Source: Janthinobacterium sp. TB1-E2 (GTDB lineage: Bacteria; Pseudomonadota; Gammaproteobacteria; Burkholderiales; Burkholderiaceae_D). Taken from it: DNA of 64,000 bases. This document shows, piece by piece, positions 1 to 64,000 of the stretch. The position numbers and the translations under genes were made by a program. Within the stretch, counting starts at the first letter, position 1. The number at the start of each line of letters is the position of its first letter. The stretch lies in NCBI RefSeq assembly GCF_036885605.1, contig NZ_CP142523.1:3968001-4032000 (forward strand). The letters run 5' to 3'. The notes beneath the pieces are model-generated. The model was not told where the DNA came from. It saw only the letters and a program-made list of their open reading frames with translations, and searched no databases.

Positions 1-14
1 ACAGCATGCTGATA

Positions 15-461
15 TCAGTCCGTCGTTTCGGCAGGCCAGTCGCGGATATACGCTTTGAGCATCTGGTTTTCAAAGCTTTGCGCTTCGAGCACGGCGCGCG
101 CCACGTCGTAGAAGGAGATGACGCCCAGCAGGGTCTTGGCGTTCATGACGGGCAGGTAGCGCGCATGTTTTTCCAGCATGATGCGGCGCACTTCGTTGAC
201 TTCCGTGTCGGGGGTGACGGTGATCGGGTGGTCATCCATGTGCTTGCGCACGGTGCCGCCGCCGATCTGGCCCGCGTTTTCATGCAGCGCGTTCAACACT
301 TCGCGGAAGGTCAGCATGCCGACCAGGTCGCCAAATTCCATGACCACCAGCGAACCGATGTCTTTTTCAGCCATGGTATTGGCCGCGTCAAGCAGGGGCT
401 GGTCAGGCGTGACCGTGTAGAGAATATTGCCCTTGACTTGGAGAATTTCAGATACTTTCAT
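15..461 (-). CDS. CBS domain-pair protein
   Basis: A 148-residue protein made almost entirely of two CBS motifs, roughly residues 10-65 and 75-130. Visible signatures are the DIGSLVVM strand of the first repeat, and the HARYLPVM strand followed by LLGVISFYDVAR of the second. Stand-alone CBS pairs of this size form a Bateman module that usually binds adenosine nucleotides and senses energy state; the partner is unknown here. The ATG at 461 gives the normal N-terminus for this family (MKVSEILQ), although no good Shine-Dalgarno sequence precedes it. It is followed by the window edge and preceded by a gene on the same strand 128 bases away, so it is probably its own unit. The fold assignment is firm; the ligand is not visible. 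Confidence 0.9.
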   Translation of the reverse strand: MKVSEILQVKGNILYTVTPDQPLLDAANTMAEKDIGSLVVMEFGDLVGMLTFREVLNALHENAGQIGGGTVRKHMDDHPITVTPDTEVNEVRRIMLEKHARYLPVMNAKTLLGVISFYDVARAVLEAQSFENQMLKAYIRDWPAETTD

Positions 462-549
462 ATTGGCCGTCCTGTCCGCGTGATTGGTATTTTAGTTATT
501 CTAGCCCTTACTGCGACTGTAGCCTATGCCTGCGGAAAAATCCAGCCTT

Positions 550-580
550 GCGCGCAATCAAATCGAGGGGGATTGCGCGC
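550..580 (-). terminator. Stem-loop after the 2OG oxygenase gene
   Basis: A perfect 10-base inverted repeat (GCGCGCAATC at 550-559 and its complement at 571-580, 11-base loop) lies 9 bases beyond the stop codon of the 2OG oxygenase. On the minus strand the hairpin is followed within 10 bases by a short ATTTTT run. It could be a weak intrinsic terminator; the T run is short and displaced from the stem. Confidence 0.45.
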
Positions 581-589
581 CACCTTCCA

Positions 590-1213
590 TCACGCGCGGC
601 GGCGGAACCACCCTGCGATGGAGAGGCGCTGGCGCGCCGTCGGCAGCACTTCGTGCAGCATCTCGCCCGACATGAACATGGCCATGCGGCCCGCTTGCGG
701 CAGGATGTCCACCACGGGCGCGCCTTGCGGATGCAGACGCAGCGCGCCGCCGTGCTCGGGCAGCCAGTCGTCGTTCAGGTACAGCACGACGGACACGGTG
801 CGCTTGTCGTCGTCGCGGAAACGGTCAAGATGGGCCCGGTAAAAGGCGCCCGGCGCGTACAGCGCGAAATGGCTTTCGTATTCTTCCAGCCCCAGGAACA
901 GCTCGCGGTTGAGCATGCAGCGCAGCGTTTCCATGTGTGCCAGGTAGCGGTCGCACGCCTCGGAACGGCCTATTTCCAGCCATTCGATATGGTCGCCGCG
1001 GATATCGGGCTGCAGCAGCGGCGCATGACCGCTGCCCACGCCGGCACCTTTCATCTTGCCGCTGAGCATGGATTGCACGCATTCGGCGGCCAGCTGGCGG
1101 CTCAGTTCAGGGGAGATAAAATGCTCTTGCATGAGCCAGCCTGCCTGGCACAGGCCGTCGACGATAGAGAGTCCGGGAACGGCAAGGGAGCCGTCGAACG
1201 ATATTGCGGGCAT
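590..1213 (-). CDS. 2OG-Fe(II) oxygenase family protein
   Basis: A 207-residue non-haem iron, 2-oxoglutarate-dependent dioxygenase. The iron-binding facial triad is visible as the HLD of AHLDRFRDD and the distal His of MLHEVLP. The Arg of RQRLSIAGWF is placed to bind 2-oxoglutarate. The segment VSVVLYLND between them is typical of the prolyl-4-hydroxylase-like branch (SM-20/PiuC type). The frame is open further upstream, but the ATG at 1213 has a good AGGAAAGA ribosome site, so I chose it. The substrate is unknown; relatives hydroxylate proteins or small molecules. It reads away from the sulfhydrylase gene, with 285 bases between the two starts, and is monocistronic as far as I can see. Confidence 0.85.
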   Translation of the reverse strand: MPAISFDGSLAVPGLSIVDGLCQAGWLMQEHFISPELSRQLAAECVQSMLSGKMKGAGVGSGHAPLLQPDIRGDHIEWLEIGRSEACDRYLAHMETLRCMLNRELFLGLEEYESHFALYAPGAFYRAHLDRFRDDDKRTVSVVLYLNDDWLPEHGGALRLHPQGAPVVDILPQAGRMAMFMSGEMLHEVLPTARQRLSIAGWFRRRA

Positions 1214-1498
1214 AAAATCTTTCCTGGTGGACTTGCGATGAGAGTTCGCCTGAAGCCCAGGAATTCGCTGGCACGTAGCCGCCTTCCCTGCGGCGCGGCG
1301 CACGCGCACAGGTCAAACAGCCCGAATATCACTGATCCGGTATCCTACCACCGCCCTGCCTTGCCGGTCACTTTTTTTACACTTCAGGTTACACGCCCTG
1401 CCCGCCAGCACGGCGCCATGCGCCCTGCACAGGAGCCCTTTTGCTCCGCTGCAAATCAGGTTACGATCTTGCCACTATAAAAACTTGGCGGAGACACC

Positions 1499-2809
1499 AT
1501 GAGCGGCCCGAAATACCCCGGTTTCGATACTTTATCCCTGCATGCGGGCGCCGCGCCCGATCCGGCCACGGGCGCACGCGCCACGCCCATCCATTTCACG
1601 TCCTCGTTTGCCCTCAAGAGTTCGGAACATGCGGCTTCGCTATTCAATATGGAGCGGGCCGGCCACGTCTACTCGCGCATCTCGAATCCCACGAACGCCG
1701 TGCTGGAAGAGCGCATCGCCGCACTGGAAGGGGGCGTGGCCGGCATCGCCACGGCCAGCGGCCAGGCCGCCATGCACCTGGGCCTGTCCACCATCGCCGG
1801 CGCCGGTTCGCACATCGTTGCCTCGCGCGCCCTGTACGGCGGCTCGCACAACCTGCTGGCCTACACACTGAAACGCTTCGGCATCGAGACGACCTTTGTC
1901 GACCCGCGCGACGTGGACTCTTGGCGCGCCGCCATCCGCCCGAATACCAAGATACTGTTCGCGGAAACCCTGGGCAATCCAGGTCTCGACGTGCTGGACA
2001 TCCCCCGGATTGCCGCCCTGGCGCACGAACACCACTTGCCGCTGATGCTCGATTCGACATTTACCACGCCGTATCTGCTGCGCCCTTTCGAGCATGGCGC
2101 CGACCTGGTGTTCCACTCGGCCACCAAATTCCTGTGCGGGCACGGCACGGCCATCGGCGGCTTGCTCGTCGATGGCGGCACCTTTGACTGGCAAACGGCG
2201 TACGACAAGACGGGCCGTTTCGCCGAACTGTGCGAACCGTATGAAGGCTTCCACGGCATGGTCTTCGCCGAGGAATCGACGGTGGCACCGTTCGCCCTGC
2301 GCGCGCGGCGCGAAGGCTTGCGCGATTTCGGCGCCGTCATGAGCCCGCACAATGCCTTCGCCATCCTGCAGGGCATCGAAACCCTGGGCCTGCGCATGGA
2401 CCGCCACGTGGCCAACACGCGCAAGGTGATCGATTTCCTGCTGGCCAATCCGGCCGTGGAATCCGTGTCCTATCCGGAGCTGCCCTCGCACCCCGATTAC
2501 GAACTGGCGAAAACCCTGCTGCCGAAAGGCGCGGGCGGCGTGTTCACGTTCCGCCTGCGCGGCGACCGTGCGGCCGGCCAGCGCTTTGTTGACAGCCTGA
2601 AGATCTTCTCGCACCTGGCCAATGTGGGCGACGCCAAGTCGCTCGTCATCCATCCCGCCTCCACCACGCACTTCCGCGTGCCCGACGACCAGCTGGCCCA
2701 GGCGGGCATCACGCAGGGCACCATGCGCTTGTCCGTGGGACTGGAAGACGCGGACGATTTGATCGAAGACCTGGCCCGTGGCCTGAAACTGTCGCAGAAA
2801 GGCGCCTGA
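1499..2809 (+). CDS. metY: O-acetylhomoserine/O-succinylhomoserine sulfhydrylase
   Basis: A 436-residue PLP enzyme of the Cys/Met metabolism family. It should combine O-acetyl- (or O-succinyl-) homoserine with sulfide to give homocysteine in direct methionine synthesis. The Schiff-base lysine is K210 in HSATKFLCGHG, and the N-terminal part carries the YSRISNPT motif that contacts PLP phosphate. The length and the inserted region after the lysine (WQTAYDKTGRF, EPYEGFHG) fit MetY/MET17 rather than the shorter MetB or MetC enzymes. GGCGGAG lies 6-12 bases before the ATG. The next gene starts one base after its stop, so the two are co-transcribed and probably translationally coupled. I cannot tell the acetyl from the succinyl donor by eye. 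Confidence 0.9.
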   Translation: MSGPKYPGFDTLSLHAGAAPDPATGARATPIHFTSSFALKSSEHAASLFNMERAGHVYSRISNPTNAVLEERIAALEGGVAGIATASGQAAMHLGLSTIAGAGSHIVASRALYGGSHNLLAYTLKRFGIETTFVDPRDVDSWRAAIRPNTKILFAETLGNPGLDVLDIPRIAALAHEHHLPLMLDSTFTTPYLLRPFEHGADLVFHSATKFLCGHGTAIGGLLVDGGTFDWQTAYDKTGRFAELCEPYEGFHGMVFAEESTVAPFALRARREGLRDFGAVMSPHNAFAILQGIETLGLRMDRHVANTRKVIDFLLANPAVESVSYPELPSHPDYELAKTLLPKGAGGVFTFRLRGDRAAGQRFVDSLKIFSHLANVGDAKSLVIHPASTTHFRVPDDQLAQAGITQGTMRLSVGLEDADDLIEDLARGLKLSQKGA

Positions 2810-2810
2810 G

Positions 2811-3623
2811 ATGCTGTTCACCATCGACAATACCGTCGCCTACTGCTACACGGGCGGCAAGGCTTTTAACCCACATCAGCCCACGGCCGTCTTCATCCAC
2901 GGCGCGCAGAACGACCACTCCGTGTGGGCGCTGCAAACGCGCTATTTTGCCCACCATGGCTGGAACGTGCTGGCCGTCGACTTGCCAGGCCACGGGCGCA
3001 GCCTGGGCGCGGCGAAAAGCAGCGTTGAAGAGCTGGCGCGCTGGATACTGGCCGTGCTGGACGCTGCCGGCGCGGCCAAGGCCATGCTGATCGGCCACAG
3101 CATGGGCTCATTAATCGCGCTGGAAGCGGCATTCCTCGCGCCCGATCGGGTCAGCCACCTGGCCATGCTGGGCTCCACCTATCCGATGAAGGTCTCGCCG
3201 GCGCTGCTGGAAACGTCATTGAACGACGAACAGGCGGCCATCGACATGGTCAATATCTGGTCGCACTCGTCGATCGCGCAAAAGCCGTCGTTCCCCGGCC
3301 CCGGCTTCTATGCCATGGGCGGCGCGCGGCGCCTGAAACAGCGCATCGCCGCCCTCAACCCCGATCACGTGTTTCATACGGATTTTTATGCATGCAATGC
3401 CTACGCGAACGGCGAAATCGCCGCCGCTTCGGTACACTGCCCCACTTTATTCATTTTCGGCGCGCGCGACATGATGACGCCGCCCAAATCGACCCGGCTG
3501 CTGACCACGTCAATAGCGCATGGCACCGTGGTGCAGGTCGACAGCGGGCACGAATTGATGGCCGAGCAGCCCGACGCCGTGCTCGACGCACTGTTTGCGT
3601 TTGCGCAAACGGCAGCGGCATGA
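2811..3623 (+). CDS. Alpha/beta-fold hydrolase
   Basis: A 270-residue alpha/beta hydrolase. The nucleophile elbow is GHSMGS with Ser97, the oxyanion region is HGAQNDHSVW near residue 30, and the general-base His sits in DSGHELMAEQP near the C-terminus. No signal peptide is present, so it should be cytosolic. Its start lies one base after the sulfhydrylase stop, which suggests coupling, although nothing in the sequence links it to methionine synthesis. MetX-type homoserine acyltransferases are also alpha/beta hydrolases, but they are longer and carry other motifs, so I do not call it MetX. The substrate is unknown; relatives are esterases, lactonases or C-C hydrolases. Confidence 0.85.
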   Translation: MLFTIDNTVAYCYTGGKAFNPHQPTAVFIHGAQNDHSVWALQTRYFAHHGWNVLAVDLPGHGRSLGAAKSSVEELARWILAVLDAAGAAKAMLIGHSMGSLIALEAAFLAPDRVSHLAMLGSTYPMKVSPALLETSLNDEQAAIDMVNIWSHSSIAQKPSFPGPGFYAMGGARRLKQRIAALNPDHVFHTDFYACNAYANGEIAAASVHCPTLFIFGARDMMTPPKSTRLLTTSIAHGTVVQVDSGHELMAEQPDAVLDALFAFAQTAAA

Positions 3624-3642
3624 ACGCTTTTTTTTAGGATAG

Positions 3643-5040
3643 ATGCACATGTTGTTGAATACCCTGTTCGATGAATTGACTGGCCGCGGCAGCGGCACGG
3701 AAGCGGCGCGGCACGAACGCTACAACTGGCTGGAACAGCTGCGCTGCGCCAACCCGCAAGCGGACGAAAACGGCCCCATGGCGGGCATCCCCGGCCACCA
3801 CTGGTACCGGCTGCCGCAGGCGCTGGCCGTGGCAGGCCAGCAAACGGACCTCCTGGTCGGCACCCTGAACGCGCAATACCTGGTCTTCGCGGGCCGCCAC
3901 GCGGCGGCATTCGCGGCCGAACTGGGACTGCAATACGACGCCAACAACCGCATCGACCGCCCCGGTGGCATCGATGAACTGCTCGACGCCTATGAAGAAC
4001 AGGCCGACGGCCGCTGGACCACCTTGCCGAATGAACCGCCAGCGCCACCGCTGGCCGGCTGGGACGATGTGTACTTCCGCGTGCGCGACCTCAGTGACGG
4101 CAAGGCCATCCAGAGCGTAACCACCATCGCCTACGAAAGCAGCCGCTTTCCCGGCTACACCTTGCTGGGCACGACCCTGGTAGGCGCGGGCGCCATCGCG
4201 CACGACGACGAGACGGCGCAATATTTGCAGCAAGTGTTCGCCGACTGGGCCATCCAGCGCGCTTGCGCCGACGCCTGCCCGGTTTCGTCCACGCCCTGGC
4301 CTTGCACGCCGCGCCAGACGCCGCCCGCACCGTTCGATTTTGCCCGCAACCTCGCCTACCTCGACGCCTTGCTGGCCGCCTACGCACGCGCACAGACGCA
4401 GGCGGAAGACGACGGCGGCGACGCGGCCTACTGGGCATGCGCGGCCGCCAGCACGGCTTACCAGGTATTCTCGCTGCGCTACACGGCAGGCTTGCCCTTG
4501 CCGGAAGTGGAGCGAGCGCTGGAAGCGGCCGTCGCCGCCTGCGAGACGGCGCGCGCGGCCCTGGCTGCGGCCTACGATGACGATACCTTGCCCGCCTTCG
4601 ACTTCGAACAGTTGACCGATTACGCGCGCACCCTGCAGCTGCTGGGCGCTACCCTGCTGTTCGGCCGCCGCGACCTGACCATGCGCCTGGCCGCCCTGCA
4701 AACGGCCTTCGATGGCGAAGACGGCGTGTACGAAGCGCTGCTGTCGGCTGTCGACCCGCAGCGTCCCGCCGTCGACGAATGGTATTTCGCCGAGCCGTAT
4801 ACCGCCCTGTACGACTGCCTGGACGCAGAAGACCCGGCGCAACAGCTCGAGCACTTGCGCCACTACCTGGCCAGCTGGCACGGTGCGCTGGTCCACGAGG
4901 ACTGGTTCAACGGCCATTTGCGCGCGCAGGGACTGGGCGGCTACTACGGCCTGTGGGCCTTCGAGGCAGCCGCCGCGGCCAAGCAGCTGGGCCTAGAGCG
5001 CGGCGCGCTGGCGCACTGGCTCATGCCGCCGTCGCCCTGA
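3643..5040 (+). CDS. PoNi-like (DUF1910/DUF1911) immunity-type protein
   Basis: A 465-residue soluble protein. The N-terminal 200 residues have no fold I recognise. The C-terminal half resembles the DUF1910-DUF1911 pair of PoNi proteins, which neutralise PoNe DNase toxins. The helical stretch around 230-300 matches the first part, and the closing segment GGYYGLWAFEAAAAAKQLGL matches the conserved end of the second. Two start codons compete: ATG 3643 has AGGA only 3 bases upstream, while ATG 3649 has it at 9 bases, the better spacing. The next gene, a WG-repeat protein, starts 26 bases downstream. No PoNe-like toxin is present nearby, so if this is an immunity protein it is an orphan. The family call rests on pattern resemblance. 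Confidence 0.6.
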   Translation: MHMLLNTLFDELTGRGSGTEAARHERYNWLEQLRCANPQADENGPMAGIPGHHWYRLPQALAVAGQQTDLLVGTLNAQYLVFAGRHAAAFAAELGLQYDANNRIDRPGGIDELLDAYEEQADGRWTTLPNEPPAPPLAGWDDVYFRVRDLSDGKAIQSVTTIAYESSRFPGYTLLGTTLVGAGAIAHDDETAQYLQQVFADWAIQRACADACPVSSTPWPCTPRQTPPAPFDFARNLAYLDALLAAYARAQTQAEDDGGDAAYWACAAASTAYQVFSLRYTAGLPLPEVERALEAAVAACETARAALAAAYDDDTLPAFDFEQLTDYARTLQLLGATLLFGRRDLTMRLAALQTAFDGEDGVYEALLSAVDPQRPAVDEWYFAEPYTALYDCLDAEDPAQQLEHLRHYLASWHGALVHEDWFNGHLRAQGLGGYYGLWAFEAAAAAKQLGLERGALAHWLMPPSP

Positions 5041-5066
5041 TCCCCCAACATTTTTAACGAAGAGAC

Positions 5067-7067
5067 ATGATCAATACCGCAGCCCTGTTCAGCACCGCCT
5101 TTTTACCCGGCCAGGCCGGCTTCGATACCGACGCAATCACGGGCCTGGCCGAGTGGCGGCTGGACGTACCTACGCTGTTCAAGCTGCTCGTCGGCGCCGG
5201 CACGCAAGCTGTCGCCTGGCCCATCTACGGCGATGGCGAAGACTGCCCCTGCGTACTGGCCGCGCCAATGGCGCAGGCGCAGGCCAGCTGGCAAGCGTTG
5301 TCCGCCCTGATGGACAGGCCACGCGACGCGGCCGCCATCGTCGCGCGCGGCGCCATCAGCGCCCTGCTGGCGGGCGGCCAGCCGTGGCTGATCCTCGATG
5401 GCGTGCAGCTGATCGCGCACGATATCGGCACGCCGGACTACACCGTCGCGCTCGACGCCCTGCGCGCCGAAGCGCAAATGCTGCACTCCGCCCTGCTGCG
5501 CGGCGACCGGGACGCGCTGGCGCCGTTGCTGACCATCGGCGCCGCATCGCCGGCCAGCGGCTACTGGTCGGCCACTGCCAGCGCGCAGCTGGCCGATGTC
5601 GAGGAACTGGGCGCGGACGAACTGCCGTTCCTGCAAGGCCTGGAAGTGGTGGGCTGGGAAGAAGACGCGCTGTGCTATGAAGTGAGCACCGCCGGCGAAC
5701 CGGACGTCACCGGCCTGGTCACGCCGTATGGCCGCTGGATCGTGCCGCTGTCGCAGCGCTATGTGGACCTGGGCGTTTATTATGCGGACGATGGCTGGAT
5801 CACCTTTGCCACGGCGGACGCGCCCGACGCGCACGGCGTCATGGACTTGAATGGCACGCTGGTGCTGCCGCCCGCCCCCGGTGCCCTGTACGTGATCAGC
5901 CCCCACCTGCTGCAGAGAATCGATCCGGACGGCGCCAGCCGCCTGCTGCGCCTGCCCGACGGCGCGCTGCTCATCGACAGGGTGGATAACATATGCCTGC
6001 GCGAAGATGGCTTGATCGACATCAAGCGCCAGACAGACCAGGCTGACGATGACAACAAACGCAATGTGTATGGCGTGGTCGACAAGATGGGCAAGGTCGT
6101 GGTGCCGCCAGCCTACAGCTCCGTGCAGGATTTCGGCACGAAGAAAAAGATCGCCATCGTCAGCCAGCGCATCGACGGGCGCTTCCTGTTTGGCCTGGCG
6201 AATAACCAGGGCGAGCTGCTGGCGCCGTGCCAGTACGAAGCCATCGATTGCGCCACCACCTCGTCGCCACCGAAGCTGCGCAAGAACCGGATCTTCGCCA
6301 TCGATGCGCAAGGCCTCGCCTGCATGCTGACCCTCGATGGAAAACCGGCTTTCACGCCGCTGTACCCACCGGCCCACCATCTGCGCGGCGTAGCCGTGCA
6401 AAGCGACTTTTTATATGTGGTGAAAGATGGCATGGCCTGGAGCATGGATTTCACGGGCCAGCTGCTGGAACAGTTCGACACCGTGGAGAACTTCAAGGCC
6501 AACATCACGGCGCAGCTCAGCGAAGCCATGGGACTGGGCAAAAAGAAACCGGCCAAGCGCCGCAGCTTCACGCCGGCGCAAATCCTGGCCAAGGCCGACC
6601 GCGGGCAATTGCGCAGCATGGCCGCCCTGCTCTTACAAGGCGATGCGGACCTGGCCGCGCGCTGCGTGGACATCACGCTGGAAGCGCTAGCGGAGGACGA
6701 CCCGGAAGAGGAATACGAAGGCGACTCGCCCGAAGCGGCCTGCTTTTTCCTGCTGTGGTCGACAGCCGCCGATACGCTGGGCCACGGCACCACCCTGGAC
6801 TGGAAATCGGTCGAACAGATCGCCCTCATCGGCCAGCATATCGGCCTGCCCGCGCTGCGGGACTTCCGCTGGGCGGACCAGCAAGACGGCGACGCCATGG
6901 CCGAGGGACTGGCCGCCATTGCCGCCCACCTGGCGCCGCACCAGCTGCGCCTGGTGAACATGCACGGCGGTGAGGATACGTATTATCTGGGCTTGGTGCG
7001 GGCGCAAGATGCGGAAGCGTTCAAGGCAGTGGCGCTGCAGGCGGCCTTGCGGCCGGTCCTGCTATGA
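5067..7067 (+). CDS. WG repeat-containing protein
   Basis: A 666-residue cytosolic protein without signal peptide or membrane spans. The middle part contains WG-type repeats, seen as VTPYGRWIVPLSQRYVDLG, GVVDKMGKVVVPPAYSSV and LANNQGELLAPCQYEAID, spaced some tens of residues apart. The C-terminal third is helical and acidic (EEYEGDSPEA) and shows no known motif. WG repeats form beta-propeller-like scaffolds and are common in bacterial proteins of unknown role, often close to toxin/immunity genes. It follows the PoNi-like gene by 26 bases on the same strand, so they are probably one transcription unit. The repeats are clear; the function is not. Confidence 0.75.
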   Translation: MINTAALFSTAFLPGQAGFDTDAITGLAEWRLDVPTLFKLLVGAGTQAVAWPIYGDGEDCPCVLAAPMAQAQASWQALSALMDRPRDAAAIVARGAISALLAGGQPWLILDGVQLIAHDIGTPDYTVALDALRAEAQMLHSALLRGDRDALAPLLTIGAASPASGYWSATASAQLADVEELGADELPFLQGLEVVGWEEDALCYEVSTAGEPDVTGLVTPYGRWIVPLSQRYVDLGVYYADDGWITFATADAPDAHGVMDLNGTLVLPPAPGALYVISPHLLQRIDPDGASRLLRLPDGALLIDRVDNICLREDGLIDIKRQTDQADDDNKRNVYGVVDKMGKVVVPPAYSSVQDFGTKKKIAIVSQRIDGRFLFGLANNQGELLAPCQYEAIDCATTSSPPKLRKNRIFAIDAQGLACMLTLDGKPAFTPLYPPAHHLRGVAVQSDFLYVVKDGMAWSMDFTGQLLEQFDTVENFKANITAQLSEAMGLGKKKPAKRRSFTPAQILAKADRGQLRSMAALLLQGDADLAARCVDITLEALAEDDPEEEYEGDSPEAACFFLLWSTAADTLGHGTTLDWKSVEQIALIGQHIGLPALRDFRWADQQDGDAMAEGLAAIAAHLAPHQLRLVNMHGGEDTYYLGLVRAQDAEAFKAVALQAALRPVLL

Positions 7068-7088
7068 GGGATTGCCGGCCCGTCGTCT

Positions 7089-8486
7089 TTATTTGGCGGA
7101 ACGATCAAATATCGCCTTGTCAAAACGCAGGGTAATGACTTCGGTGTCGTCCGGTTTGCCTGGCTTGCGGCCGTCTTCACCCGGGTAGTTCGTGTCGATT
7201 GCCACGACCAGCGTCTGGGCGTCGAGTACTTCGACGCTCTCCACCGAGTCGAAAGGCATGCTGAACTTACCCACGGGCATATTGCTCACCTGCCCGCCTA
7301 TGCCTTTGGGGTCGGAGATGTTCAGCAAGTCCACCAACAGCGTTTTCTTGAGCGCGCCGTCAGCGTCTTTTTCTTTCAAGTCCACCAGGTACAGGCGCTT
7401 GATCACGGCCTTGGCGCCCCAGAAGCCATCGCGTTCGATCAGCACGAACTTGCTGCCGCCGACATTGGTCATGTCGCCGATCACGACGCCATTGTCCTTG
7501 ACCGCACCATCCTTGCGGTACACGAGGTTCTTGCCCGTGTAGCGCATGGTGCCGGGGTCGAACTCGAAGATGTTCAGGTAGCGCTCATCGGCTGCGACGG
7601 GCCGCAGCGACGGGTCGCTTGGCGCCGCTTCCGGCACCGCGTAGAGCAGGCTGCGGTCGGCGTTGTAGGCCAGGCTTTCGAAGCCGCGGCTGCCTGACAA
7701 GGTGATGCTGGCGCCCTTGCCCAGCACTTCCGGGTTGGCCGGGCTGCGCAGGAAAGGATGGGGAACCGGGTCGCCCATCAGCGTACCGTTTTTGTCGAAG
7801 TGCAGGATATAGGGGCCGAATTCCTCGCCTACGAAGTAAGTACCGTCGGCAGCGCGCGCGAGCGACTCGATGTCGAAATCAAAACCGGTCAGCAAGCGGC
7901 CAGCGCGAATGCGCGCATCCACGGCGATACCGCTGTCGGCAAAGACCAGGCCGCCGGTGGTGTTGCTGGGGTAGTTGACGTAGTCGGCCGTGATTTTCAG
8001 ATCGACGCCCTTGCCATCGTTTAAGAAACCCTTGGCGTCGTTGAAGGCCAGGAAGCTGTTGAGCTTGATGCTGCCAGGCGTCTTGCTGGCGTCAGCGGCC
8101 GTGCGGAAGTTGATGCTGGCGTTATACAGGCCGAGCACGAAATCGGCCGAATTGCCCTTGGCGCCATAGCCATTGTCGGCCATGGCAGTCCAGCTGCCGT
8201 CGTCATTCCTGAGCAGCGCGGAAAAGCCGGGAATCGGCACGCCACTGGCAAACGGCGGGGTGACGCCCAGCACTGCGGCTGTGAACTGTCCCGTAACCGG
8301 CCCTGGCCAGCGCGCCGTGTCAGGCAACGCTGCCCAGCCGGCAAGCTGGTGCGGCAGGCCTTCCCCGTCCTTGGGCGCAGCCTCAGGAGCGGCAGAGGAA
8401 CTGCCGCCGCAGGCAGCGAGCACGCCGCTGACCACCACGATGGCCAGGCCGCGGCACACATTCAAACCGCTCAAATGACAACGCAT
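7089..8486 (-). CDS. Esterase-like activity of phytase family lipoprotein
   Basis: A 465-residue exported protein. The N-terminus has a basic start, a hydrophobic stretch and the lipobox LAAC followed by GGSSS, so it should be a lipoprotein. The body matches the phytase-like beta-propeller family described as 'esterase-like activity of phytase', with segments such as SALLRNDDGSWTAMADNGYG, SRGFESLAYNADRSLLYAVPE and VESVEVLDAQTLVVAIDTNYPG. Members act in the periplasm or at the outer membrane on phosphate esters or related substrates, but few are tested. It lies convergent to the WG gene with a 21-base gap and no obvious terminator. The family call is firm; the reaction is not shown. Confidence 0.85.
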   Translation of the reverse strand: MRCHLSGLNVCRGLAIVVVSGVLAACGGSSSAAPEAAPKDGEGLPHQLAGWAALPDTARWPGPVTGQFTAAVLGVTPPFASGVPIPGFSALLRNDDGSWTAMADNGYGAKGNSADFVLGLYNASINFRTAADASKTPGSIKLNSFLAFNDAKGFLNDGKGVDLKITADYVNYPSNTTGGLVFADSGIAVDARIRAGRLLTGFDFDIESLARAADGTYFVGEEFGPYILHFDKNGTLMGDPVPHPFLRSPANPEVLGKGASITLSGSRGFESLAYNADRSLLYAVPEAAPSDPSLRPVAADERYLNIFEFDPGTMRYTGKNLVYRKDGAVKDNGVVIGDMTNVGGSKFVLIERDGFWGAKAVIKRLYLVDLKEKDADGALKKTLLVDLLNISDPKGIGGQVSNMPVGKFSMPFDSVESVEVLDAQTLVVAIDTNYPGEDGRKPGKPDDTEVITLRFDKAIFDRSAK

Positions 8487-8608
8487 ATTTGCTTCCTCAA
8501 CAAGATGAATGAAGAGGAAAGCTTACCGGCCTTCGGTGACCAGTTTATGACATGCTCGCCCTATCGTGCGGGGCATAGGCCGGCAAGGAAGCACGCGGCC
8601 GGGGCCCG

Positions 8609-9985
8609 TCACGCGCAGCGCACCTCCCCAAAATGCTGCGCCAGACTCAAGCCCAAGCCCTGCTCCACGGCGTTTTCCACCTGCGCCGCCAGCGCGGCCG
8701 CTTCTTCGGCCGCCTTGATGTCGCGTTCATTCGTGGAACCGGCCGGATAGCCGGAGTTCACGCGCATGCCGCCGAAGACGAATAAACGATAGACATCGGC
8801 CAGGCTGATGCGGTTGACGTTGCCCAGCAAGACCCAGTGGTCGGAACTGTCGGCCACGCGCTTGCCCCACTGCACGCGCACGGCGCCATCCACGTTGACT
8901 CGTCCCACCCAGCCCTGCTGCACCATCTTGTCGAGCAGGGTTTCCATTTCTTCGAAACCCAGGCGCGTGCTGCGGCGGATCTCGGCCGCGCCCACCAGGG
9001 CCGAATCGGCGCAGTGGCAAGCCTGGTGCAGCACTTTCAGGATGGCGACGGCGTCGACGAACTCGCTGCCCGGCGCCGCTTCGTACCACCAGCGTTCATA
9101 TTTTACGACGGGCAAGGCGGCCACCAGCAAGGCGCCCACCAGGGTAATCATCCAGCTCAGGTATATCCACACGAGGAACAGCGGCAAGGCGGCCAGCGCG
9201 CCGTAGATGCGCGAATACGTGGGGAATTCCTGGATGAATTCGCCGAAGCCGCGCTTGGCCACCTCGAACGCCAGCGCGGCCAGCAAGCCGCCCCAGGCCG
9301 CGTCGCGCCAGTCCACGTCGCGGTTCGGCACGGCGATGTACAGCAGGGTAAACGCCAGCATGGTCAGGCCGATCGACACCAGCGTATAAAACACGGCGCC
9401 GATGAAAGGCACGGCGCCCACCACGCCGCTGGTGGCCATGAAGAGGCGCGAGGTCACCGTCAGCGACACGCCCACCAGCAGCGGCCCCAGGGTGACGATG
9501 GCCCAGTAAACCAGTAGACGTTTGGTCCAGCGGCGCTCCTGGCGCACGCGCCAGATCCGGTTGAAGACGCGCTCGATCAAGCCCATCATGCCCACCGACG
9601 TGACGATCAGGGCGCCCGCGCCGATGGCCGACAGGCGCGTGGCCTTCGAGGCGAACGTGGTCAGATAATCGAGGATGGTGTTCGATATCCCCTTGGGCAT
9701 CACGCTTTGCACGAAATAATCTTCCAGCGCGTGGCGGAAGGTATTAAACAGGGGGAAGGTGGTGAAGATCGCCAGGGCCAGTGTGAGCAGCGGCACCAGC
9801 GCGAACACGGTGGCGAACGTCAGGCTGCCGGCCACTTGCGGCAGGCTTTCCTCGCGCACGCGGCGGCGCGCGAACTGCAGCAGGTCGCGCGTTTCGGACC
9901 ACGTCAGGCCGCGCACAATGTCGGCACCGATGTGCAGGGTGCGCCACAGGTATTGAAAGAACGGGAATATATATTTTGAAAACAT
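8609..9985 (-). CDS. YihY family inner-membrane protein
   Basis: A 458-residue polytopic membrane protein of the YihY/BrkB family. The core has about six hydrophobic segments between residues 40 and 290, including the conserved start LPQVAGSLTFATVFALVPLL. The C-terminal 150 residues are soluble and carry a winged-helix-like stretch (SALVGAAEIRRSTRLGFEEMETLLDKM), as in many betaproteobacterial YihY proteins. The frame opens with a TTG at 9991, but the ATG at 9985 is the more likely start. It is divergent from wrbA, with 64 bases between starts. The family was once called ribonuclease BN, a label now assigned elsewhere; its true role in the envelope is unknown. Confidence 0.9.
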   Translation of the reverse strand: MFSKYIFPFFQYLWRTLHIGADIVRGLTWSETRDLLQFARRRVREESLPQVAGSLTFATVFALVPLLTLALAIFTTFPLFNTFRHALEDYFVQSVMPKGISNTILDYLTTFASKATRLSAIGAGALIVTSVGMMGLIERVFNRIWRVRQERRWTKRLLVYWAIVTLGPLLVGVSLTVTSRLFMATSGVVGAVPFIGAVFYTLVSIGLTMLAFTLLYIAVPNRDVDWRDAAWGGLLAALAFEVAKRGFGEFIQEFPTYSRIYGALAALPLFLVWIYLSWMITLVGALLVAALPVVKYERWWYEAAPGSEFVDAVAILKVLHQACHCADSALVGAAEIRRSTRLGFEEMETLLDKMVQQGWVGRVNVDGAVRVQWGKRVADSSDHWVLLGNVNRISLADVYRLFVFGGMRVNSGYPAGSTNERDIKAAEEAAALAAQVENAVEQGLGLSLAQHFGEVRCA

Positions 9986-10010
9986 GTGCAAAATCAGAAC
10001 GGCGCCATGA

Positions 10011-11067
<1,057 letters not shown>

Positions 11068-11071
<4 letters not shown>

Positions 11072-12483
11072 CTGACCAAACAGATTTCCTCGCCGCCTGC
11101 CGCGACCTGCTGGGCGACACTTATGTACTCACCAACGACGCCGACACGGCACCCTTCCTCACCGACTGGCGCGACCGGTTTACGGGCAAGGCCCTGGCCG
11201 TGCTGCGCCCCGCCACCGTAGAACAGGTGGCCGGCGTGCTGCGCGCCTGCGCGCAATGGCAGGTGCCCGTCGTGCCGCAGGGCGGCAATACGGGCCTGGT
11301 GCTGGGCAGCATTCCGGACGCCGCCGGCACGGCCGTCGTGCTGTCGCTGGCGCGCCTGAACAGCATCCGCGCGCTCGATCCCGTCAACCGTACCATCACG
11401 GTCGATGCGGGCTGCATTTTGCAAACCATCCAGGAAGCGGCCAGCGCCGCCGGCTGTCTGTTCCCCCTGTCGCTGGCGGCCGAAGGCAGCTGCACCATCG
11501 GGGGGAATTTGGCGACGAACGCGGGCGGCACGGCCGTGCTGCGTTACGGGAATACGCGCGAGCTGTGCCTGGGCCTGGAAGTGGTCACGCCGCAGGGCGA
11601 GATCTGGAGCGGCTTGCGCGGCCTGCGCAAGGACAATACGGGCTACGATCTGCGCGACCTGTACATCGGCGCGGAAGGTACCCTGGGCGTCATCACGGGC
11701 GCCGTCATGAAACTGTACCCGCAGCCGAAAGCCTGCATCACGGCGCTGGCCGCCATGCCTTCGCCCGCCCACGCGCTGCGCCTGCTCTCGCTGATGCAGG
11801 ACCATTGCGGCGCCAGCCTGACAGGCTTTGAATTGATGTCGCAGTATTGTCTGCAGCTGGTGGCGGAACAGTTCCCGCAACTGCCGCGTCCTTTCGCGGA
11901 GCAGCATGGGCAATATGTGCTGCTCGAATTGTCGAGCAGCCAGTCCGAGGCGCACGCCGTGGAATTGCTGGAAACGAGCATCGGCGCGGCCCTGGAGGAT
12001 GAGTTGATCGAGGACGCCGTCGTCGCCAGTTCCGTGGCGCAGTCCGAGGGGCTATGGCAGCTGCGCGAACACATCCCATTGGCGCAGGCGCAGGCGGGCA
12101 AGAACATCAAGCACGATATCTCGCTGCCGATTTCCTGCATCGCCGACTTCATCGCCGTCACGGATGCGGCCCTGGCAACGGCCTTCCCCGGCTGCCAGCT
12201 CGTGTGCTTCGGCCACCTGGGCGACGGCAACCTGCACTACAACGTGGCGCCGCCCGCCGGCATGACGGACCTCGACTTCCTGGCCAACCAGGATGCGATC
12301 AACCGCATCGTGCACGACCAGGTCCATGGTTTCGGCGGTTCGATTTCGGCCGAACACGGCATCGGCGCGCTGAAGAAGGACGACCTGGCCCGCTACAAGT
12401 CGCCGCTGGAACTGCAGCTGATGCGCGCTGTCAAACAGGCGCTGGACCCGCAGAACATCATGAATCCGGGGAAGATATTGTGA
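11068..12483 (+). CDS. FAD-binding oxidoreductase, D-2-hydroxyacid dehydrogenase/GlcD type
   Basis: A 471-residue flavoprotein of the vanillyl-alcohol-oxidase fold. The PP-loop that binds FAD is VPQGGNTGLVLGSIP near residue 70, with FAD contacts continuing in SCTIGGNLATNAGG and GLRKDNTGYDL. The C-terminal substrate domain includes GHLGDGNLHYN with its metal-binding His residues, and SAEHGIGALKK. Relatives oxidise D-lactate, glycolate or D-2-hydroxyglutarate; I cannot choose by eye. It has no GlcE/GlcF-like partners beside it, so it is a single-subunit enzyme rather than a GlcDEF complex. The start overlaps the DUF2069 stop, and the stop overlaps a GTG start downstream. Confidence 0.9.
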
Positions 12484-12908
12484 AATCGCCGTCCCTCCTG
12501 CTATGTGCCATGGTCTTGCTGGCCGGTTCCGCCAGTGCGCAGGACGTCTACAAATGCGTGCAGGATGGCCAGACCAGCTACAGCGCCACGCCCTGCACGG
12601 GCGGGCAGCTGCAGATACTGGAAGTTCCCTCGCCGCCGCCCGCCGTCGACAAGGGCGCGGCCACGCGCCAGGAACGGGTGGCCAGCCAGATGGAAGCGGC
12701 GCGCAAGCAGCGCGAGAAGCTCGAAGACCAGGCCCGTGAACGGGCCGCAAAACAGCTGGAGGCGCGCGACAAGCATTGCGCGCAGCTGCGCCTGGAGCAG
12801 AAATGGGCGGCACAGGACGCCGGCGGCGCGGGCGATAAAACCCGCGACGCGGCGCAATTGAAAGCGCGGCGCGCTGGCGAACGCCTGGCCGTCGAATGCC
12901 TGAATTGA
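12480..12908 (+). CDS. DUF4124 domain periplasmic protein
   Basis: A 142-residue exported protein that begins with GTG at 12480, overlapping the preceding TGA by four bases. The N-terminus is a signal peptide cleaved near SASAQ-D. The DUF4124 segment follows at residues 21-50 (DVYKCVQDGQTSYSATPC), a small domain with two cysteines that are probably disulfide bonded. The rest is a charged Gln/Glu/Arg-rich helix likely to be coiled coil. The function of DUF4124 proteins is unknown. The last 13 bases overlap the start of the next gene in another frame. Confidence 0.85.
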   Translation: MKSPSLLLCAMVLLAGSASAQDVYKCVQDGQTSYSATPCTGGQLQILEVPSPPPAVDKGAATRQERVASQMEAARKQREKLEDQARERAAKQLEARDKHCAQLRLEQKWAAQDAGGAGDKTRDAAQLKARRAGERLAVECLN

Positions 12909-15487
12909 GTGCGCAGGTGGAAAGCCCGGCGACGACGCGCCTGCTGTCGCGCTGGCTGCTGCTGGGCGAATGGCGCTTTCACCCCGTGCGCGCCCTCGTC
13001 GCCATCCTGGCCATCGCCATCGGCGTGTCGCTGGGCTTTGCCATCCATCTGATCAACGCGGCTGCCTTCAATGAATTTTCCACGGCCGTCAAAAGCCTGT
13101 CCGGCCAGGCCGACGTCCAAGTGGCCGGGCGCGAAGCGCTGTTCGATGAAGCCATCTACCCGTGGCTGGCGCAGCGCGACGGCGTGGCCGTGGCCTCGCC
13201 CGTGCTGGAACTGCAAGCCGGCGTGGCCGGCAAGAAGGACGGCGGCCCGCTGCACATCCTGGCGCTCGACGTCTTCCGCGCCGGCTTCATCTCGCCCGAT
13301 CTGATCGGCGCGCCGGCCGAAGGCCAGCCTTTCGACACCTTGGCCGACGACGCCGTCTTTCTGTCGCCGGCCGCCTTGCGCTGGCTCGACGTGGCCGAAG
13401 GCGGCCAGGTCGCCCTGCAATCGGGCACGGGCACGGTGTCCCTGCGCGTGGCCGGTTCGCTGCAGCGCGCGCGCGCCGGCCAGCGCATCGCCGTGATGGA
13501 TGTCGGCGCGGCGCAGTGGCGCTTCAATAAGCTGGGCAAGCTGTCGCGCATCGACTTGAAACTGCGCCAGGGCGTGAACCGCGACGCCTTCCAGGCGGAT
13601 CTGGCGCGCACACTGGAAGCGCAGTATCCGGGGCGTTTCCAGGTGGGCCAGCCCAACGATGAAAACCAGAATAGCCGCAACAATAACCTGAGCCGCGCCT
13701 ACCGCGTCAACCTGACGGTGCTGGCCCTCGTCGCCCTGTTTACGGGCGCCTTTTTGGTCTTTTCCACGCAGGCCCTGTCCGTCATCCGCCGCCGCGGCCA
13801 ATTCGCGCTGCTGCGCGTACTGGGCATGGAGCGGGGCCAGTTGCTGCGCCAGGTGCTGCTGGAAGGCGCCAGCCTCGGCGTCGTCGGTGCGGCTCTCGGC
13901 ATCGCCGGCGGTTACGCCATGGCCGCCGTGGCCCTGCGCTTCTTCGGCGGCGACCTGGGCGCCGGCTATTTCGCGGGCGTGCAGCCGCAGGTACAGTTCA
14001 CGCCCGTCGCCGCCTTCGTCTACTTCGCCCTGGGCCTCGGCGTCGCCTTGCTGGGCTGCGCCGCGCCCGCGCTGGAAGCGGCCCGCGCCGCCCCCGCCAT
14101 TGCACTGAAATCGGGCAGCGAGGAAGTCGTGACGACGCGCCTGGCCAAGACCTGGCCGGCCCTGGCTTGTTTGCTGCTGGCCGGCGCCCTGACGTTCCTG
14201 CCGCCCGTGTTCGAGCTGCCCCTGTTCGGCTACCTGTCCATCGCGCTGCTGCTGATCGGCGCCATCGCCCTGATGCCGCAGCTGGCCGCCGTCGTCTTCC
14301 GTTTCCTGCAACGCGCCTGGCTGCGCACGGAAACGAGCAAACATGCGCCCGTGCGCAGCCTGACCCTGGCCCGCCTGGCAAACGCCTCGGGCCAGGCCGG
14401 CATCGCCCTCGGTGGCGTGCTGTCGAGCTTTAGCCTGATGGTGGCGATGGCCATCATGGTGTCGAGTTTCCGCGTCTCCGTCGACGACTGGCTGCTGCAG
14501 ATCTTGCCGGCCGACGTGTATGCGCGCACGGCCGCCAGCGGCGGCACGGCAGGCTTGAACCCGCGCGAACAGGCCAGCATCACCGCCTTGCCCGAGGTGG
14601 CCAGGGTGGATTTCCAGCGCGTGCGTTCGCTGTCTCTGGCGCCCGACCGGCCGAACGTGGCGCTGCTGGCGCGCCCCATCAATTTGCAAGACCCGGGCAA
14701 GAGCATGGTGCTGGTGGGCGACACCCTGCCCGTGCCCAATGGCGCGAAACCCGTGTGGCTATCCGAGGCGGCAGCCGACCTGTACAACGTCAAACCTGGC
14801 CAACAGATCGCCCTGCCGCTGGCGGGCGGCTTGCACCAGTTCTTTGTTGCCGGCATCTGGCGCGACTATGCGCGCTCGTCCGGCGCCATCCAGATGCCGC
14901 TCGGCGATTACCGCGCCCTGACCGGCGACAATGACGTGAGCGATGCGGCCCTGTGGCTGGCCAAGGACGCCACGGGCGACGCGCTGCAACAGCATCTGAA
15001 AGCGCTGCCGTTCGGCGCCAGCCTGGAAGTATCGAACCCGTCGGCCATCCGCGCCCTGAGCCTGCAGATTTTCGACCGCAGCTTCGCCGTCACGTATCTG
15101 CTGGAAGCCATCGCCATCGTCATTGGCCTGTTCGGCGTGGCCGCCACGTTTTCCGCACAAACCCTGGCGCGCGCGCGCGAATTCGGCATGCTGCGCCATG
15201 TGGGTGTGACACGCGGCCAGATCTTGTCCATCCTGGCGCTCGAAGGCGGCGCGCTGACGGCGCTGGGCATCGCCACCGGTTTTGTCCTGGGCCTGTTGAT
15301 CAGCTTTGTGCTCGTCTTCATCGTCAATCCGCAATCGTTCCACTGGACCATGCAGCTGCACCTGCCGTGGCCCTTGATCGCCACCGTGGCCGGCGCTCTG
15401 CTGACGGCAGCCGCCGCCACGGCGCTGATCGCGGGCCGCCAGGCACTGTCCGCTGGCCCCATCCGCGCCGTCAGGGAGGACTGGTAA
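12896..15487 (+). CDS. FtsX-like ABC transporter permease
   Basis: An 863-residue membrane protein with two FtsX/MacB-type permease halves. A first transmembrane helix near residue 40 precedes a large periplasmic domain. Three helices at about 270-400 form the first FtsX core, followed by a linker pair, a second periplasmic domain, and three C-terminal helices at 735-850. The conserved segments VIRRRGQFALLRVLGMERGQ and LARAREFGMLRHVGVTRGQ mark the coupling helix of each half. Such double permeases work with a LolD-like ATPase in extraction or export of lipids and lipoproteins. No ATPase gene lies beside it, which is unusual. Its stop overlaps the start of the AttH-like gene (TAATG), so the pair is coupled. 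Confidence 0.88.
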   Translation: MPELSAQVESPATTRLLSRWLLLGEWRFHPVRALVAILAIAIGVSLGFAIHLINAAAFNEFSTAVKSLSGQADVQVAGREALFDEAIYPWLAQRDGVAVASPVLELQAGVAGKKDGGPLHILALDVFRAGFISPDLIGAPAEGQPFDTLADDAVFLSPAALRWLDVAEGGQVALQSGTGTVSLRVAGSLQRARAGQRIAVMDVGAAQWRFNKLGKLSRIDLKLRQGVNRDAFQADLARTLEAQYPGRFQVGQPNDENQNSRNNNLSRAYRVNLTVLALVALFTGAFLVFSTQALSVIRRRGQFALLRVLGMERGQLLRQVLLEGASLGVVGAALGIAGGYAMAAVALRFFGGDLGAGYFAGVQPQVQFTPVAAFVYFALGLGVALLGCAAPALEAARAAPAIALKSGSEEVVTTRLAKTWPALACLLLAGALTFLPPVFELPLFGYLSIALLLIGAIALMPQLAAVVFRFLQRAWLRTETSKHAPVRSLTLARLANASGQAGIALGGVLSSFSLMVAMAIMVSSFRVSVDDWLLQILPADVYARTAASGGTAGLNPREQASITALPEVARVDFQRVRSLSLAPDRPNVALLARPINLQDPGKSMVLVGDTLPVPNGAKPVWLSEAAADLYNVKPGQQIALPLAGGLHQFFVAGIWRDYARSSGAIQMPLGDYRALTGDNDVSDAALWLAKDATGDALQQHLKALPFGASLEVSNPSAIRALSLQIFDRSFAVTYLLEAIAIVIGLFGVAATFSAQTLARAREFGMLRHVGVTRGQILSILALEGGALTALGIATGFVLGLLISFVLVFIVNPQSFHWTMQLHLPWPLIATVAGALLTAAAATALIAGRQALSAGPIRAVREDW

Positions 15488-16563
15488 TGCGCCATACTTT
15501 CATCTTGTTGCTTGCGCTGGCCTTGCCTGCGTTGGCCGCGCCACCCGCCTTCGCCCCCGTCACGCCGCTGCCGGCCGGCCAGACCCTGCGCCTGCCGCAC
15601 GACTTCGGCGCCCATCCCGCCTATAAAACGGAATGGTGGTATGCCACGGGCTGGGTAAAAACCGCCGGCGGCGAGCAGCTGGGCTACCAGGTAACCTTCT
15701 TTCGCAGCGCCACGGCCACCGACGCGGACAACCCCAGCGCGTTTGCACCGAAACAGCTGATCATCGGCCATGCGGCCCTGTCCGACCCGAAGGTGGGCAA
15801 GCTGCTGCACGACGAGAAAAGCGCGCGCGAGGGCTTCGGCCTGGCCTACGCCAAGGTCGGCGACACGGACGTCAAACTCGACGACTGGCGCATGCGGCGG
15901 CAGGCGGACGGCAGCTACCGGGTCAGCCTGGCCGCGCGCGAATTCAACTTGCAGCTGACCCTCGCCCCCACTCAGCCCGTGCTGCTGCAGGGCGAGAACG
16001 GCTATTCGCGCAAGGGCGCGCGGCCCGCGCAATCGAGTTACTACTACAGCGAGCCGCAGCTGCGCACGACGGGCACGATCGCGCGCGCGGGCGCCAAGCC
16101 GGAAGCCGTGACGGGCACCACCTGGCTCGATCACGAGTGGTCGAGCCAGGTGCTCGATGCGGACGCCAGCGGCTGGAACTGGATAGGCGCCAACCTCGAT
16201 GACGGCGGCGCCCTGATGGCCTTCCAGATCCGCAGCAAGACAGGTGCTAAACTATGGGCGCACGCGACATGGCGCGATGCCTCCGGTAAGATGACGCAGT
16301 TCGCGCCTGGCGACGTCGATTTCACGCCCACGCAGCTGTGGCGCTCGCCCCGCACGCAGGCAGAATACCCGGTCGCCACCGAGATCCGCACTGGCCCCAC
16401 GCGCTGGCACATCAAGCCGCTGCAGCCGGACCAGGAACTCGATTCGCGCCGCTCGACGGGGGCCGTGTACTGGGAAGGCGCCGTGACGGTGGAGCGCGAC
16501 GGCCAGCCGGTGGGCCGCGCCTACCTGGAGATGACGGGCTATGTCCAGCCGATGAAGTTATAA
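15487..16563 (+). CDS. AttH/CrtC-like lipocalin-family secreted protein
   Basis: A 358-residue exported protein with a signal peptide ending near ALPALAA. The body matches the AttH/hydroxyneurosporene-synthase-like double-lipocalin family: PHDFGAHPAYKTEWWYATGW near the N-terminus, SSYYYSEPQLRTTG, the conserved TWLDHEWSSQVL, and a closing YLEMTGYVQPMKL. In attEFGH-type loci such a protein accompanies an FtsX permease and an ATPase. Here it overlaps the permease stop by one base, but the ATPase is missing. The ATG at 15487 gives a clean signal peptide. The ligand is unknown; a role in lipid or isoprenoid handling in the envelope is inference. Confidence 0.85.
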   Translation: MRHTFILLLALALPALAAPPAFAPVTPLPAGQTLRLPHDFGAHPAYKTEWWYATGWVKTAGGEQLGYQVTFFRSATATDADNPSAFAPKQLIIGHAALSDPKVGKLLHDEKSAREGFGLAYAKVGDTDVKLDDWRMRRQADGSYRVSLAAREFNLQLTLAPTQPVLLQGENGYSRKGARPAQSSYYYSEPQLRTTGTIARAGAKPEAVTGTTWLDHEWSSQVLDADASGWNWIGANLDDGGALMAFQIRSKTGAKLWAHATWRDASGKMTQFAPGDVDFTPTQLWRSPRTQAEYPVATEIRTGPTRWHIKPLQPDQELDSRRSTGAVYWEGAVTVERDGQPVGRAYLEMTGYVQPMKL

Positions 16564-16597
16564 GCACTACCGAATATGTAAATCAAAGCGAAAAACA

Positions 16598-18460
<1,863 letters not shown>

Positions 18461-18471
18461 ACAGAACCATC

Positions 18472-19146
18472 ATGAACGCACTTTTCCACGCCAACCTGGG
18501 CATCACCGATTTCTGGACCTTTTTACTGGGGACGATTTTCATCGTCATCCTGCCCGGCCCCAATTCCATGTATGTGCTGTCGGTCGCGGCCCAGCGCGGC
18601 GTGCGCACCGCCTACCAGGGCGCCTTCGGCATCTTCGCCGGCGACCTGATATTGATGGTGCTGTCGGCCTGCGGCGTGGCCTCCCTGCTGAAAGCCAGCC
18701 CTGCCCTCTTCTACGTGGTGAAATACATCGGCGCGGCCTACCTGGGCTGGATCGGCCTGCAAATGCTGATCGGCTGCTGGCGCAAGCTGCGCGCGCCCGC
18801 GCCGGCCGACGGTGAAGCGCCTGCCGCGCCAGCGCCCGTGAAAGAAAGCGATCCATTCCGCAAGGCGCTGATCATCAGCCTGATGAATCCGAAAGCCATT
18901 TTGTTCTTCATCTCGTTCTTCATCCAATTCGTCGATCCGGCCTTCCCGAATCCCGTGCTGTCCTTCGTCGGCCTGGGCCTGATTTGCCAGGTGATCAGCT
19001 TTAGCTATCTGACGGCCATCATCTTTGTCGGCGCCCGCCTGGCCGACACCTTCCGCCGCCGTCGCCGCCTGTCGGCCGGCATGGGTGGCGGCGTGGGCGC
19101 CATGTTCATCGGCTTTGGCGCGAAACTGGCCACGGCCACCTTGTGA
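18472..19146 (+). CDS. leuE: Leucine/amino-acid efflux protein, LysE family
   Basis: A 224-residue LysE/RhtB-type exporter with six hydrophobic segments. The motif PGPNSMYVLSVAAQRG follows the first helix, and NPKAILFFISFFIQF marks the fourth. The overall pattern, including FWTFLLGTIFIVILPGPNSMYVL, is close to E. coli LeuE. A Pro/Ala-rich cytosolic loop sits at residues 103-125. Such carriers export leucine and other neutral amino acids by proton exchange. It follows the ABC exporter by 11 bases and precedes the lyase by 10, so the three may be one unit. The substrate is inferred from family resemblance. Confidence 0.85.
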   Translation: MNALFHANLGITDFWTFLLGTIFIVILPGPNSMYVLSVAAQRGVRTAYQGAFGIFAGDLILMVLSACGVASLLKASPALFYVVKYIGAAYLGWIGLQMLIGCWRKLRAPAPADGEAPAAPAPVKESDPFRKALIISLMNPKAILFFISFFIQFVDPAFPNPVLSFVGLGLICQVISFSYLTAIIFVGARLADTFRRRRRLSAGMGGGVGAMFIGFGAKLATATL

Positions 19147-19156
19147 GGAAAACACC

Positions 19157-20248
19157 GTGAACGAGCTTGAGCTGCGCCAGCGCTGCCATACCGTCCTGCC
19201 GGGCCACCGCCAGCCAACGCCAGCGGCCACCTTTACCGCCATGGCCGCCTGGTGCGACGCCAACGCTGTTGCACACGACACCTATGGCGAAGGCGCGCTG
19301 ATCGAACAGTTCGAGAACAAGATCGCCAGCCTGCTCGGTTTCGAGGCGGCCGTGTTCTGCATCACGGGCACCATGACGCAGGTCACCGCCTTGCGCCTGG
19401 CGTGCCAGGACCGGGGCTCGCGCCTGGTGGCGCTGCACCCGACCTCGCACATCCTGCGCCACGAGCGCGGCAACCACGAATTGCTCGACCACTTCAAAGG
19501 TCTGATACTGGGCGACCCGCACCGTCCGTGGACGGTGGACGACCTGCGCGCCGTGCCCGATGCCTTGGGCGCCGCGCAGGTCGAGCTGCCGATGCGCGAA
19601 ATCGGCGGCCAGTGCCCGTCGTGGGACGCATTGAACGACATCAAGCGGCACTGCCGCGAGCAGAACATCCATTTGCACATGGATGGCGCGCGCCTGTGGG
19701 AAGCGCAAGCGGGTTTTGGCCAGTCCCTGCCCGCCATCTGCGGCGGCTTCGATTCCGTCTACGTGTCGCTGTACAAGGGCATCGGCGGCCTCGGCGGCGC
19801 CGTGCTGGCCGGCAGCCGCCCGTTTGTCGAACGGGCGCGCGAGTGGTTCCGCCGCCAGGGTGGCAATATCGTGCACCGCACGCCCTACGTGGTGGCCGCC
19901 GCCATGCAGTTCGACGCGCGCCTCGCCGCCATGCCGCAGTATTTTGCGCGCACGCAGTGGCTGTACGCGCTGCTGCGCGATTTTCCATCGATTGCCGTCA
20001 ATCCCGCCGCCCCGCAAGCCAACATGCTGCACCTGCACTTGCCAGTCTCGCGCGAGCGGGCCATCGCGATCCGCAACCAGGTGGCGGAAGACCACGGCAT
20101 CTGGCTGTTCGGCCGCGCCAGCCACGCCGCCCTGCCCGGCCACAGCGTGGTGGAATGGTATGTAGGGGATAACTTGCTGGACCTGCCCGACGACACCGTG
20201 CGGCTGGCCTTGACCCTGCTGGACCAGGCCATGCGCATCAAAGCCTGA
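19157..20248 (+). CDS. Threonine aldolase / beta-eliminating lyase family protein
   Basis: A 363-residue PLP enzyme of fold type I beginning at GTG 19157, 10 bases after leuE. The frame stays open upstream inside leuE, but the family N-terminus and spacing favour the GTG. The PLP lysine is in SLYKGIGGLGGAVLAG, preceded by the aspartate of HLHMDGARLWEA that pairs with the pyridine nitrogen; the cofactor-stacking region is ITGTMTQV. Members cleave threonine or allo-threonine to glycine and acetaldehyde. The sequence diverges from classical LtaE near the N-terminus, so another beta-hydroxy amino acid is possible. A strong terminator lies about 60 bases after its stop. Confidence 0.85.
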   Translation: MNELELRQRCHTVLPGHRQPTPAATFTAMAAWCDANAVAHDTYGEGALIEQFENKIASLLGFEAAVFCITGTMTQVTALRLACQDRGSRLVALHPTSHILRHERGNHELLDHFKGLILGDPHRPWTVDDLRAVPDALGAAQVELPMREIGGQCPSWDALNDIKRHCREQNIHLHMDGARLWEAQAGFGQSLPAICGGFDSVYVSLYKGIGGLGGAVLAGSRPFVERAREWFRRQGGNIVHRTPYVVAAAMQFDARLAAMPQYFARTQWLYALLRDFPSIAVNPAAPQANMLHLHLPVSRERAIAIRNQVAEDHGIWLFGRASHAALPGHSVVEWYVGDNLLDLPDDTVRLALTLLDQAMRIKA

Positions 20249-20250
20249 GC

Positions 20251-20290
20251 GGCGTAGGTCGGGTTAGCCCGCAGCGCGTAACCCGACGCC
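20251..20290. repeat. REP-like extragenic palindrome
   Basis: The intergenic stretch carries GTCGGGTTA at 20258-20266 and its exact complement TAACCCGAC at 20279-20287, with a GC-rich loop between. It lies directly after the lyase stop codon. The arrangement resembles dispersed REP-like elements seen between genes in many proteobacteria. Only one complete copy is visible in this window, so membership of a repeat family is recalled rather than shown. Confidence 0.5.
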
Positions 20291-20305
20291 ACCACAATGG
20301 TGACC

Positions 20306-20336
20306 AAAAAAAAAAAGCGCCCGAAGGCGCTTTTTT
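20306..20336. terminator. Bidirectional intrinsic terminator
   Basis: A GCGCC-CGAA-GGCGC hairpin (20317-20330) is flanked by eleven A residues on the left and six T residues on the right. It can end the plus-strand lyase transcript and the minus-strand fadL-like transcript, which converge here. Confidence 0.9.
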
Positions 20337-20372
20337 CATTTCATGGCGGCCGGGTTGGCCGCCACTACCTGC

Positions 20373-21806
20373 TTAGAACTTGTAGTTGTAAGCGAGACCG
20401 ATCAACTGCATGCGGGTCTTGAACAGGCCCTTGGTGGTTTCACCGTTGCCGGTGCAGCCAGGGGTCACCGGCGAGCAGTCATTCTTGTAGTTGACGTTGG
20501 CATCCTTGAAGTCGATGAAGCTGTAAGCCAGGTCGAGCGAGGAATTGGCGTTCAGCTTCCAGTTCGCGCCGATCGAGTACTGCATGCGGTCGCTGTCCGG
20601 CAGCGCTGGATGACGCAGCTCGGCGCTGCGCACTGGCGCCTGGTCGTGGGCGATACCGGCGCGCAGCAGCAGGTTTTCGCTGTACTTGTAGTTGGTGCCC
20701 AGCGAGACGCGGTAGGTGTTCTTCCACTGCTGGCGGATGCGCTCGGCGCCTTCGGCCGTCGGCGGGAACTGGATGTCCAGGTTCTGCAGGCGCGAAGTGC
20801 GGGTCCAGGTGACGTCGCCCATCAAGGCCCAACGGTCATCCATCTGATGGAAGGCGTTGATCGACAGGGTTTCCGGCGTGCGCACTTCCACCAGCGCCTT
20901 GGAATTGACCTTGTTCGATGCCTTGGCGATGAAGGTATTGACGGCGGCGTTGTCCGACACTTGCGAGAAGTCCCAGATCGTGTCGCCTTTCAGCTTGTGC
21001 GAAATCGACGAACGGTAGGAAATACCGAAACGCGTGCCTTCATTCATCTGGTACAAATAACCGAGGTTGAAGCCGAAGCCCCAGTCGTCGCCATCCATCG
21101 ATGCATGGCCGTCCTTGGCGCCCTTCAGCGCGGCGCCGGCTGCCTGCGCGGCGGCCAGGCCCTGCGTCTTGGCGATATTGGCCAAGAAGGCTTGCGACGC
21201 GGCTGGCGCGTGCTGGGCCAGGAAGGCCACGGAACCCGGCACGTCGACCGCCTGGCCCAGTTCCGCCTTCATGTGTTCAGCGGTGACGCCGAAACCGAAG
21301 GAATGGTGTTCATTGACCTTGAAGGAAACGGAAGGATTGAGGGCGATCGCTTCGAGCTTGATGTTGGTGATCGCATAGCGGCCGCTCCAGTCATTGCCGT
21401 AATCGAGCTTGGCGCCGTACGGCACGAACAGGCCCATGCCGACGGTCCATTGATCATTGAGCTTCTTGCTCGCATACAGGGCTGGCGCGAAGACGGCGTC
21501 CGGCGCATAGTCCTTGGTCGTGCCGCCCGGATTGCGGCCGGTGAAAGTCTTCGAACCCGTGTCCTGGTAGGTCGAATGCGGTACCACCAGGGTGCCGCCG
21601 CCCAGGAATTGCGTGCCTTCCAGGCGCGACATGCCGGCCGGGTTGTAGAAAATGGTCGATGCGTCGGCCGCTTCCGCGCCGCTGGCATCAGCCGAGCCTT
21701 GCGCGGAAACGCTTTGCGAGCCAAAACGGTAGCCCGATGCTTGTGCGGTGGAGGAGATGCCGGCGAACGCGGCAACGATCAGGAGGGGCAGATATTTATG
21801 TTTCAA
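20373..21806 (-). CDS. FadL/OmpP1/TodX-type outer-membrane transport protein
   Basis: A 477-residue outer-membrane beta-barrel of the FadL family. These porins carry long-chain fatty acids or other hydrophobic molecules through lateral openings. The signal peptide ends near STAQA-S, and the mature protein begins SGYRFGSQSVSAQGSA, the usual hatch-domain start. NPAGMSRLEGTQ is the conserved FadL segment, and the chain ends with an aromatic residue (AYNYKF), as barrels need. The start codon is TTG at 21806, chosen because it gives the complete signal peptide and has AAAGAGAGA before it. Its upstream region holds a sharp palindrome that could be a TetR-type operator. Confidence 0.9.
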   Translation of the reverse strand: MKHKYLPLLIVAAFAGISSTAQASGYRFGSQSVSAQGSADASGAEAADASTIFYNPAGMSRLEGTQFLGGGTLVVPHSTYQDTGSKTFTGRNPGGTTKDYAPDAVFAPALYASKKLNDQWTVGMGLFVPYGAKLDYGNDWSGRYAITNIKLEAIALNPSVSFKVNEHHSFGFGVTAEHMKAELGQAVDVPGSVAFLAQHAPAASQAFLANIAKTQGLAAAQAAGAALKGAKDGHASMDGDDWGFGFNLGYLYQMNEGTRFGISYRSSISHKLKGDTIWDFSQVSDNAAVNTFIAKASNKVNSKALVEVRTPETLSINAFHQMDDRWALMGDVTWTRTSRLQNLDIQFPPTAEGAERIRQQWKNTYRVSLGTNYKYSENLLLRAGIAHDQAPVRSAELRHPALPDSDRMQYSIGANWKLNANSSLDLAYSFIDFKDANVNYKNDCSPVTPGCTGNGETTKGLFKTRMQLIGLAYNYKF

Positions 21807-21941
21807 GTTAGTCTCTCTTTATTATATGAAGGTCTTCGGCACACTGTCGCGGGCATCTCAAGCCGCCCCGTCTTGCACTTTTCTTGCCGCCGTGAACTCC
21901 AATTCACTGACGGCATGAGCGAAGCATATAATATTTTTTAG

Positions 21942-21966
21942 AAAAAAGCGAACGTTCGCTCTTTTT
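21942..21966. promoter_or_regulatory. Palindrome upstream of fadL-like gene (operator or terminator)
   Basis: A perfect 14-base palindrome, AGCGAACGTTCGCT at 21947-21960, is framed by A and T runs. It lies about 140 bases before the fadL-like start and 44 bases after the stop of the upstream GGDEF-EAL gene, both on the minus strand. It fits the symmetric sites bound by TetR-family regulators. It could also act as a short hairpin plus T run terminating the GGDEF-EAL transcript. The sequence cannot decide between these. Confidence 0.5.
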
Positions 21967-22003
21967 ATGAAACAGCGTTGTTTTCCACACCCATCACGCC
22001 GTT

Positions 22004-24766
22004 CTACAGGGCCAGCGCCGGGGCTGGAAGCGGTATCAGAAAGCGCTGATGCATCAGCGCCAGCATCTGTTCGGCGGGTACGGGGCGCGAGATGAAATAG
22101 CCCTGCACTTCGTTGCATTGCAGCGTGCGCAGGATGTCGAGCTGCTCGCGCGTCTCCACCCCTTCGGCCACCACGCTCATGCCCAGCGCATGCGCCATCG
22201 ACAGGATGGCGCGCACGAAGACTTCGCCCTGCTCCGAGCGGCCCAGCTCCATGGTGAAGGCGCGGTCGATCTTCAAGCCATCCATGGCAAACTTCTGCAG
22301 CTGCGACAGCGACGAGTATCCGGTGCCGAAATCGTCGACCAGCAGGCGCACGCCCAGCGCGCGGATGGCCGACAGCTGCTCCACGGCGCGGTTCTGTTCA
22401 TCCATCATGGCCGATTCCGTGATTTCCACCTCGATCAGGCGCGCATCGATGCGGTGGCGCGCCAGCGCGGACGCCAGCACCTGGTGCACGTCGCCACGGC
22501 CGAACTGGCGCGCCGAGACGTTGATCGACACGGGCACCAGTTCCAGCCCGCTCGCCTGCCAGCGCGCCATCTGCAGGCACACCTTCTCGATGACGACTTC
22601 GCCCAGCTGCGAAATCAGGCCGCTGCTCTCGGCCACGGGGATGAATTCCAGCGGCGGCACCATGCCGTGCTGCGGATGGTGCCAGCGCACGAGCGCCTCC
22701 ATGCTGCACAGCTGCCCGCTCATGGCGTCGACCCGCGGCTGGTAGACGACGAGGAACTGGTCCAGCTCCAGCGCCGCCACCAGGCTTTGCTCGAGTTCGC
22801 GGCGGCTGCGGATGGTTTCGAACAGTTCGGGCTGGAAGAAGCGGTGATGGCCCTTGCCCGCCACTTTGACGGCATACATGGCGATGTCGGCGTTCTTCAG
22901 CAGCACGTCCGTTTCGGCGCCATCGCGCGGATACAGGCTGATGCCGATCGAGGCGCCCATCTTGTGGCGCTCGCTGCCCAGGTAGAACGGCTCGTCGAAG
23001 GCGATGGCGATGCGCTGCGCCACCTGCTCGGCGCGGCTGTCGTCTTCCACGGGGTCGAGCACGACGACGAATTCGTCGCCGCCCAGGCGCACCACGTGGT
23101 CGCCCGGCCGCAGCACGGCCTTCAGGCGCAAGGAGGCGGCGCGCAGCACTTTATCTCCCTCGGCGTGGCCCTGCGTATCGTTGATATCCTTGAAGCCGTC
23201 GAGGTCGATGAACAGCAGCGCCAGCATGCGCCGCGCGATGGCGGCCCGGCCCAGGGCGCCGGGCAGGAATTGCTGCAGCCAGTAGCGGTTGGGCAAGCCC
23301 GTCAAGCCATCCTCGTTGGCCAGGCGGCGCAAGTCGTGCTCGTGCTCCTTGGCCGTGCTGATGTCTTGCAGGGTGACGGCCAGGCGGTCGCCGCTGCGCA
23401 CCACGCGCCGGCGTATCCAGCGCAGCTTGAAGGGGTTGCCTTCCGGCAGCTCGATCTCTTCCTCGGAAAAACCGGAAACCATGGCGGCCCGGTAATTATG
23501 GATCAGGTCGCGGAAATACGGCTCATGGGCGCGCGACTGCAGGCGCATGCCCAGCAATTGTTCGCGCCGCACGCCAAAATAGCCGGCGCCCGGCTCGTTG
23601 CAGTCGACCATCTCGAAATCGAGGATGCTGCCGTCCGCGCCGCGCAGGGCGGCAATAATATAAAAGCCGTCGCTCGTGCCTTCGGTAGCCATGCGGTAGG
23701 CATTGCGCACGCCTTCGGACTGATGGTGGCGCCACGCCAGGCGCAGCGACAGCATGGTGGCGATGGCGGTAAAGGCCAGCAGCAGCATGGTGACGGCCAG
23801 GGCGATACCGATATATATCGTGCGCGTTTCCTCGTAGGGGTGCAGCATTTCACCGTCCGACAATCCGACCACGGCCGTGAACGGATAGGCTTTCAGCGCC
23901 TGCCATCCTACGTAGCGGCTTTGCTTGTCGGAAAAAGCGATCCTGCCGCCCGAATGCAGGGCGCCGCTCTCCGTTTCCAGGAAGCTGGTGTCGAGAAACG
24001 GCGTGCCCTGGGCGCTTTGGGCCGGCAGCACGCGCGAGCCGAGACGTGTGCTGAACAGCTCGCCCTCCTCGCCCACCATGGCCGACATGCCGAACTTGCC
24101 GAAACTGACGCTGTTATAGAATTCGGAAAAATAGCCGGAATGAATCGAGATCAGCAGCACGCCGTCGAAATTGCCATCCTCGTCTTCCAGCCGGCGCGTG
24201 AAATGCACGAGGCTTTCGTCGGCGCCGGGCACCGTAGCCTGATCGTTCACATTGGCGGCATTGGCCCGCCCCAGCGCGATGCGCAGGGCGCTGGAATTGC
24301 TGCGCCAGTGGCGCAGCAGGAAATCGCTGCGCTCGTTGACCCGCAGGCGCTGCAGCGGCGCCGTGGCCGTCACGGGATGCCCCTTGCGGTCGAGGATGGC
24401 GACGATGGCAAATTGCGGCAAGGCATACATGCCCTGCGTCTTCAATTGGTCGAGCCGCAGCTGGCCGCGCGAATTTTCCCATTCATACTTGAGCTGCAAG
24501 GTCAGCTGGTCCATCTGCTCCAGGGTGCGCAGCAGATACTGGCCATACGCTTTCGACAGCGACGACACGCTGTCGAGCGCCTGCTGCTGCGCCACCTTCT
24601 TTTCCGCTTCCAGCTGCAGCAAGGTGGCCGTCCACAGCACCGCGCACAGGACCAGTCCCAGCAGGGGCCAGGCGAGGATCAGGCGCAAGTTGGCCTTGAG
24701 AAAATCGCCCCTGCTCATCTCCACCATGGCGCCGTTATTATTGTTTACAAATTGTCGCAAGAACAT
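22004..24766 (-). CDS. Sensor GGDEF-EAL protein (cyclic di-GMP turnover)
   Basis: A large inner-membrane signalling protein of about 920 residues from the ATG at 24766; a TTG at 24811 and an ATG at 24727 are alternatives and none has a good ribosome site. One transmembrane helix near the N-terminus and a second near residue 305-330 enclose a periplasmic sensor domain of the Cache type. A PAS-like region follows, then GGDEF with intact RLGGDEFVVV, then EAL with SMEALVRWHHP and DDFGTGYSSL. Both the cyclase and phosphodiesterase signatures look complete, so it may make or degrade c-di-GMP, or do only one. It is probably monocistronic and divergent from thyA. Confidence 0.9.
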   Translation of the reverse strand: MFLRQFVNNNNGAMVEMSRGDFLKANLRLILAWPLLGLVLCAVLWTATLLQLEAEKKVAQQQALDSVSSLSKAYGQYLLRTLEQMDQLTLQLKYEWENSRGQLRLDQLKTQGMYALPQFAIVAILDRKGHPVTATAPLQRLRVNERSDFLLRHWRSNSSALRIALGRANAANVNDQATVPGADESLVHFTRRLEDEDGNFDGVLLISIHSGYFSEFYNSVSFGKFGMSAMVGEEGELFSTRLGSRVLPAQSAQGTPFLDTSFLETESGALHSGGRIAFSDKQSRYVGWQALKAYPFTAVVGLSDGEMLHPYEETRTIYIGIALAVTMLLLAFTAIATMLSLRLAWRHHQSEGVRNAYRMATEGTSDGFYIIAALRGADGSILDFEMVDCNEPGAGYFGVRREQLLGMRLQSRAHEPYFRDLIHNYRAAMVSGFSEEEIELPEGNPFKLRWIRRRVVRSGDRLAVTLQDISTAKEHEHDLRRLANEDGLTGLPNRYWLQQFLPGALGRAAIARRMLALLFIDLDGFKDINDTQGHAEGDKVLRAASLRLKAVLRPGDHVVRLGGDEFVVVLDPVEDDSRAEQVAQRIAIAFDEPFYLGSERHKMGASIGISLYPRDGAETDVLLKNADIAMYAVKVAGKGHHRFFQPELFETIRSRRELEQSLVAALELDQFLVVYQPRVDAMSGQLCSMEALVRWHHPQHGMVPPLEFIPVAESSGLISQLGEVVIEKVCLQMARWQASGLELVPVSINVSARQFGRGDVHQVLASALARHRIDARLIEVEITESAMMDEQNRAVEQLSAIRALGVRLLVDDFGTGYSSLSQLQKFAMDGLKIDRAFTMELGRSEQGEVFVRAILSMAHALGMSVVAEGVETREQLDILRTLQCNEVQGYFISRPVPAEQMLALMHQRFLIPLPAPALAL

Positions 24767-24891
24767 GGTGCAGCGTCTGCCGTTTCTGTGTATTTCTTTA
24801 AGGACACACAAATTACCACAGAGTCATGTTTGCAGGTAAGACAGCAGCGTAATTATGTACGTGACCCGCAGCCCGCCTGTCGCGCCTGCGT

Positions 24892-24897
24892 TACAAT
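24892..24897 (+). promoter_or_regulatory. Possible -10 element of thyA
   Basis: TACAAT lies 27 bases before the thyA start codon, in a position that would give a 5' leader of about 20 bases. No convincing -35 hexamer is seen 17 bases upstream, so this is a weak call. Confidence 0.3.
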
Positions 24898-24923
24898 CAC
24901 CATCCTTACCGTTGGAGAAATAC

Positions 24924-25898
24924 ATGCAGCAATACCAAGATTTGATCAAGACCGTGCTCGAAACGGGCAGCTGGCAAGACAACCGCACGGGCATCCGCAC
25001 CCTGAGCGTGCCGGGCGCCATGATGCGTTTCGACTTGGCCAACGGCAACTTCCCTGCCGTGACGACCAAGAAACTGGCTTTCAAATCCGTGATCGGCGAA
25101 TTGTGCGCCTTCCTGCGCGCTTCGCGCAACGCGGCCGAGTTCCGCGCGCTGGGCTGCAAGGTCTGGGACCAGAACGCCAATGAAAACGCGCAGTGGCTGG
25201 CCAACCCCTACCGCGAAGGCGAGGATGACCTCGGCCCCGTGTACGGCGTGCAATGGCGCCAGTGGCCTGCGTATAAACTGCTGGATGCGGCGCAGCCCGC
25301 GCAAATCGCCGACGCGCAAGCGAACGGTTTTACGCTCGTTGCTCCCATCGTCGAAGATGGCGTGCAAAAAGTGCTGCTGTACAAGGCCGTCGACCAGTTG
25401 CGCGAATGCCTGGACACCATCATGACGAACCCGGGCAGCCGGCGCATCCTGTTCCACGGCTGGAACCCGGCCGTGCTCGATGCCGTCGCCCTGCCCGCCT
25501 GCCATTTGCTGTACCAGTTCATCCCGAACGCCAGCACGCGCGAAATCTCGCTGTGCTTATATGTGCGCAGCAACGACATCGGCCTGGGCACGCCGTTCAA
25601 CATCGCCGAAGGCGCAGCCCTGCTGCATCTGGTGGCGCGCCTGACGGGCTACACGCCGCGCTGGTTCACCTACTTCATCGGCGACGCGCACATCTATGAA
25701 AACCACCTCGACATGGTGGAAGAGCAATTGAAGCGCACGCCGTTCCCGGCGCCCAAGTTTGTCATTTCCGAGCGCGTACCCGATTACGCCAAGACGGGCA
25801 AGTACGAGCCGGAATGGCTGGAAAAGATCGAACCGTCCGACTTCTCGCTGGAAGGCTATGAACACCACGCGCCCATCAAGGCCGCGATGGCCGTCTGA
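24924..25898 (+). CDS. thyA: Thymidylate synthase
   Basis: A 324-residue thymidylate synthase that converts dUMP to dTMP with methylene-tetrahydrofolate. The frame is open upstream, but the ATG at 24924 has GGAGA 5 bases before it and gives the family N-terminus [15 protein letters not shown]. Visible are the dUMP-phosphate Arg in NRTGIRTLS, the catalytic Cys in [11 protein letters not shown], the [14 protein letters not shown] segment and the final [14 protein letters not shown]. It is longer than the 264-residue E. coli enzyme through an insertion near residues 90-145, as in the longer type of ThyA. The catalytic motif reads PAC rather than the usual PPC. dihydrofolate reductase, its metabolic partner, lies 9 kb away. 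Confidence 0.96.
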
Positions 25899-25930
25899 GC
25901 CGGGTAGCGTAACGCGCGGATCAGTTCATA

Positions 25931-26923
25931 TTATTGAACCGCGCTTTTCAACTCACTCGCCTTCTTTGCGCCGGCCTTCAAAAGTTCCTGAACAATAGCC
26001 TGGTCCTTTTTATCGATGGCTTCGTCCAGGGCGGTTGTATGCCAGTTCCCGTCAACGTAATTGGGGTCGACTTTTTGGGCAACTAAAAACTTGACGTGAT
26101 CGAGGTTCCCGAAGCGGGTCGAATACCAGAGCACATATCCGGTATTGCTGCCCCTGAAGTCGGCGTCGTGGCGTACCAGGAGATCAAAGACTTTCCTGGT
26201 ACTCGGATTATTGATATCCTTGAACGCATTTGAAAAATTCTCAATCGAGAAAAACGCATGCCTGGACTGTTTCAGGGAGAATTCAAAAGATTCTGCCCTG
26301 GAAAACAGCCATTCCAGCACCTTCAGACGTTGTTCCGGTGACAGCGTTTCGCTGTAAACAGCCGCGTACACCACGTCAGTCCAGTCCTGCTCGTGACCGG
26401 CCTCCACGACAGGAAAACCTTTTATCTCCAGTGCTTCAAGCAGATCGATCCTGCCTGCCTTGGCCAAGTCTGCCATCAGGTCACGCACATAGCGCCACGT
26501 TTTTTCCCGGTCCGGGATCTGATCGAAATAGCTGAAAAACTCGGCAGGCGTCCCTGAACTGATCGCTTTGAAAGTTTTGGTGGTCGCACTGGAATTGTAT
26601 CGATAATCGGACAGCTGTCTTTTGGCGATGGATCTGATTTCATGCGATGACAATAAAAGCGCACTTGCAGCCAGCATGCCCAATGCGATCCTGGTGCCAT
26701 TCTTATTATTCCTGTATAGAAAAATCGCCAGAATGAAAGTATGGACATGCAGTATGCATGCGATAACGAAGATGAAAAAGGCAATTAACGCATCGCCATT
26801 GGGCCCACTGCCATCACTGGCCATGGGGAAGGTCTTGCGCATCAAGAACAAATAGACGATAGCCAGCAGACAGCATAAAAATGCACTGGTCTTGAAATAC
26901 AATTTCATCATTTGATCGAACAT
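25931..26923 (-). CDS. Membrane protein with C-terminal ankyrin-like repeats
   Basis: A 330-residue protein. Three hydrophobic segments at about residues 10-28, 45-72 and 80-95 form an N-terminal membrane part. The C-terminal 100 residues resemble two to three ankyrin repeats (GYVLWYSTRFGNLDHVKFLVAQKVDPN and TALDEAIDKKDQAIVQELLKAGAK are separated parts of these). The middle, residues 105-230, is helical and unrecognised. Codon use is visibly more AT-rich than in neighbouring housekeeping genes, consistent with lateral gain. Ankyrin proteins of this form are often immunity or accessory genes of toxin systems, but no toxin is visible here. It converges on thyA with a 32-base gap. Confidence 0.65.
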   Translation of the reverse strand: MFDQMMKLYFKTSAFLCCLLAIVYLFLMRKTFPMASDGSGPNGDALIAFFIFVIACILHVHTFILAIFLYRNNKNGTRIALGMLAASALLLSSHEIRSIAKRQLSDYRYNSSATTKTFKAISSGTPAEFFSYFDQIPDREKTWRYVRDLMADLAKAGRIDLLEALEIKGFPVVEAGHEQDWTDVVYAAVYSETLSPEQRLKVLEWLFSRAESFEFSLKQSRHAFFSIENFSNAFKDINNPSTRKVFDLLVRHDADFRGSNTGYVLWYSTRFGNLDHVKFLVAQKVDPNYVDGNWHTTALDEAIDKKDQAIVQELLKAGAKKASELKSAVQ

Positions 26924-27060
26924 GCCATCATGGAAGCAGGCAACATATTACAATAAAAATATTATTTGACCTGTCCGGCATTGTCCAGAATTTCTACTGG
27001 CGGCCGTCAGGGACAGTATCCATTCAACCGAAGTCAGCAGACAAATTAATCAGGAAGACG

Positions 27061-28101
27061 ATGGCGATCACACCACTGGCAGCACTGCACCGCAAACTGT
27101 TCGACGAAACCGACGGCGTCAAGTTCGCCACGCTCAAGGATAGGCTGATCAAGAAACACGGCGAGACCGACCGGCTGGCCGTGCTTGACATATTGAGCGC
27201 TTACGCGCGCGACGGCCAGCTGCTGCACTGGCGCACCTCATTGGTACACACCATGGCGGACCTGATACAAGCGCAGGAATTGCAGGAATTTTTCAGCTGG
27301 GCCGTGACCATGCCGCAACTGGCCTACTGGGGCATCGACGGCTTGCTGAAAAGCCAGGGCAAGGATGCTTACGAGACCGTGGTGGCGCTGGCTCTCTCGG
27401 ACTCGCAACCGCTACAAGTCAGGGCCAAGGCCGTGAAAAGCCTGGCCGTGCTGAGCCGCCAGCCATTTGACGCCGGCTTGTCGGCCGTTCCCGACTACTG
27501 GAAAGCCGAGAGCCTGCCCCTCGACGATGTGCTGGCCTGGCAGCGCGATGGCTATCCGGACGGTGCGGGGTTTGCGCCACCGGCCACGCATGCGTCTTTG
27601 GAAGACCCTCGCTCCCCACTGGAAAAAGCGGCAGCGAAACTGGAAAAAAAACTGGCGGCCGAACGCAAGAAGGACCAGGACCTGGCGCGCCCATCGAACT
27701 GGCTGGTCATTGCGGATAATGCCGACCTGGCCGCCATCGACCAGCGCTGGGCTTTGCCGGAACAGTACCGGCGCTTCCTGGCCCGCTACTCTCCGCTGCG
27801 CGTGTATATCGACAGCAAGCGCTACTTCCAGGGCTTGAACCTGTACGGCGCGGCAGAGCTGCTCAAGGCACAGCACGGCTACTCGTACAATCCGGTTGAC
27901 CAGGAAGTCATCGCCGGTTGGCCGGCCCACTACGTGGTGATTGCCGATGCGGGCGCCGATCCGTATTGCCTGGATCTATCTGCCATTGAAAATGGCGACG
28001 CGCCCGTCTACACGGCCGAGCACGGCGCAGGCGCATGGCATTTTGAACGCCACGCGGACAGCTTTGTCGACTTCCTCAAGGAAATCGCCAAAGCTGCTTA
28101 G
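27061..28101 (+). CDS. SUKH (SMI1/KNR4-like) domain protein
   Basis: A 346-residue soluble protein. The C-terminal 140 residues match the SUKH fold used by many immunity proteins: LPEQYRRFLARYSPLRVYI begins it, with LNLYGAAELLKAQ and YVVIADAGADPYCLDLS following, and HFERHADSFVDFLKEIAKA closes the chain. The N-terminal 170 residues look like a helical HEAT-like array and are unassigned. AGGAAG lies 5-10 bases before the ATG at 27061. The stop overlaps the stop of the convergent TonB receptor gene by four bases. No cognate toxin is present, so an orphan immunity role is only a suggestion. Confidence 0.65.
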   Translation: MAITPLAALHRKLFDETDGVKFATLKDRLIKKHGETDRLAVLDILSAYARDGQLLHWRTSLVHTMADLIQAQELQEFFSWAVTMPQLAYWGIDGLLKSQGKDAYETVVALALSDSQPLQVRAKAVKSLAVLSRQPFDAGLSAVPDYWKAESLPLDDVLAWQRDGYPDGAGFAPPATHASLEDPRSPLEKAAAKLEKKLAAERKKDQDLARPSNWLVIADNADLAAIDQRWALPEQYRRFLARYSPLRVYIDSKRYFQGLNLYGAAELLKAQHGYSYNPVDQEVIAGWPAHYVVIADAGADPYCLDLSAIENGDAPVYTAEHGAGAWHFERHADSFVDFLKEIAKAA

Positions 28102-30377
28102 CCCGGTTCGCCACCGGGGCCGCCCGGACCGGGACCGCCTGGCCCGCCTGGCCCGCGTCCGCCCGGCGGACCGAAGCGCGGTTCGCGCTCGCCCTCTTTC
28201 GCCGCCGACGTGGCGCCGCCCAGGCGGTACGACAGCCCCACATAAATCATGCGTCCATCGAAGCGCCGCGTGCTCGTCTCGCGCAAGGAAGCGCTGTTGA
28301 TGACGGTTTCCATCTTGTTGCTGCTGAACACATCGGTCACATTCATGACCAGGCTCAGCTGCGGCGTCACCGTGTGGCGCCAGCTCACATTCAGGGTATT
28401 GTTCGGCGAGCGGTAGCCCTGCCCGGACAGCATCTTGCCCTGCATTTGCAGGGCCAGCTGCAGCTGGTTGGCGGTGTTGAACTGGTAATTGAGGCGCGCG
28501 CGGCCGCTCAGGGCGTTCGCCGTGCGCGTGCTGCGGTTGCCCAGGTCGTCGGAACTCGTCTGCTGGCTGCGCGCCAGGTTGCCGCTCGTGTTCAGGGTCA
28601 GCGACGGCGTCAGTTTGCCGCTGACGCTGAACTCGAGCCCGCTCGAATGGCTGCCCTCGCCGTTTTCCCGCGTGGTCAAGAGCACATTGTCGCTGATAAA
28701 GTAGCGATAATCGACGATGGCGTCCGTGTCGCGGCGGTGATAGGCGCGCAAGCTGCTTTCCAGGCCAGCGATCTTCGTTTCATAGCCGATCTCGAACGAA
28801 TCCGTCTGCGTGGGTTTCAGCTTGGGGTTGCCGGCCGACACATTGAACTCGTCGCGGTAGACCACGTACGGATTCAGGTCGCCCGCATTCGGGCGGCGGA
28901 TGCGGTGCGCATAGCTGAAGCGCAAGTTGCTCTCGTCGCTGACCTTGTAGGTGGCGAACAGGCTGGGAATGTAGTTGACGTAATTGTTGCTGGCCTCGAT
29001 GCCGCTCGTGATCTGGCGCACGTTCAAGTCCGCGTATTCGGCGCGCAAGCCGGCCAGCGCGCCCCAGCGTTCGGTCAGGCGCATCTGGTAGGAGCCATAC
29101 AGGGCCACAGTGCGCTCGTCGAGCTCGAAACGGTTGCTGCGCATGGGGTTGACGATTTCCGCCAGGCTGGCCGGGTTGATGTCCGTATATAAAGTGTCGA
29201 AGCTGCTCTTGTTGTCAGCCACCTTGTAGCCGAGCTTGGCCGTGCCGCCCGCCAGCGGACGCTCGTAGTCGCCGCTGAAGTCGACGATGCGGTTGCCCGT
29301 TTCGCTGTGCTGGCGTGCGCGGCTGTCGAAGGTGTTGACGGGCGCCACCGCGTAGATATTCGCGTAATCGCTGTCGCTCTCGTTGGTCGACGACGACACG
29401 CGCAAGTCGATTTTAAGGGTTTCGCCCGGCAATTCGCCCTTGTGGTCGTAGCGCGCGCCCCAGCTGTAGTTGCGGCTGTCGCCATTGCGCACGGTGCTGC
29501 GCACATAGTCGCCGATGGTGCTGCCCGTGCTGTCGCCATTGATGTAGCGGTCGAGCGAGCGCTGGTCGTTGCTGCGCCCGTTATACGACACGCTGGCGGC
29601 CAGGGTGTCGTTGGCGTTCAGGTTGTAATTGACGGTGCCGTGCAAGCCCAGCGAGTCGTTCAAGCCATTGTTGGTGGATTGCTGGCTGCTGGGGGCGAAG
29701 GCGCCAGTGCCGCGTTCCAGGCGCTCGCGGCTGACCTCGCCCACGGAATTGCGGCCGTCATGGCGCACATTGATGCCGCCCTGATAGCCCCACGGGCCTT
29801 CGTTGTAGGTGCCGGACACGGCACTGTTGTAGCGCCCCGCGATGCCCGCGTTCGCGTTGACGGTGGCAAAGCCGCCCGGCTTGCGGTTGCGCCGCATCAC
29901 CAGGTTCAGGATCGGGCCGCCACCGGCCTCGTTGCCGAACTGGGCGCCGGGATTGTTGATCACTTCCACGGATTCGATATCGTCGGCCGCCATGGCATTC
30001 AGGGTGGCGCCGCGCGAGTCGCCCTGCAGCATGGCCGACGGTTTACCGTCGATCAATATCTGCACATTGCTGCTGCCGCGCAAGGATACGGAACCATCGG
30101 GATCGACGGCCACGGAAGGCACATTATTCAGGGCATCGGCCGCCGTGCCGTTGCTGCTGCCCACGTCGGACTTGACGTCGTAGACTTGGCGGTCGATACG
30201 GCCTGTGGGGCGTTCGGCCGTCACACTGACGGAAGGCGTAGACTCGGCGGCGGGCGCCTTGGCCGGTGCGGGCTTAACGACGGTGTCGCCGCTGGTAGTC
30301 GTGGTTTGGGCCTGGACAGCGGCGCCGGAGACGAGCAGGCTGCCGCCCGCCAGACAGTGAAAGAGGATTTTATGCAT
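28098..30377 (-). CDS. TonB-dependent outer-membrane receptor
   Basis: A 759-residue receptor. The frame extends upstream, but the ATG at 30377 gives a proper signal peptide (MHKILFHCLAGG, cleaved near AVQAQ). The plug domain spans about residues 65-170 and includes VDPDGSVSLRGSSNVQILID and INNPGAQFGNEAGGG (residues near 110-160). The rest is a 22-strand-type barrel related to the outer-membrane beta-barrel family 3. The last barrel strand (IYVGLSYRL) is followed by an unusual 30-residue Gly/Pro-rich tail. No partner transport genes lie nearby, so the substrate is unknown; siderophores, carbohydrates or peptides are possible. A degenerate Fur-like site lies about 110 bases upstream. Confidence 0.88.
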   Translation of the reverse strand: MHKILFHCLAGGSLLVSGAAVQAQTTTTSGDTVVKPAPAKAPAAESTPSVSVTAERPTGRIDRQVYDVKSDVGSSNGTAADALNNVPSVAVDPDGSVSLRGSSNVQILIDGKPSAMLQGDSRGATLNAMAADDIESVEVINNPGAQFGNEAGGGPILNLVMRRNRKPGGFATVNANAGIAGRYNSAVSGTYNEGPWGYQGGINVRHDGRNSVGEVSRERLERGTGAFAPSSQQSTNNGLNDSLGLHGTVNYNLNANDTLAASVSYNGRSNDQRSLDRYINGDSTGSTIGDYVRSTVRNGDSRNYSWGARYDHKGELPGETLKIDLRVSSSTNESDSDYANIYAVAPVNTFDSRARQHSETGNRIVDFSGDYERPLAGGTAKLGYKVADNKSSFDTLYTDINPASLAEIVNPMRSNRFELDERTVALYGSYQMRLTERWGALAGLRAEYADLNVRQITSGIEASNNYVNYIPSLFATYKVSDESNLRFSYAHRIRRPNAGDLNPYVVYRDEFNVSAGNPKLKPTQTDSFEIGYETKIAGLESSLRAYHRRDTDAIVDYRYFISDNVLLTTRENGEGSHSSGLEFSVSGKLTPSLTLNTSGNLARSQQTSSDDLGNRSTRTANALSGRARLNYQFNTANQLQLALQMQGKMLSGQGYRSPNNTLNVSWRHTVTPQLSLVMNVTDVFSSNKMETVINSASLRETSTRRFDGRMIYVGLSYRLGGATSAAKEGEREPRFGPPGGRGPGGPGGPGPGGPGGEPG

Positions 30378-30483
30378 TTGCTTAAAAAATAATGGAGACG
30401 CTACGGATGAGGCGCTACGCCGTGGCGTGAGGGCACAGGTGTGGGCACAGTTCAAGCATGCCACGACTCCATTACGCAAAGCA

Positions 30484-30496
30484 AATGCGAACCATT
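30484..30496. promoter_or_regulatory. Degenerate Fur-like site upstream of TonB receptor
   Basis: AATGCGAACCATT has the symmetric AATG/CATT ends of the Fur core AATGATAATCATT and differs from it at three central positions. It lies 107-119 bases before the receptor start. The match is short, so this is tentative. Confidence 0.25.
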
Positions 30497-30558
30497 GTTA
30501 TTTACTTCAATTTACAAATCTCTTGCACTTGTGGTCATACAGCCTCATCCGATGGCCA

Positions 30559-31884
30559 CTACCTCAGCAAGCCATTGCCGCGCGCCAGTTTCAGCCAGCC
30601 CGGATATTCCGTCATCAACAAGTCATACAGTTCCGCATCGCTGTGCTCGTCGGGCGAGCTGACGGAAAAGTAATTGGCATTGTCGACCAGGCGTCCCTGC
30701 AATTCGTCGAGTTTTTCCAGAAACGGGAAATCGGAATCGGCAAAGGCGGAAAGAAACTTGCTTTTCGACTTGCGTCCCTTGCCGATGCCCATGAATTGCC
30801 AGAAGATGGGTTCATTGCTGGCCCAGCGCAATTGCTTCTCCGTCGTCGCCTGATCGCTCGTGCCGCCATCGGTGACGAACATCACGTACACGGGCAACTC
30901 GGCCGCGACGGGCCGCGTGCGCTCGCCGCCGGCCTTGTCGGGGAAATAAAACGCGCGGATTGCCTGCATGGCGGCGCCATAGCGCGTATCGCCTTCGAGC
31001 GGATGGCGCTGTATCGCCTGGCTCACATAGGTATTGCAGTTGCTCAAGGCCATGGGCGCCGGATGGTGGACGTTCTTGCCGAACAGGAAAACATCGATCT
31101 CGCCATCGTCGTCGAACTTGCAGCCCAGGGCCAGGATGCGCTCGGCAAAGCGCTGCACCAGCCCCTCTTTATACAGCCGTCCCATGGAGCCGGAAATATC
31201 GAGGCACAGACACACCTTGGCGCGGTGATCAAGCAGTCCCACTTTTTGCAGGGACACGCCCGCCTGCTTGACGAGGCTGACCAGTTGCGGCGCTTCGCGT
31301 TCCACGCGCTTTTCCAGGTTGATCTTCGCCTGCATGACAGCCGAAGCCGCTGCGGGGGCAGCCTGCTCGACTTCACCGCCGAAGTGGCGCACCAGCGCAT
31401 CGAGTCCGCCATTAAAACCTTGTCCCACGGCCATGCAGCGCCAGCCGCCATCCTTGCGGTAGATCTCTGCCAGCATGACGGCTTTTTCCTGTGCGAAATC
31501 CGCACCGGCAAAGGCAAAGCGGGCCAGTTCGCGTCCGCCCGCCTGCAGGCGCACGTGGCCAGCTTGCAGCTGCGACATCACGCCACCGCCATCGATGGAC
31601 GCCGTCACGACGAGGCGGTCTATGCCGGTCGGCAAGCGCGCCAGCTGCAAGGCAAACTCCGTCGTGTCGCCGCCGCTGCCGGCACGCGCTTCCACGCCGC
31701 CGCACGGCGTGCGCGGCTGGTTGAAAAAGGTCATGTAGCGTTCGTCGGACAGTTTCCCGCTGGCGTCGAGGCCGAAGCAGGCCACGTCGAGCGCCAGCCC
31801 CTGCGCGGCCACGCCGATCTGCAGCACGCCATCGGGAACGAGATTGGCCAGCGGCAAGCGCTGTCCCTTGGACAAGGTTTCCAT
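30559..31884 (-). CDS. TerF-like protein (TerD domain plus vWA domain)
   Basis: A 441-residue protein with a TerD-type domain at residues 1-165 (METLSKGQRLPLANL, the FGLDASGKLSDERYMTFFNQ segment, AVGQGFNGGLDALVRHFG). A von Willebrand A domain follows at about 225-430, with an intact MIDAS motif CLDISGSM and later VMFVTDGGTS. This combination is that of TerF in tellurite-resistance operons. TerD domains bind calcium, and the vWA domain suggests metal-dependent protein contact at the membrane. It is the last of three ter-type genes, 9 bases after the TerA-like gene. The role in tellurite or phage/colicin resistance is recalled from the family. Confidence 0.88.
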   Translation of the reverse strand: METLSKGQRLPLANLVPDGVLQIGVAAQGLALDVACFGLDASGKLSDERYMTFFNQPRTPCGGVEARAGSGGDTTEFALQLARLPTGIDRLVVTASIDGGGVMSQLQAGHVRLQAGGRELARFAFAGADFAQEKAVMLAEIYRKDGGWRCMAVGQGFNGGLDALVRHFGGEVEQAAPAAASAVMQAKINLEKRVEREAPQLVSLVKQAGVSLQKVGLLDHRAKVCLCLDISGSMGRLYKEGLVQRFAERILALGCKFDDDGEIDVFLFGKNVHHPAPMALSNCNTYVSQAIQRHPLEGDTRYGAAMQAIRAFYFPDKAGGERTRPVAAELPVYVMFVTDGGTSDQATTEKQLRWASNEPIFWQFMGIGKGRKSKSKFLSAFADSDFPFLEKLDELQGRLVDNANYFSVSSPDEHSDAELYDLLMTEYPGWLKLARGNGLLR

Positions 31885-31893
31885 CAGTGTCTC

Positions 31894-33141
31894 CTAGGCG
31901 ATGTAGCGGCGCGGATTATCGGCATTGCAGTCATCTTCGTCTTCCTTGTCCTCGCCCTTGAAGACGACGGGACCGTTGAAGGCCAGCTGCAGGTTCTCGC
32001 CCTGCCAGCTCAGCCACGGCGTCGCTTCGCTGCCCGGCTCCGACGTCTTGCCGGACGGCTCGAGGATGATGCTGTCGTTCGTGATGCGCGCCATGCCGAT
32101 CACATAGGTGTAGACGGAATCATCGTCGGCCGCCTTGGACAGGCGGAAGTCGAACGCGCACTCGACGATCTGCTCGCCATATTGCATGACCATCTTCGGC
32201 CGCATGGACGCGACCGAGACGGCGCCATTGGCCACCGCCGAATACACGCTGAAGACGAGGCCCACCGTGCCGCCGTAATGCTGCGCCAGCGCGGGGTTGA
32301 CTTCCACCGTTTCCGTGGCCGGCCCCTTGCCCGCCGCGCCCGCCACGTCGCCCAGGTGGCGCACGTAGGGCATGGCGTCGAAGCTGCCTGCCGTGTCCGG
32401 CGCCTGGATGAAGCGCATCTGGCCATTCGGCAAGAGGATGCCGACACGCAAATCGAGGTCGTCGTTATCGTCGTCGCCATCGCCGTTATCGACCCAGGTC
32501 GCCTTGACGATGAGTTTCTTCGGCGCGCCCGCGCCCTTTTCCAGCGACACCTTGTGCGTCTGGCCCGCCTTGGTCAGCGAAATTTTGGACAGGGAAATCT
32601 TGGGCGCCGGTTCCGCTACCGCCGGCGCCACTTCGCCGCCGAAATGCGCGACCAGCGCATCGAGGCCGCCATTGAAACCCTGGCCCACGGCCATGAAGCG
32701 CCAGCCGCCATCCTTGCGGTAGAACTCGCCCAGCATGACGGCTTTTTCTTGCGCAAAATCAGCGTCCGCATACGTGTATCGGGCCAATTCTCTGCCGCCG
32801 TCGAGCAGCCGCAGGTAGCCACTGCCCAGCTGCGCCATGGTGGCGTCGCCATCGATGGCGGCCGTGACGACCAGGCGCTCGATGGACGCAGGCAAACGGT
32901 CGAGCTGATAGCTGAAACCGGCCGCATCGCCGGACGGCGCCGCAGTTTCCACGCCGCCGCACGGCGTGCGCGGCTGGTTAAAGAAAGTCATGTAGCGGTC
33001 GTCGGACAGCTTGCCAGCGGCGTCGAGGCCGAAACAGGCGAAATCCAGCGTCACGCCGGCGCTGGCCAGACCCAGTTGCACAATATTGCCCGTGACGAGG
33101 CCGGACAGCGCCAGGCGCTGCCCCTTGATCAGGTTTTCCAT
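31894..33141 (-). CDS. TerA-like tellurite-resistance family protein
   Basis: A 415-residue protein with an N-terminal TerD-like domain closely similar to that of the following gene (MENLIKGQRLALSGL, SDDRYMTFFNQPRTPCGGVE, AVGQGFNGGLDALVAHFGGE). A TerA-type C-terminal domain follows from about residue 195 and contains an acidic, probably calcium-binding stretch NGDGDDDNDDLDLRVG. The open frame extends upstream, but the ATG at 33141 aligns with the paralog's start. It lies between the TerD-like and TerF-like genes, with 76 and 9 bases of spacing, so the three form an operon. TerB, TerC and TerZ are absent from the window. Confidence 0.85.
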   Translation of the reverse strand: MENLIKGQRLALSGLVTGNIVQLGLASAGVTLDFACFGLDAAGKLSDDRYMTFFNQPRTPCGGVETAAPSGDAAGFSYQLDRLPASIERLVVTAAIDGDATMAQLGSGYLRLLDGGRELARYTYADADFAQEKAVMLGEFYRKDGGWRFMAVGQGFNGGLDALVAHFGGEVAPAVAEPAPKISLSKISLTKAGQTHKVSLEKGAGAPKKLIVKATWVDNGDGDDDNDDLDLRVGILLPNGQMRFIQAPDTAGSFDAMPYVRHLGDVAGAAGKGPATETVEVNPALAQHYGGTVGLVFSVYSAVANGAVSVASMRPKMVMQYGEQIVECAFDFRLSKAADDDSVYTYVIGMARITNDSIILEPSGKTSEPGSEATPWLSWQGENLQLAFNGPVVFKGEDKEDEDDCNADNPRRYIA

Positions 33142-33217
33142 GGAGTCAGGGAGAAAGATGGGAAAGACAGAACCGGGCAGCGGTGCCACCCGGTACATTT
33201 ACGCAAACAACTGGTTG

Positions 33218-33793
33218 TTAAGCATTAATACCGAACGAGCGGGCCAGAGGGCCCAGGCCGCCTTTGAAGCCCTGGCCAATCGCCTTGAATTTCCATTCGC
33301 TGCCGGCACGGTAGACTTCACCGAAGATCATGGCCGCTTCCGTCGAGCCGTCTTCCGACAGGTCGTAGCGGGCGATTTCCGCGCCGTTGTCGCCGTTCAG
33401 GCAGCGGATGTAGGCCTTGCCGACCATGCCGAAGTTCTGCTTGCGGTTTTCCGCGTCGTGGATGGTGACGGCCACGGCGATCTTGTCGATGTCGGCAGGC
33501 ACGTTGGCCAGGTCGACGGCGATTTTCTCGTCATCGCCATCGCCGCCGCCCGTCGTGTTGTCGCCCGCGTGGACGATGGAGCCGTCGGCCGACTTCAGGT
33601 TGTTATAGAAAATGAAATCGGCATCAGAACGGGCCTTGCCATCCGTTTTCAGCAGGAAGGCGCTGCCGTCCAGGTCGAATGCGGCGCCATCGGTGGCGCG
33701 CGGGTCCCAGCCCAGGCCAATCACGATTTTCTTCAAGCCAGGAGCTTCCTTGCTCAGATTGACATTGCCGCCTTTTTGCAAACTGATCGCCAT
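33218..33793 (-). CDS. TerD/TerE family stress protein
   Basis: A 191-residue single TerD-domain protein. Diagnostic features are the start [20 protein letters not shown], the GLGWDPR and DLDGSAFLL segments, and the acidic loops [22 protein letters not shown], which bind calcium in characterised members. [17 protein letters not shown] ends the chain. The ATG at 33793 has AGAGGAAA a few bases upstream. It is the first gene of the three-gene ter-type operon and faces away from the hydrolase at 33964. TerD proteins are implicated in tellurite resistance and envelope or nucleic-acid stress; the exact activity is unresolved. Confidence 0.93.
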
Positions 33794-33963
33794 GGTGTTT
33801 CCTCTTTGTATAATTAGTGGGTTGCATTCGGTGTTTCAGGTCACGTCGCCGGTACCCTGGCTTGATGAGCCATGAGCCTACCATAAAGTGGCTGCTTGCC
33901 AGCCGCGCACTATTGAAAATAATGCCATGCAGAAAATACCATGCCGCTGCCCCAATACGCAAA

Positions 33964-34770
33964 ATGACGGATAATGCCGCTCGACAAAAATTTTCCCAAC
34001 CAAGCTTGCCCTTGAACAATACCAAGATACGGCTCGACTGCATCCCCGGCACCCTGTGCGACGAACGCCTGTGGTCGCGCCTGGCCCCAGCCCTGGGCGG
34101 CGCCTTTGATTTGCGGCACGTGCCCCTGCACGAGGCGCGCACGCGCACGCAGATGCAGGCACTGATCGCCAGCCACAGCGCCCAACAGGCCCATCTGGTG
34201 GGCTTTTCGCTGGGCGCCTATCTGGCGCTCGAATACGCGCTGGCGCACCCGCAGCGTGTCCAGTCCCTTACTTTGATCGCCAATTCCGCCAAAGGTTTGC
34301 TGCCGGCGGAAATCGAAGCGCGCCAGCGCATCGTCGCCATGCTCGAACGCAATGCCTATGCGGGCATCACGCGCCAGCGCCTGCGCGAACTGCTGCATCC
34401 CGCGCACTTACAGGACACCGGCATCACGGGCCTGATCCAGCAGATGGGTCTGGACCTGGGCAAGGACGTGCTGCTGGCGCAATTCATCACCACCATAGCC
34501 CGCCCGGACCTGATGGCGCGCTTGCCGGAACTCGATTTTCCCGTGCTGATCGTGGGTGCCGAAGACGACAAGCTCGTCAATCCCGACGACCTGCGCGCCA
34601 TGGCCGCCCGCTTGCCGCAGGCCACCCTGCACCTGCTGAAAGAGAACACCGGCCACATGATTCCGCTGGAGGCGCCGGGACCGCTGGCCGGCGCCATGCG
34701 TGCGCATCTGGAGGCAGCGGGCAATTTCAACGATAATGACGGGCATCGGGCATCGCCCCCACCACTTTGA
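33964..34770 (+). CDS. Alpha/beta-fold hydrolase
   Basis: A 268-residue alpha/beta hydrolase from the ATG at 33964; the frame is open further upstream, but that part does not look like a hydrolase N-terminus. The nucleophile elbow is GFSLGAY, the acid lies in VGAEDDKLVNPDDL, and the base in KENTGHMIPLEAP. It resembles the family of small MhpC/BioH-type esterases of unknown substrate. Its last bases come within nine bases of the folA start, so it is probably co-transcribed with dihydrofolate reductase. No functional link to folate is apparent. Confidence 0.8.
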   Translation: MTDNAARQKFSQPSLPLNNTKIRLDCIPGTLCDERLWSRLAPALGGAFDLRHVPLHEARTRTQMQALIASHSAQQAHLVGFSLGAYLALEYALAHPQRVQSLTLIANSAKGLLPAEIEARQRIVAMLERNAYAGITRQRLRELLHPAHLQDTGITGLIQQMGLDLGKDVLLAQFITTIARPDLMARLPELDFPVLIVGAEDDKLVNPDDLRAMAARLPQATLHLLKENTGHMIPLEAPGPLAGAMRAHLEAAGNFNDNDGHRASPPPL

Positions 34771-34778
34771 CAGAACCA

Positions 34779-35264
34779 ATGAGCCATCTGACCATCATCG
34801 TCGCCACCGACCAGCAAGGCGGCATCGGCATCGACAACACCCTGCCGTGGAAATTGCCGGAAGACATGGCGCACTTCAAGCGCTTGACGACGGGCCACCC
34901 CGTCCTCATGGGCCGCAAGACCTTCGATTCCATCGGCCGTCCGCTGCCGAACCGCCGCAACATCGTCATCACGCGCAATCCGGAGTGGCGCCATGAAGGC
35001 GTGGAAGCGGTGCCATCAGTGGAAGCGGCCATCGCCCTGCTCGATGGCGCGGAAGCCTATGTCATCGGCGGCGCCGAGATCTACAAGCAGTCACTCCCCC
35101 TGACACAGCGTTTGCTCATCACGGAAATCGGCCAGACATTTGACTGCGACGCGTTTTTCCCCGCCGTTGACCATGCCGTGTGGCAAGAGACCGCGCGCGA
35201 AGAGCATGTTTCGGAGAAATCCGGCCTGCCTTACGCCTTTGTCACGCTGGAACGCAAAGCCTGA
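34779..35264 (+). CDS. folA: Dihydrofolate reductase
   Basis: A 161-residue dihydrofolate reductase, which reduces dihydrofolate to tetrahydrofolate with NADPH. The ATG at 34779 gives the standard start MSHLTIIVATDQQGGIG. The active-site loop is NTLPWKLPEDMAHFK with the catalytic Asp, the NADPH sites are HPVLMGRKTFDSIGRPLPNR and AYVIGGAEIYKQ, and the C-terminal half is regular. Length is as expected for bacterial FolA. It replenishes the folate oxidised by ThyA, encoded 9 kb away. It follows an alpha/beta hydrolase gene closely. Confidence 0.96.
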   Translation: MSHLTIIVATDQQGGIGIDNTLPWKLPEDMAHFKRLTTGHPVLMGRKTFDSIGRPLPNRRNIVITRNPEWRHEGVEAVPSVEAAIALLDGAEAYVIGGAEIYKQSLPLTQRLLITEIGQTFDCDAFFPAVDHAVWQETAREEHVSEKSGLPYAFVTLERKA

Positions 35265-35300
35265 TAAGGTTGAGAATTATGGCCAGAATGTTGCTGTAAT

Positions 35301-35502
35301 ACCCCTGTCACACCCATGCGTCACGCTAGCGTACGTTTGTGACGCTTTACTACGATATTTTTTTCCCGCAGAGGCCGCATTTCTGCGAGAATCCCGTTCT
35401 TATTTTTTTTCTGCGGCTGCCGGCTTGTATCACCGCCTGAGGTCGCGCCCTAGTCCGCCCCTTCACATCTGTCAGGGGCGGCTTGCTTTTTTGGAGACAT
35501 GC
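35301..35502 (+). promoter_or_regulatory. Structured 5' leader of the decarboxylase gene
   Basis: The 238-base gap before the decarboxylase contains a run of stem-loops. P1 pairs GCGTCAC (35318-35324) with GTGACGC (35339-35345). P2 pairs CGCAGA (35367-35372) with TCTGCG (35382-35387). CCGCAG at 35366-35371 can instead pair with CTGCGG at 35411-35416, an alternative fold. A terminator-like hairpin then sits directly before the ribosome site. Any transcript carrying that ribosome site from an upstream promoter must pass the hairpin, which points to attenuation or a small-molecule-sensing leader. I do not recognise a named riboswitch class. Confidence 0.5.
35455..35492 (+). terminator. Intrinsic terminator-like hairpin inside the decarboxylase leader
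   Basis: CCGCCCCT (35455-35462) pairs perfectly with AGGGGCGG (35474-35481) across an 11-base loop. After five bases comes a run of six T (35487-35492). GGAG at 35493-35496 follows immediately and the decarboxylase ATG is at 35503. It could terminate read-through from folA, regulate the decarboxylase by attenuation, or both. CCGCC at 35433-35437 could compete for the GGCGG half. Confidence 0.75.
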
Positions 35503-37767
35503 ATGAAATTTCGTTTCCCTATCGTCATCATTGACGAGGATTTCCGTTCTGAAAATACGTCCGGCCTGGGCATTCGCGCCCTTGCCGCCGCAATGGAAAA
35601 AGAAGGCATGGAAGTGCTGGGCGTGACCAGCTACGGCGATTTGTCGCAATTTGCCCAGCAACAATCGCGCGCGTCAGCCTTCGTGCTGTCGATCGACGAT
35701 GAAGAATTCGGCGGCGGTTCCATCGAGGAAACCGACCACGCCTTGAAATCGCTGCGCGCCTTTGTCGAGGAAATCCGCTACAAGAACGCCGACATCCCCA
35801 TCTATCTGTACGGCGAAACGCGCACCTCGCGCCATATCCCCAACGATATCCTGCGCGAACTGCATGGTTTCATCCACATGTTCGAAGATACGCCGGAATT
35901 CGTCGCGCGCCACATCATCCGCGAAGCGAAATCCTATCTGGACGGCCTGTCGCCGCCGTTCTTCCGCGCGCTGGTGCACTACGCCAACGACGGTTCCTAC
36001 TCGTGGCACTGCCCCGGCCACTCGGGCGGCGTGGCTTTCCTGAAGTCGCCGATCGGCCAGATGTTCCACCAGTTCTTCGGTGAAAACATGCTGCGCGCCG
36101 ACGTCTGCAACGCCGTCGAAGAACTGGGCCAGCTGCTCGACCATACGGGTCCTGTCGCCGCGTCCGAGCGCAATGCGGCGCGCATCTTCAATGCCGACCA
36201 TTGCTATTTCGTCACCAACGGCACGTCGACCTCGAACAAGATGGTGTGGCACTCGACCGTGGCGCCAGGCGACATCGTCGTCGTCGACCGCAATTGCCAC
36301 AAGTCGATCCTGCATTCGATCATCATGTGCGGCGCCATTCCCGTGTTCCTGATGCCGACACGCAATCACCTGGGCATCATCGGCCCTATCCCGCTGCATG
36401 AATTCACGCCGGAAAGCATTGCCCGCAAGATCGAGGCGAACCCGTTCGCACGCGAAGCGAAGAACAAGAAGCCGCGCATTCTGACCATCACGCAATCGAC
36501 CTACGATGGCGTGATCTACAACGTGGAAACCCTGCGCGAAATGCTGGACGGCAAGATCGACACCCTGCACTTCGACGAAGCATGGCTGCCGCACGCCACC
36601 TTCCACGATTTCTACAAGAATATGCACGCCATCGGCAAGGACCGTCCGCGCGCCAAGGAATCGATGATCTTCTCGACCCAGTCCACGCACAAATTGCTGG
36701 CCGGCCTGTCGCAGGCATCGCAAATCCTCGTGCGCGAATCGGACACGGTCAAGCTGGACCAGGACGCCTTCAACGAGGCTTACCTGATGCACACCTCGAC
36801 GTCGCCGCAGTATTCCATCATCGCCTCGTGCGACGTGGCCGCGGCCATGATGGAAGCGCCAGGCGGGACGGCCCTGGTGGAAGAGTCGATCATGGAAGCG
36901 CTCGATTTCCGCCGCGCCATGAAGAAGATCGACCAGGAATGGGGCCAGGACTGGTGGTTCCAGGTCTGGGGTCCGTCCAGCTTCAACGACGAAGGCATGG
37001 GCCAGCAGGAAGACTGGATGATACGCGCCGAGGATGACTGGCACGGCTTCGGCGACCTCGCTCCCGGCTTCAACATGCTCGACCCGATCAAGGCGACCAT
37101 CGTCAACCCGGGCCTGTCGCTGGACGGCCAGTTCGGCGACACGGGCATCCCCGCGTCCATCGTCACCAAGTACCTGGCCGAGCACGGCGTCATCATTGAA
37201 AAATGCGGCCTGTACTCGTTCTTCATCATGTTTACGATCGGCATCACCAAGGGCCGCTGGAATACCCTGCTGACCGCGTTGCAGCAGTTCAAGGACGACT
37301 ACGACAAGAACCAGCCGATGTGGCGCATCCTGCCGGAATTCGCGGCGGCCAACCCACGCTACGAAAAAATGGGTTTGCGCGACCTGTGCCAGCAGATCCA
37401 CGATTTCTACAAGGCCTACGACGTGGCGCGTCTGACGACGGAAATGTATCTGTCGGACATGATTCCGGCCATGAAGCCGTCGGACGCCTTCGCCAAGATG
37501 GCGCACCGCGAAATCGAGCGCGTGGCCATCGACGAACTGGAAGGCCGCATCACGTCCATCCTGCTGACGCCGTATCCACCGGGCATCCCGCTCCTGATCC
37601 CGGGCGAGCGCTTCAACAAGACCATCGTCGACTACCTGCGCTTCGCACGCGACTTCAACGAGCGCTTCCCAGGCTTCGAAACGGATGTGCATGGTCTCGT
37701 GAAACGCGAAGTCGATGGCAAGCGCGGATATTTTGTTGATTGCGTGAAATTGGATGAGAACGTCTAA
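35503..37767 (+). CDS. Orn/Lys/Arg decarboxylase, LdcA-like
   Basis: A 754-residue PLP-dependent basic amino-acid decarboxylase of fold type I. The N-terminal 130 residues form the response-regulator-like wing domain (FPIVIIDEDFRSENTSGLG). The catalytic core begins near YSWHCPGHSGG, the PLP lysine is in STQSTHKLLAGLSQAS, and the acidic partner is in LHFDEAW. The C-terminal domain ends with LTPYPPGIPLLIPGERF and a FPGFETDVHGL segment. Overall layout and length resemble Pseudomonas LdcA (lysine decarboxylase) and AdiA (arginine). I cannot decide the substrate by eye, but lysine to cadaverine is plausible. ATG 35503 has GGAG 6 bases upstream; the leader carries a terminator-like hairpin. Confidence 0.92.
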   Translation: MKFRFPIVIIDEDFRSENTSGLGIRALAAAMEKEGMEVLGVTSYGDLSQFAQQQSRASAFVLSIDDEEFGGGSIEETDHALKSLRAFVEEIRYKNADIPIYLYGETRTSRHIPNDILRELHGFIHMFEDTPEFVARHIIREAKSYLDGLSPPFFRALVHYANDGSYSWHCPGHSGGVAFLKSPIGQMFHQFFGENMLRADVCNAVEELGQLLDHTGPVAASERNAARIFNADHCYFVTNGTSTSNKMVWHSTVAPGDIVVVDRNCHKSILHSIIMCGAIPVFLMPTRNHLGIIGPIPLHEFTPESIARKIEANPFAREAKNKKPRILTITQSTYDGVIYNVETLREMLDGKIDTLHFDEAWLPHATFHDFYKNMHAIGKDRPRAKESMIFSTQSTHKLLAGLSQASQILVRESDTVKLDQDAFNEAYLMHTSTSPQYSIIASCDVAAAMMEAPGGTALVEESIMEALDFRRAMKKIDQEWGQDWWFQVWGPSSFNDEGMGQQEDWMIRAEDDWHGFGDLAPGFNMLDPIKATIVNPGLSLDGQFGDTGIPASIVTKYLAEHGVIIEKCGLYSFFIMFTIGITKGRWNTLLTALQQFKDDYDKNQPMWRILPEFAAANPRYEKMGLRDLCQQIHDFYKAYDVARLTTEMYLSDMIPAMKPSDAFAKMAHREIERVAIDELEGRITSILLTPYPPGIPLLIPGERFNKTIVDYLRFARDFNERFPGFETDVHGLVKREVDGKRGYFVDCVKLDENV

Positions 37768-37800
37768 AGACGTTGACGTTCGTTGAACTTCATTAAATAG

Positions 37801-37831
37801 CGCCGCCTGATGCAAATCAGGCGGCGTTTTT
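37801..37831 (+). terminator. Intrinsic terminator after the decarboxylase
   Basis: A perfect 10-base stem, CGCCGCCTGA (37801-37810) with TCAGGCGGCG (37817-37826), encloses a 6-base loop and is followed by five T residues. It lies 33 bases after the decarboxylase stop and just before the sigma-54 activator frame. Confidence 0.93.
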
Positions 37832-37837
37832 CATTTT

Positions 37838-39307
37838 ATGCACTACCGCGCACGCTTGCGCCAGATCAAACGGCTGGGGTATCGGGCTTCTAAGATGGGC
37901 CACTCGTGCCCTCGTGATGGCTGGCATATGACGCTCAAGGTGTGGCTGGAAATCGTGCAGCAGGCGGCGGCTGGCAGTGGCGCCTTGCTGATGACGGCCT
38001 TGAAGCAGGCTCAGGTAACTGTAGCCCGGCGGCACGATGGCGAGGAGGATGGGGCGGGCATCGTCCTGTTTGCCGAGGCCAATGCCGCGCTGCTGCAAGC
38101 GCTGCCAGCACTGTGCCGCCATGCCTCCGTGATGGCCATTGCCGCCTGCGGCCAGCCCCCCAGCTGCGCGCAAAAGCGCGCCCTGCTGGCGGCTGGCGCG
38201 CTCGATGTGCTGCTGTGGCCGGCCGGTAGCATCGATGCGGGCCAGGTGCTGGCGCGCCTGCAGCGCTGGCAGGCCGTGGCGCAGCTGCTGGCGTCCGGCG
38301 CCGTGCGCCAGCAGCTGGTGGGCGAGAGCGCGGCCTGGACCGCCTTGCTGCACCAGGTGGTGGAAATGGCCGCCTTCAGCCAGGCGTCGATGCTGATCAC
38401 GGGCGAGACGGGCACGGGCAAGGATTTACTGGCGCAACTGGTCCACCGCCTCGGCAACTGCAGCGGCGACTTCACCATCCTCGACTGCACCACCCTGTCG
38501 CCGGACCTCGCTGGCAGCGAACTGTTCGGCCATGAACGGGGCGCTTTTACGGGCGCGGCGGCCGCGCGCGATGGCGCTTTCGCCCTGGCCGACGGCGGCG
38601 TGCTGTTTCTCGACGAAGTGGGCGAACTGCCGCTGCCCTTGCAGGCGCAGCTGCTGCGCGCCATCCAGGAGCGCAAATACAAGCGCGTGGGCGGCAATAC
38701 CTGGCAACCGACCCAGTTTCGCCTCGTCTGCGCCACCAACCGCGAACTGGAACATGAGGTGGCGCGCGGCGCCTTTCGCGCCGACCTGTATTACCGCATC
38801 GCCGGCTGGCGTTGCCAGACGCCACCCCTGCGCGAGCGCCAGGACGACATCCTGCCGCTGGCCCGGCATTTCCTCGCCGAGCTGGCGCAGCGCCCTCCGC
38901 CCGCGCTGGACGCGGCCGTGCGCGAATACCTGCTGCTGCGCGACTATCCGGGCAATGTGCGCGAGTTGCGCCAGACCGTCACGCGCATCTGGCACCGCCA
39001 TTGCGGCCCCGGCCCCATCACCATCGGCGCCCTGCCGCCAAACGAACAGCTGCTGGCACCGCACTGGCCTGACCAGTATTTCGAAGCGGCCGTGCGGCGG
39101 GCCCTGGCCCAGGGCTGCAAGCTGTCGCACATCACGCGTTGCGCCACCGACGTGGCCATCCGCCTGGTGCTGGCCGAGGAACACGGCAATAACCAGCGCG
39201 CGGCCGCCCGCCTGGGCGTGACCGACCGCGCCCTGCAGATACGCCGCAAGGCGGCTACCTGCGCGGAGCAAGCCGCTACTGCCGCGACACCGCCGGCTGC
39301 CTTTTGA
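37838..39307 (+). CDS. Sigma-54-dependent transcriptional activator with degenerate receiver-like domain
   Basis: An enhancer-binding protein of up to 489 residues; ATG 37928 (MTLKVWLE) is an alternative start that drops 30 residues of unlikely N-terminus. The AAA+ domain is complete: Walker A GETGTGKD near residue 189, GAFTGA at about 235-240 for contact with sigma-54, Walker B VLFLDEVGE, and the DYPGNVRELR segment. A Fis-type helix-turn-helix closes it (NNQRAAARLGVTDRALQIRR). The N-terminal region resembles a receiver (ALLAAGALDVLLWPAGS) but has no aspartate at the phosphorylation strand (AGIVLFAEAN). It converges on the eight-gene minus-strand operon with a 6-base gap. A sigma-54 promoter heads that operon, so it is the likely target. 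Confidence 0.88.
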   Translation: MHYRARLRQIKRLGYRASKMGHSCPRDGWHMTLKVWLEIVQQAAAGSGALLMTALKQAQVTVARRHDGEEDGAGIVLFAEANAALLQALPALCRHASVMAIAACGQPPSCAQKRALLAAGALDVLLWPAGSIDAGQVLARLQRWQAVAQLLASGAVRQQLVGESAAWTALLHQVVEMAAFSQASMLITGETGTGKDLLAQLVHRLGNCSGDFTILDCTTLSPDLAGSELFGHERGAFTGAAAARDGAFALADGGVLFLDEVGELPLPLQAQLLRAIQERKYKRVGGNTWQPTQFRLVCATNRELEHEVARGAFRADLYYRIAGWRCQTPPLRERQDDILPLARHFLAELAQRPPPALDAAVREYLLLRDYPGNVRELRQTVTRIWHRHCGPGPITIGALPPNEQLLAPHWPDQYFEAAVRRALAQGCKLSHITRCATDVAIRLVLAEEHGNNQRAAARLGVTDRALQIRRKAATCAEQAATAATPPAAF

Positions 39308-39313
39308 TCTGCC

Positions 39314-40042
39314 TCACGCCAGCCGCGCCAGCCGCAAAAAATTGCCGCCCGTGATCAACGCCGCATCGAGCGGCGGCAATCCCAGCAACTCGATCTTGTG
39401 CAATTCCAGTCCCGGATGCAGCCACGGACCGTCCGAGCCGAACAGGACCTTGTGCGGCCCCGCGCGGCGCACGGCCTGCTGCAGCAAGTCGAAGCGGCGC
39501 ACGCCCGAGCTGTCCGTATGGATATTCGGATGGCGCACAAGGTGGTCGATCAGCGCCAGCTGCGCCGCCCAGTCGTCGCCAAAGCTGCCCAGGTGCGGCA
39601 GGATGAAATTGACGTCGGGATACTGCTGCGCCAGCAGCTCGGCCACGGCCACCTCGCCGGCCGGGTCGTACAGCACGGGCAAGCCGAAGAAGCGCGCCGC
39701 CTCGCACAGTTCGCCACTGATGCGAGAGTCAAGCCGGTGCGCCTTGATGCCGACAAAACCGTAACGCTCGACGGCCGTGCGCACCATGTCCTGGATGCGG
39801 CCACGGTCGCGCCGCGCATGCACGAAGGCAAAACCGTAGAAACGCTGCGGATCGGACGCCACCAGGCGCGCCACGCCATGGTTGGCGATGGCGTAATCGG
39901 AGTGGAAGGCGGCGAACAGCACGCTGCGGGCGATACCGGCCGTCTGGGCGCGGCGCAAGTAGGCCTGCAGCGGCGCATCGCTGTCCCACGGCCCGCTCAA
40001 ACCGTCTCCCGGACCCGCATGGCAGTGGCAATCGATGATCAT
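39314..40042 (-). CDS. Amidohydrolase 2 family protein
   Basis: A 242-residue TIM-barrel metal hydrolase. Metal-ligand motifs are visible at the start (IIDCHCHAGPG), in FVGIKAHRL, in FILPHLGSFGDD and in KVLFGSDGPWL. It therefore belongs to the amidohydrolase-2 family, which includes decarboxylases and hydrolases of small aromatic or cyclic compounds. The family is often about 280 residues, so this is a compact member. It is the last gene of the minus-strand operon, starting 9 bases after the stop of a glycine-zipper protein gene. The substrate is unknown; its place suggests small-molecule work connected with the cluster. Confidence 0.8.
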   Translation of the reverse strand: MIIDCHCHAGPGDGLSGPWDSDAPLQAYLRRAQTAGIARSVLFAAFHSDYAIANHGVARLVASDPQRFYGFAFVHARRDRGRIQDMVRTAVERYGFVGIKAHRLDSRISGELCEAARFFGLPVLYDPAGEVAVAELLAQQYPDVNFILPHLGSFGDDWAAQLALIDHLVRHPNIHTDSSGVRRFDLLQQAVRRAGPHKVLFGSDGPWLHPGLELHKIELLGLPPLDAALITGGNFLRLARLA

Positions 40043-40051
40043 CTTGCCGCG

Positions 40052-40702
40052 CTATTGCCAGTCGCCCATGACGACGATGCGGTTGCCGCGCCGGCGCCAG
40101 CGTCCGCTTTCATCTTCCTGCTGCGGCGCAGGCGAGCGGAAGTGCGGCAATTGCTGGTGCAGGGCCCGCGTCAGCGCGCTTTCCACGGCGCGCGTGCTGC
40201 CATCGCTGTCACCGGCCAGACGCGCCGCCTGTCCCGCGATGCGCACGAAGCGGCGCGCCAGCTCCAGTTCACGGTCGGCCGGCGCCGCGTTCTCCATTTC
40301 CAGCTCCAGCGCATTGCTGGCCGCGCGCCCCAGGGCCGACCCGAGCGCCGTGCCCACACCCGGTATCGGGATCATCGAACCGAGGGCGCCGCCGACAAAG
40401 GGCAAGGCCGTCTTGGCCACGGCCTTCAAGGCGCCGCCCAGCGGCTTGGCCACCTTGGCGATGGTAGCGCCCACTTTCTTGACGCCCTTCCACACGCTCT
40501 TGAAGACATTGCCGAGAAACTGCTCCAGTTCCTCCTCGCTGGCCACTTCCAGCAACTCCATGGCCAGCTGCAGTTCTTCCTCTTCGCTGAAGACGGCCGC
40601 CGCGCGGCCCTTGCCCGGCCACTCCCGGCCGAATTCCAGCACTTCAAACGCGGCGCCGGCCCGCTGCCGGCATTGCCCGCATTCACATTCGAGTTGGTGC
40701 AT
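40052..40702 (-). CDS. Acidic/glycine-zipper protein A (paralog 1 of 3)
   Basis: A 216-residue protein of unknown function. From the N-terminus: a Cys-rich start CECGQC, an acidic-aromatic segment (FEVLEFGREW), and a leader-like helix with FSEEEE and EELEQFLG. A Lys/Gly-rich amphipathic stretch at about 70-100 and a glycine zipper at about 100-130 (VGGALGSMIPIPGVGTALG) come next. A conserved DRELELARRFVRIA helix follows, then a C-terminal GRWRRRGNRIVVMG. The same order occurs in two other proteins of this operon. ATG 40702 has GGAG 7 bases upstream, so I prefer it over 40726. It has no classical signal peptide. The zipper and cationic helix suggest a membrane-active product; that is inference. 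Confidence 0.75.
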   Translation of the reverse strand: MHQLECECGQCRQRAGAAFEVLEFGREWPGKGRAAAVFSEEEELQLAMELLEVASEEELEQFLGNVFKSVWKGVKKVGATIAKVAKPLGGALKAVAKTALPFVGGALGSMIPIPGVGTALGSALGRAASNALELEMENAAPADRELELARRFVRIAGQAARLAGDSDGSTRAVESALTRALHQQLPHFRSPAPQQEDESGRWRRRGNRIVVMGDWQ

Positions 40703-40739
40703 GATGCTCTCCTTCGCAGTCGTCAAGCTACTGTCATCG

Positions 40740-41645
40740 TCAGCCCCACATTTCGCCCAGCACGGCCATTTCCAGTTCGCGCCGCTGGTTCGTCAACACG
40801 CCGCGCCGGTGGGTAAACATGTCGCTGTGGATACCCTTTTCCAGAATGCGCCGCTGAGCGGCCGACGATAGCGGCGCCACATAGACGTCATGCGCGCTCA
40901 TGTCGATGCCCATCATCTTGCCGCACAGATGGTGCTGTTTCAGGCGCCGCCGCAAATCGTCGGTCTGGCCGCTGTAGGCGCGCCGGCCATCCTTGGTGTC
41001 AAACTCGATCACATACAGGCCCGGCCCCGTGGCGTTCGCATCGTTGACGGCCTGCGGAATCGCGCCCACCGCCTGGTAGCGCAAGGCGGCCGCGCCCGGT
41101 ACGCGGCCCAGGGTGGACGCCAGGATGGGCGGCACTTCGCCCTGCATCTGGCCGTCATCCTGGTCCGGGTTTTGATCCGCTCCTTGATCCTGCCCCTGGT
41201 CTTGGTCTTGATATTGGCCCGTATCCTGATACGGCGCCGGCTCCTGCTGGCCGCCGAACACGGGATACGGCGCCGGATAAATGGTGGGATAGATGGCGCC
41301 ATAGCCGCCCCAGCCCCGGTAGCGTGGCGGATACGGCAAGGGCGGCGGCGGATACCGGGGTGGCCGGCGCCCCTGGCCCTGGTAGCGTGGCGGCGCGGGA
41401 CGGCGCGGGCCCCGCAGCGGCGGCCTCGCACGCAGGCCGCCACCGCGCATGGCGCCGCGTCCACCGCCAGGGCGCGCACGCTCGCCTTCCCATTCGCTCT
41501 CCCATTCACCTTCCCACTCGCCCTCTTCCTCCCCCTCTTGCGACCACTCCTGCGACCACTCCTGCGACCATTCCCCCAGCCACTCCTGCTCGCCGGCCGC
41601 TCCCGCCTGTCCCCCAAAGGGCAGCATTTCAAACGCTTCGTTCAT
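40740..41645 (-). CDS. GIY-YIG nuclease-like protein with acidic Trp-rich N-terminus
   Basis: A 301-residue protein in three parts. Residues 1-55 start with FEMLPFGG and contain three EWSQ repeats and further EGEWEGEWESEW acidic-tryptophan units. Residues 55-200 are Arg/Pro/Tyr-rich, then Gln/Asp-rich and disordered. Residues 207-301 form a GIY-YIG-like nuclease domain: GLYVIEF, RAYSGQTDDLRRRLKQH with the catalytic-type Arg, the Glu of RRILEKGI and Asn in LTNQRREL. ATG 41645 has GAGGAGG upstream. Its start overlaps the end of the PLP-enzyme gene by 17 bases. The domain is clear in outline; DNase activity is not shown. Confidence 0.75.
   Translation of the reverse strand: MNEAFEMLPFGGQAGAAGEQEWLGEWSQEWSQEWSQEGEEEGEWEGEWESEWEGERARPGGGRGAMRGGGLRARPPLRGPRRPAPPRYQGQGRRPPRYPPPPLPYPPRYRGWGGYGAIYPTIYPAPYPVFGGQQEPAPYQDTGQYQDQDQGQDQGADQNPDQDDGQMQGEVPPILASTLGRVPGAAALRYQAVGAIPQAVNDANATGPGLYVIEFDTKDGRRAYSGQTDDLRRRLKQHHLCGKMMGIDMSAHDVYVAPLSSAAQRRILEKGIHSDMFTHRRGVLTNQRRELEMAVLGEMWG
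41539..41574. repeat. Three 12-bp tandem repeats within the GIY-YIG gene
   Basis: The unit TGCGACCACTCC occurs three times in a row with period 12 (the third with one change). It lies inside the reading frame and encodes the EWSQ repeats of the acidic N-terminal region, so the array could vary in length without a frameshift. Confidence 0.8.
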
Positions 41646-42657
41646 ATCGCCTCCTCGTATGATGTTCAAGCAAGTTCATCGCCTGTTCCAGTTGCCGGGG
41701 CGTCTGGTCGGCCCGCAGCAGAAAAGTCAGCGCGCCGGGACCGTCCCCCGCTTGCGCCAGCGCCAGCACGCCCGCGGCGCGCAAGGCTAGCTGCAAATGG
41801 GCGCGCCCGGGCAGGCGCTGCACGGGGAAGCTGCCGCCCCGGCAAGCGATGCCAGCCGCCGCCATCCCCGCCCGCCATTGCGCCACCCTGTCCGCCAGCC
41901 TGGCGCGCAAGGTGTCGCCATGGCGCGCGTTGAGCGCCAGCGCCCGCCGCGCCGCCGCCAGCACGGCCGCCGAAGGCGGACTGGCATGCACGCGCGTCTG
42001 GCTGTGCGCCGCGAAGCGCCGCAGCAGCTTGCGGCTGCCGGCCAGCACGGCCAGCGGCACGCCAAATCCCTTGGCCAGCGAGGCGCCGATGATCAGCGAT
42101 TCCCCATGCAAGCCATGCAGCCGCGCCGAACCGCCGCCCTGTGTACCTGCCACGCCCAGCACTTGCGTGTCGTCGAGCAGCAGATAACCGCCGCCCTGGC
42201 GCGCCAGCGTCGCATAGCCGGCCAGCGGCAAGACCTGTTCGCTGCCCAGCACATAGCCATCGGCCAGTATCAATGGACGCCGCCCTTGCCTGCCCCAGGC
42301 CGCCACCAGTTGCCGCAGCGCCGCCATCTCGCCGCTGGGAAACACTTGCTGCGGCAAGCCCAGGGCCTGCGCCCGCTCGGCGCCCCAGCGCGCGATGGCG
42401 TAACTGCCGCCATCGACAAGGATCACCAGGCGCTCGGCAGCCAGCATGCCGAACAGGTCCCAGAACAGGTGCAGGGTCGACGGCAGCACGCAGGCCGCCT
42501 CGCAGCCTTGCAGAGCCGCCAGATCCGCAGCCAGGGCCAGCGCGCCGGGCGGCTCCTGCAGCGCCGCCGGCTGGCCCAGGGTCAGGCTGCTCCACGGCGC
42601 CAGCGCGGCCGCCGGATGGCGCATGCCCAGATACAGGGCACTGGTAAAGTCGAGCAT
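41629..42657 (-). CDS. PLP-dependent aminotransferase class I/II (KBL/BioF-like) protein
   Basis: A 342-residue fold-type I PLP enzyme shorter than typical 8-amino-7-oxononanoate synthases (about 385-400). The cofactor aspartate is in YLLLDDTQVLGVAG and the Schiff-base lysine in GASLAKGFGVPLAVLAG. The oxoamine-synthase-like small domain follows. The N-terminal segment that normally binds the acyl-CoA substrate is reduced, so the reaction may differ from BioF or Kbl. It starts 20 bases after the 720-residue protein's stop and overlaps the GIY-YIG start. A PLP enzyme in this setting may supply or modify a small molecule; nothing identifies which. Confidence 0.75.
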   Translation of the reverse strand: MLDFTSALYLGMRHPAAALAPWSSLTLGQPAALQEPPGALALAADLAALQGCEAACVLPSTLHLFWDLFGMLAAERLVILVDGGSYAIARWGAERAQALGLPQQVFPSGEMAALRQLVAAWGRQGRRPLILADGYVLGSEQVLPLAGYATLARQGGGYLLLDDTQVLGVAGTQGGGSARLHGLHGESLIIGASLAKGFGVPLAVLAGSRKLLRRFAAHSQTRVHASPPSAAVLAAARRALALNARHGDTLRARLADRVAQWRAGMAAAGIACRGGSFPVQRLPGRAHLQLALRAAGVLALAQAGDGPGALTFLLRADQTPRQLEQAMNLLEHHTRRRYERSV

Positions 42658-42677
42658 GCACGCGCCCCGCTCCCGCC

Positions 42678-44840
42678 CTAGACGCTGCGCAGCTGCTGGC
42701 TCAGGCGCTGGCGCAACAACACCGAGGGCATCGTCGATTCGACCACCGGGTCGCTGCTGTCGACGGACAGGTCGACCCCGGTGGCGGCACGGTAGCCGTG
42801 GATATAGCCCTGCACTTGCGGGCGCCAGAAACGCGCCCAGTTGAACGCCTGGGTCGGCTCATAGATGTCGCTCCAGTTGCCGTAGCGCACGGAGAGGAGC
42901 AATTGCTCGCCAAAGATGGCCAGGTTACGGAAATGCATCACGCTGGTATCCGTCCAGCCCTGCAGTTTCTTCATGGCGTCAACCCTGTCCATCCACGGTT
43001 CCGGATACGCGACCATCACGCGCGTCGGTAAAAATTCACGGAATTCGGGACGCGCCAGCATCCACTGCTGCATCAGCATCTCGATGCGCGCCGTCGACGG
43101 CAAGTCGCCGAACTGGTTATGCGCGCCCTGCGACAGGATCAGGTGGATTTCTTTCAAGGCATTGAGCACGGGGAAGGCGTCGGCCTTCACGGTGGTATCG
43201 TCATCCTGCTTGTAGAACGAAGTCAGCAGGCGCAGCAAGTGGTGGAACGCTTCCAGGAATTTGGAGCGGCTATCGGCTGGCCGGAAGTGCTGCACTGCCT
43301 TGCCGTCCAGGCGCACACCGTAGTGATGGTCATACTCATAGTTCCGGCGCATCACGGTCAGCCGATGCTGTTCATCCTGCGTGTATCCCCACAGCAAATT
43401 ATTCAGCGGACGCAGCATATCGATTTCCGTGTTCGACAGGGGATCGAGATGGTTGCCCGGCGCGCGCAGGTTCTGGAAGCGTTGCGCGATGGCGTTCATG
43501 GTTTGCACCAGCATGCCCTCTTCATGCCAGTACGACCAGATCAGTTCCAGCAGGCAAGGATTGGCCAGCTTTTCCTGGATGATGCCAAAGCACAGGTCCA
43601 CTTCGCCTTCCTGGCCGCGCGGGATGCTGATGGGAATGTCGGGCAGCTTGCGGCGGATCACGGCCAGGTAGGGCAAGGTCTGGAAGCCGTCGATGTTTTC
43701 CAGGTAGTCATTGCGCAGCACGGTTTCCAGGTCACGCCCCTGGGGGATGTCGCGCCGGTCCAGGTAAGCGTTGTCTTCGGCCGGATTGAAGGCCAGCGGC
43801 TGGTTCAGCACGCCGCAATTGACCATCACGAACGCTTCCGTCGCCACTTTCAGCACGCGGTAGGAATCGGCATCGGAAAACGGCAGCGCGCGGCGCTGCT
43901 TGAGCTGCTGGAACATCTCCGTCTTTTTGACGAAGCGTTCCTGCTCGAAGCCGCGCACGCTGGCCAGGTCGCCGCAAAACAGGCTGTCCATGAAATGCAG
44001 GTAATTTGTAAACGACATCGCCTCGGTGCTGTTGCGTATCAGGGTCCACAGCGGCAAGTCTTCCGTCGGCTCCGTTTCCGTGCGCGTCAGCGACACGCCC
44101 ACATTGCCCGAAATCGGTTGCGGCTGGCGCTCTTCCGTCTCGTATTCCGCATCCAGCGCCAGCATGGCGTTCGGGCTCAGCCCTTCCGGCACGGGCAAGG
44201 CGCTGCGCAGTTCGGGCCGCTGCGACAGCATCATCTGCCCCATGAAACGATGCATGCCGGCGCGCCGCACCGGGGTGGAAAAGGAGTTCGGCGTGCCGCG
44301 CAGGGGTACCCATGGCGCGGCGGCCAGCACTTGCACCTGATCTCGCCCGTCGGCGCTTTGGTCGCCGTCAAACGAGATAGTGGCCACGGCGCGGTCGCCC
44401 ACCCTGCCGAAATGGCAGTCGCTGGGATGGCAGTCGGCCGTTTCAAACGCCAGCGTCACCTGCGGATTGAGTTGGGGCGTGAAGCACAGCACGGCGCTGC
44501 AGTCGGCCTGCACCGTCACGCACTGGGGCGGCGTGGAGGGGAAATTGCCATACACCCCCACGTAGCTGCCCGTCGCCAGGTCGGTAAACACGGTGCCGCC
44601 ACGCCCGTCCGTCCAGCGCACGCCCACCAGCATGGCGGGGTCGGGTACCCAGGTGGCGGCATTGAACAGATGGCAGTCCGCCTCGGCTCCCCGGTACAGG
44701 CTGATGGCGGCATTGACGACCATGGCCCCGCTGTCCTGCTCGTGCACGGTGACAGCGATGCTGCCGCCGTGGTGTTTCGGACCCGCCTGGCCCGCCCCCC
44801 TGTTCTTGCCACCCATATTGCTGCTCATCTTGCTGCTCAT
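42678..44840 (-). CDS. Large protein of unknown function, prealbumin-like N-terminus and helical body
   Basis: A 720-residue protein I do not recognise. It begins with a Ser/Met/Lys tail. A beta-rich region at about 25-120 (SIAVTVHEQDSGAMVVNAAIS, then GVRWTDGRGGTVFTDLATG) resembles carboxypeptidase-regulatory or Cna-B type domains. From about residue 250 the chain is mostly helical, with Trp/Tyr/His-rich segments such as LIWSYWHEEGML, LLWGYTQDEQHRL and YEYDHHYGVRL, suggesting a conserved pocket. There is no signal peptide or membrane helix. GAGGAG precedes the ATG at 44840. It sits between the metalloprotease-like and PLP-enzyme genes with 10- and 20-base gaps, firmly inside the operon. Confidence 0.8.
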   Translation of the reverse strand: MSSKMSSNMGGKNRGAGQAGPKHHGGSIAVTVHEQDSGAMVVNAAISLYRGAEADCHLFNAATWVPDPAMLVGVRWTDGRGGTVFTDLATGSYVGVYGNFPSTPPQCVTVQADCSAVLCFTPQLNPQVTLAFETADCHPSDCHFGRVGDRAVATISFDGDQSADGRDQVQVLAAAPWVPLRGTPNSFSTPVRRAGMHRFMGQMMLSQRPELRSALPVPEGLSPNAMLALDAEYETEERQPQPISGNVGVSLTRTETEPTEDLPLWTLIRNSTEAMSFTNYLHFMDSLFCGDLASVRGFEQERFVKKTEMFQQLKQRRALPFSDADSYRVLKVATEAFVMVNCGVLNQPLAFNPAEDNAYLDRRDIPQGRDLETVLRNDYLENIDGFQTLPYLAVIRRKLPDIPISIPRGQEGEVDLCFGIIQEKLANPCLLELIWSYWHEEGMLVQTMNAIAQRFQNLRAPGNHLDPLSNTEIDMLRPLNNLLWGYTQDEQHRLTVMRRNYEYDHHYGVRLDGKAVQHFRPADSRSKFLEAFHHLLRLLTSFYKQDDDTTVKADAFPVLNALKEIHLILSQGAHNQFGDLPSTARIEMLMQQWMLARPEFREFLPTRVMVAYPEPWMDRVDAMKKLQGWTDTSVMHFRNLAIFGEQLLLSVRYGNWSDIYEPTQAFNWARFWRPQVQGYIHGYRAATGVDLSVDSSDPVVESTMPSVLLRQRLSQQLRSV

Positions 44841-44850
44841 GTCATTCTCC

Positions 44851-46206
44851 TCAATGGATAATCAAACGGGATGCCAGGGGCGGCAGCGGCCTGCCGGACT
44901 GGCGGCCATGCCGCACGACATCGGCGCACAGCTCCGACGTGTCCAGGGTGCTGCGCAGGGCCCAGTGGGTCAGCAAACGCCCCAGCAGCTCGCTTTCGTC
45001 TTCCGGGCTCAAGGTGCCGCTGGCGCGCGCCTGGCCCAGCACGGCGAAGACCAGGGTCGGCGCGGCTTGGTACATCTGCGCCGGCGCCAGGGTCCAGCTG
45101 CGCAACAGCTGCGCCAGCATGGCCGGTTGGCGCGTGCGCACGGCCATGGCTTCGGCCAGCGAGCCGCCGCGCAAGGCCGGCGGCCGGTGCTGCACCAGCA
45201 AGCCCACGAGGGCCGCCATGCTGGCCTGCAACTGTTCCAGCAGCCGCTGCCGGGCCGGCGGCAGACCAGCCAGCGGGTAGTACGACAGCCACAGCTGCTC
45301 CAGGCGGTCCCACTGCGGATGCGGATACAGGGCCCGCCCCATGGCGCAGCTCAGGCGTACCCGCAGCCATGGCACCGGGTGCGGATCGTCGATATTGAGG
45401 CGGAAGACAAACACGCGCGGCAGGCTGACCACGCCGATCAGGCCCAGGGTGGCGGCCACGCCGACCCGCGCCAGCGACCAGAAATCGGCCACGATCTCGG
45501 AAATCCACCGTTCCCACAGCTGCCACACGTGCACGGCACCGCTGCCGCCGTGCTGCATGGCTTGCAGCACGGGCCGCAAGGACGCCACCAGGTCCAGCAG
45601 CGCCGCGCCCTGGTGGCCTACCTCGTGCACGAGCGACGAGGCGATGCTGCTGCCGATCATGCGTTCGCGCGGCAGGCGGATGATGGCGACGGGATTGTCG
45701 CCGCCACCCGGCAGGCGCGTGCGTGCGCGGCGGATGGCCGCGCCCGGCCCCCGGTCCAGGTAGCAGATCACGGGCGGCGCCTGGTACACATTGCCGGGCA
45801 GCGCCAGCGCGTCGGCGGCAACGATGTCGAGGCCGGCCAGCCACACACCCGTCTTGTGCTCGCTGCGCTGCGTGATGACTTCGTTGAACAGGTCGAACTG
45901 GGTCAGCGCGGCATTGAATTTCAGGCGCAGGAAGGTGAAGCGGCGCTGTGCCTCGGCGGCCGTGGCCATGCTGGCGCCGTCGGCGTGCTCGCGCCGCAGC
46001 CACCACTGAAACTGGGCCACCATGCGCCGCAAGGCGCGCCGGCCCTGCACCAGCTGGCTTTCGATGGCCGACTGGGCGCTGGGCATCAGGGCGGCCGCCA
46101 GCACCGTCGGCTCGATCAGCGCGAACGGTTCCAGCCGCGCCAGCCGCGTCAGCAGCGAGCGCGCCTCCTGCGCCAGCATCCAGGCTGCGTAAGCGCCGAT
46201 GGCCAT
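44851..46206 (-). CDS. Metalloprotease-like protein with HEVGH motif
   Basis: A 451-residue protein with a zinc-protease signature: HEVGH at residues 194-198 in SLVHEVGHQGA. A possible third ligand, Glu237 in SEIVAD, lies 39 residues later, the HExxH...ExxxD layout of gluzincins. It has no signal peptide. Hydrophobic stretches near 1-20 and 245-265 could touch membrane. The family is unknown to me beyond the motif. The ATG at 46206 is 4 bases after the stop of the preceding zipper-protein gene and lacks a ribosome site, so translation is probably coupled. Processing of the co-encoded zipper proteins is an attractive but unproved role. Confidence 0.75.
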   Translation of the reverse strand: MAIGAYAAWMLAQEARSLLTRLARLEPFALIEPTVLAAALMPSAQSAIESQLVQGRRALRRMVAQFQWWLRREHADGASMATAAEAQRRFTFLRLKFNAALTQFDLFNEVITQRSEHKTGVWLAGLDIVAADALALPGNVYQAPPVICYLDRGPGAAIRRARTRLPGGGDNPVAIIRLPRERMIGSSIASSLVHEVGHQGAALLDLVASLRPVLQAMQHGGSGAVHVWQLWERWISEIVADFWSLARVGVAATLGLIGVVSLPRVFVFRLNIDDPHPVPWLRVRLSCAMGRALYPHPQWDRLEQLWLSYYPLAGLPPARQRLLEQLQASMAALVGLLVQHRPPALRGGSLAEAMAVRTRQPAMLAQLLRSWTLAPAQMYQAAPTLVFAVLGQARASGTLSPEDESELLGRLLTHWALRSTLDTSELCADVVRHGRQSGRPLPPLASRLIIH

Positions 46207-46210
46207 GATG

Positions 46211-46945
46211 TCAGACGCCGTACAGGACGATTTTGTGGCCCTGGCGCGCCCAGCGCCCGCTGGCCGGGCGCATGCCGCCCTGGCCCTGGCCGCGTCCGCC
46301 CCCCTGCGTCATGCCGCCGCCCGCACCGGCGCCGCTGCCGCCCTGCGTGGCCACCTGGCTGCCGGGGCGTCCCAGCAGGCCGGGCGCGAACTGGCGCGCC
46401 GCCGCGCTGGCGGCCGCCTGGGCGATGGCGCGCGGGTCGCCCGCACCGCGTGCCTGCGCGGCGCGGTTGACGGTGTCGGCGGCCAGGCGCACGAACTGCT
46501 TGGCGCCCTCGAATTCGCGGTCTTCATTCGACGACGCTTCCGCTTCCAGCCCCAGCGCGTTGCCGGCGGCCGAAGCGAGGCCGCTGCCGATCTTGGCCCC
46601 CAGCGGGCCGCCGAAATAACCGCCGATGGCGCCGCCGGCCAGGGGGATGGCTTTTTTCGCTACGCCCTTGAGCACGCCGCCGATCGCTTGTCCCACGGGC
46701 GACTTGATGATGCCGCCCGCCACCGAGGCGGCCTTGCGCAGGAAATTGCCGAGAAACTGTTCCAGTTCCGCTTCATTGCTGACTGACAGCAGTTCATTCG
46801 CCAGTTCCATCTCCTCGGTCTCGGAAAACATGGCGTTCGCGCCCCCCTCGCCGCTCCACTCGCCCTGGCCAAACTCGAACTGTTCCGCTTCAAAGCCGGA
46901 CATCTCCTGCCCGTATTCCAGGGTCGTACGATCTAAGTCATGCAT
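46211..46945 (-). CDS. Acidic/glycine-zipper protein B (paralog 2 of 3)
   Basis: A 244-residue paralog of proteins A and C of this operon. Order of elements: acidic-aromatic start (FEAEQFEFGQGEW), leader-like helix FSETEEMELANELL with ELEQFLGNFL, a cationic stretch with IIKSPVGQ and LKGVAKKAI, and a glycine zipper at about 95-125 (GGAIGGYFGGPLGAKIG). The EDREFEGAKQFVRLA helix follows, then a Gly/Gln-rich linker near 195-225 and the C-terminal GRWARQGHKIVLYG. TAGGAG precedes the ATG at 46945. Homologs are remembered only as hypothetical proteins. It has no classical signal peptide. The Gly-rich linker is absent from paralogs A and C. Confidence 0.75.
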   Translation of the reverse strand: MHDLDRTTLEYGQEMSGFEAEQFEFGQGEWSGEGGANAMFSETEEMELANELLSVSNEAELEQFLGNFLRKAASVAGGIIKSPVGQAIGGVLKGVAKKAIPLAGGAIGGYFGGPLGAKIGSGLASAAGNALGLEAEASSNEDREFEGAKQFVRLAADTVNRAAQARGAGDPRAIAQAAASAAARQFAPGLLGRPGSQVATQGGSGAGAGGGMTQGGGRGQGQGGMRPASGRWARQGHKIVLYGV

Positions 46946-46972
46946 GATGAGCTCCTAAAAGTTAGCACCTTG

Positions 46973-47008
46973 GTTGACACCTCAGTTGACACCTCAGTTG
47001 ACACTACA
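46973..47008. repeat. Three 12-bp direct repeats between two zipper-protein genes
   Basis: GTTGACACCTCA occurs at 46973 and 46985 and, with three changes at its end, at 46997. The array fills the 86-base gap between zipper genes C and B, 28 bases or more before the B start codon. No sigma-54 element lies here. It may be a protein-binding array or a replication-slippage product. Confidence 0.7.
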
Positions 47009-47031
47009 GCGCCGGACAGATGGCCGTCCGG

Positions 47032-47598
47032 TTAACAATCGAGCACGACGATGTGCCCGCCCTCGCGGCGCCAGCGGCCACCGTCCGGCCCCGGCGTTTG
47101 CGCCGCCTGCCTGAGCAAGCCTGGCGCCACGCTGCGTGCCACTTGCAGCAAGGCCGTTTCGACCCTCGCCCTGGGCGTGCGCGCGTCCGTGCCGCCGTCC
47201 TGCGCCAGCGCCGTATTGACGGCATCGATCAGGTGCACGACCTGGCGCGCCAGTTCGAATTCCTTGTCTTCCGGGCTCAATCCTTCCAGTTCCATGCCGA
47301 AGATGCCGGCCGCGCGCCGCTTGAGCGCCTGCGGCGAACCGCCATGCAGGGGCAGCAGGGGCGCCACCACCTTGCCCAGCAACTGGCGCAGCGGCCCTTC
47401 GAACGGCGTGCCGCGCACTTGCTGCCCCGCCGCCGTGGCGCCCAGCTGGCGCGCCAAAAAGCCATCGAACTGGGCCGGCGCCTGCAATTCCAGCAACTGC
47501 GCCGCCAGTGCCAGTTCATCTTCCTGCTGCAAAGGCAGCATGCCCGGCGCTTCAGGCAATTCCATTTCGGGACGATAGGCGAGCAGACGGCTGGTCAT
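47032..47598 (-). CDS. Acidic/glycine-zipper protein C (paralog 3 of 3, divergent)
   Basis: A 188-residue, most diverged member of the zipper family and the first gene of the operon. ATG 47598 has GGAG 8 bases upstream; the frame stays open further but would run through the promoter. The leader-like part QQEDELALAAQLLEL and FDGFLARQLG aligns with the ELL..ELEQFLG of A and B. The Gly-rich zipper is reduced to PFEGPLRQLLGKVVAPLLPLHGG (spread over residues 67-90). PEDKEFELARQVVHLI and the C-terminal GGRWRREGGHIVVLDC keep the family ends, but the final residue is Cys instead of the aliphatic end. It may be a regulatory or partner variant. Confidence 0.7.
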   Translation of the reverse strand: MTSRLLAYRPEMELPEAPGMLPLQQEDELALAAQLLELQAPAQFDGFLARQLGATAAGQQVRGTPFEGPLRQLLGKVVAPLLPLHGGSPQALKRRAAGIFGMELEGLSPEDKEFELARQVVHLIDAVNTALAQDGGTDARTPRARVETALLQVARSVAPGLLRQAAQTPGPDGGRWRREGGHIVVLDC

Positions 47599-47646
47599 GG
47601 CAGGCTCCGGCAACAAGGGAAGGCACGCGGCCCATGCCCTGTTATC

Positions 47647-47661
47647 GCAAGGGCCGTGCCA
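47647..47661 (-). promoter_or_regulatory. Sigma-54 (-24/-12) promoter of the eight-gene operon
   Basis: On the minus strand the sequence is TGGCACG-GCCC-TTGC, an exact match to the sigma-54 core, with ten bases between the GG and GC pairs. The predicted transcription start is near 47635, giving a 5' leader of about 37 bases before zipper gene C. Confidence 0.85.
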
Positions 47662-47688
47662 GCAAGGACAAGGGAGAGGAGCGGGTAG

Positions 47689-47708
47689 CGGCGAACGGCG
47701 TTTCGCCG
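47689..47708. promoter_or_regulatory. Candidate activator site 1 (UAS)
   Basis: CGGCGAA (47689-47695) and its complement TTCGCCG (47702-47708) form a dyad about 63 bases upstream of the predicted sigma-54 start. The related second copy is 42 bases further upstream. Enhancer-binding proteins usually bind such paired dyads. Confidence 0.6.
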
Positions 47709-47730
47709 ATAGCGTAAAAACCATGGTTTC

Positions 47731-47750
47731 CGGCGAAGCTGTTTTCGCTC
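47731..47750. promoter_or_regulatory. Candidate activator site 2 (UAS)
   Basis: CGGCGAA-N5-TTTCGC repeats the layout of site 1 with the same spacing, although the right half is less perfect. The 42-base centre-to-centre distance equals four helical turns, so both sites face the same side of the DNA, about 105 bases from the predicted start. Confidence 0.55.
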
Positions 47751-47761
47751 TGTCCATGAGC

Positions 47762-48011
47762 TTTCAAACAAGCTTAATTCGATGAAATTTATTACGTCGC
47801 CTATCCGCCACAATGGCTGCGATCGGCAAAAAATATTTTTTATTTTCAAACAGTAAAGTTCGCTCTACAGCATCAAAAACAACCACAACATCATGCCAAC
47901 GTCCGGCAACTGAAAACGTGGCCAACACGTAAATAGTTAATTGAAAACAGGATTTTGGTAGCTAAGGCCTACAATTAACGGGCTAGAATTTGATTGCCTG
48001 AAAGAAACTTA
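47762..48011. other. AT-rich intergenic region before the DUF1800 gene
   Basis: With the sites above, this completes the 413-base gap between the divergent zipper gene C and the DUF1800 gene. It is much more AT-rich than the coding DNA. TACAAT at 47970-47975 could be a -10 element for the DUF1800 gene, but I find no matching -35. I see no small gene or RNA in it. Confidence 0.5.
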
Positions 48012-49799
48012 ATGACTGATCCTACTTTGCGCCGTTTACTGGCCATCACATTGTTCAGCCTGCTTTCCGCCTGCGGCGGTGGCGGCGACAGCAAAACCGG
48101 CTCCATCCAGAACCCGGACGTCTCGGTCGTGCCGCCAGCGAACAACGCCTCCGACAGCTCGACGGGCGATACCATCCCGCCTCCCCCCCTGACCACGCCC
48201 CCAGCCAGCCGGACGGCCGTCACCTTCACCCGCCAGGAAGCGTCGCGTTTCCTGGGCCGCGCCACGTTCGGGCCCAATATGGCGGCCATCGATGCGCTGG
48301 CCGCCAGCGACAGCGAAGCGTGGTTCCGCGCGCAGTTTTCCAAGCCGCAAACCCTGCACCGGAAATATATCGACGCCATGCTGGCGACGCAGGCCGCCGG
48401 CGGGCAAGCGGTCGGCTTTACGGGGGTGTATGAAACATTCTGGCAGCAGGGCATCCGCGGCGAGGATCAATTGCGCCAGCGCATGGCCTTTGCCCTTTCC
48501 GAAATCTTCGTCATTTCCATGCAGAACGAGTCCGTGCGCCCAAGAGTGCGTGGCGTGGCCAGTTACTACGACATGCTGGGCCAGCATGCTTTTGGCAACT
48601 TCCGCAACCTGCTCGAAGGCGTGGCCCTGCATCCGATGATGGGACTGTACCTGTCCCACCTGCGCAACCAGAAGGAATCGGCCACGCGTACGCCCGATGA
48701 AAACTTCGCCCGCGAAGTGATGCAGCTGTTTACCATCGGCCTGTACCAGTTGAATGCGGATGGCAGCCTGAAACTGTCCGGTGGCAAGCCTATCGACACC
48801 TACACGCACGATGACGTGGCAGGCCTGGCCCGCGTCTTTACGGGCTGGAGCTGGGCCGGTCCGGACCAGAGCGACGCGCGCTTCTATGCCAGCACGACCG
48901 ACCCCGACCGTGACTGGAAGCCGATGCAGAACTACGCGGCCTTTCATTCCAGCGGCGACAAGCGCTTCCTGGGCCAGAGCATCTCCGGCGCCAGCAGCGG
49001 CCAGGCCGATCTGAAACTGGCGCTCGACACCTTGTTCAACCACCCCAATACGGGGCCATTCTTTGCCCGCCAGCTGATCCAGCGCCTGGTCAGCAGCAAT
49101 CCCAGCGCCGCCTACGTGGGCCGCGTGGCAGCCGTGTTTGCCAACAATGGCAGCGGCGTGCGCGGCGACATGCAAGCCATCATCCGCGCCGTGCTGCTCG
49201 ATCCGGAAGCGCTGGCCCCAGGCGGCACCACCTTACGCACGGGCAAGCTGCGCGAACCGCTGCTGCGCCTGGCTGGCTGGATGCGCGCCTTCGATGCCAA
49301 GCCGGCCAGCGGCCGCTACACTCTGTATTACCTCGACGACCCTTTGAGCGGCCTGGGCCAGAGTCCCTTGAATCCATCCTCCGTGTTCAGTTTTTTCCGC
49401 CCCGGCTATACGCCGCCCAACTCCGCCCTGGCCGGCGCGGGCCTGGTGGCGCCGGAACTGCAGATCACGGCTGAACCATCGGTGACCGGCTATCTGAACT
49501 TCATGCAGGAAGCCATCAACAGCGGCGTGGGCGACGGCCGCGCTATCAAGCCCGACTATACGCGCGAACTGGCGCTGGCCGCCGACCCGGGCGCCCTGCT
49601 CGACCGCATCAACCTACTCCTGATGCATGGCAGCATGCCCGCCAGGCTGCGCGGGCAAATCCTGACCGCCGTCAATGGCGTCAGCATCCCTGCGGCCACG
49701 GCCAGCAATGCCACGCAAGTTGCCACGGCCCAGGCCAACCGCGTCAAGCTGGCCATTTTCCTGACCATGGCCTCGCCAGCCTACCTGGTACAAAAGTAA
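48012..49799 (+). CDS. DUF1800 exported lipoprotein
   Basis: A 595-residue protein with a lipoprotein signal: a hydrophobic stretch after MTDPTLRR and the lipobox LLSAC followed by GGGGD. A Ser/Pro/Thr linker to about residue 70 precedes the DUF1800 domain (TRQEASRFLGRATFGPN, DENFAREVMQLFTIGLYQLN, VFSFFRPGYTPPN). I chose ATG 48012, with AAAGAAAC before it, over an upstream TTG. DUF1800 proteins almost always pair with DUF1501, as here, where the next gene starts 10 bases later. The function is unknown; a role in extracytoplasmic polymer or protein handling has been guessed for the pair. Confidence 0.9.
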   Translation: MTDPTLRRLLAITLFSLLSACGGGGDSKTGSIQNPDVSVVPPANNASDSSTGDTIPPPPLTTPPASRTAVTFTRQEASRFLGRATFGPNMAAIDALAASDSEAWFRAQFSKPQTLHRKYIDAMLATQAAGGQAVGFTGVYETFWQQGIRGEDQLRQRMAFALSEIFVISMQNESVRPRVRGVASYYDMLGQHAFGNFRNLLEGVALHPMMGLYLSHLRNQKESATRTPDENFAREVMQLFTIGLYQLNADGSLKLSGGKPIDTYTHDDVAGLARVFTGWSWAGPDQSDARFYASTTDPDRDWKPMQNYAAFHSSGDKRFLGQSISGASSGQADLKLALDTLFNHPNTGPFFARQLIQRLVSSNPSAAYVGRVAAVFANNGSGVRGDMQAIIRAVLLDPEALAPGGTTLRTGKLREPLLRLAGWMRAFDAKPASGRYTLYYLDDPLSGLGQSPLNPSSVFSFFRPGYTPPNSALAGAGLVAPELQITAEPSVTGYLNFMQEAINSGVGDGRAIKPDYTRELALAADPGALLDRINLLLMHGSMPARLRGQILTAVNGVSIPAATASNATQVATAQANRVKLAIFLTMASPAYLVQK

Positions 49800-49809
49800 G
49801 AGCGATCAC

Positions 49810-51249
49810 ATGCAAAACACCCCATTTTCCCGCCGCCGCTTCCTCGGCTCCATGCTGAGCCTGGCCGGCACCACGGCCGCCCCGTTCGCCCTGAACCTGG
49901 CCGCCATGGGCAATGCCGCCGCGCAATCGGCCGGCGACTACAAGGCCATGGTCTGCCTGTTCATGGCAGGCGGCAACGACGCCTTCAACACGGTGCTGGC
50001 CACCGATCCCACCTCGTGGGCTGAATACACGCGCCTGCGCAACACGGGCGGCGGCGATTCCATCCATCTGCCCGATGTGGGCCAGACGGGCGGCGTCTTG
50101 CCCATCGTGCCCGCCACCGCGCAAACGGGCCGCGCCTTCGCCCTGCATCCCCAGCTGGCGCCGTTGAAAGGCCTGTTCGACAATGGCCGCGCCGCCATCG
50201 TGGCCAATGTAGGCACGCTGATCCAGCCGGCCACCCTGGCGCAGTACAAGGCAGGCAGCGTGGCCTTGCCACCCAAGCTGTTTTCGCACAACGACCAGCA
50301 ATCGACATGGCAGTCGGGTTCGCCGGAAGGCGCCACCGTGGGCTGGGGCGGCCGGGTGGCCGACGTGGCCGGCTCGCTGAATACAAATGCCATGTTCACG
50401 GCCATTTCCGCTGCGGGCAATACCGTCTTCCTCAGCGGACGCCAGGTGCGCCAGTTCCAGGTGGGCCAGGCAGGCGCCGTGCCCATCCGTGGCATGAGCG
50501 GCAGCCTGTATGGCAGCACGGGCGGCGCGGGCGCGCTGCAAGCCATCATCAACGAGGCGGGCAGCGACCTGATCGAACAGGAACACGTGGCCGTCGTGCA
50601 GCGCGCCATTTCCAGCCAGAGCGTACTGAGCGGCGCCATGCTGGCGGCCGGCACGGGCGGCGTGCCCAATCCGCCGCCCTACATCAATCCGAACACGGGC
50701 GCGTCCGGCGTCAATCCGCTGGCCGTGCAATTGCAGACGGTGGCGCGCATCATCGGCGGGCGCGGCGCCCTGGGGGCAAAACGGCAAGTGTTTTATGTGA
50801 CCCTGGGCAGCTTCGACACGCATGACCGGCAAAAAGTGCTGCATGGCGACCTGATGGCGCGCCTGGCCCATGCGCTCGCGTACTTCGACACAACCCTGGC
50901 AGCCCTGCAGGGTGTGGATCTGCGGCGCCAGGTGACGACGTTTACGGCGTCGGACTTCGGCCGCACCTTCAGCAGCAACGGCGATGGCACGGATCACGGC
51001 TGGGGCGCCCACCACTTTGTCGTGGGCGGTGCCGTGAAGGGCCGCGACATCTATGGCGCCTTCCCCGTCACGGGCGTCGGCCATGCGCTGGACGTCGGTT
51101 CCGGCGCCCTGCTGCCGACCACGTCCGTCGACCAGTACGGCGCCACCCTGGCCAAATGGTTCGGCGTGGCCGACAGCCAGCTGGCCGAGGTGTTCCCGAA
51201 CATCGGCAACTTCAGCCGGCGCGACCTGGGTTTCATGACGGTGACTTAA
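49810..51249 (+). CDS. DUF1501 Tat-exported protein
   Basis: A 479-residue protein with a twin-arginine signal (SRRRFLGSMLSLAG, cleaved near AAAQS). The DUF1501 body belongs to the alkaline-phosphatase/sulfatase-like superfamily, seen in VCLFMAGGNDAFNTVL near the start, FYVTLGSFDTHDRQ, FTASDFGRTFSSNGDGTDHGWG (split over residues near 380-400), and HHFVVGGAVKG. Tat export implies that it folds, perhaps with a cofactor, before crossing to the periplasm. It is translated 10 bases after the DUF1800 gene and ends overlapping the convergent dioxygenase stop by four bases. The enzymatic role is not established for the family. Confidence 0.9.
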   Translation: MQNTPFSRRRFLGSMLSLAGTTAAPFALNLAAMGNAAAQSAGDYKAMVCLFMAGGNDAFNTVLATDPTSWAEYTRLRNTGGGDSIHLPDVGQTGGVLPIVPATAQTGRAFALHPQLAPLKGLFDNGRAAIVANVGTLIQPATLAQYKAGSVALPPKLFSHNDQQSTWQSGSPEGATVGWGGRVADVAGSLNTNAMFTAISAAGNTVFLSGRQVRQFQVGQAGAVPIRGMSGSLYGSTGGAGALQAIINEAGSDLIEQEHVAVVQRAISSQSVLSGAMLAAGTGGVPNPPPYINPNTGASGVNPLAVQLQTVARIIGGRGALGAKRQVFYVTLGSFDTHDRQKVLHGDLMARLAHALAYFDTTLAALQGVDLRRQVTTFTASDFGRTFSSNGDGTDHGWGAHHFVVGGAVKGRDIYGAFPVTGVGHALDVGSGALLPTTSVDQYGATLAKWFGVADSQLAEVFPNIGNFSRRDLGFMTVT

Positions 51250-52088
51250 CCGTTCACGGCGATCACCAGGGTGGCGACGTAGCCATCGGTGGCATTGCCC
51301 GTCACCGAGGCCATCTGCAGGCTGGTGCCGTCGCTGAAAATATTGTCGCTCGCATAGCTGATCTGCGCCAGGTTGCGCACGCTGGCCGTGTAGCCACTGG
51401 CCGCGTAGGCTTCGTTCAAGGTTGCCATCGGGAACGTGAATTGCGAGGTCTTGATGCGGTTCGAGGCAGAGGCCGCCTTTGCCTGGCTGGGATAGACCTC
51501 AAGATGCACGTGCGGCATGCGTCCCGCGTAACAGCCGGGAAAGATGGTCGTAAAGCTGAGGTTGCCAGTGCTGTCCGTTTGCTGCACGCCGCGCAGGTAA
51601 TTTTGCGCCGTGACGCCGCTCGAATACAGTGAATACAGACCGTCGCGGTCGCAATGCCATACATATACGGCGTAGCCGGCCAGGCTGACGCAGCCGCCGC
51701 TGGCGTTGAGCAACTGCAATTGGATGGTCAGTGGCACGCCCGCTGCCATACCGGTGGCGCCATTGAAACTGGCGCGGATATCGCCGCGCACGACGCCCGA
51801 CTGGTTCAGCACGTTGACGATGCTGCCGCCATGCGTGTTCGTGCCATCGGCCGGATAGGGCCCGCCCGTTTCTTCGGGGATCACCGTGCAGGCGCCCGCA
51901 GTCGGTATTGTGACGGTGCCGGCATTGCTGCCTGCCGTCGTATCGCTGGCGTCCGAGCTGCCGCCGCAACTGATCAAAGGCAAGGTGGCGGCGCCGGCCA
52001 GCAGCCAGCGCAGCACTTGCCGCCGTTCAGCCGCCTGCCGGCGCATCATTTCGAGGTCGGATGCCAGACCGTGATCATGTAATTCCAT
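51246..52088 (-). CDS. Intradiol ring-cleavage dioxygenase-like Tat lipoprotein
   Basis: A 280-residue exported protein. ATG 52088 has GGAA upstream and is followed by a basic region, a twin-Arg (ERRQVLRWLLAGAA) and a lipobox LISC-G. The body is an intradiol dioxygenase core. VIPEETGGPYPADG begins it, VYVWHCDRDGLYSLY supplies one Tyr ligand, and FPGCYAGRMPHVHLEVY supplies the second Tyr and the two His ligands of iron. This lipoprotein class is known in several phyla and its substrates are mostly untested. The domain order and all four iron ligands are present, so it could be active on an external aromatic compound. Confidence 0.88.
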   Translation of the reverse strand: MELHDHGLASDLEMMRRQAAERRQVLRWLLAGAATLPLISCGGSSDASDTTAGSNAGTVTIPTAGACTVIPEETGGPYPADGTNTHGGSIVNVLNQSGVVRGDIRASFNGATGMAAGVPLTIQLQLLNASGGCVSLAGYAVYVWHCDRDGLYSLYSSGVTAQNYLRGVQQTDSTGNLSFTTIFPGCYAGRMPHVHLEVYPSQAKAASASNRIKTSQFTFPMATLNEAYAASGYTASVRNLAQISYASDNIFSDGTSLQMASVTGNATDGYVATLVIAVNG

Positions 52089-52219
52089 ATATATTCCATC
52101 AAATGGGGCAAGCCCGCTAGGGCGGGGCTCAGGCTGGCGCACAGGTACAACACCTGCGTGGTCCGTCGCGAGAGCGCCTGGATGCGCATGCTGGCTCTCC
52201 CTATGCTCGCGCCTGCCGC

Positions 52220-52498
52220 TTACTCAGCGCGCTCAAGGTGGCGCGGGCCCGGGCGGCCGTCGTGCCGCTGCTGCGCCTGCTGGCGCTGTTCCGGCGTCAG
52301 CACGGCCAGCAATTGCTGCTCGAGACGCGCCTGGGCGTAGGTGGCGGCAAAAACCTTGTCCTGCTGTGCTTCGTTCAACTCGATGCCATGCAGAAACGGC
52401 GGCAAGCCGGGCGGCGGTCCTGGCTGGGCCAGCGCCAGCAAGGGCATGCTGCAGGCGGACAACAGCAACAGGGATAGCATGATGCTCAGGTATTTCAT
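52220..52498 (-). CDS. Small Spy/CpxP-like lipoprotein
   Basis: A 92-residue exported protein. Its signal ends in a possible lipobox LLSAC at residues 12-16, with AAAGGAAA before the ATG. After a Pro-rich stretch comes a helical region with LNEAQQDKVFAA and an LTPEQRQQ segment, the LTxxQ signature of Spy/CpxP periplasmic chaperones. It is divergent from a CpxR-like regulator gene, and two GTAAA-N5-GTAAA boxes lie between them. This is the usual place of a CpxP-like feedback inhibitor. It is shorter than E. coli CpxP (166), so only one helical hairpin may be present. Confidence 0.7.
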   Translation of the reverse strand: MKYLSIMLSLLLLSACSMPLLALAQPGPPPGLPPFLHGIELNEAQQDKVFAATYAQARLEQQLLAVLTPEQRQQAQQRHDGRPGPRHLERAE

Positions 52499-52567
52499 CG
52501 GGATTTCCTTTCGTAACGGTCAGCCCTGATTGTCGGCGCCTGGCGTGTAAAGCAACGTCAGGGCCGC

Positions 52568-52582
52568 GTAAAAGCACGTAAA
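52568..52582. promoter_or_regulatory. CpxR-type box 1
   Basis: GTAAA-AGCAC-GTAAA is an exact match to the CpxR consensus GTAAA-N5-GTAAA. It lies in the divergent promoter region between the Spy-like and cpxR-like genes. Confidence 0.75.
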
Positions 52583-52611
52583 GGAAGGGCAGCAAATGTA
52601 AGCGAACGTGT

Positions 52612-52626
52612 GTAAAAGCGGGTAAA
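52612..52626. promoter_or_regulatory. CpxR-type box 2
   Basis: GTAAA-AGCGG-GTAAA is a second exact match, 44 bases from the first and about 66 bases before the regulator start codon, so autoregulation is likely. Confidence 0.75.
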
Positions 52627-52691
52627 ACCACGCTGAACAGCGCCTGTTGACTGCTATCATCGGACGATATTCACCCGAAAAAAGCACAGGC

Positions 52692-53381
52692 ATGAGCAAG
52701 GTTTTGTTAATCGATGACGACGTGGAACTGGTCGGCATGTTCCAGGAATACCTGACGCAGGAAGGTTTTGACGCGCGCGCCGTGCATGACGGCGAAAGCG
52801 GCGCGGCCGAAGCGCTGACGGGCCTGTACGCGATCGCCATCCTCGACGTCATGATGCCGCGCATGAATGGCCTGGAAACCCTGCGCCGCATCCGCGCCGG
52901 CAGCAACCTGCCCATCCTGATGCTGACGGCGCGCGGCGACGATACGGACCGCATCGTTGGCCTGGAGCTGGGCGCCGACGATTACGTGACAAAACCGTGC
53001 ACGCCGCGCGAGCTGACAGCGCGCATCCGCGCCATCCTGCGCCGCGCCCAAGCGGCGCCGCACGATGCGTCAGGCCTGGCGCCGCTGACCGTGGGGCAAC
53101 TGACGATGTGGCCCGAACAGCGCCGCGTTTCCTGGGCCGGCGCGCACCTGGAGCTGACGAGCACGGAATTCAATTTGCTGGAAGTGCTGGTGCGCCATGC
53201 GGGCAAGCCCGTGAGCAAGAATCAATTGTCGGAACTGGGTCTGGGACGGCCCATGGCCCGCTTCGACCGCAATATCGACGTGCACTTGAGCAGCCTGCGC
53301 CGCAAACTCGGCAGCCTGGCCGACGGCCGTTCCTGCCTGCAGACCGTGTACCGCCTCGGCTACCAGCTGATCAAGGAGTAA
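52692..53381 (+). CDS. CpxR-like response regulator (OmpR family)
   Basis: A 229-residue two-domain regulator. The receiver has the acidic pocket DDD near residue 8-10, phosphorylation site Asp52 in AILDVMMP, and the Lys of YVTKPC. The C-terminal winged helix has the usual LTSTEFNLLEVLVRHAG and DVHLSSLRRKLG segments. ATG 52692 is the receiver-type start. It should control envelope-stress genes together with the kinase that begins two bases after its stop. The GTAAA-repeat boxes upstream and the Spy/CpxP-like gene opposite support a CpxR identity, though I did not run an orthology test. Confidence 0.88.
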   Translation: MSKVLLIDDDVELVGMFQEYLTQEGFDARAVHDGESGAAEALTGLYAIAILDVMMPRMNGLETLRRIRAGSNLPILMLTARGDDTDRIVGLELGADDYVTKPCTPRELTARIRAILRRAQAAPHDASGLAPLTVGQLTMWPEQRRVSWAGAHLELTSTEFNLLEVLVRHAGKPVSKNQLSELGLGRPMARFDRNIDVHLSSLRRKLGSLADGRSCLQTVYRLGYQLIKE

Positions 53382-53383
53382 GC

Positions 53384-54859
53384 GTGGGCCGTTTGTTCTG
53401 GAAGTTTTTTCTGTGCATCATGCTGGCGCAAGTGACGGCCACCATCGGCATCGGCGGCACCTTCTGGCTGAAAAACCGGGCCGCGCAGCAGGAGCGGGCC
53501 CTCGACATCGACACCAGTCCGCCCGCGCAAATGATCATCGAGGCCGCCAGCGCCACCCTGGAAGCGGGTGGCAGCCAGGCCTTGCGGCAATTCCTCAGCA
53601 AGCTCGAACGCATGCGCGTATTTGCCGTCGATGCCAAAGGACAAGAATTGATGGGCCGCACAGTGCATGCCACCATGCTGGCCAAGGCGCGCGCCATGCT
53701 GGGACAGGGAGAGGGCCAGGCCCATCCCGTCGTGCGCGACGCGGCCGGCAGCGACGGCAAGCGCTACCTGCTGTTCCTGCCCTCGTCCGAACGCTTCCGC
53801 AATGCCGAGGCGGGCGCCGCGCGCGACACGCTGAACGCCGTCGCCATGAGCGGCCCGCGCGCCATGGGACCCGGTCCGCAGCCCCACGAAGCGGGCGCGC
53901 CGCCGCGCGGCGAATTCAGCCGCGGCCCGCCCCCGCGCATGGACACGCCCTACCGCACCTTTATTCCCCTGGGCGCCGCCATCGCCGCCAGCCTGCTGTT
54001 CTCTTTCCTGCTGGCCTGGTATTTTGCGCGCCCCATCCGCGACCTGCGGCAGGCGTTCGAGGCCGCCTCGCAGGGCAACCTGGCGCCGCGCTTTCAGGCC
54101 AACGGCAAGCGCGGCGATGAATTGACGGACCTGGGCCGCGATTTCGACCGCATGACGGGCCGCCTGCGCAACCTCATGGATAGCCAGACGCGCCTGCTGC
54201 ATGACGTATCGCACGAACTGCGCTCGCCGCTGGCCCGCTTGCAGGCCGCCATCGGCCTGGCGCACCAGCAGCCGGAAAAGATGGCTGCCTCGATGCAGCG
54301 CATCGAACGCGAAAGCGAACGCATGGATAAACTGATCGGTGAGTTGCTGACCCTGTCGCGGCTGGAAGCCGGGGCCGGGCACACGCACAGCGAAGACGTC
54401 GGCATCGCCGACCTCGTGCACGACATCGTGGACGACGCCCGCTATGAAGCGCGGGCGCGCCAGCTGGACATCGCGCTGGCGGGCGACGCGGCCATGGCCG
54501 ACGCCAGCGTCACGGGCCAGCCCGAATTGCTGGCGCGCGCCGTGGAAAACGTGGTGCGCAATGCCATCAAGCACAGCCCCGATGGCGGCACGGTGGAAGT
54601 GGATCTGTCGCGCCAGACCGGCTGGCTGCGCATCGCCGTGCTGGACCGGGGCCCCGGCGTCGCCAGCGCCGACCTGGCCCGCATCTTTGAACCATTCTTC
54701 CGCGCCAGCAATACCCAGCACAGCACGGATGGCCACGGCTTGGGCCTGGCCATCGCCCAGCACGTCATCAGCGCCCATGGCGGCCGCATCGGGGCCAGCT
54801 TGCGCAGCGGTGGCGGCTTGTGCGTGGAAATGCTGTTGCCCGTCAAAACGCCAAGCTGA
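53384..54859 (+). CDS. CpxA-like sensor histidine kinase
   Basis: A 491-residue kinase starting with GTG at 53384, with AAGGAG just upstream inside the end of the regulator gene. Two transmembrane segments, about residues 5-25 and 195-215, enclose a periplasmic sensor with a Pro/Arg-rich stretch. A HAMP region follows, then the dimerisation domain with phospho-His277 in DVSHELRSPLARLQ. The ATPase domain has N-box NVVRNAIKHSPDGG, G1 DRGPGVA and G2 GHGLGLAIA. The gene is coupled to the regulator gene. Periplasmic Met/Pro-rich sequence and the Spy-like neighbour fit a misfolded-protein or metal-stress sensor. Confidence 0.9.
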   Translation: MGRLFWKFFLCIMLAQVTATIGIGGTFWLKNRAAQQERALDIDTSPPAQMIIEAASATLEAGGSQALRQFLSKLERMRVFAVDAKGQELMGRTVHATMLAKARAMLGQGEGQAHPVVRDAAGSDGKRYLLFLPSSERFRNAEAGAARDTLNAVAMSGPRAMGPGPQPHEAGAPPRGEFSRGPPPRMDTPYRTFIPLGAAIAASLLFSFLLAWYFARPIRDLRQAFEAASQGNLAPRFQANGKRGDELTDLGRDFDRMTGRLRNLMDSQTRLLHDVSHELRSPLARLQAAIGLAHQQPEKMAASMQRIERESERMDKLIGELLTLSRLEAGAGHTHSEDVGIADLVHDIVDDARYEARARQLDIALAGDAAMADASVTGQPELLARAVENVVRNAIKHSPDGGTVEVDLSRQTGWLRIAVLDRGPGVASADLARIFEPFFRASNTQHSTDGHGLGLAIAQHVISAHGGRIGASLRSGGGLCVEMLLPVKTPS

Positions 54860-54898
54860 CCTGTCGGCGAGCCTGGCGTCTTATTTGTGGATGTGCTG

Positions 54899-55240
54899 TT
54901 AGGCCTGCGTATCGATGATGCTGCCCAGGGTCGACGCGCTTGACCTGGCCGGGCTGGCCGCCGCCTCGGCGCTGCTGGCCGTCTGAGCATCCTGTTGCGC
55001 CGCCTGTTGTGCGGCCGCCGCTTGCAACTGAGCAATCTGCGCCTGCAAGGCCTGGATTTGCTGCGCCAGCTGCTGCTGCAGCTTTTGCGACGCCTCCGTC
55101 TGCTCGCCCTTCTGCGATTCCGCCAATTGCTTTTGCGCCGCCGTGATCTGCTTTTGCAGCACCGCGATCTGCGAGCCGCTGCCCGCACTGGCGCTACCGG
55201 CCGCGCCGACTGCGCCGCCCGAACCGATTGCCGCTACCAT
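54899..55240 (-). CDS. FlxA-like coiled-coil protein
   Basis: A 113-residue protein with a Gly/Ala/Ser-rich start and a long Gln/Ala coiled coil from about residue 25 to 85 (IAVLQKQITAAQKQLAES, LQQQLAQQIQALQAQIAQLQ), then an Ala/Ser tail. It resembles the FlxA-like family, whose role is unknown. GAGGAGG precedes the ATG. No signal peptide is apparent. Three GTAAA units with 10-base period lie 69-93 bases upstream, so it should belong to the regulon of the adjacent CpxR-like protein. It converges on the kinase gene. Confidence 0.7.
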   Translation of the reverse strand: MVAAIGSGGAVGAAGSASAGSGSQIAVLQKQITAAQKQLAESQKGEQTEASQKLQQQLAQQIQALQAQIAQLQAAAAQQAAQQDAQTASSAEAAASPARSSASTLGSIIDTQA

Positions 55241-55308
55241 ACTGCCTCCTCAGTGTTTCGATACCAAGGTTAACGGCAGGCATGGGGCGCGGAACTAGTG
55301 CGGCCGGT

Positions 55309-55333
55309 GTAAAGGCAGGTAAAGGCATGTAAA
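55309..55333. promoter_or_regulatory. Triple CpxR-type box
   Basis: GTAAA occurs at 55309, 55319 and 55329, each separated by exactly five bases (GGCAG, GGCAT). This makes two overlapping GTAAA-N5-GTAAA boxes upstream of the FlxA-like gene. It lies between that gene and dcd, downstream of the latter's stop. Confidence 0.7.
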
Positions 55334-55362
55334 GAAGGCGGTCACCCCGCCCTGTGCCGCAA

Positions 55363-55932
55363 TCAGGTCTTCGGCAATGTCACCCCGACCTGGCCCTGGT
55401 ATTTGCCGCCACGGTCCTTGTACGACGTTTCGCACACTTCATCGGACTCGAAGAACAGCACTTGCGCCACGCCTTCGTTGGCGTAGATTTTGGCCGGCAG
55501 CGGTGTCGTGTTGGAAAACTCCAAGGTCACATAGCCTTCCCATTCCGGTTCGAACGGGGTGACGTTGACGATGATGCCGCAACGGGCATAGGTACTCTTG
55601 CCCAGGCAAATCGTCAGCACGTTGCGGGGAATGCGGAAATATTCCACGGTACGGGCCAGCGCAAACGAGTTCGGCGGGATGATGCAATAGCCCTTGCCCG
55701 ACACGTCGACGAAATTGTTCGCGTCAAAATCCTTGGGGTCGACGATGGTCGTGTTGATGTTGGTGAACAACTTGAACTCGTCGGCGCAGCGGATGTCATA
55801 GCCATAGCTGGACGTGCCGTAGGACACGATGCGGTTGCCGTCGCGTTCCTTGACCTGGCCCGGTTCGAACGGCTCGATCATGCCCGTTGTTTCCGCCATG
55901 CGGCGTATCCATTTATCGCTTTTAATCGTCAT
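55363..55932 (-). CDS. dcd: dCTP deaminase
   Basis: A 189-residue dCTP deaminase, which turns dCTP into dUTP and so feeds thymidylate synthesis. Diagnostic segments are [27 protein letters not shown], the catalytic-site [14 protein letters not shown] and [17 protein letters not shown], and the C-terminal QVLFFESDE. Length and sequence fit the monofunctional proteobacterial enzyme. It stands alone, 130 bases from its nearest neighbours. Together with thyA and folA in the same window it gives the pyrimidine-to-dTMP route, but they are in separate units. Confidence 0.96.
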
Positions 55933-56065
55933 CGCAGGGGTATCTTTCTAGAATATCGGAATGGCTGGGGCCGCACATCTGGTGCAGGCGCGGCCCGGAT
56001 GGCAGGATTTTACGCGAAAATCTACCGCTGTTGGCCCCCATCCCCTGAAAATCCTCGGCGATATT

Positions 56066-56866
56066 CTATTGTTTCGCCAGCAATGCCGTGATCATCTCGC
56101 GCACCACTTGCGCCGTCAGCTCGGGGTTTTCCATGGGAAACAGATGGCCGCCCGGCACCTGGCGGAAAAACTTGCCGACCAGCTTGCGCGTAGCCGTCAA
56201 GCCCGCCTGGCGGCATTCCACCGATTCCGTGCCGCCGATAAAACCGATGGGTACTGGAAAACCGTCCTTGACGAGGCCGCCGATATGGTGCGGCAAGCTG
56301 CGATACACCTGCGTTTCCACTTCGCGCGTAAAGCGCAGCTGCACCCCTTCCGGATGAGGAACCAGACCGCTGTCGATGTAGTCGCGCAACACCTGCGGCG
56401 CCCAGATGGCGAACATGTCCTTGGCCGCGAAGTGCTCATACGCGGCTTGCGCATCGGGCCACAGCTTGCGGCGCCTGGCGGAAAAACGTGATGGAGAGAA
56501 GCGCTCGCCCAGCGCCGTGTTGCGCGCCAGCCGCACCAGCAAGGCGCGCCAGCCCGCCACCACGGGCGAATCGAGCAAGACCACGCAGCGCACGAGGTCG
56601 GGACGCTGCTTGGCCACCATCACGCTGAGCATGCCGCCGAGCGAGTGGCCGACGAGGATCACGGGGCCGCTGTAGCGGCGCTCGAGGTCGTCGATATACT
56701 CGCGCACCAGCTCGGGCCAGCCCGTGCTGACGGGGTATGCGGGGTCGTGCGCATGCATGTCGAGCGCCTGCACGGTGTAGTGGCGGCCCAGCAAGCCGAA
56801 CAGCTTGCGGTAGGTGCCGGCAGGATAGCTGTTGGCGTGGGCAAAGTGCAGTTGCGGGAGGGTCAT
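56066..56866 (-). CDS. Alpha/beta-fold hydrolase
   Basis: A 266-residue alpha/beta hydrolase. The nucleophile elbow is VGHSLGGML, the oxyanion start is LHFAHANSYPAGTYRKL near the N-terminus, and the base His lies in VPGGHLFPMENPE. No signal peptide is present. Relatives are annotated as putative esterases or lactone hydrolases without a known substrate. It may share a transcript with the HAD gene, 58 bases upstream on the same strand. Confidence 0.85.
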   Translation of the reverse strand: MTLPQLHFAHANSYPAGTYRKLFGLLGRHYTVQALDMHAHDPAYPVSTGWPELVREYIDDLERRYSGPVILVGHSLGGMLSVMVAKQRPDLVRCVVLLDSPVVAGWRALLVRLARNTALGERFSPSRFSARRRKLWPDAQAAYEHFAAKDMFAIWAPQVLRDYIDSGLVPHPEGVQLRFTREVETQVYRSLPHHIGGLVKDGFPVPIGFIGGTESVECRQAGLTATRKLVGKFFRQVPGGHLFPMENPELTAQVVREMITALLAKQ

Positions 56867-56924
56867 CGTGGGACGGTGCCGGTGAATGCGATAGGCAATT
56901 GTAATGGCATGCCGGCAAGACGGA

Positions 56925-57620
56925 TCAGAGGAAGGCCTCTAATTGCCCGTGCGCCGGCGCCATGCCGGGCACGAACGAAGCCAGCACTTCGCCGAGCTCG
57001 GCCATCGATTCGACTACACAGAATGCCCCATCAAATGCATGCTCGCGGTTCATGTGATTGCGCACGATGATGCATTCGAGCCCCGCTGCATTGGCGGCGC
57101 GCAAGCCGCGCGGCGAGTCTTCCACGGCCACGCAGTCGGCGGCGGCCAGGCCCAGGCGCTGCAAGCCCAGCTCGTAGCCGTCGGGCGCCGGCTTGCTTTC
57201 GCCATACATTTCACGCGTTAGCACGAAGTCGAAGTGCTGCAGCAAGCCCGTGGCCGCATGGCTGATCCGGAAATGCTGTTCGTAAGCACTGGTGACCACG
57301 CCCATGACCACGTGCGGACGCAGCGCCGCCAGTACTTGCCCGATGCCGGGCATGGCCAGCCGGCGCGCCTGGCGCAAGCGTTCGGCAAACAGCACCGTGC
57401 GCTCGGCCCGCAGGCGCTCGACCAGTTCGATCTCGTGGCCCTGCCCCAGCAGCACATGCCAGGCGCCGTAGTTATTGTCCAGGAACCAGTCAAAGAATTG
57501 CTTTGGCGTCAGGTCTATGCCGTAAGGCAAGAGCAAGTCGCGGTTGCTTTCGTAAAACAGCTGTTCGGTATCGACCAGCACGCCATCGTTGTCCCACAGC
57601 ACGCCCTGGATGGTTTTCAT
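56925..57620 (-). CDS. HAD-superfamily phosphatase
   Basis: A 231-residue haloacid-dehalogenase-type hydrolase. Motif I is VLWDNDGVLVDTE, with the second Asp as acid/base. Motif II is VVTSAYEQHF, the Lys of ESKPAPDGYELGLQRLG is motif III, and VAVEDSPRGLRAANAAG is motif IV. The helical cap lies between motifs I and II, as in the beta-phosphoglucomutase and phosphoglycolate-phosphatase branch. The substrate is unknown. The TSUP gene lies 21 bases upstream on the same strand, so they may be one unit. Confidence 0.9.
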   Translation of the reverse strand: MKTIQGVLWDNDGVLVDTEQLFYESNRDLLLPYGIDLTPKQFFDWFLDNNYGAWHVLLGQGHEIELVERLRAERTVLFAERLRQARRLAMPGIGQVLAALRPHVVMGVVTSAYEQHFRISHAATGLLQHFDFVLTREMYGESKPAPDGYELGLQRLGLAAADCVAVEDSPRGLRAANAAGLECIIVRNHMNREHAFDGAFCVVESMAELGEVLASFVPGMAPAHGQLEAFL

Positions 57621-57641
57621 GGCTTGTTATCGTTCAAAAAC

Positions 57642-58403
57642 TTACTTGAAGAAGATGTCGTAGGACAACTTGACGATCAGCAGCACCAGGAGCACGAGGA
57701 ACAGGATGCGCACGAAGGCGGCGCCGCGACGCACGGCGATCCAGGTGCCCGTCAGCGCGCCCAGGATATTGCATACGGCCATCGGTGCGGCCACCGCATA
57801 CACCACGTGGCCGGCGGGAATGAAGAAGGCCAGCGCGGCCACGTTGGTGGCGATATTCACCAGCTTCGAGCAGGCCGAGGCAAGGATGAAATCGAAGCCG
57901 AAGACGCGGATGAACAGGAAAATCAAAAAGCTGCCCGTACCTGGCCCGAACAGGCCGTCATAAAAGCCGATGGCGCCGCCGATGACGATGGCGAGGATGC
58001 GTTCGCGCGGACCGATGGGACGCGCTTCGCGGGTCGTGCCGAAATCCTTCTTGATGAAGGTGTAGATGGCCATGATGATGATCAACACCAGCACCATCGG
58101 GCGCACCACTTGCTGCGGCACGTAGGACACGGCCGCCGCGCCGATGAAGGACATGACAAAGGCGCTGGCCACGGCCGGCAGCACCAGCAGCCACGGGATA
58201 TGCACCTTGCCGACAAACGAGCGGGCGGCAAACGTGGTGCCGCAGGCGGAGGCCAGTTTATTCGTGCCCAGCAAGGACGTCGAGGCCATGTTCGGCATCA
58301 GGTTGAACAGGGCAGGCAGCTGTATCAGTCCGCCCCCACCTACGGCGGCATCGATGAGGCCGGCAAAGAAGGCAAATAAACACAGCAGCGAGATGGTCAG
58401 CAT
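57642..58403 (-). CDS. TSUP (TauE/SafE) family membrane transporter
   Basis: A 253-residue membrane protein with about eight hydrophobic segments. The conserved first motif FFAGLIDAAVGGGGLIQLPAL and the internally repeated YDGLFGPGTGSFLIFLF mark the TauE/SafE-like family, which exports sulfite, sulfoacetate or other small organic anions. The frame is open upstream, but ATG 58403 matches the family start. It is divergent from a LysR-type regulator, with a clear dyad site between them, so the regulator probably controls it. Confidence 0.9.
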   Translation of the reverse strand: MLTISLLCLFAFFAGLIDAAVGGGGLIQLPALFNLMPNMASTSLLGTNKLASACGTTFAARSFVGKVHIPWLLVLPAVASAFVMSFIGAAAVSYVPQQVVRPMVLVLIIIMAIYTFIKKDFGTTREARPIGPRERILAIVIGGAIGFYDGLFGPGTGSFLIFLFIRVFGFDFILASACSKLVNIATNVAALAFFIPAGHVVYAVAAPMAVCNILGALTGTWIAVRRGAAFVRILFLVLLVLLIVKLSYDIFFK

Positions 58404-58471
58404 GATAGGCAATATGGAATGATCGACAGCGGCAGTATAGGCGCCGTGGATTTTTTCCGATGCAACTTCAA

Positions 58472-58488
58472 ATTGCGGAAAACGCAAT
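58472..58488. promoter_or_regulatory. LysR-type operator dyad
   Basis: ATTGCG-GAAAA-CGCAAT is a perfect dyad that includes a T-N11-A LysR core (58474 and 58486). It lies between the divergent TSUP transporter and LysR genes, 69 and 64 bases from their start codons. Confidence 0.7.
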
Positions 58489-58552
58489 CAGGCGTAACGC
58501 TTGACGGAATGCGCCCCATGCGGTCTACTGGCCTCTTTTGCCGGGAGTCACG

Positions 58553-59488
58553 ATGTCGATGAAACTGATGTGGGAGATCCGCGCCTTCTGCACCGTGGTG
58601 GAAAAGCGCAGCTTCATCCACGCGGCGCGCATGCTGGGGCGCTCGCCGTCGGCCGTCACGCGCGCCATCCAGTTCCTCGAGGAAGCCATCGGCGCCGAGC
58701 TGATCCTGCGCACGCAAAAGCAGTTCACCCTGACGACGGCCGGCGAAACATATTACGCGTCGGCCAAGCACTTGCTGGAAACGCAGGCCGAGGCGGAAGA
58801 CCAATTGGCCGAGCTAAGCAACTCGCCGCAAGGCTGGGTGCGCCTCTCGGCGCCGGAAATTTTGTCGCTGGGCTTCTTGCCGAAAGTGGTAGCGCAATTT
58901 TCGCGCGACTACCCGAACGTCTCGGTGGACATCCATTTCTCGGACAAATCGATCGACCCCATCCAGGAAAAGCTCGATTTCGCCATCCGCGGCGCCTTCC
59001 CCCAGTCGAGCGAGCTGATCGGCTACCCCCTGTGGAACTACCGCCGCTACATGTACGCCTCGCCCGACTATATAGCCCGCATGGGCGCGCCCGAGGAACC
59101 GGAAGAGCTGGCCGGCCACGACATCATCATGCACTCGGCCCCCCGCATCCTGCGCGACTGGCACTTCGTTTCCGGCGAACGCAACGTGCGCTACCAGGTG
59201 CAGCCACGCTTCCGCTTCACCTCGGGCATCGCCACTTTCCAGGCCGCCCTGGAAGGCGCCGGCATCGTGCGCCTGGCCAGCTGGCTGGCGGAACCCGCCG
59301 TGGCCGCCGGCACCCTGCGCCGGGTCTGCACGGCGTACCGGCTGACGTCGTCAAAGGAACTCGATCCCAGCATCCATGCGGTATACGGCACGTCGAGGAT
59401 GGCCAAGGGAGCGCGGCTGTTTCTCGAATATGTGCGGCAGCGGGGGCTGGAGATACCGGATGAAAGGATGCAATGGCTATCTGATTAA
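58553..59488 (+). CDS. LysR-family transcriptional regulator
   Basis: A 311-residue LysR regulator. The N-terminal winged helix-turn-helix is clear (FCTVVEKRSFIHAARMLGRSPSAVTRAIQFLE over residues 11-42). The C-terminal effector-binding domain follows, with the VSVDIHFSDKSIDPIQEKLDFAIRGA pattern of the group. ATG 58553 has GGGAG 5 bases upstream; a TTG at 58538 is an alternative. It is divergent from the TSUP transporter and shares the LysR-type dyad with it. The effector is unknown. Confidence 0.92.
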   Translation: MSMKLMWEIRAFCTVVEKRSFIHAARMLGRSPSAVTRAIQFLEEAIGAELILRTQKQFTLTTAGETYYASAKHLLETQAEAEDQLAELSNSPQGWVRLSAPEILSLGFLPKVVAQFSRDYPNVSVDIHFSDKSIDPIQEKLDFAIRGAFPQSSELIGYPLWNYRRYMYASPDYIARMGAPEEPEELAGHDIIMHSAPRILRDWHFVSGERNVRYQVQPRFRFTSGIATFQAALEGAGIVRLASWLAEPAVAAGTLRRVCTAYRLTSSKELDPSIHAVYGTSRMAKGARLFLEYVRQRGLEIPDERMQWLSD

Positions 59489-59500
59489 CCGATTTCCAAG

Positions 59501-60235
59501 TCACGATTCAGAAGTTGCCTTCCGCTCTGATCGCGAGCGCTTTCCCTCCTTTTGCGCGGATATGGTCTTAAGGGCCGCAAGAATCTGTTGAAGGTCCCGG
59601 ATACCTGTTCTAACAATCAGTGCACCGGACAGTACGCCTATTACAGTGGCTGACACATAAATTTCAGCATACTGCCTCACAGCCATAGGCAATCCTAAGG
59701 CATCACCTTTTAACATCAATACCAATGCGGTTCCCAGCAAACCAAAGATACGGGCTATATCGAGCCACTTCTCCCACACAATTAGATAGGCATCCAATCG
59801 TCTATATTGCCCGATTAAAACTGCGTTCGGAATGGCCCGAAACCTAGCAACGAGGTCACGCTCTCTAAAATACTGCCGGTCCAATTGCTGGGCCATAAAT
59901 TTACTAGGGCTCGTTAAACTTCGAATCAGCTTCCAAACATCCCATAACGTTACTACTATCCAAGTGATCCACATGATAAGCAAACAGATAAGTGAAGCAT
60001 TGCTTAGCAGCTCGCGGCTCCACCAGTTCATTTCATGCGCCAAAAGTAATACCAAAATTACTAAAAAACAGCATCCCATTACCGAAAGGGAAATTTTCCA
60101 TGAAGTTGGCGTTTTTTTCTTCTCGCTATTGGACAACAAAGTAATCCATTCCGAAAAGCTTGGCGGTCGATGAAACAGTGCAATTCCTTTAGCATCAGGC
60201 CCATTCATTTCATGGGGGTAGCGATAATTATTCAT
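59501..60235 (-). CDS. Low-G+C membrane protein, faint MotA/TolQ-like C-terminus
   Basis: A 244-residue protein (ATG 60235; an ATG at 60292 extends it by 19). Four hydrophobic segments are visible at about 35-58, 63-85, 155-175 and 190-208. The last two, IFGLLGTALVLML and YVSATVIGVLSGALIV, loosely recall the MotA/TolQ/ExbB proton-channel core, but the match is weak. Base composition is far more AT-rich than in neighbouring genes, and start-site signals are poor, so it is probably a recent gain. It has no recognisable partner. It converges on the LysR gene with a 12-base gap. Confidence 0.6.
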   Translation of the reverse strand: MNNYRYPHEMNGPDAKGIALFHRPPSFSEWITLLSNSEKKKTPTSWKISLSVMGCCFLVILVLLLAHEMNWWSRELLSNASLICLLIMWITWIVVTLWDVWKLIRSLTSPSKFMAQQLDRQYFRERDLVARFRAIPNAVLIGQYRRLDAYLIVWEKWLDIARIFGLLGTALVLMLKGDALGLPMAVRQYAEIYVSATVIGVLSGALIVRTGIRDLQQILAALKTISAQKEGKRSRSERKATSES

Positions 60236-60309
60236 TTTTAAAAATATACGAGTTAGTAAATGGGAAAAGTGATCGGCCAAGGGGCACATCATAAAATTGC
60301 CTTACAGCA

Positions 60310-62730
60310 TTAATAATACCAATACCGCGGCCGGCTGGCCCGATACTGCGTCACATCGATATTGCCCCCGAATTCCAGCACCGCCGCCCCCGTCACATCC
60401 GTGCGCAGCCGGGCAATGCCCATGTCGCCATAGCGCGCATACACTTGCGGCTTCGGATGTTTATAGCGATTCCTGTGTCCCACCTGGAAAATCGCCAGGG
60501 CCGGATGGACGGCACTCAAAAATGCCGGCGTCGATGACGTACCGCTGCCATGATGGGGTGCGAGCAACACGTCGGCTGCCAGTTCCCCCTCGGCAGAACG
60601 GGCCAGCAATTGCGCCTCCTGCGCCGCTTCGATGTCGCCGGCCAGCAGGATCGCGTGCTTGCCTACCGTGATTTTCACGGTGCAGCTGCGGGCGTTCGGC
60701 TTCAGGGCAATGTCCGTATGGCTGGCGGGCAATGGGTGCAGCATGGCGAAGTGCACGCCTTCCCAGGTCCAGCTCTGGCCCGCCGTGCAGTGCAGATAAG
60801 GCCGGTGCGATTCCCGCTGGAACTCGACGGCCGGATGGCCATCGAACAGCGACGAGGCCAGCCAGCCCACCTGCACGTTCTCGAGCAGGGACATGGCGCC
60901 GCCCGCGTGATCGAGGTCGCTGTGGGAAATGATGACGCCGTCAAGTTCGGCGATGCCGCGTGCGCGCAAATACGGCACGATGACCCTGCTGGCGCCATCG
61001 GAATCGAGGCTGTAGGCGGGTCCCGTGTCGTACAGCAGACGGTGGCCATGCGTTTCCACCAGCACAGCCATGCCTTGTCCCACGTCAAAGGCCGTGATCC
61101 ACATCTGGCCAGGTGGCGGGCTGGACGGCAAGGCCGTCAGCAGCGGCAGCCAGCCCAGCATGCCGGCCCAGCGGTGCGGCCATCCGCGTGGTGCCAGCAG
61201 CCATGCCGTGCCAAACAATGCCCAGCAAAAACTCCACGTTGGCGGCGCGGGCGCCGTCCACACGGCAAAGCGGCGCGCGCCCAGCCATTCCAGCACCTGC
61301 GCCAGCATCTGCACGATGGCGTGCGCCAGCAGCAACAGTCCATCGGACAAAGGCGCAGGCAGCAGGCTGCCCGCCAGCGACAAAGGCGTGACGACCAGGC
61401 TGATGACGGGAATGGCCAGCGCATTGGCCACGGGGCTGACCAAGGACACTTGCGAGAACAGCAGCATCGTCAACGGCACCAGCCCCACCGTCACCACGTA
61501 TTGCGTGCGCGCGCCCAGCGCCACGGCCCCGCGCAGGCGACGCCAGCGGCCAGCCTGCGGCGGCATGGGCGCCGTGGTACGGCCCGCCGTCGCGTACAGC
61601 ATGGTGGCGACGGCACCGAACGACAGCCAGAAACCGGGCCACAGCACGGCCCACGGATCGAGCAGCACGACGACGCCCAGCGCCAGGCACAGGATATGGA
61701 CGATGCTGGTGATGCGCCCCAGCCACAAGGCCAGCGCCACCACCAGCAACATATACAAGGTGCGCTGCGCTGGCACGCCAAAGCCGGCCAGCAGCACATA
61801 AAGAAAGGCCGCCAGCGCACCGGCCAGCGCCGCCACTTTTTGCGCCGGCAACCGCAAGGGCAGCTGCCAGTCGGTAAAGAATGAGCGGCGCCACAATGCG
61901 CCTGCGCCCAACGCGAACAGTCCTGCGATCATGGTGATGTGCAAGCCGGAAATCGAAATCAGATGGCTGACGCCCGTGCGGTTGAACACTTGCCAGTCGG
62001 ACTGGGGAATGGCGCGCTGATCGCCCACCACCAGCGCCACGATCACGCCCGCATACTGCTTGCCTTCCAGGCTGCGGGCGATGCGCGCGCGCAGGGCTGC
62101 GCGGCTGGCCTCCACCACGTTGCCGAAGCCGGGCACGAAGGCAGCCAGGCGCAGGTTCGGCATGTCCGCGCGCGGCTGCGGCCGCACATAACCGGTGGCG
62201 CGCACGCCCTGCTCCAGCAGCCACGCCTCGTAATCGAAACCCATGGGATTCGCATTGCCGTGCGGACGCTGCAGCCGCACCGTGAGGCGCCAGCGCTCGC
62301 CCGGCTGCACGTCGCCCACGGCGTTCGTCACTGCATCGCGAAAACCCGCGTACCAGGACAGGGCGATCAAGGGCGGCACCTTCGCCCCAACCGCCTTTTC
62401 TACGGCAAAGTTGAAGCGCACGCCCTGCTCGAAGCGGTAGGGCAAGCTGGCGATGGTGCCCGTAACAACAATGTCCTGCCCTTCGTCAGCCAGCGCCAGT
62501 TGCGGCGCCATGGCCGCCTGGGCCAGCCACGCGGCCCAGTAAAAGCCGAGGCCTACGCCAGCGGCGAGCGCAACAACGCAGCGCCAGCGCGCGTAGCGAC
62601 GCAGCGCCAGACTAGCCGTCAACCCTGCACCAGCAATTACCCACAGCAGCGCGCCCGCCTGCGCAGGCAAGCTTGCCTGCGTCTGCAACCAGGCGGCGCC
62701 AGCGGCAAAGCCGAGTATCAGGGTGCGCAT
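60310..62730 (-). CDS. comEC: ComEC/Rec2 DNA-uptake channel protein
   Basis: An 806-residue competence protein thought to carry single-stranded DNA across the inner membrane. The N-terminal region has a few helices and a soluble OB-fold-like domain. The competence domain (about 220-500) includes GVSHLISISGLHITMIAG, the conserved ISGLH element. The C-terminal metallo-beta-lactamase-like domain has FDVGQGMAVLVETHG, SHSDLDHAGG and LLAPHHGSGTSS. All expected metal-binding motifs are present. No other competence genes lie in the window, so its regulation cannot be judged. Confidence 0.95.
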   Translation of the reverse strand: MRTLILGFAAGAAWLQTQASLPAQAGALLWVIAGAGLTASLALRRYARWRCVVALAAGVGLGFYWAAWLAQAAMAPQLALADEGQDIVVTGTIASLPYRFEQGVRFNFAVEKAVGAKVPPLIALSWYAGFRDAVTNAVGDVQPGERWRLTVRLQRPHGNANPMGFDYEAWLLEQGVRATGYVRPQPRADMPNLRLAAFVPGFGNVVEASRAALRARIARSLEGKQYAGVIVALVVGDQRAIPQSDWQVFNRTGVSHLISISGLHITMIAGLFALGAGALWRRSFFTDWQLPLRLPAQKVAALAGALAAFLYVLLAGFGVPAQRTLYMLLVVALALWLGRITSIVHILCLALGVVVLLDPWAVLWPGFWLSFGAVATMLYATAGRTTAPMPPQAGRWRRLRGAVALGARTQYVVTVGLVPLTMLLFSQVSLVSPVANALAIPVISLVVTPLSLAGSLLPAPLSDGLLLLAHAIVQMLAQVLEWLGARRFAVWTAPAPPTWSFCWALFGTAWLLAPRGWPHRWAGMLGWLPLLTALPSSPPPGQMWITAFDVGQGMAVLVETHGHRLLYDTGPAYSLDSDGASRVIVPYLRARGIAELDGVIISHSDLDHAGGAMSLLENVQVGWLASSLFDGHPAVEFQRESHRPYLHCTAGQSWTWEGVHFAMLHPLPASHTDIALKPNARSCTVKITVGKHAILLAGDIEAAQEAQLLARSAEGELAADVLLAPHHGSGTSSTPAFLSAVHPALAIFQVGHRNRYKHPKPQVYARYGDMGIARLRTDVTGAAVLEFGGNIDVTQYRASRPRYWYY

Positions 62731-62933
62731 AGGGAGGCAGAATCAAGGCAGAATCAGCTCGTTGCGAAAAGGGCTCAGCTACTGTGATCGCTTTCGACTG
62801 TTTGCCGTCTGATCTGGCGCAATGATGCCAAGGATAGAAGTTCAGCACACCATCCGGCACCACCGCAGGCGAAACTTCCCCCATGCTAAGATGGCCATCC
62901 GGCGCCTGGGCGCCACGACTTAGCGGACCTGGC

Positions 62934-63767
62934 ATGACCCCACTGACAGCGGCCGAAACCTATTTGCAAGACTTTCACCAAAGACAAGTCGGCGCGACCA
63001 GCGCCGCGTTTGCCCATCTGCCGGCCAGTTCGCCTGTCGGGAGTTGGGCTTCGTCCTACGAAGTGTTGACCAGCCTGATACCGGCCGTGGACACGCCCTT
63101 GACCGTACTCGACCTGGCCTGCGGCGATGGCCATCTGCTGGGTTTGCTGGCAGCCAGGCGGCAGCCCCGGCTGCAACTGCTCGGCGTCGACATGAGCCAG
63201 GGTGAACTGGCTGCCGCGCGCGCCGCCCTGCCGGCCTCCGTGCGGCTGCTGCATGGCCGCGGCCAGGCGCTGGAACTGCCATCGGCCAGCGTCGATTATC
63301 TCGTCTCGCACATGGCGCTGATGCTGATGGACGACATCGAACGAGTCGTGCGCGAAATGCGCCGCGTGCTGCGTCCCGATGGTCACTTTGCGGCCATCGT
63401 CGGCCGCACTTTCCTGCTGGGCGAAGTCAACGACGTTTTCATGCGCGTGTTCAAGCCCATCGCCAGCACCGAGCTGCCGCCGCTGCGCTTTGGTGACCGC
63501 CGCACAGGGTCCGAAGCGGGCTGGCGCGGGCTGCTCGATGGCGCGTTTGCGGACGTCGAATTCGACGACATCGACGTACCATGGACGCCCACGCCGAGCG
63601 AACTGTGGACGGCCCTGCTGGACACCTACGATATCGACCGCCTGGACGACGGCGCCAGGCAACGCCTGCGCAACGCGTTCCTGGATGCCGTGGCGCCGCT
63701 GCAAACCGGTGACGGATTGATCGCCACCGGCTGGGGGCTACGCGCCGTACGCGCTCGGGCGGCCTGA
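62934..63767 (+). CDS. Class I SAM-dependent methyltransferase
   Basis: A 277-residue methyltransferase of the Rossmann type. Motif I is VLDLACGDGHLLGLL, motif II LLGVDMSQGELAAARAAL, and motif IV-V lies in VDYLVSHMALMLMDDIERV with RRVLRPDGHFAAIVG. ATG 62934 is preferred to 62883 because it begins the conserved region sensibly. It is divergent from comEC. No substrate can be inferred; it is not one of the known ubiquinone or tRNA enzymes by motif. Confidence 0.85.
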   Translation: MTPLTAAETYLQDFHQRQVGATSAAFAHLPASSPVGSWASSYEVLTSLIPAVDTPLTVLDLACGDGHLLGLLAARRQPRLQLLGVDMSQGELAAARAALPASVRLLHGRGQALELPSASVDYLVSHMALMLMDDIERVVREMRRVLRPDGHFAAIVGRTFLLGEVNDVFMRVFKPIASTELPPLRFGDRRTGSEAGWRGLLDGAFADVEFDDIDVPWTPTPSELWTALLDTYDIDRLDDGARQRLRNAFLDAVAPLQTGDGLIATGWGLRAVRARAA

Positions 63768-63843
63768 ACTGCCATCGTCGCCAGTGACTGCCGGCATCAC
63801 CGGCAACAGGCCGCGATAGTGGCTGCCACTGCGCGCAGCACTG

Positions 63844-63999
63844 CTACTGTCCATTGCAGGTTTGCTGGCAGGCGGACCGTTCGGCGTTGCACTCTGCTTG
63901 AGCGGTACCGCCAGCAATGCAAGCACGCCATTCGGCAGCACAGGCGCTAGCGCAGCTTGCAAAGGCTGGCGTCGCGGTCACCGCCAAACCAAGGCCGGA
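63844..63999 (-). CDS. Small exported cysteine-rich protein (5' end outside window)
   Basis: A minus-strand frame enters from the right window edge and stops with TAG at 63844. The visible 51 residues read as the end of a signal peptide (LAVTATPAFA, cleaved before SC) and a mature peptide of 37 residues with six Cys (among them CASAC, RACIAGG, SACQQTCNGQ). This pattern is typical of small periplasmic proteins of unknown role. The start lies outside the window. An overlapping 74-residue frame at 63738-63962 is less convincing. Confidence 0.5.
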   Translation of the reverse strand, partial: SGLGLAVTATPAFASCASACAAEWRACIAGGTAQAECNAERSACQQTCNGQ

Positions 64000-64000
64000 C

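Follow-up and report, generated by a model that had tools for sequence, protein, structure and literature searches.

Introduction

Type VI and Xanthomonas-type IV secretion effectors include varied wall hydrolases, nucleases and peptidoglycan-binding domains without Sec signals, while phage lysis cassettes and lysis-released bacteriocins place a glycine-rich protein beside wall hydrolases, none with Sec-like signals. In the STAND/CHAT/EAD conflict systems, varied effectors are joined through shared adaptor regions (PMC8195603). We investigated a locus that shares these features in part, a block of eight genes with its own sigma-54 activator, in a 64,000-nucleotide stretch of Janthinobacterium sp. 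TB1-E2 (GCF_036885605.1, NZ_CP142523.1, forward-strand positions 3,968,001 to 4,032,000; hereafter the window, with position 1 as its first letter). In contrast to the secretion effectors, no injection parts or immunity genes were recognized in the window's operon. In contrast to phage lysis cassettes, it has several extra conserved genes and a sigma-54-type promoter, and its glycine-zipper proteins have a hydropathy that is low for a holin. In contrast to the conflict systems, no CHAT or STAND-type match was found among the window's genes, and the only AAA+ protein is the sigma-54 activator. The block is kept in the same order in many unrelated soil and water bacteria and encodes three conserved protein families that the consulted libraries do not recognize, together with a changing set of enzymes that cut cell wall, DNA and protein and lack ordinary export signals, so it may be an undescribed way to release lytic proteins. 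A search of the open-licence PMC literature, which did not extend to subscription papers or preprints, listed no paper whose title or abstract opening describes it, and no description was seen in PMC5979394, PMC12419801 or PMC8195603.

Organization of the operon and its promoter

We first examined the gene arrangement. The first-pass annotation had noted eight closely spaced minus-strand genes behind a consensus-perfect sigma-54 promoter, with an activator gene converging on their far end, and this observation was confirmed. The features are as follows.

47647..47661, minus strand: -24/-12 (sigma-54-type) promoter, TGGCACG-N4-TTGC, 11 of 11 scored letters
47032..47598, minus strand: zip1, glycine-zipper protein, 188 aa (E 1.4e-38 with the zipper profile in its own genome)
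46211..46945, minus strand: zip2, glycine-zipper protein, 244 aa, with an MHDLDR start, an acidic-aromatic N-terminal part and a C-terminal GRWxRxGxxIVL motif (E 3.7e-94)
44851..46206, minus strand: MPR, a 451-aa HEVGH protein, predicted mostly helical
42678..44840, minus strand: P720, with two Ig/CnaB-like N-terminal domains (about residues 26-236) and a conserved helical part
41629..42657, minus strand: PLP enzyme of the alpha-oxoamine synthase (BioF/KBL) fold family
40740..41645, minus strand: cargo protein with the start MNEAFEMLPF, an acidic-aromatic repeat, an R/P-rich linker and a C-terminal GIY-YIG domain (Pfam score just below its cut-off)
40052..40699, minus strand: zip3, glycine-zipper protein, 216 aa, with an MHQLECECGQC start (E 4.9e-71)
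39314..40042, minus strand: AMI, Amidohydro_2 hydrolase, 242 aa
37928..39307, plus strand, convergent: EBP, sigma-54 activator with GAFTGA, a Fis-type HTH (weak Pfam match) and a receiver-like N-domain without a conserved phospho-acceptor Asp
37851..47690, no strand: cassette missing as one piece in two sister genomes, approximate ends

All eight genes are open. With the preferred start codons, the gaps are 86 bases (zip1-zip2), 4 (zip2-MPR), 10 (MPR-P720), 20 (P720-PLP), an overlap of 17 (PLP-GIY), 40 (GIY-zip3) and 9 (zip3-AMI), and 6 bases separate the stops of AMI and the activator. The activator ORF opens at 37838, but its likely start is 37928. The promoter TGGCACGGCCCTTGC lies at 47661-47647 on the minus strand, with its -12 GC 50 bases before the zip1 ATG at 47598. 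Exact matches to the consensus pattern occur nine times in the 6.3-Mb genome, against three for the pattern read backwards, and conservation shows that the site is not chance: a site matching at least 10 of 11 letters precedes 57 of 79 related operons, but none of 302 control genes, 0 of 79 reversed upstreams and 0 of 79 shuffled upstreams. GAFTGA is present in 44 of 46 long relatives of the activator, and no kinase gene was seen beside it in the window. The locus thus has both the -24/-12 promoter and the AAA+ activator of a sigma-54-dependent operon; regulation by RpoN or this activator is not shown and needs expression data. A search of the genome with the zipper profile found only the three copies in the operon.

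Conservation and distribution of the cassette

The first-pass annotation had named the absence of conserved linkage in other genomes as one of two outcomes that would overturn its reading of these genes as one system, and had proposed a search for co-occurrence of the zipper, HEVGH, 720-residue and PLP proteins. We scanned for relatives of MPR and found 255 stretches encoding them, of which 80 were kept. Of 85 loci analyzed, 69 have enough contig; P720 is in 69 of these, the PLP enzyme in 66, AMI in 62 and a convergent activator in 63 (in locus L084 the opposite-strand activator lies upstream). All of the 61 loci that have MPR, P720, PLP and AMI keep that order, also in distant hosts, and linkage is therefore conserved. 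In a 398-genome phylum sample, the four strong zipper hits are the four MPR genomes, while six further weak hits (E 8.5e-6 to 6.0e-4) cover 36-76 positions, mostly the glycine-rich stretch.

The MPR tree mixes proteobacterial classes, although it shows no mixing at phylum level. Within Janthinobacterium the cassette is patchy (26 of 40), and empty sites exist: it lies at a fixed chromosomal site whose flanks were matched in five sister genomes that lack it. The flanking decarboxylase family recurs in 25 of 85 loci. To examine a viral origin, we scanned viral contigs, which gave 29 pattern matches, none a relative, and 50,697 phage records, in which none was found; only MPR was used as query. 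Homologues in phages, as expected of a phage lysis module, were thus not found for MPR, and zipper hits in PHROGs are weak and partial (best E 2e-4, to an endolysin). PADLOC models, which we used to look for a known defence system, gave only weak partial matches in the GIY-YIG region (E 0.001 to 0.027). Distant MPR relatives, however, sit beside CHAT and AAA/TPR (STAND-like) genes.

Proteins of the conserved core

The fixed core consists of the zipper proteins, MPR, P720, the PLP enzyme, AMI and the activator. The zipper, MPR and P720 families have no convincing match in Pfam, NCBIfam, PHROGs, PADLOC or PDB sequences; the first-pass annotation had recognized the zipper proteins and the 720-residue protein only as hypothetical proteins. 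For the zippers, the PDB search gave seven weak matches (best E 0.022), several to designed helical proteins. In MPR, H194, E195, H198, E237 and D241 are invariant in 50 aligned rows, so that it has the HExxH of zincin metallopeptidases with downstream invariant E and D, although the ligand role of E237 or D241 is inferred. Whether MPR has the zincin fold is left undecided by its model (pLDDT 83.4), for which Foldseek found no match to a solved structure better than E 0.4, and no PDB sequence match was found either. P720 has no PDB sequence match; its N-terminal part is Ig/CnaB-like, while its helical part was modeled too poorly to judge the fold.

The PLP enzyme has the fold of alpha-oxoamine synthases such as BioF, KBL and CqsA (1bs0, E 4e-32), and the PLP lysine K196 and D162 are invariant in 24 rows. 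It is far below the NCBIfam equivalog cut-off for BioF (64.1 against 426.45 bits), and its product is unknown. AMI passes the Pfam cut-off for Amidohydro_2 (62.1 against 26.4 bits). Because the PLP enzyme and AMI are so widely retained and have invariant catalytic-type residues, and because P720 has an invariant E502-x-x-H505 and a nearly invariant E530-x-x-H533, we considered a small-molecule or modified-peptide pathway, with the zippers as precursors, the PLP enzyme, AMI and P720 as tailoring enzymes and MPR as the maturation protease. This reading is unlikely, the least favored of those considered, because the window's zippers are 188-244 aa with no recognized leader, no transporter is encoded, and large lytic cargo would be unexplained.

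Variable cargo and export signals

We next examined the variable slot. In relatives it holds Glucosaminidase + DUF2272 + PG_binding_1, Amidase_2, Peptidase_M74, VanY, Peptidase_M23, OmpA + PG_binding_1, Trypsin_2, and Amidase_2 joined to a sub-threshold GIY-YIG; 17 of 20 proteins scanned had a match, some weak. The window's GIY-YIG domain scores 20.2 bits against the Pfam cut-off of 22.6. Among 28 GIY-YIG copies, picked by their GIY and YxG motifs, the signature Arg and Glu follow in 27, the exception being that of locus L081. The zipper domain is also embedded in larger cargo proteins of about 310-790 aa, in four loci (L034, L036, L047 and L049) in one chain with GIY-YIG. The N-terminal motif [FY][ED]x(2,3)[PE][FLYM], which was chosen after seeing the data, occurs in 55 of 130 downstream non-core proteins (zippers included), against 3 of 653 flanking and 0 of 168 core proteins.

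The first-pass annotation had described small secreted-looking proteins, which was not supported. A crude signal-peptide rule fired on 0 of 199 zipper-domain proteins, 0 of 76 cargo and 0 of 223 core proteins, against 101 of 653 flanking genes; Tat signals were not tested. We then looked for known secretion machines in 20 sampled hosts. The T6SS sheath marker VipB is in 11 of 20, the window's own genome among them; the T2SS L marker is in 11 of 20, and the VirB10-like TrbI family is in 12 of 20 but was not found in the window's own genome. Three hosts show none of these markers. The expectations that every host has a T6SS or a VirB10-type machine, or that the cargo are Sec-signal-bearing T2SS substrates, were therefore not borne out, so a shared known exporter is unlikely and the route is unexplained. 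As to an immunity gene beside each effector, the window's eight genes are otherwise assigned, but small ORFs in relatives were not searched exhaustively, which leaves this point without an answer for the family. The zippers have no stretch that passes the usual hydropathy limit for a membrane span (best 19-residue means 0.85, 1.10 and 1.40, limit 1.6), which speaks against simple membrane insertion; MPR does have one hydrophobic stretch near residues 242-272.

Cargo without Sec signals could act inside the producer. Programmed self-lysis or suicide was also considered, in which the zippers act like a holin and the wall hydrolases, nuclease and protease destroy the producer after induction (altruistic release or anti-phage defence). 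The absence of Sec-like signals by the crude rule, the lack of a recognized immunity gene, the occurrence of zipper, wall amidase and nuclease domains in one operon and in part in one protein, and the CHAT and STAND-like neighbors of distant MPR relatives favor this reading. However, the weak PADLOC matches, the absence of MPR from phage records and viral contigs, the fixed chromosomal site in Janthinobacterium and the low zipper hydropathy speak against it, and conserved metabolic enzymes are not needed for suicide. We regard it as unlikely, though the strongest of the alternatives. Less likely still is extracellular digestion or scavenging, in which exoenzymes would be released under nutrient limitation to feed on dead or living bacterial cells. 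The scanned cargo is largely wall hydrolases, wall-binding domains and proteases, an M20 peptidase (in 12 of 85 loci by clustering) and AMI could process products, and sigma-54 has been linked to the bacterial exterior (PMC3162934), but exoenzymes usually carry Sec signals, and MPR and P720 are unexplained. Self wall remodeling in a dormant or cyst-like stage, with the zippers as a structural layer, is similarly doubtful: peptidoglycan-binding and OmpA domains occur in cargo, the zippers are conserved and structural-looking, and some hosts are methanotrophs, some of which form cysts, whereas cargo varies between genera, the cassette is patchy within Janthinobacterium, and GIY-YIG domains do not fit.

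A model for the cassette

Taking these results together, we favor, with a probability of roughly 0.4, a transferable, sigma-54-switched cassette that makes and releases lytic effector enzymes without the Sec pathway. In this view, an unknown cue would act on the orphan activator, which opens the -24/-12 promoter; the acidic-aromatic glycine-zipper proteins would form a membrane-active or condensate-like carrier; cargo enzymes would be gathered through the same kind of acidic-aromatic N-terminus, followed in many by a cationic Pro-rich linker; MPR, as a zincin-like protease, and P720 would mature or assemble carrier and cargo; and released cargo would attack cell wall, DNA or protein of other bacteria, while the PLP enzyme, AMI and, in some relatives, an M20 peptidase would make or process a small molecule used with it. 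The linkage, the promoter, the composition of the cassette and the variability of its cargo rest on direct analysis. The activation step is supported by sequence conservation only, and the later steps, including function, target and export route, are inference, for which no experiment exists. No immunity gene, transporter or secretion part was recognized in the window's operon, and the metabolic enzymes do not obviously fit this model, whereas the conserved gene order and promoter, the GAFTGA activator, the exchangeable lytic slot, the zipper domains embedded in larger cargo, the shared N-terminal motif, the lack of Sec-like signals in cargo, the retained GIY-YIG Arg and Glu, the loss of the cassette as a unit and the class-mixed tree agree with it.

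The interpretation in the first-pass annotation, that the genes form one inducible system suited to antagonism or an intercellular role, was partly supported. The genes form one sigma-54-type unit, with linkage, order, promoter and convergent activator conserved across proteobacterial classes, and a link to antagonism is plausible because the variable slot in relatives holds peptidoglycan hydrolases, GIY-YIG domains and trypsin-like proteases, although antagonism itself is not shown and no delivery machine was seen in the operon. A further possibility, which we consider unlikely but not excluded, is that MPR, P720 and the glycine-zipper proteins form a self-contained protein release or delivery apparatus, distinct from the numbered secretion systems, that recognizes an acidic-aromatic N-terminal tag and carries exchangeable lytic cargo, and that the whole has spread horizontally among several proteobacterial classes.

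The gene set combines three protein families unrecognized in the consulted libraries, one of them with a confident model that has no solved counterpart, with a tight promoter prediction and an exchangeable lytic slot. The cassette is small, deletable and naturally absent from sister species, so it can be tested directly. If it exports or releases cargo, it would be a new route for proteins without signal peptides; if it is suicide, it would be a new lysis programme.

Organization of the operon

The cassette comprises the following features.

Window 37.8-47.7 kb, minus strand: eight genes, zip1, zip2, MPR (encoding an HEVGH protein), P720, PLP, GIY, zip3 and AMI
Window 37.8-47.7 kb, plus strand: a sigma-54 activator gene (EBP), whose stop lies 6 bases from that of AMI
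47661-47647: a perfect -24/-12 element, 50 bases before the zip1 start

The genome is a single contig of 6.3 Mb, and its closest named relatives are Janthinobacterium. Pfam recognized the EBP, AMI (Amidohydro_2, 62.1 bits), PLP (Aminotran_1_2) and, below its cut-off, GIY-YIG, while it gave nothing for MPR, P720, zip1, and zip2 and one chance-level match for zip3. Similarly, NCBIfam gave nothing for MPR, P720, zip1, zip2, and GIY and a weak match for zip3. Sequence searches of the PDB found no relative of P720 or MPR and only weak matches for the zippers (best E 0.022). TerD-like genes, a family recognized by eye and not searched, lie near the cassette at window positions 30000-34000, beyond the folA-like and decarboxylase genes.

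Conservation of gene linkage and promoter

The first-pass annotation had named conserved linkage in other genomes as one of the points on which its proposal of one system depended, and we next examined gene neighborhoods in relatives. P720 relatives were found in four Ensifer, Rhizobium, and Paraburkholderia records, and in the three that were retrieved most of the other genes lay beside them. A scan of genome contigs with an MPR alignment matched 399 stretches, of which 255 encode a relative, and the best 80 were kept. We analyzed 85 loci (individual loci are given L numbers), namely the window, L013, L014, L015, L017, and these 80; L016 was left out because its contig is short. By profile searches of six-frame ORFs, 69 of the 85 were found to have at least 9.9 kb beyond MPR. 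Of these 69, all have a zipper and P720, 66 have PLP, 62 have AMI, and 63 have an EBP on the opposite strand downstream, while in L084 it lies upstream. The set was chosen by MPR and 12 of the 69 (window included) are Janthinobacterium, so this is not independent sampling. AMI is missing in L014, L017, L029, L051, L067, L080, and L087, PLP in L015, L017, and L087, and the downstream EBP in L044, L053, L059, L067, L080, and L084, although in some of these the contig may end too soon. The order MPR, P720, PLP, AMI is kept in 61 of the 61 loci that have all four, and the AMI and EBP stops lie within 600 bases in 52 of 58.

We then scored the upstream regions for a -24/-12 element. Of the 85 loci, 79 could be scored, since five show no zipper upstream on the contig and one has too little upstream sequence. 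While 57 of 79 match at least 10 of 11 letters and 23 match all, the best of 302 control genes, 79 reversed upstreams, and 79 shuffled upstreams reach 9. Without the 12 scored Janthinobacterium loci, the count is 48 of 67. Loci without a good site exist: L052, L067, L084, L090, L093, and L095 score 6 or less or have none, L015, L017, and L073 score 8, and 13 score 9. GAFTGA is kept in 44 of 46 long EBP relatives, and their receiver-like N-domain shows no conserved phospho-acceptor Asp in the consensus and rows inspected.

Distribution and loss

MPR is present in 26 of 40 genomes of the genus and in 4 of 398 genomes of a phylum sample, and P720 is present in 14 of 145 of a family sample and in 3 of 185 of a class sample; these counts include the window's own genome. 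The MPR tree mixes classes, as Microvirga falls in a starred group with Variovorax, Methylocapsa in a starred group with Methylococcaceae, and Nitrosomonas in one with Methylococcaceae. At phylum level, however, it shows no mixing (5 changes, the least possible), and such counts prove no transfer, so horizontal spread is our reading of the tree. Members outside the Pseudomonadota are metagenome bins, and their host labels are therefore unsure. In two sister genomes (L102 and L103), the flanks lie next to each other without the cassette, at about 37,851-37,888 and 47,673-47,690. In two more (L101 and L104), a 151-bp piece matching zip1 (window 47201-47351) remains at the otherwise empty site, which points to loss by deletion of the cassette. 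A fifth (L105) also lacks it, with less exact ends.

Features of the core proteins

The zippers share an acidic-aromatic start, a motif like ELAxELLxVxxExELxxFLG, a glycine-zipper stretch, and a C-terminal GRWxRxGxxIVL motif. Of 199 proteins with the domain, some are two zippers in one chain, and others are large cargo proteins with the domain inside. In L029, L034, L036, L038, L040, L047, L049, L062, L070, L078, and L087, two zippers are fused into one protein of 384-447 aa just upstream of MPR. The hydropathy of the zippers stays below the usual limit for a membrane span. MPR has invariant HExxH, E237, and D241 and 67% mean column identity in 50 rows. Although its predicted model is confident (pLDDT 83.4, pTM 0.81) and mostly helical, no PDB chain matched it better than E 0.4; one hydrophobic stretch lies near residues 242-272. 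P720 has two Ig/CnaB-like domains in front (best match 4iyk, E 1e-5), followed by a conserved helical part of low model confidence, and the front is variable and may be missing in some loci. PLP is closest in the PDB to BioF (4e-32) but lies far below the BioF equivalog cut-off.

The variable slot and possible export routes

Between PLP and AMI, relatives carry GIY-YIG proteins or enzymes acting on the cell wall. We scanned 20 of 83 listed downstream proteins, a list that left out the window, L018-L028, short zippers, and proteins under 100 aa. Glucosaminidase, DUF2272, Amidase_2, Peptidase_M74, VanY, Peptidase_M23, NLPC_P60 (barely), PG_binding_1, OmpA, and Trypsin_2 or Trypsin were above the Pfam cut-offs, GIY-YIG, HNH, and SLT were below cut-off, and three of the 20 had no match. 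Amidase_2 and GIY-YIG were both seen by Pfam in L071, and three further members of the same cluster (L067, L089, and L093) also carry the GIY pattern. A short N-terminal motif occurs in 55 of 130 downstream non-core proteins (zippers included), 3 of 653 flanking proteins, and 0 of 168 core proteins. Because the motif was chosen after the sequences had been read and many rows are related, this is a lead and not a test. A crude Sec rule fired on 0 of 76 cargo, 0 of 199 zipper, and 0 of 223 core proteins and on 101 of 653 flanking genes. In 21 tagged cargo proteins, residues 1-40 are acidic (about -4 per 20) and residues 40-100 are cationic and Pro-rich. For the motif, the Sec rule, and these residues alike, gene starts came from our own gene calling and some are wrong, which makes these counts approximate.

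We next searched 20 host genomes for markers of known secretion systems and found VipB in 11, T2SSL in 11, and TrbI/VirB10 in 12. The hosts of L068 (a metagenome bin), L072 (Nitrosomonas sp. Nm166), and L093 (Microvirga aerilata) show none of the three, although the last two are draft isolates, so absence is likely but not certain. The window's own genome has VipB and T2SSL.

Distant versions and interpretation

A distant version of the cassette was found on a plasmid of Paraburkholderia sp. PGU19 (L113, 9496-19459), where two E-rich proteins, a remote MPR (78.9 bits), three unknown proteins, an M20 peptidase, and AMI (377 bits) stand beside a convergent LuxR-type gene in place of the EBP; no P720 or PLP match was found there. 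For the same plasmid, PLSDB lists a 102-bp GIM-2 beta-lactamase at 100% identity (L113, 1549-1650), which is far shorter than a whole gene and is probably a fragment or an artefact of the prediction. Still more remote MPR-like proteins (44 and 21 bits; tblastn from L113, E 3e-23 and 1e-10), themselves annotated as hypothetical, lie on Bradyrhizobium and Sinorhizobium plasmids (L114, 9743-11164; L115, 9743-11131) next to genes annotated as CHAT, patatin, phospholipase D, C25 peptidase, or ATP-binding protein. The last has weak AAA and TPR matches, and we call it STAND-like. This neighborhood favors a conflict or lysis setting, but the evidence is weak.

Taking these results together, the existence and unity of the system are close to certain, whereas its function is inferred. 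The core families are unknown and the gene set is unmatched, with the literature search covering open-licence papers only; this does not claim that a new mechanism is shown. Among the possible functions, we place a lytic effector cassette aimed at other cells first and self-lysis second, with scavenging, wall remodelling, and a small-molecule pathway behind.
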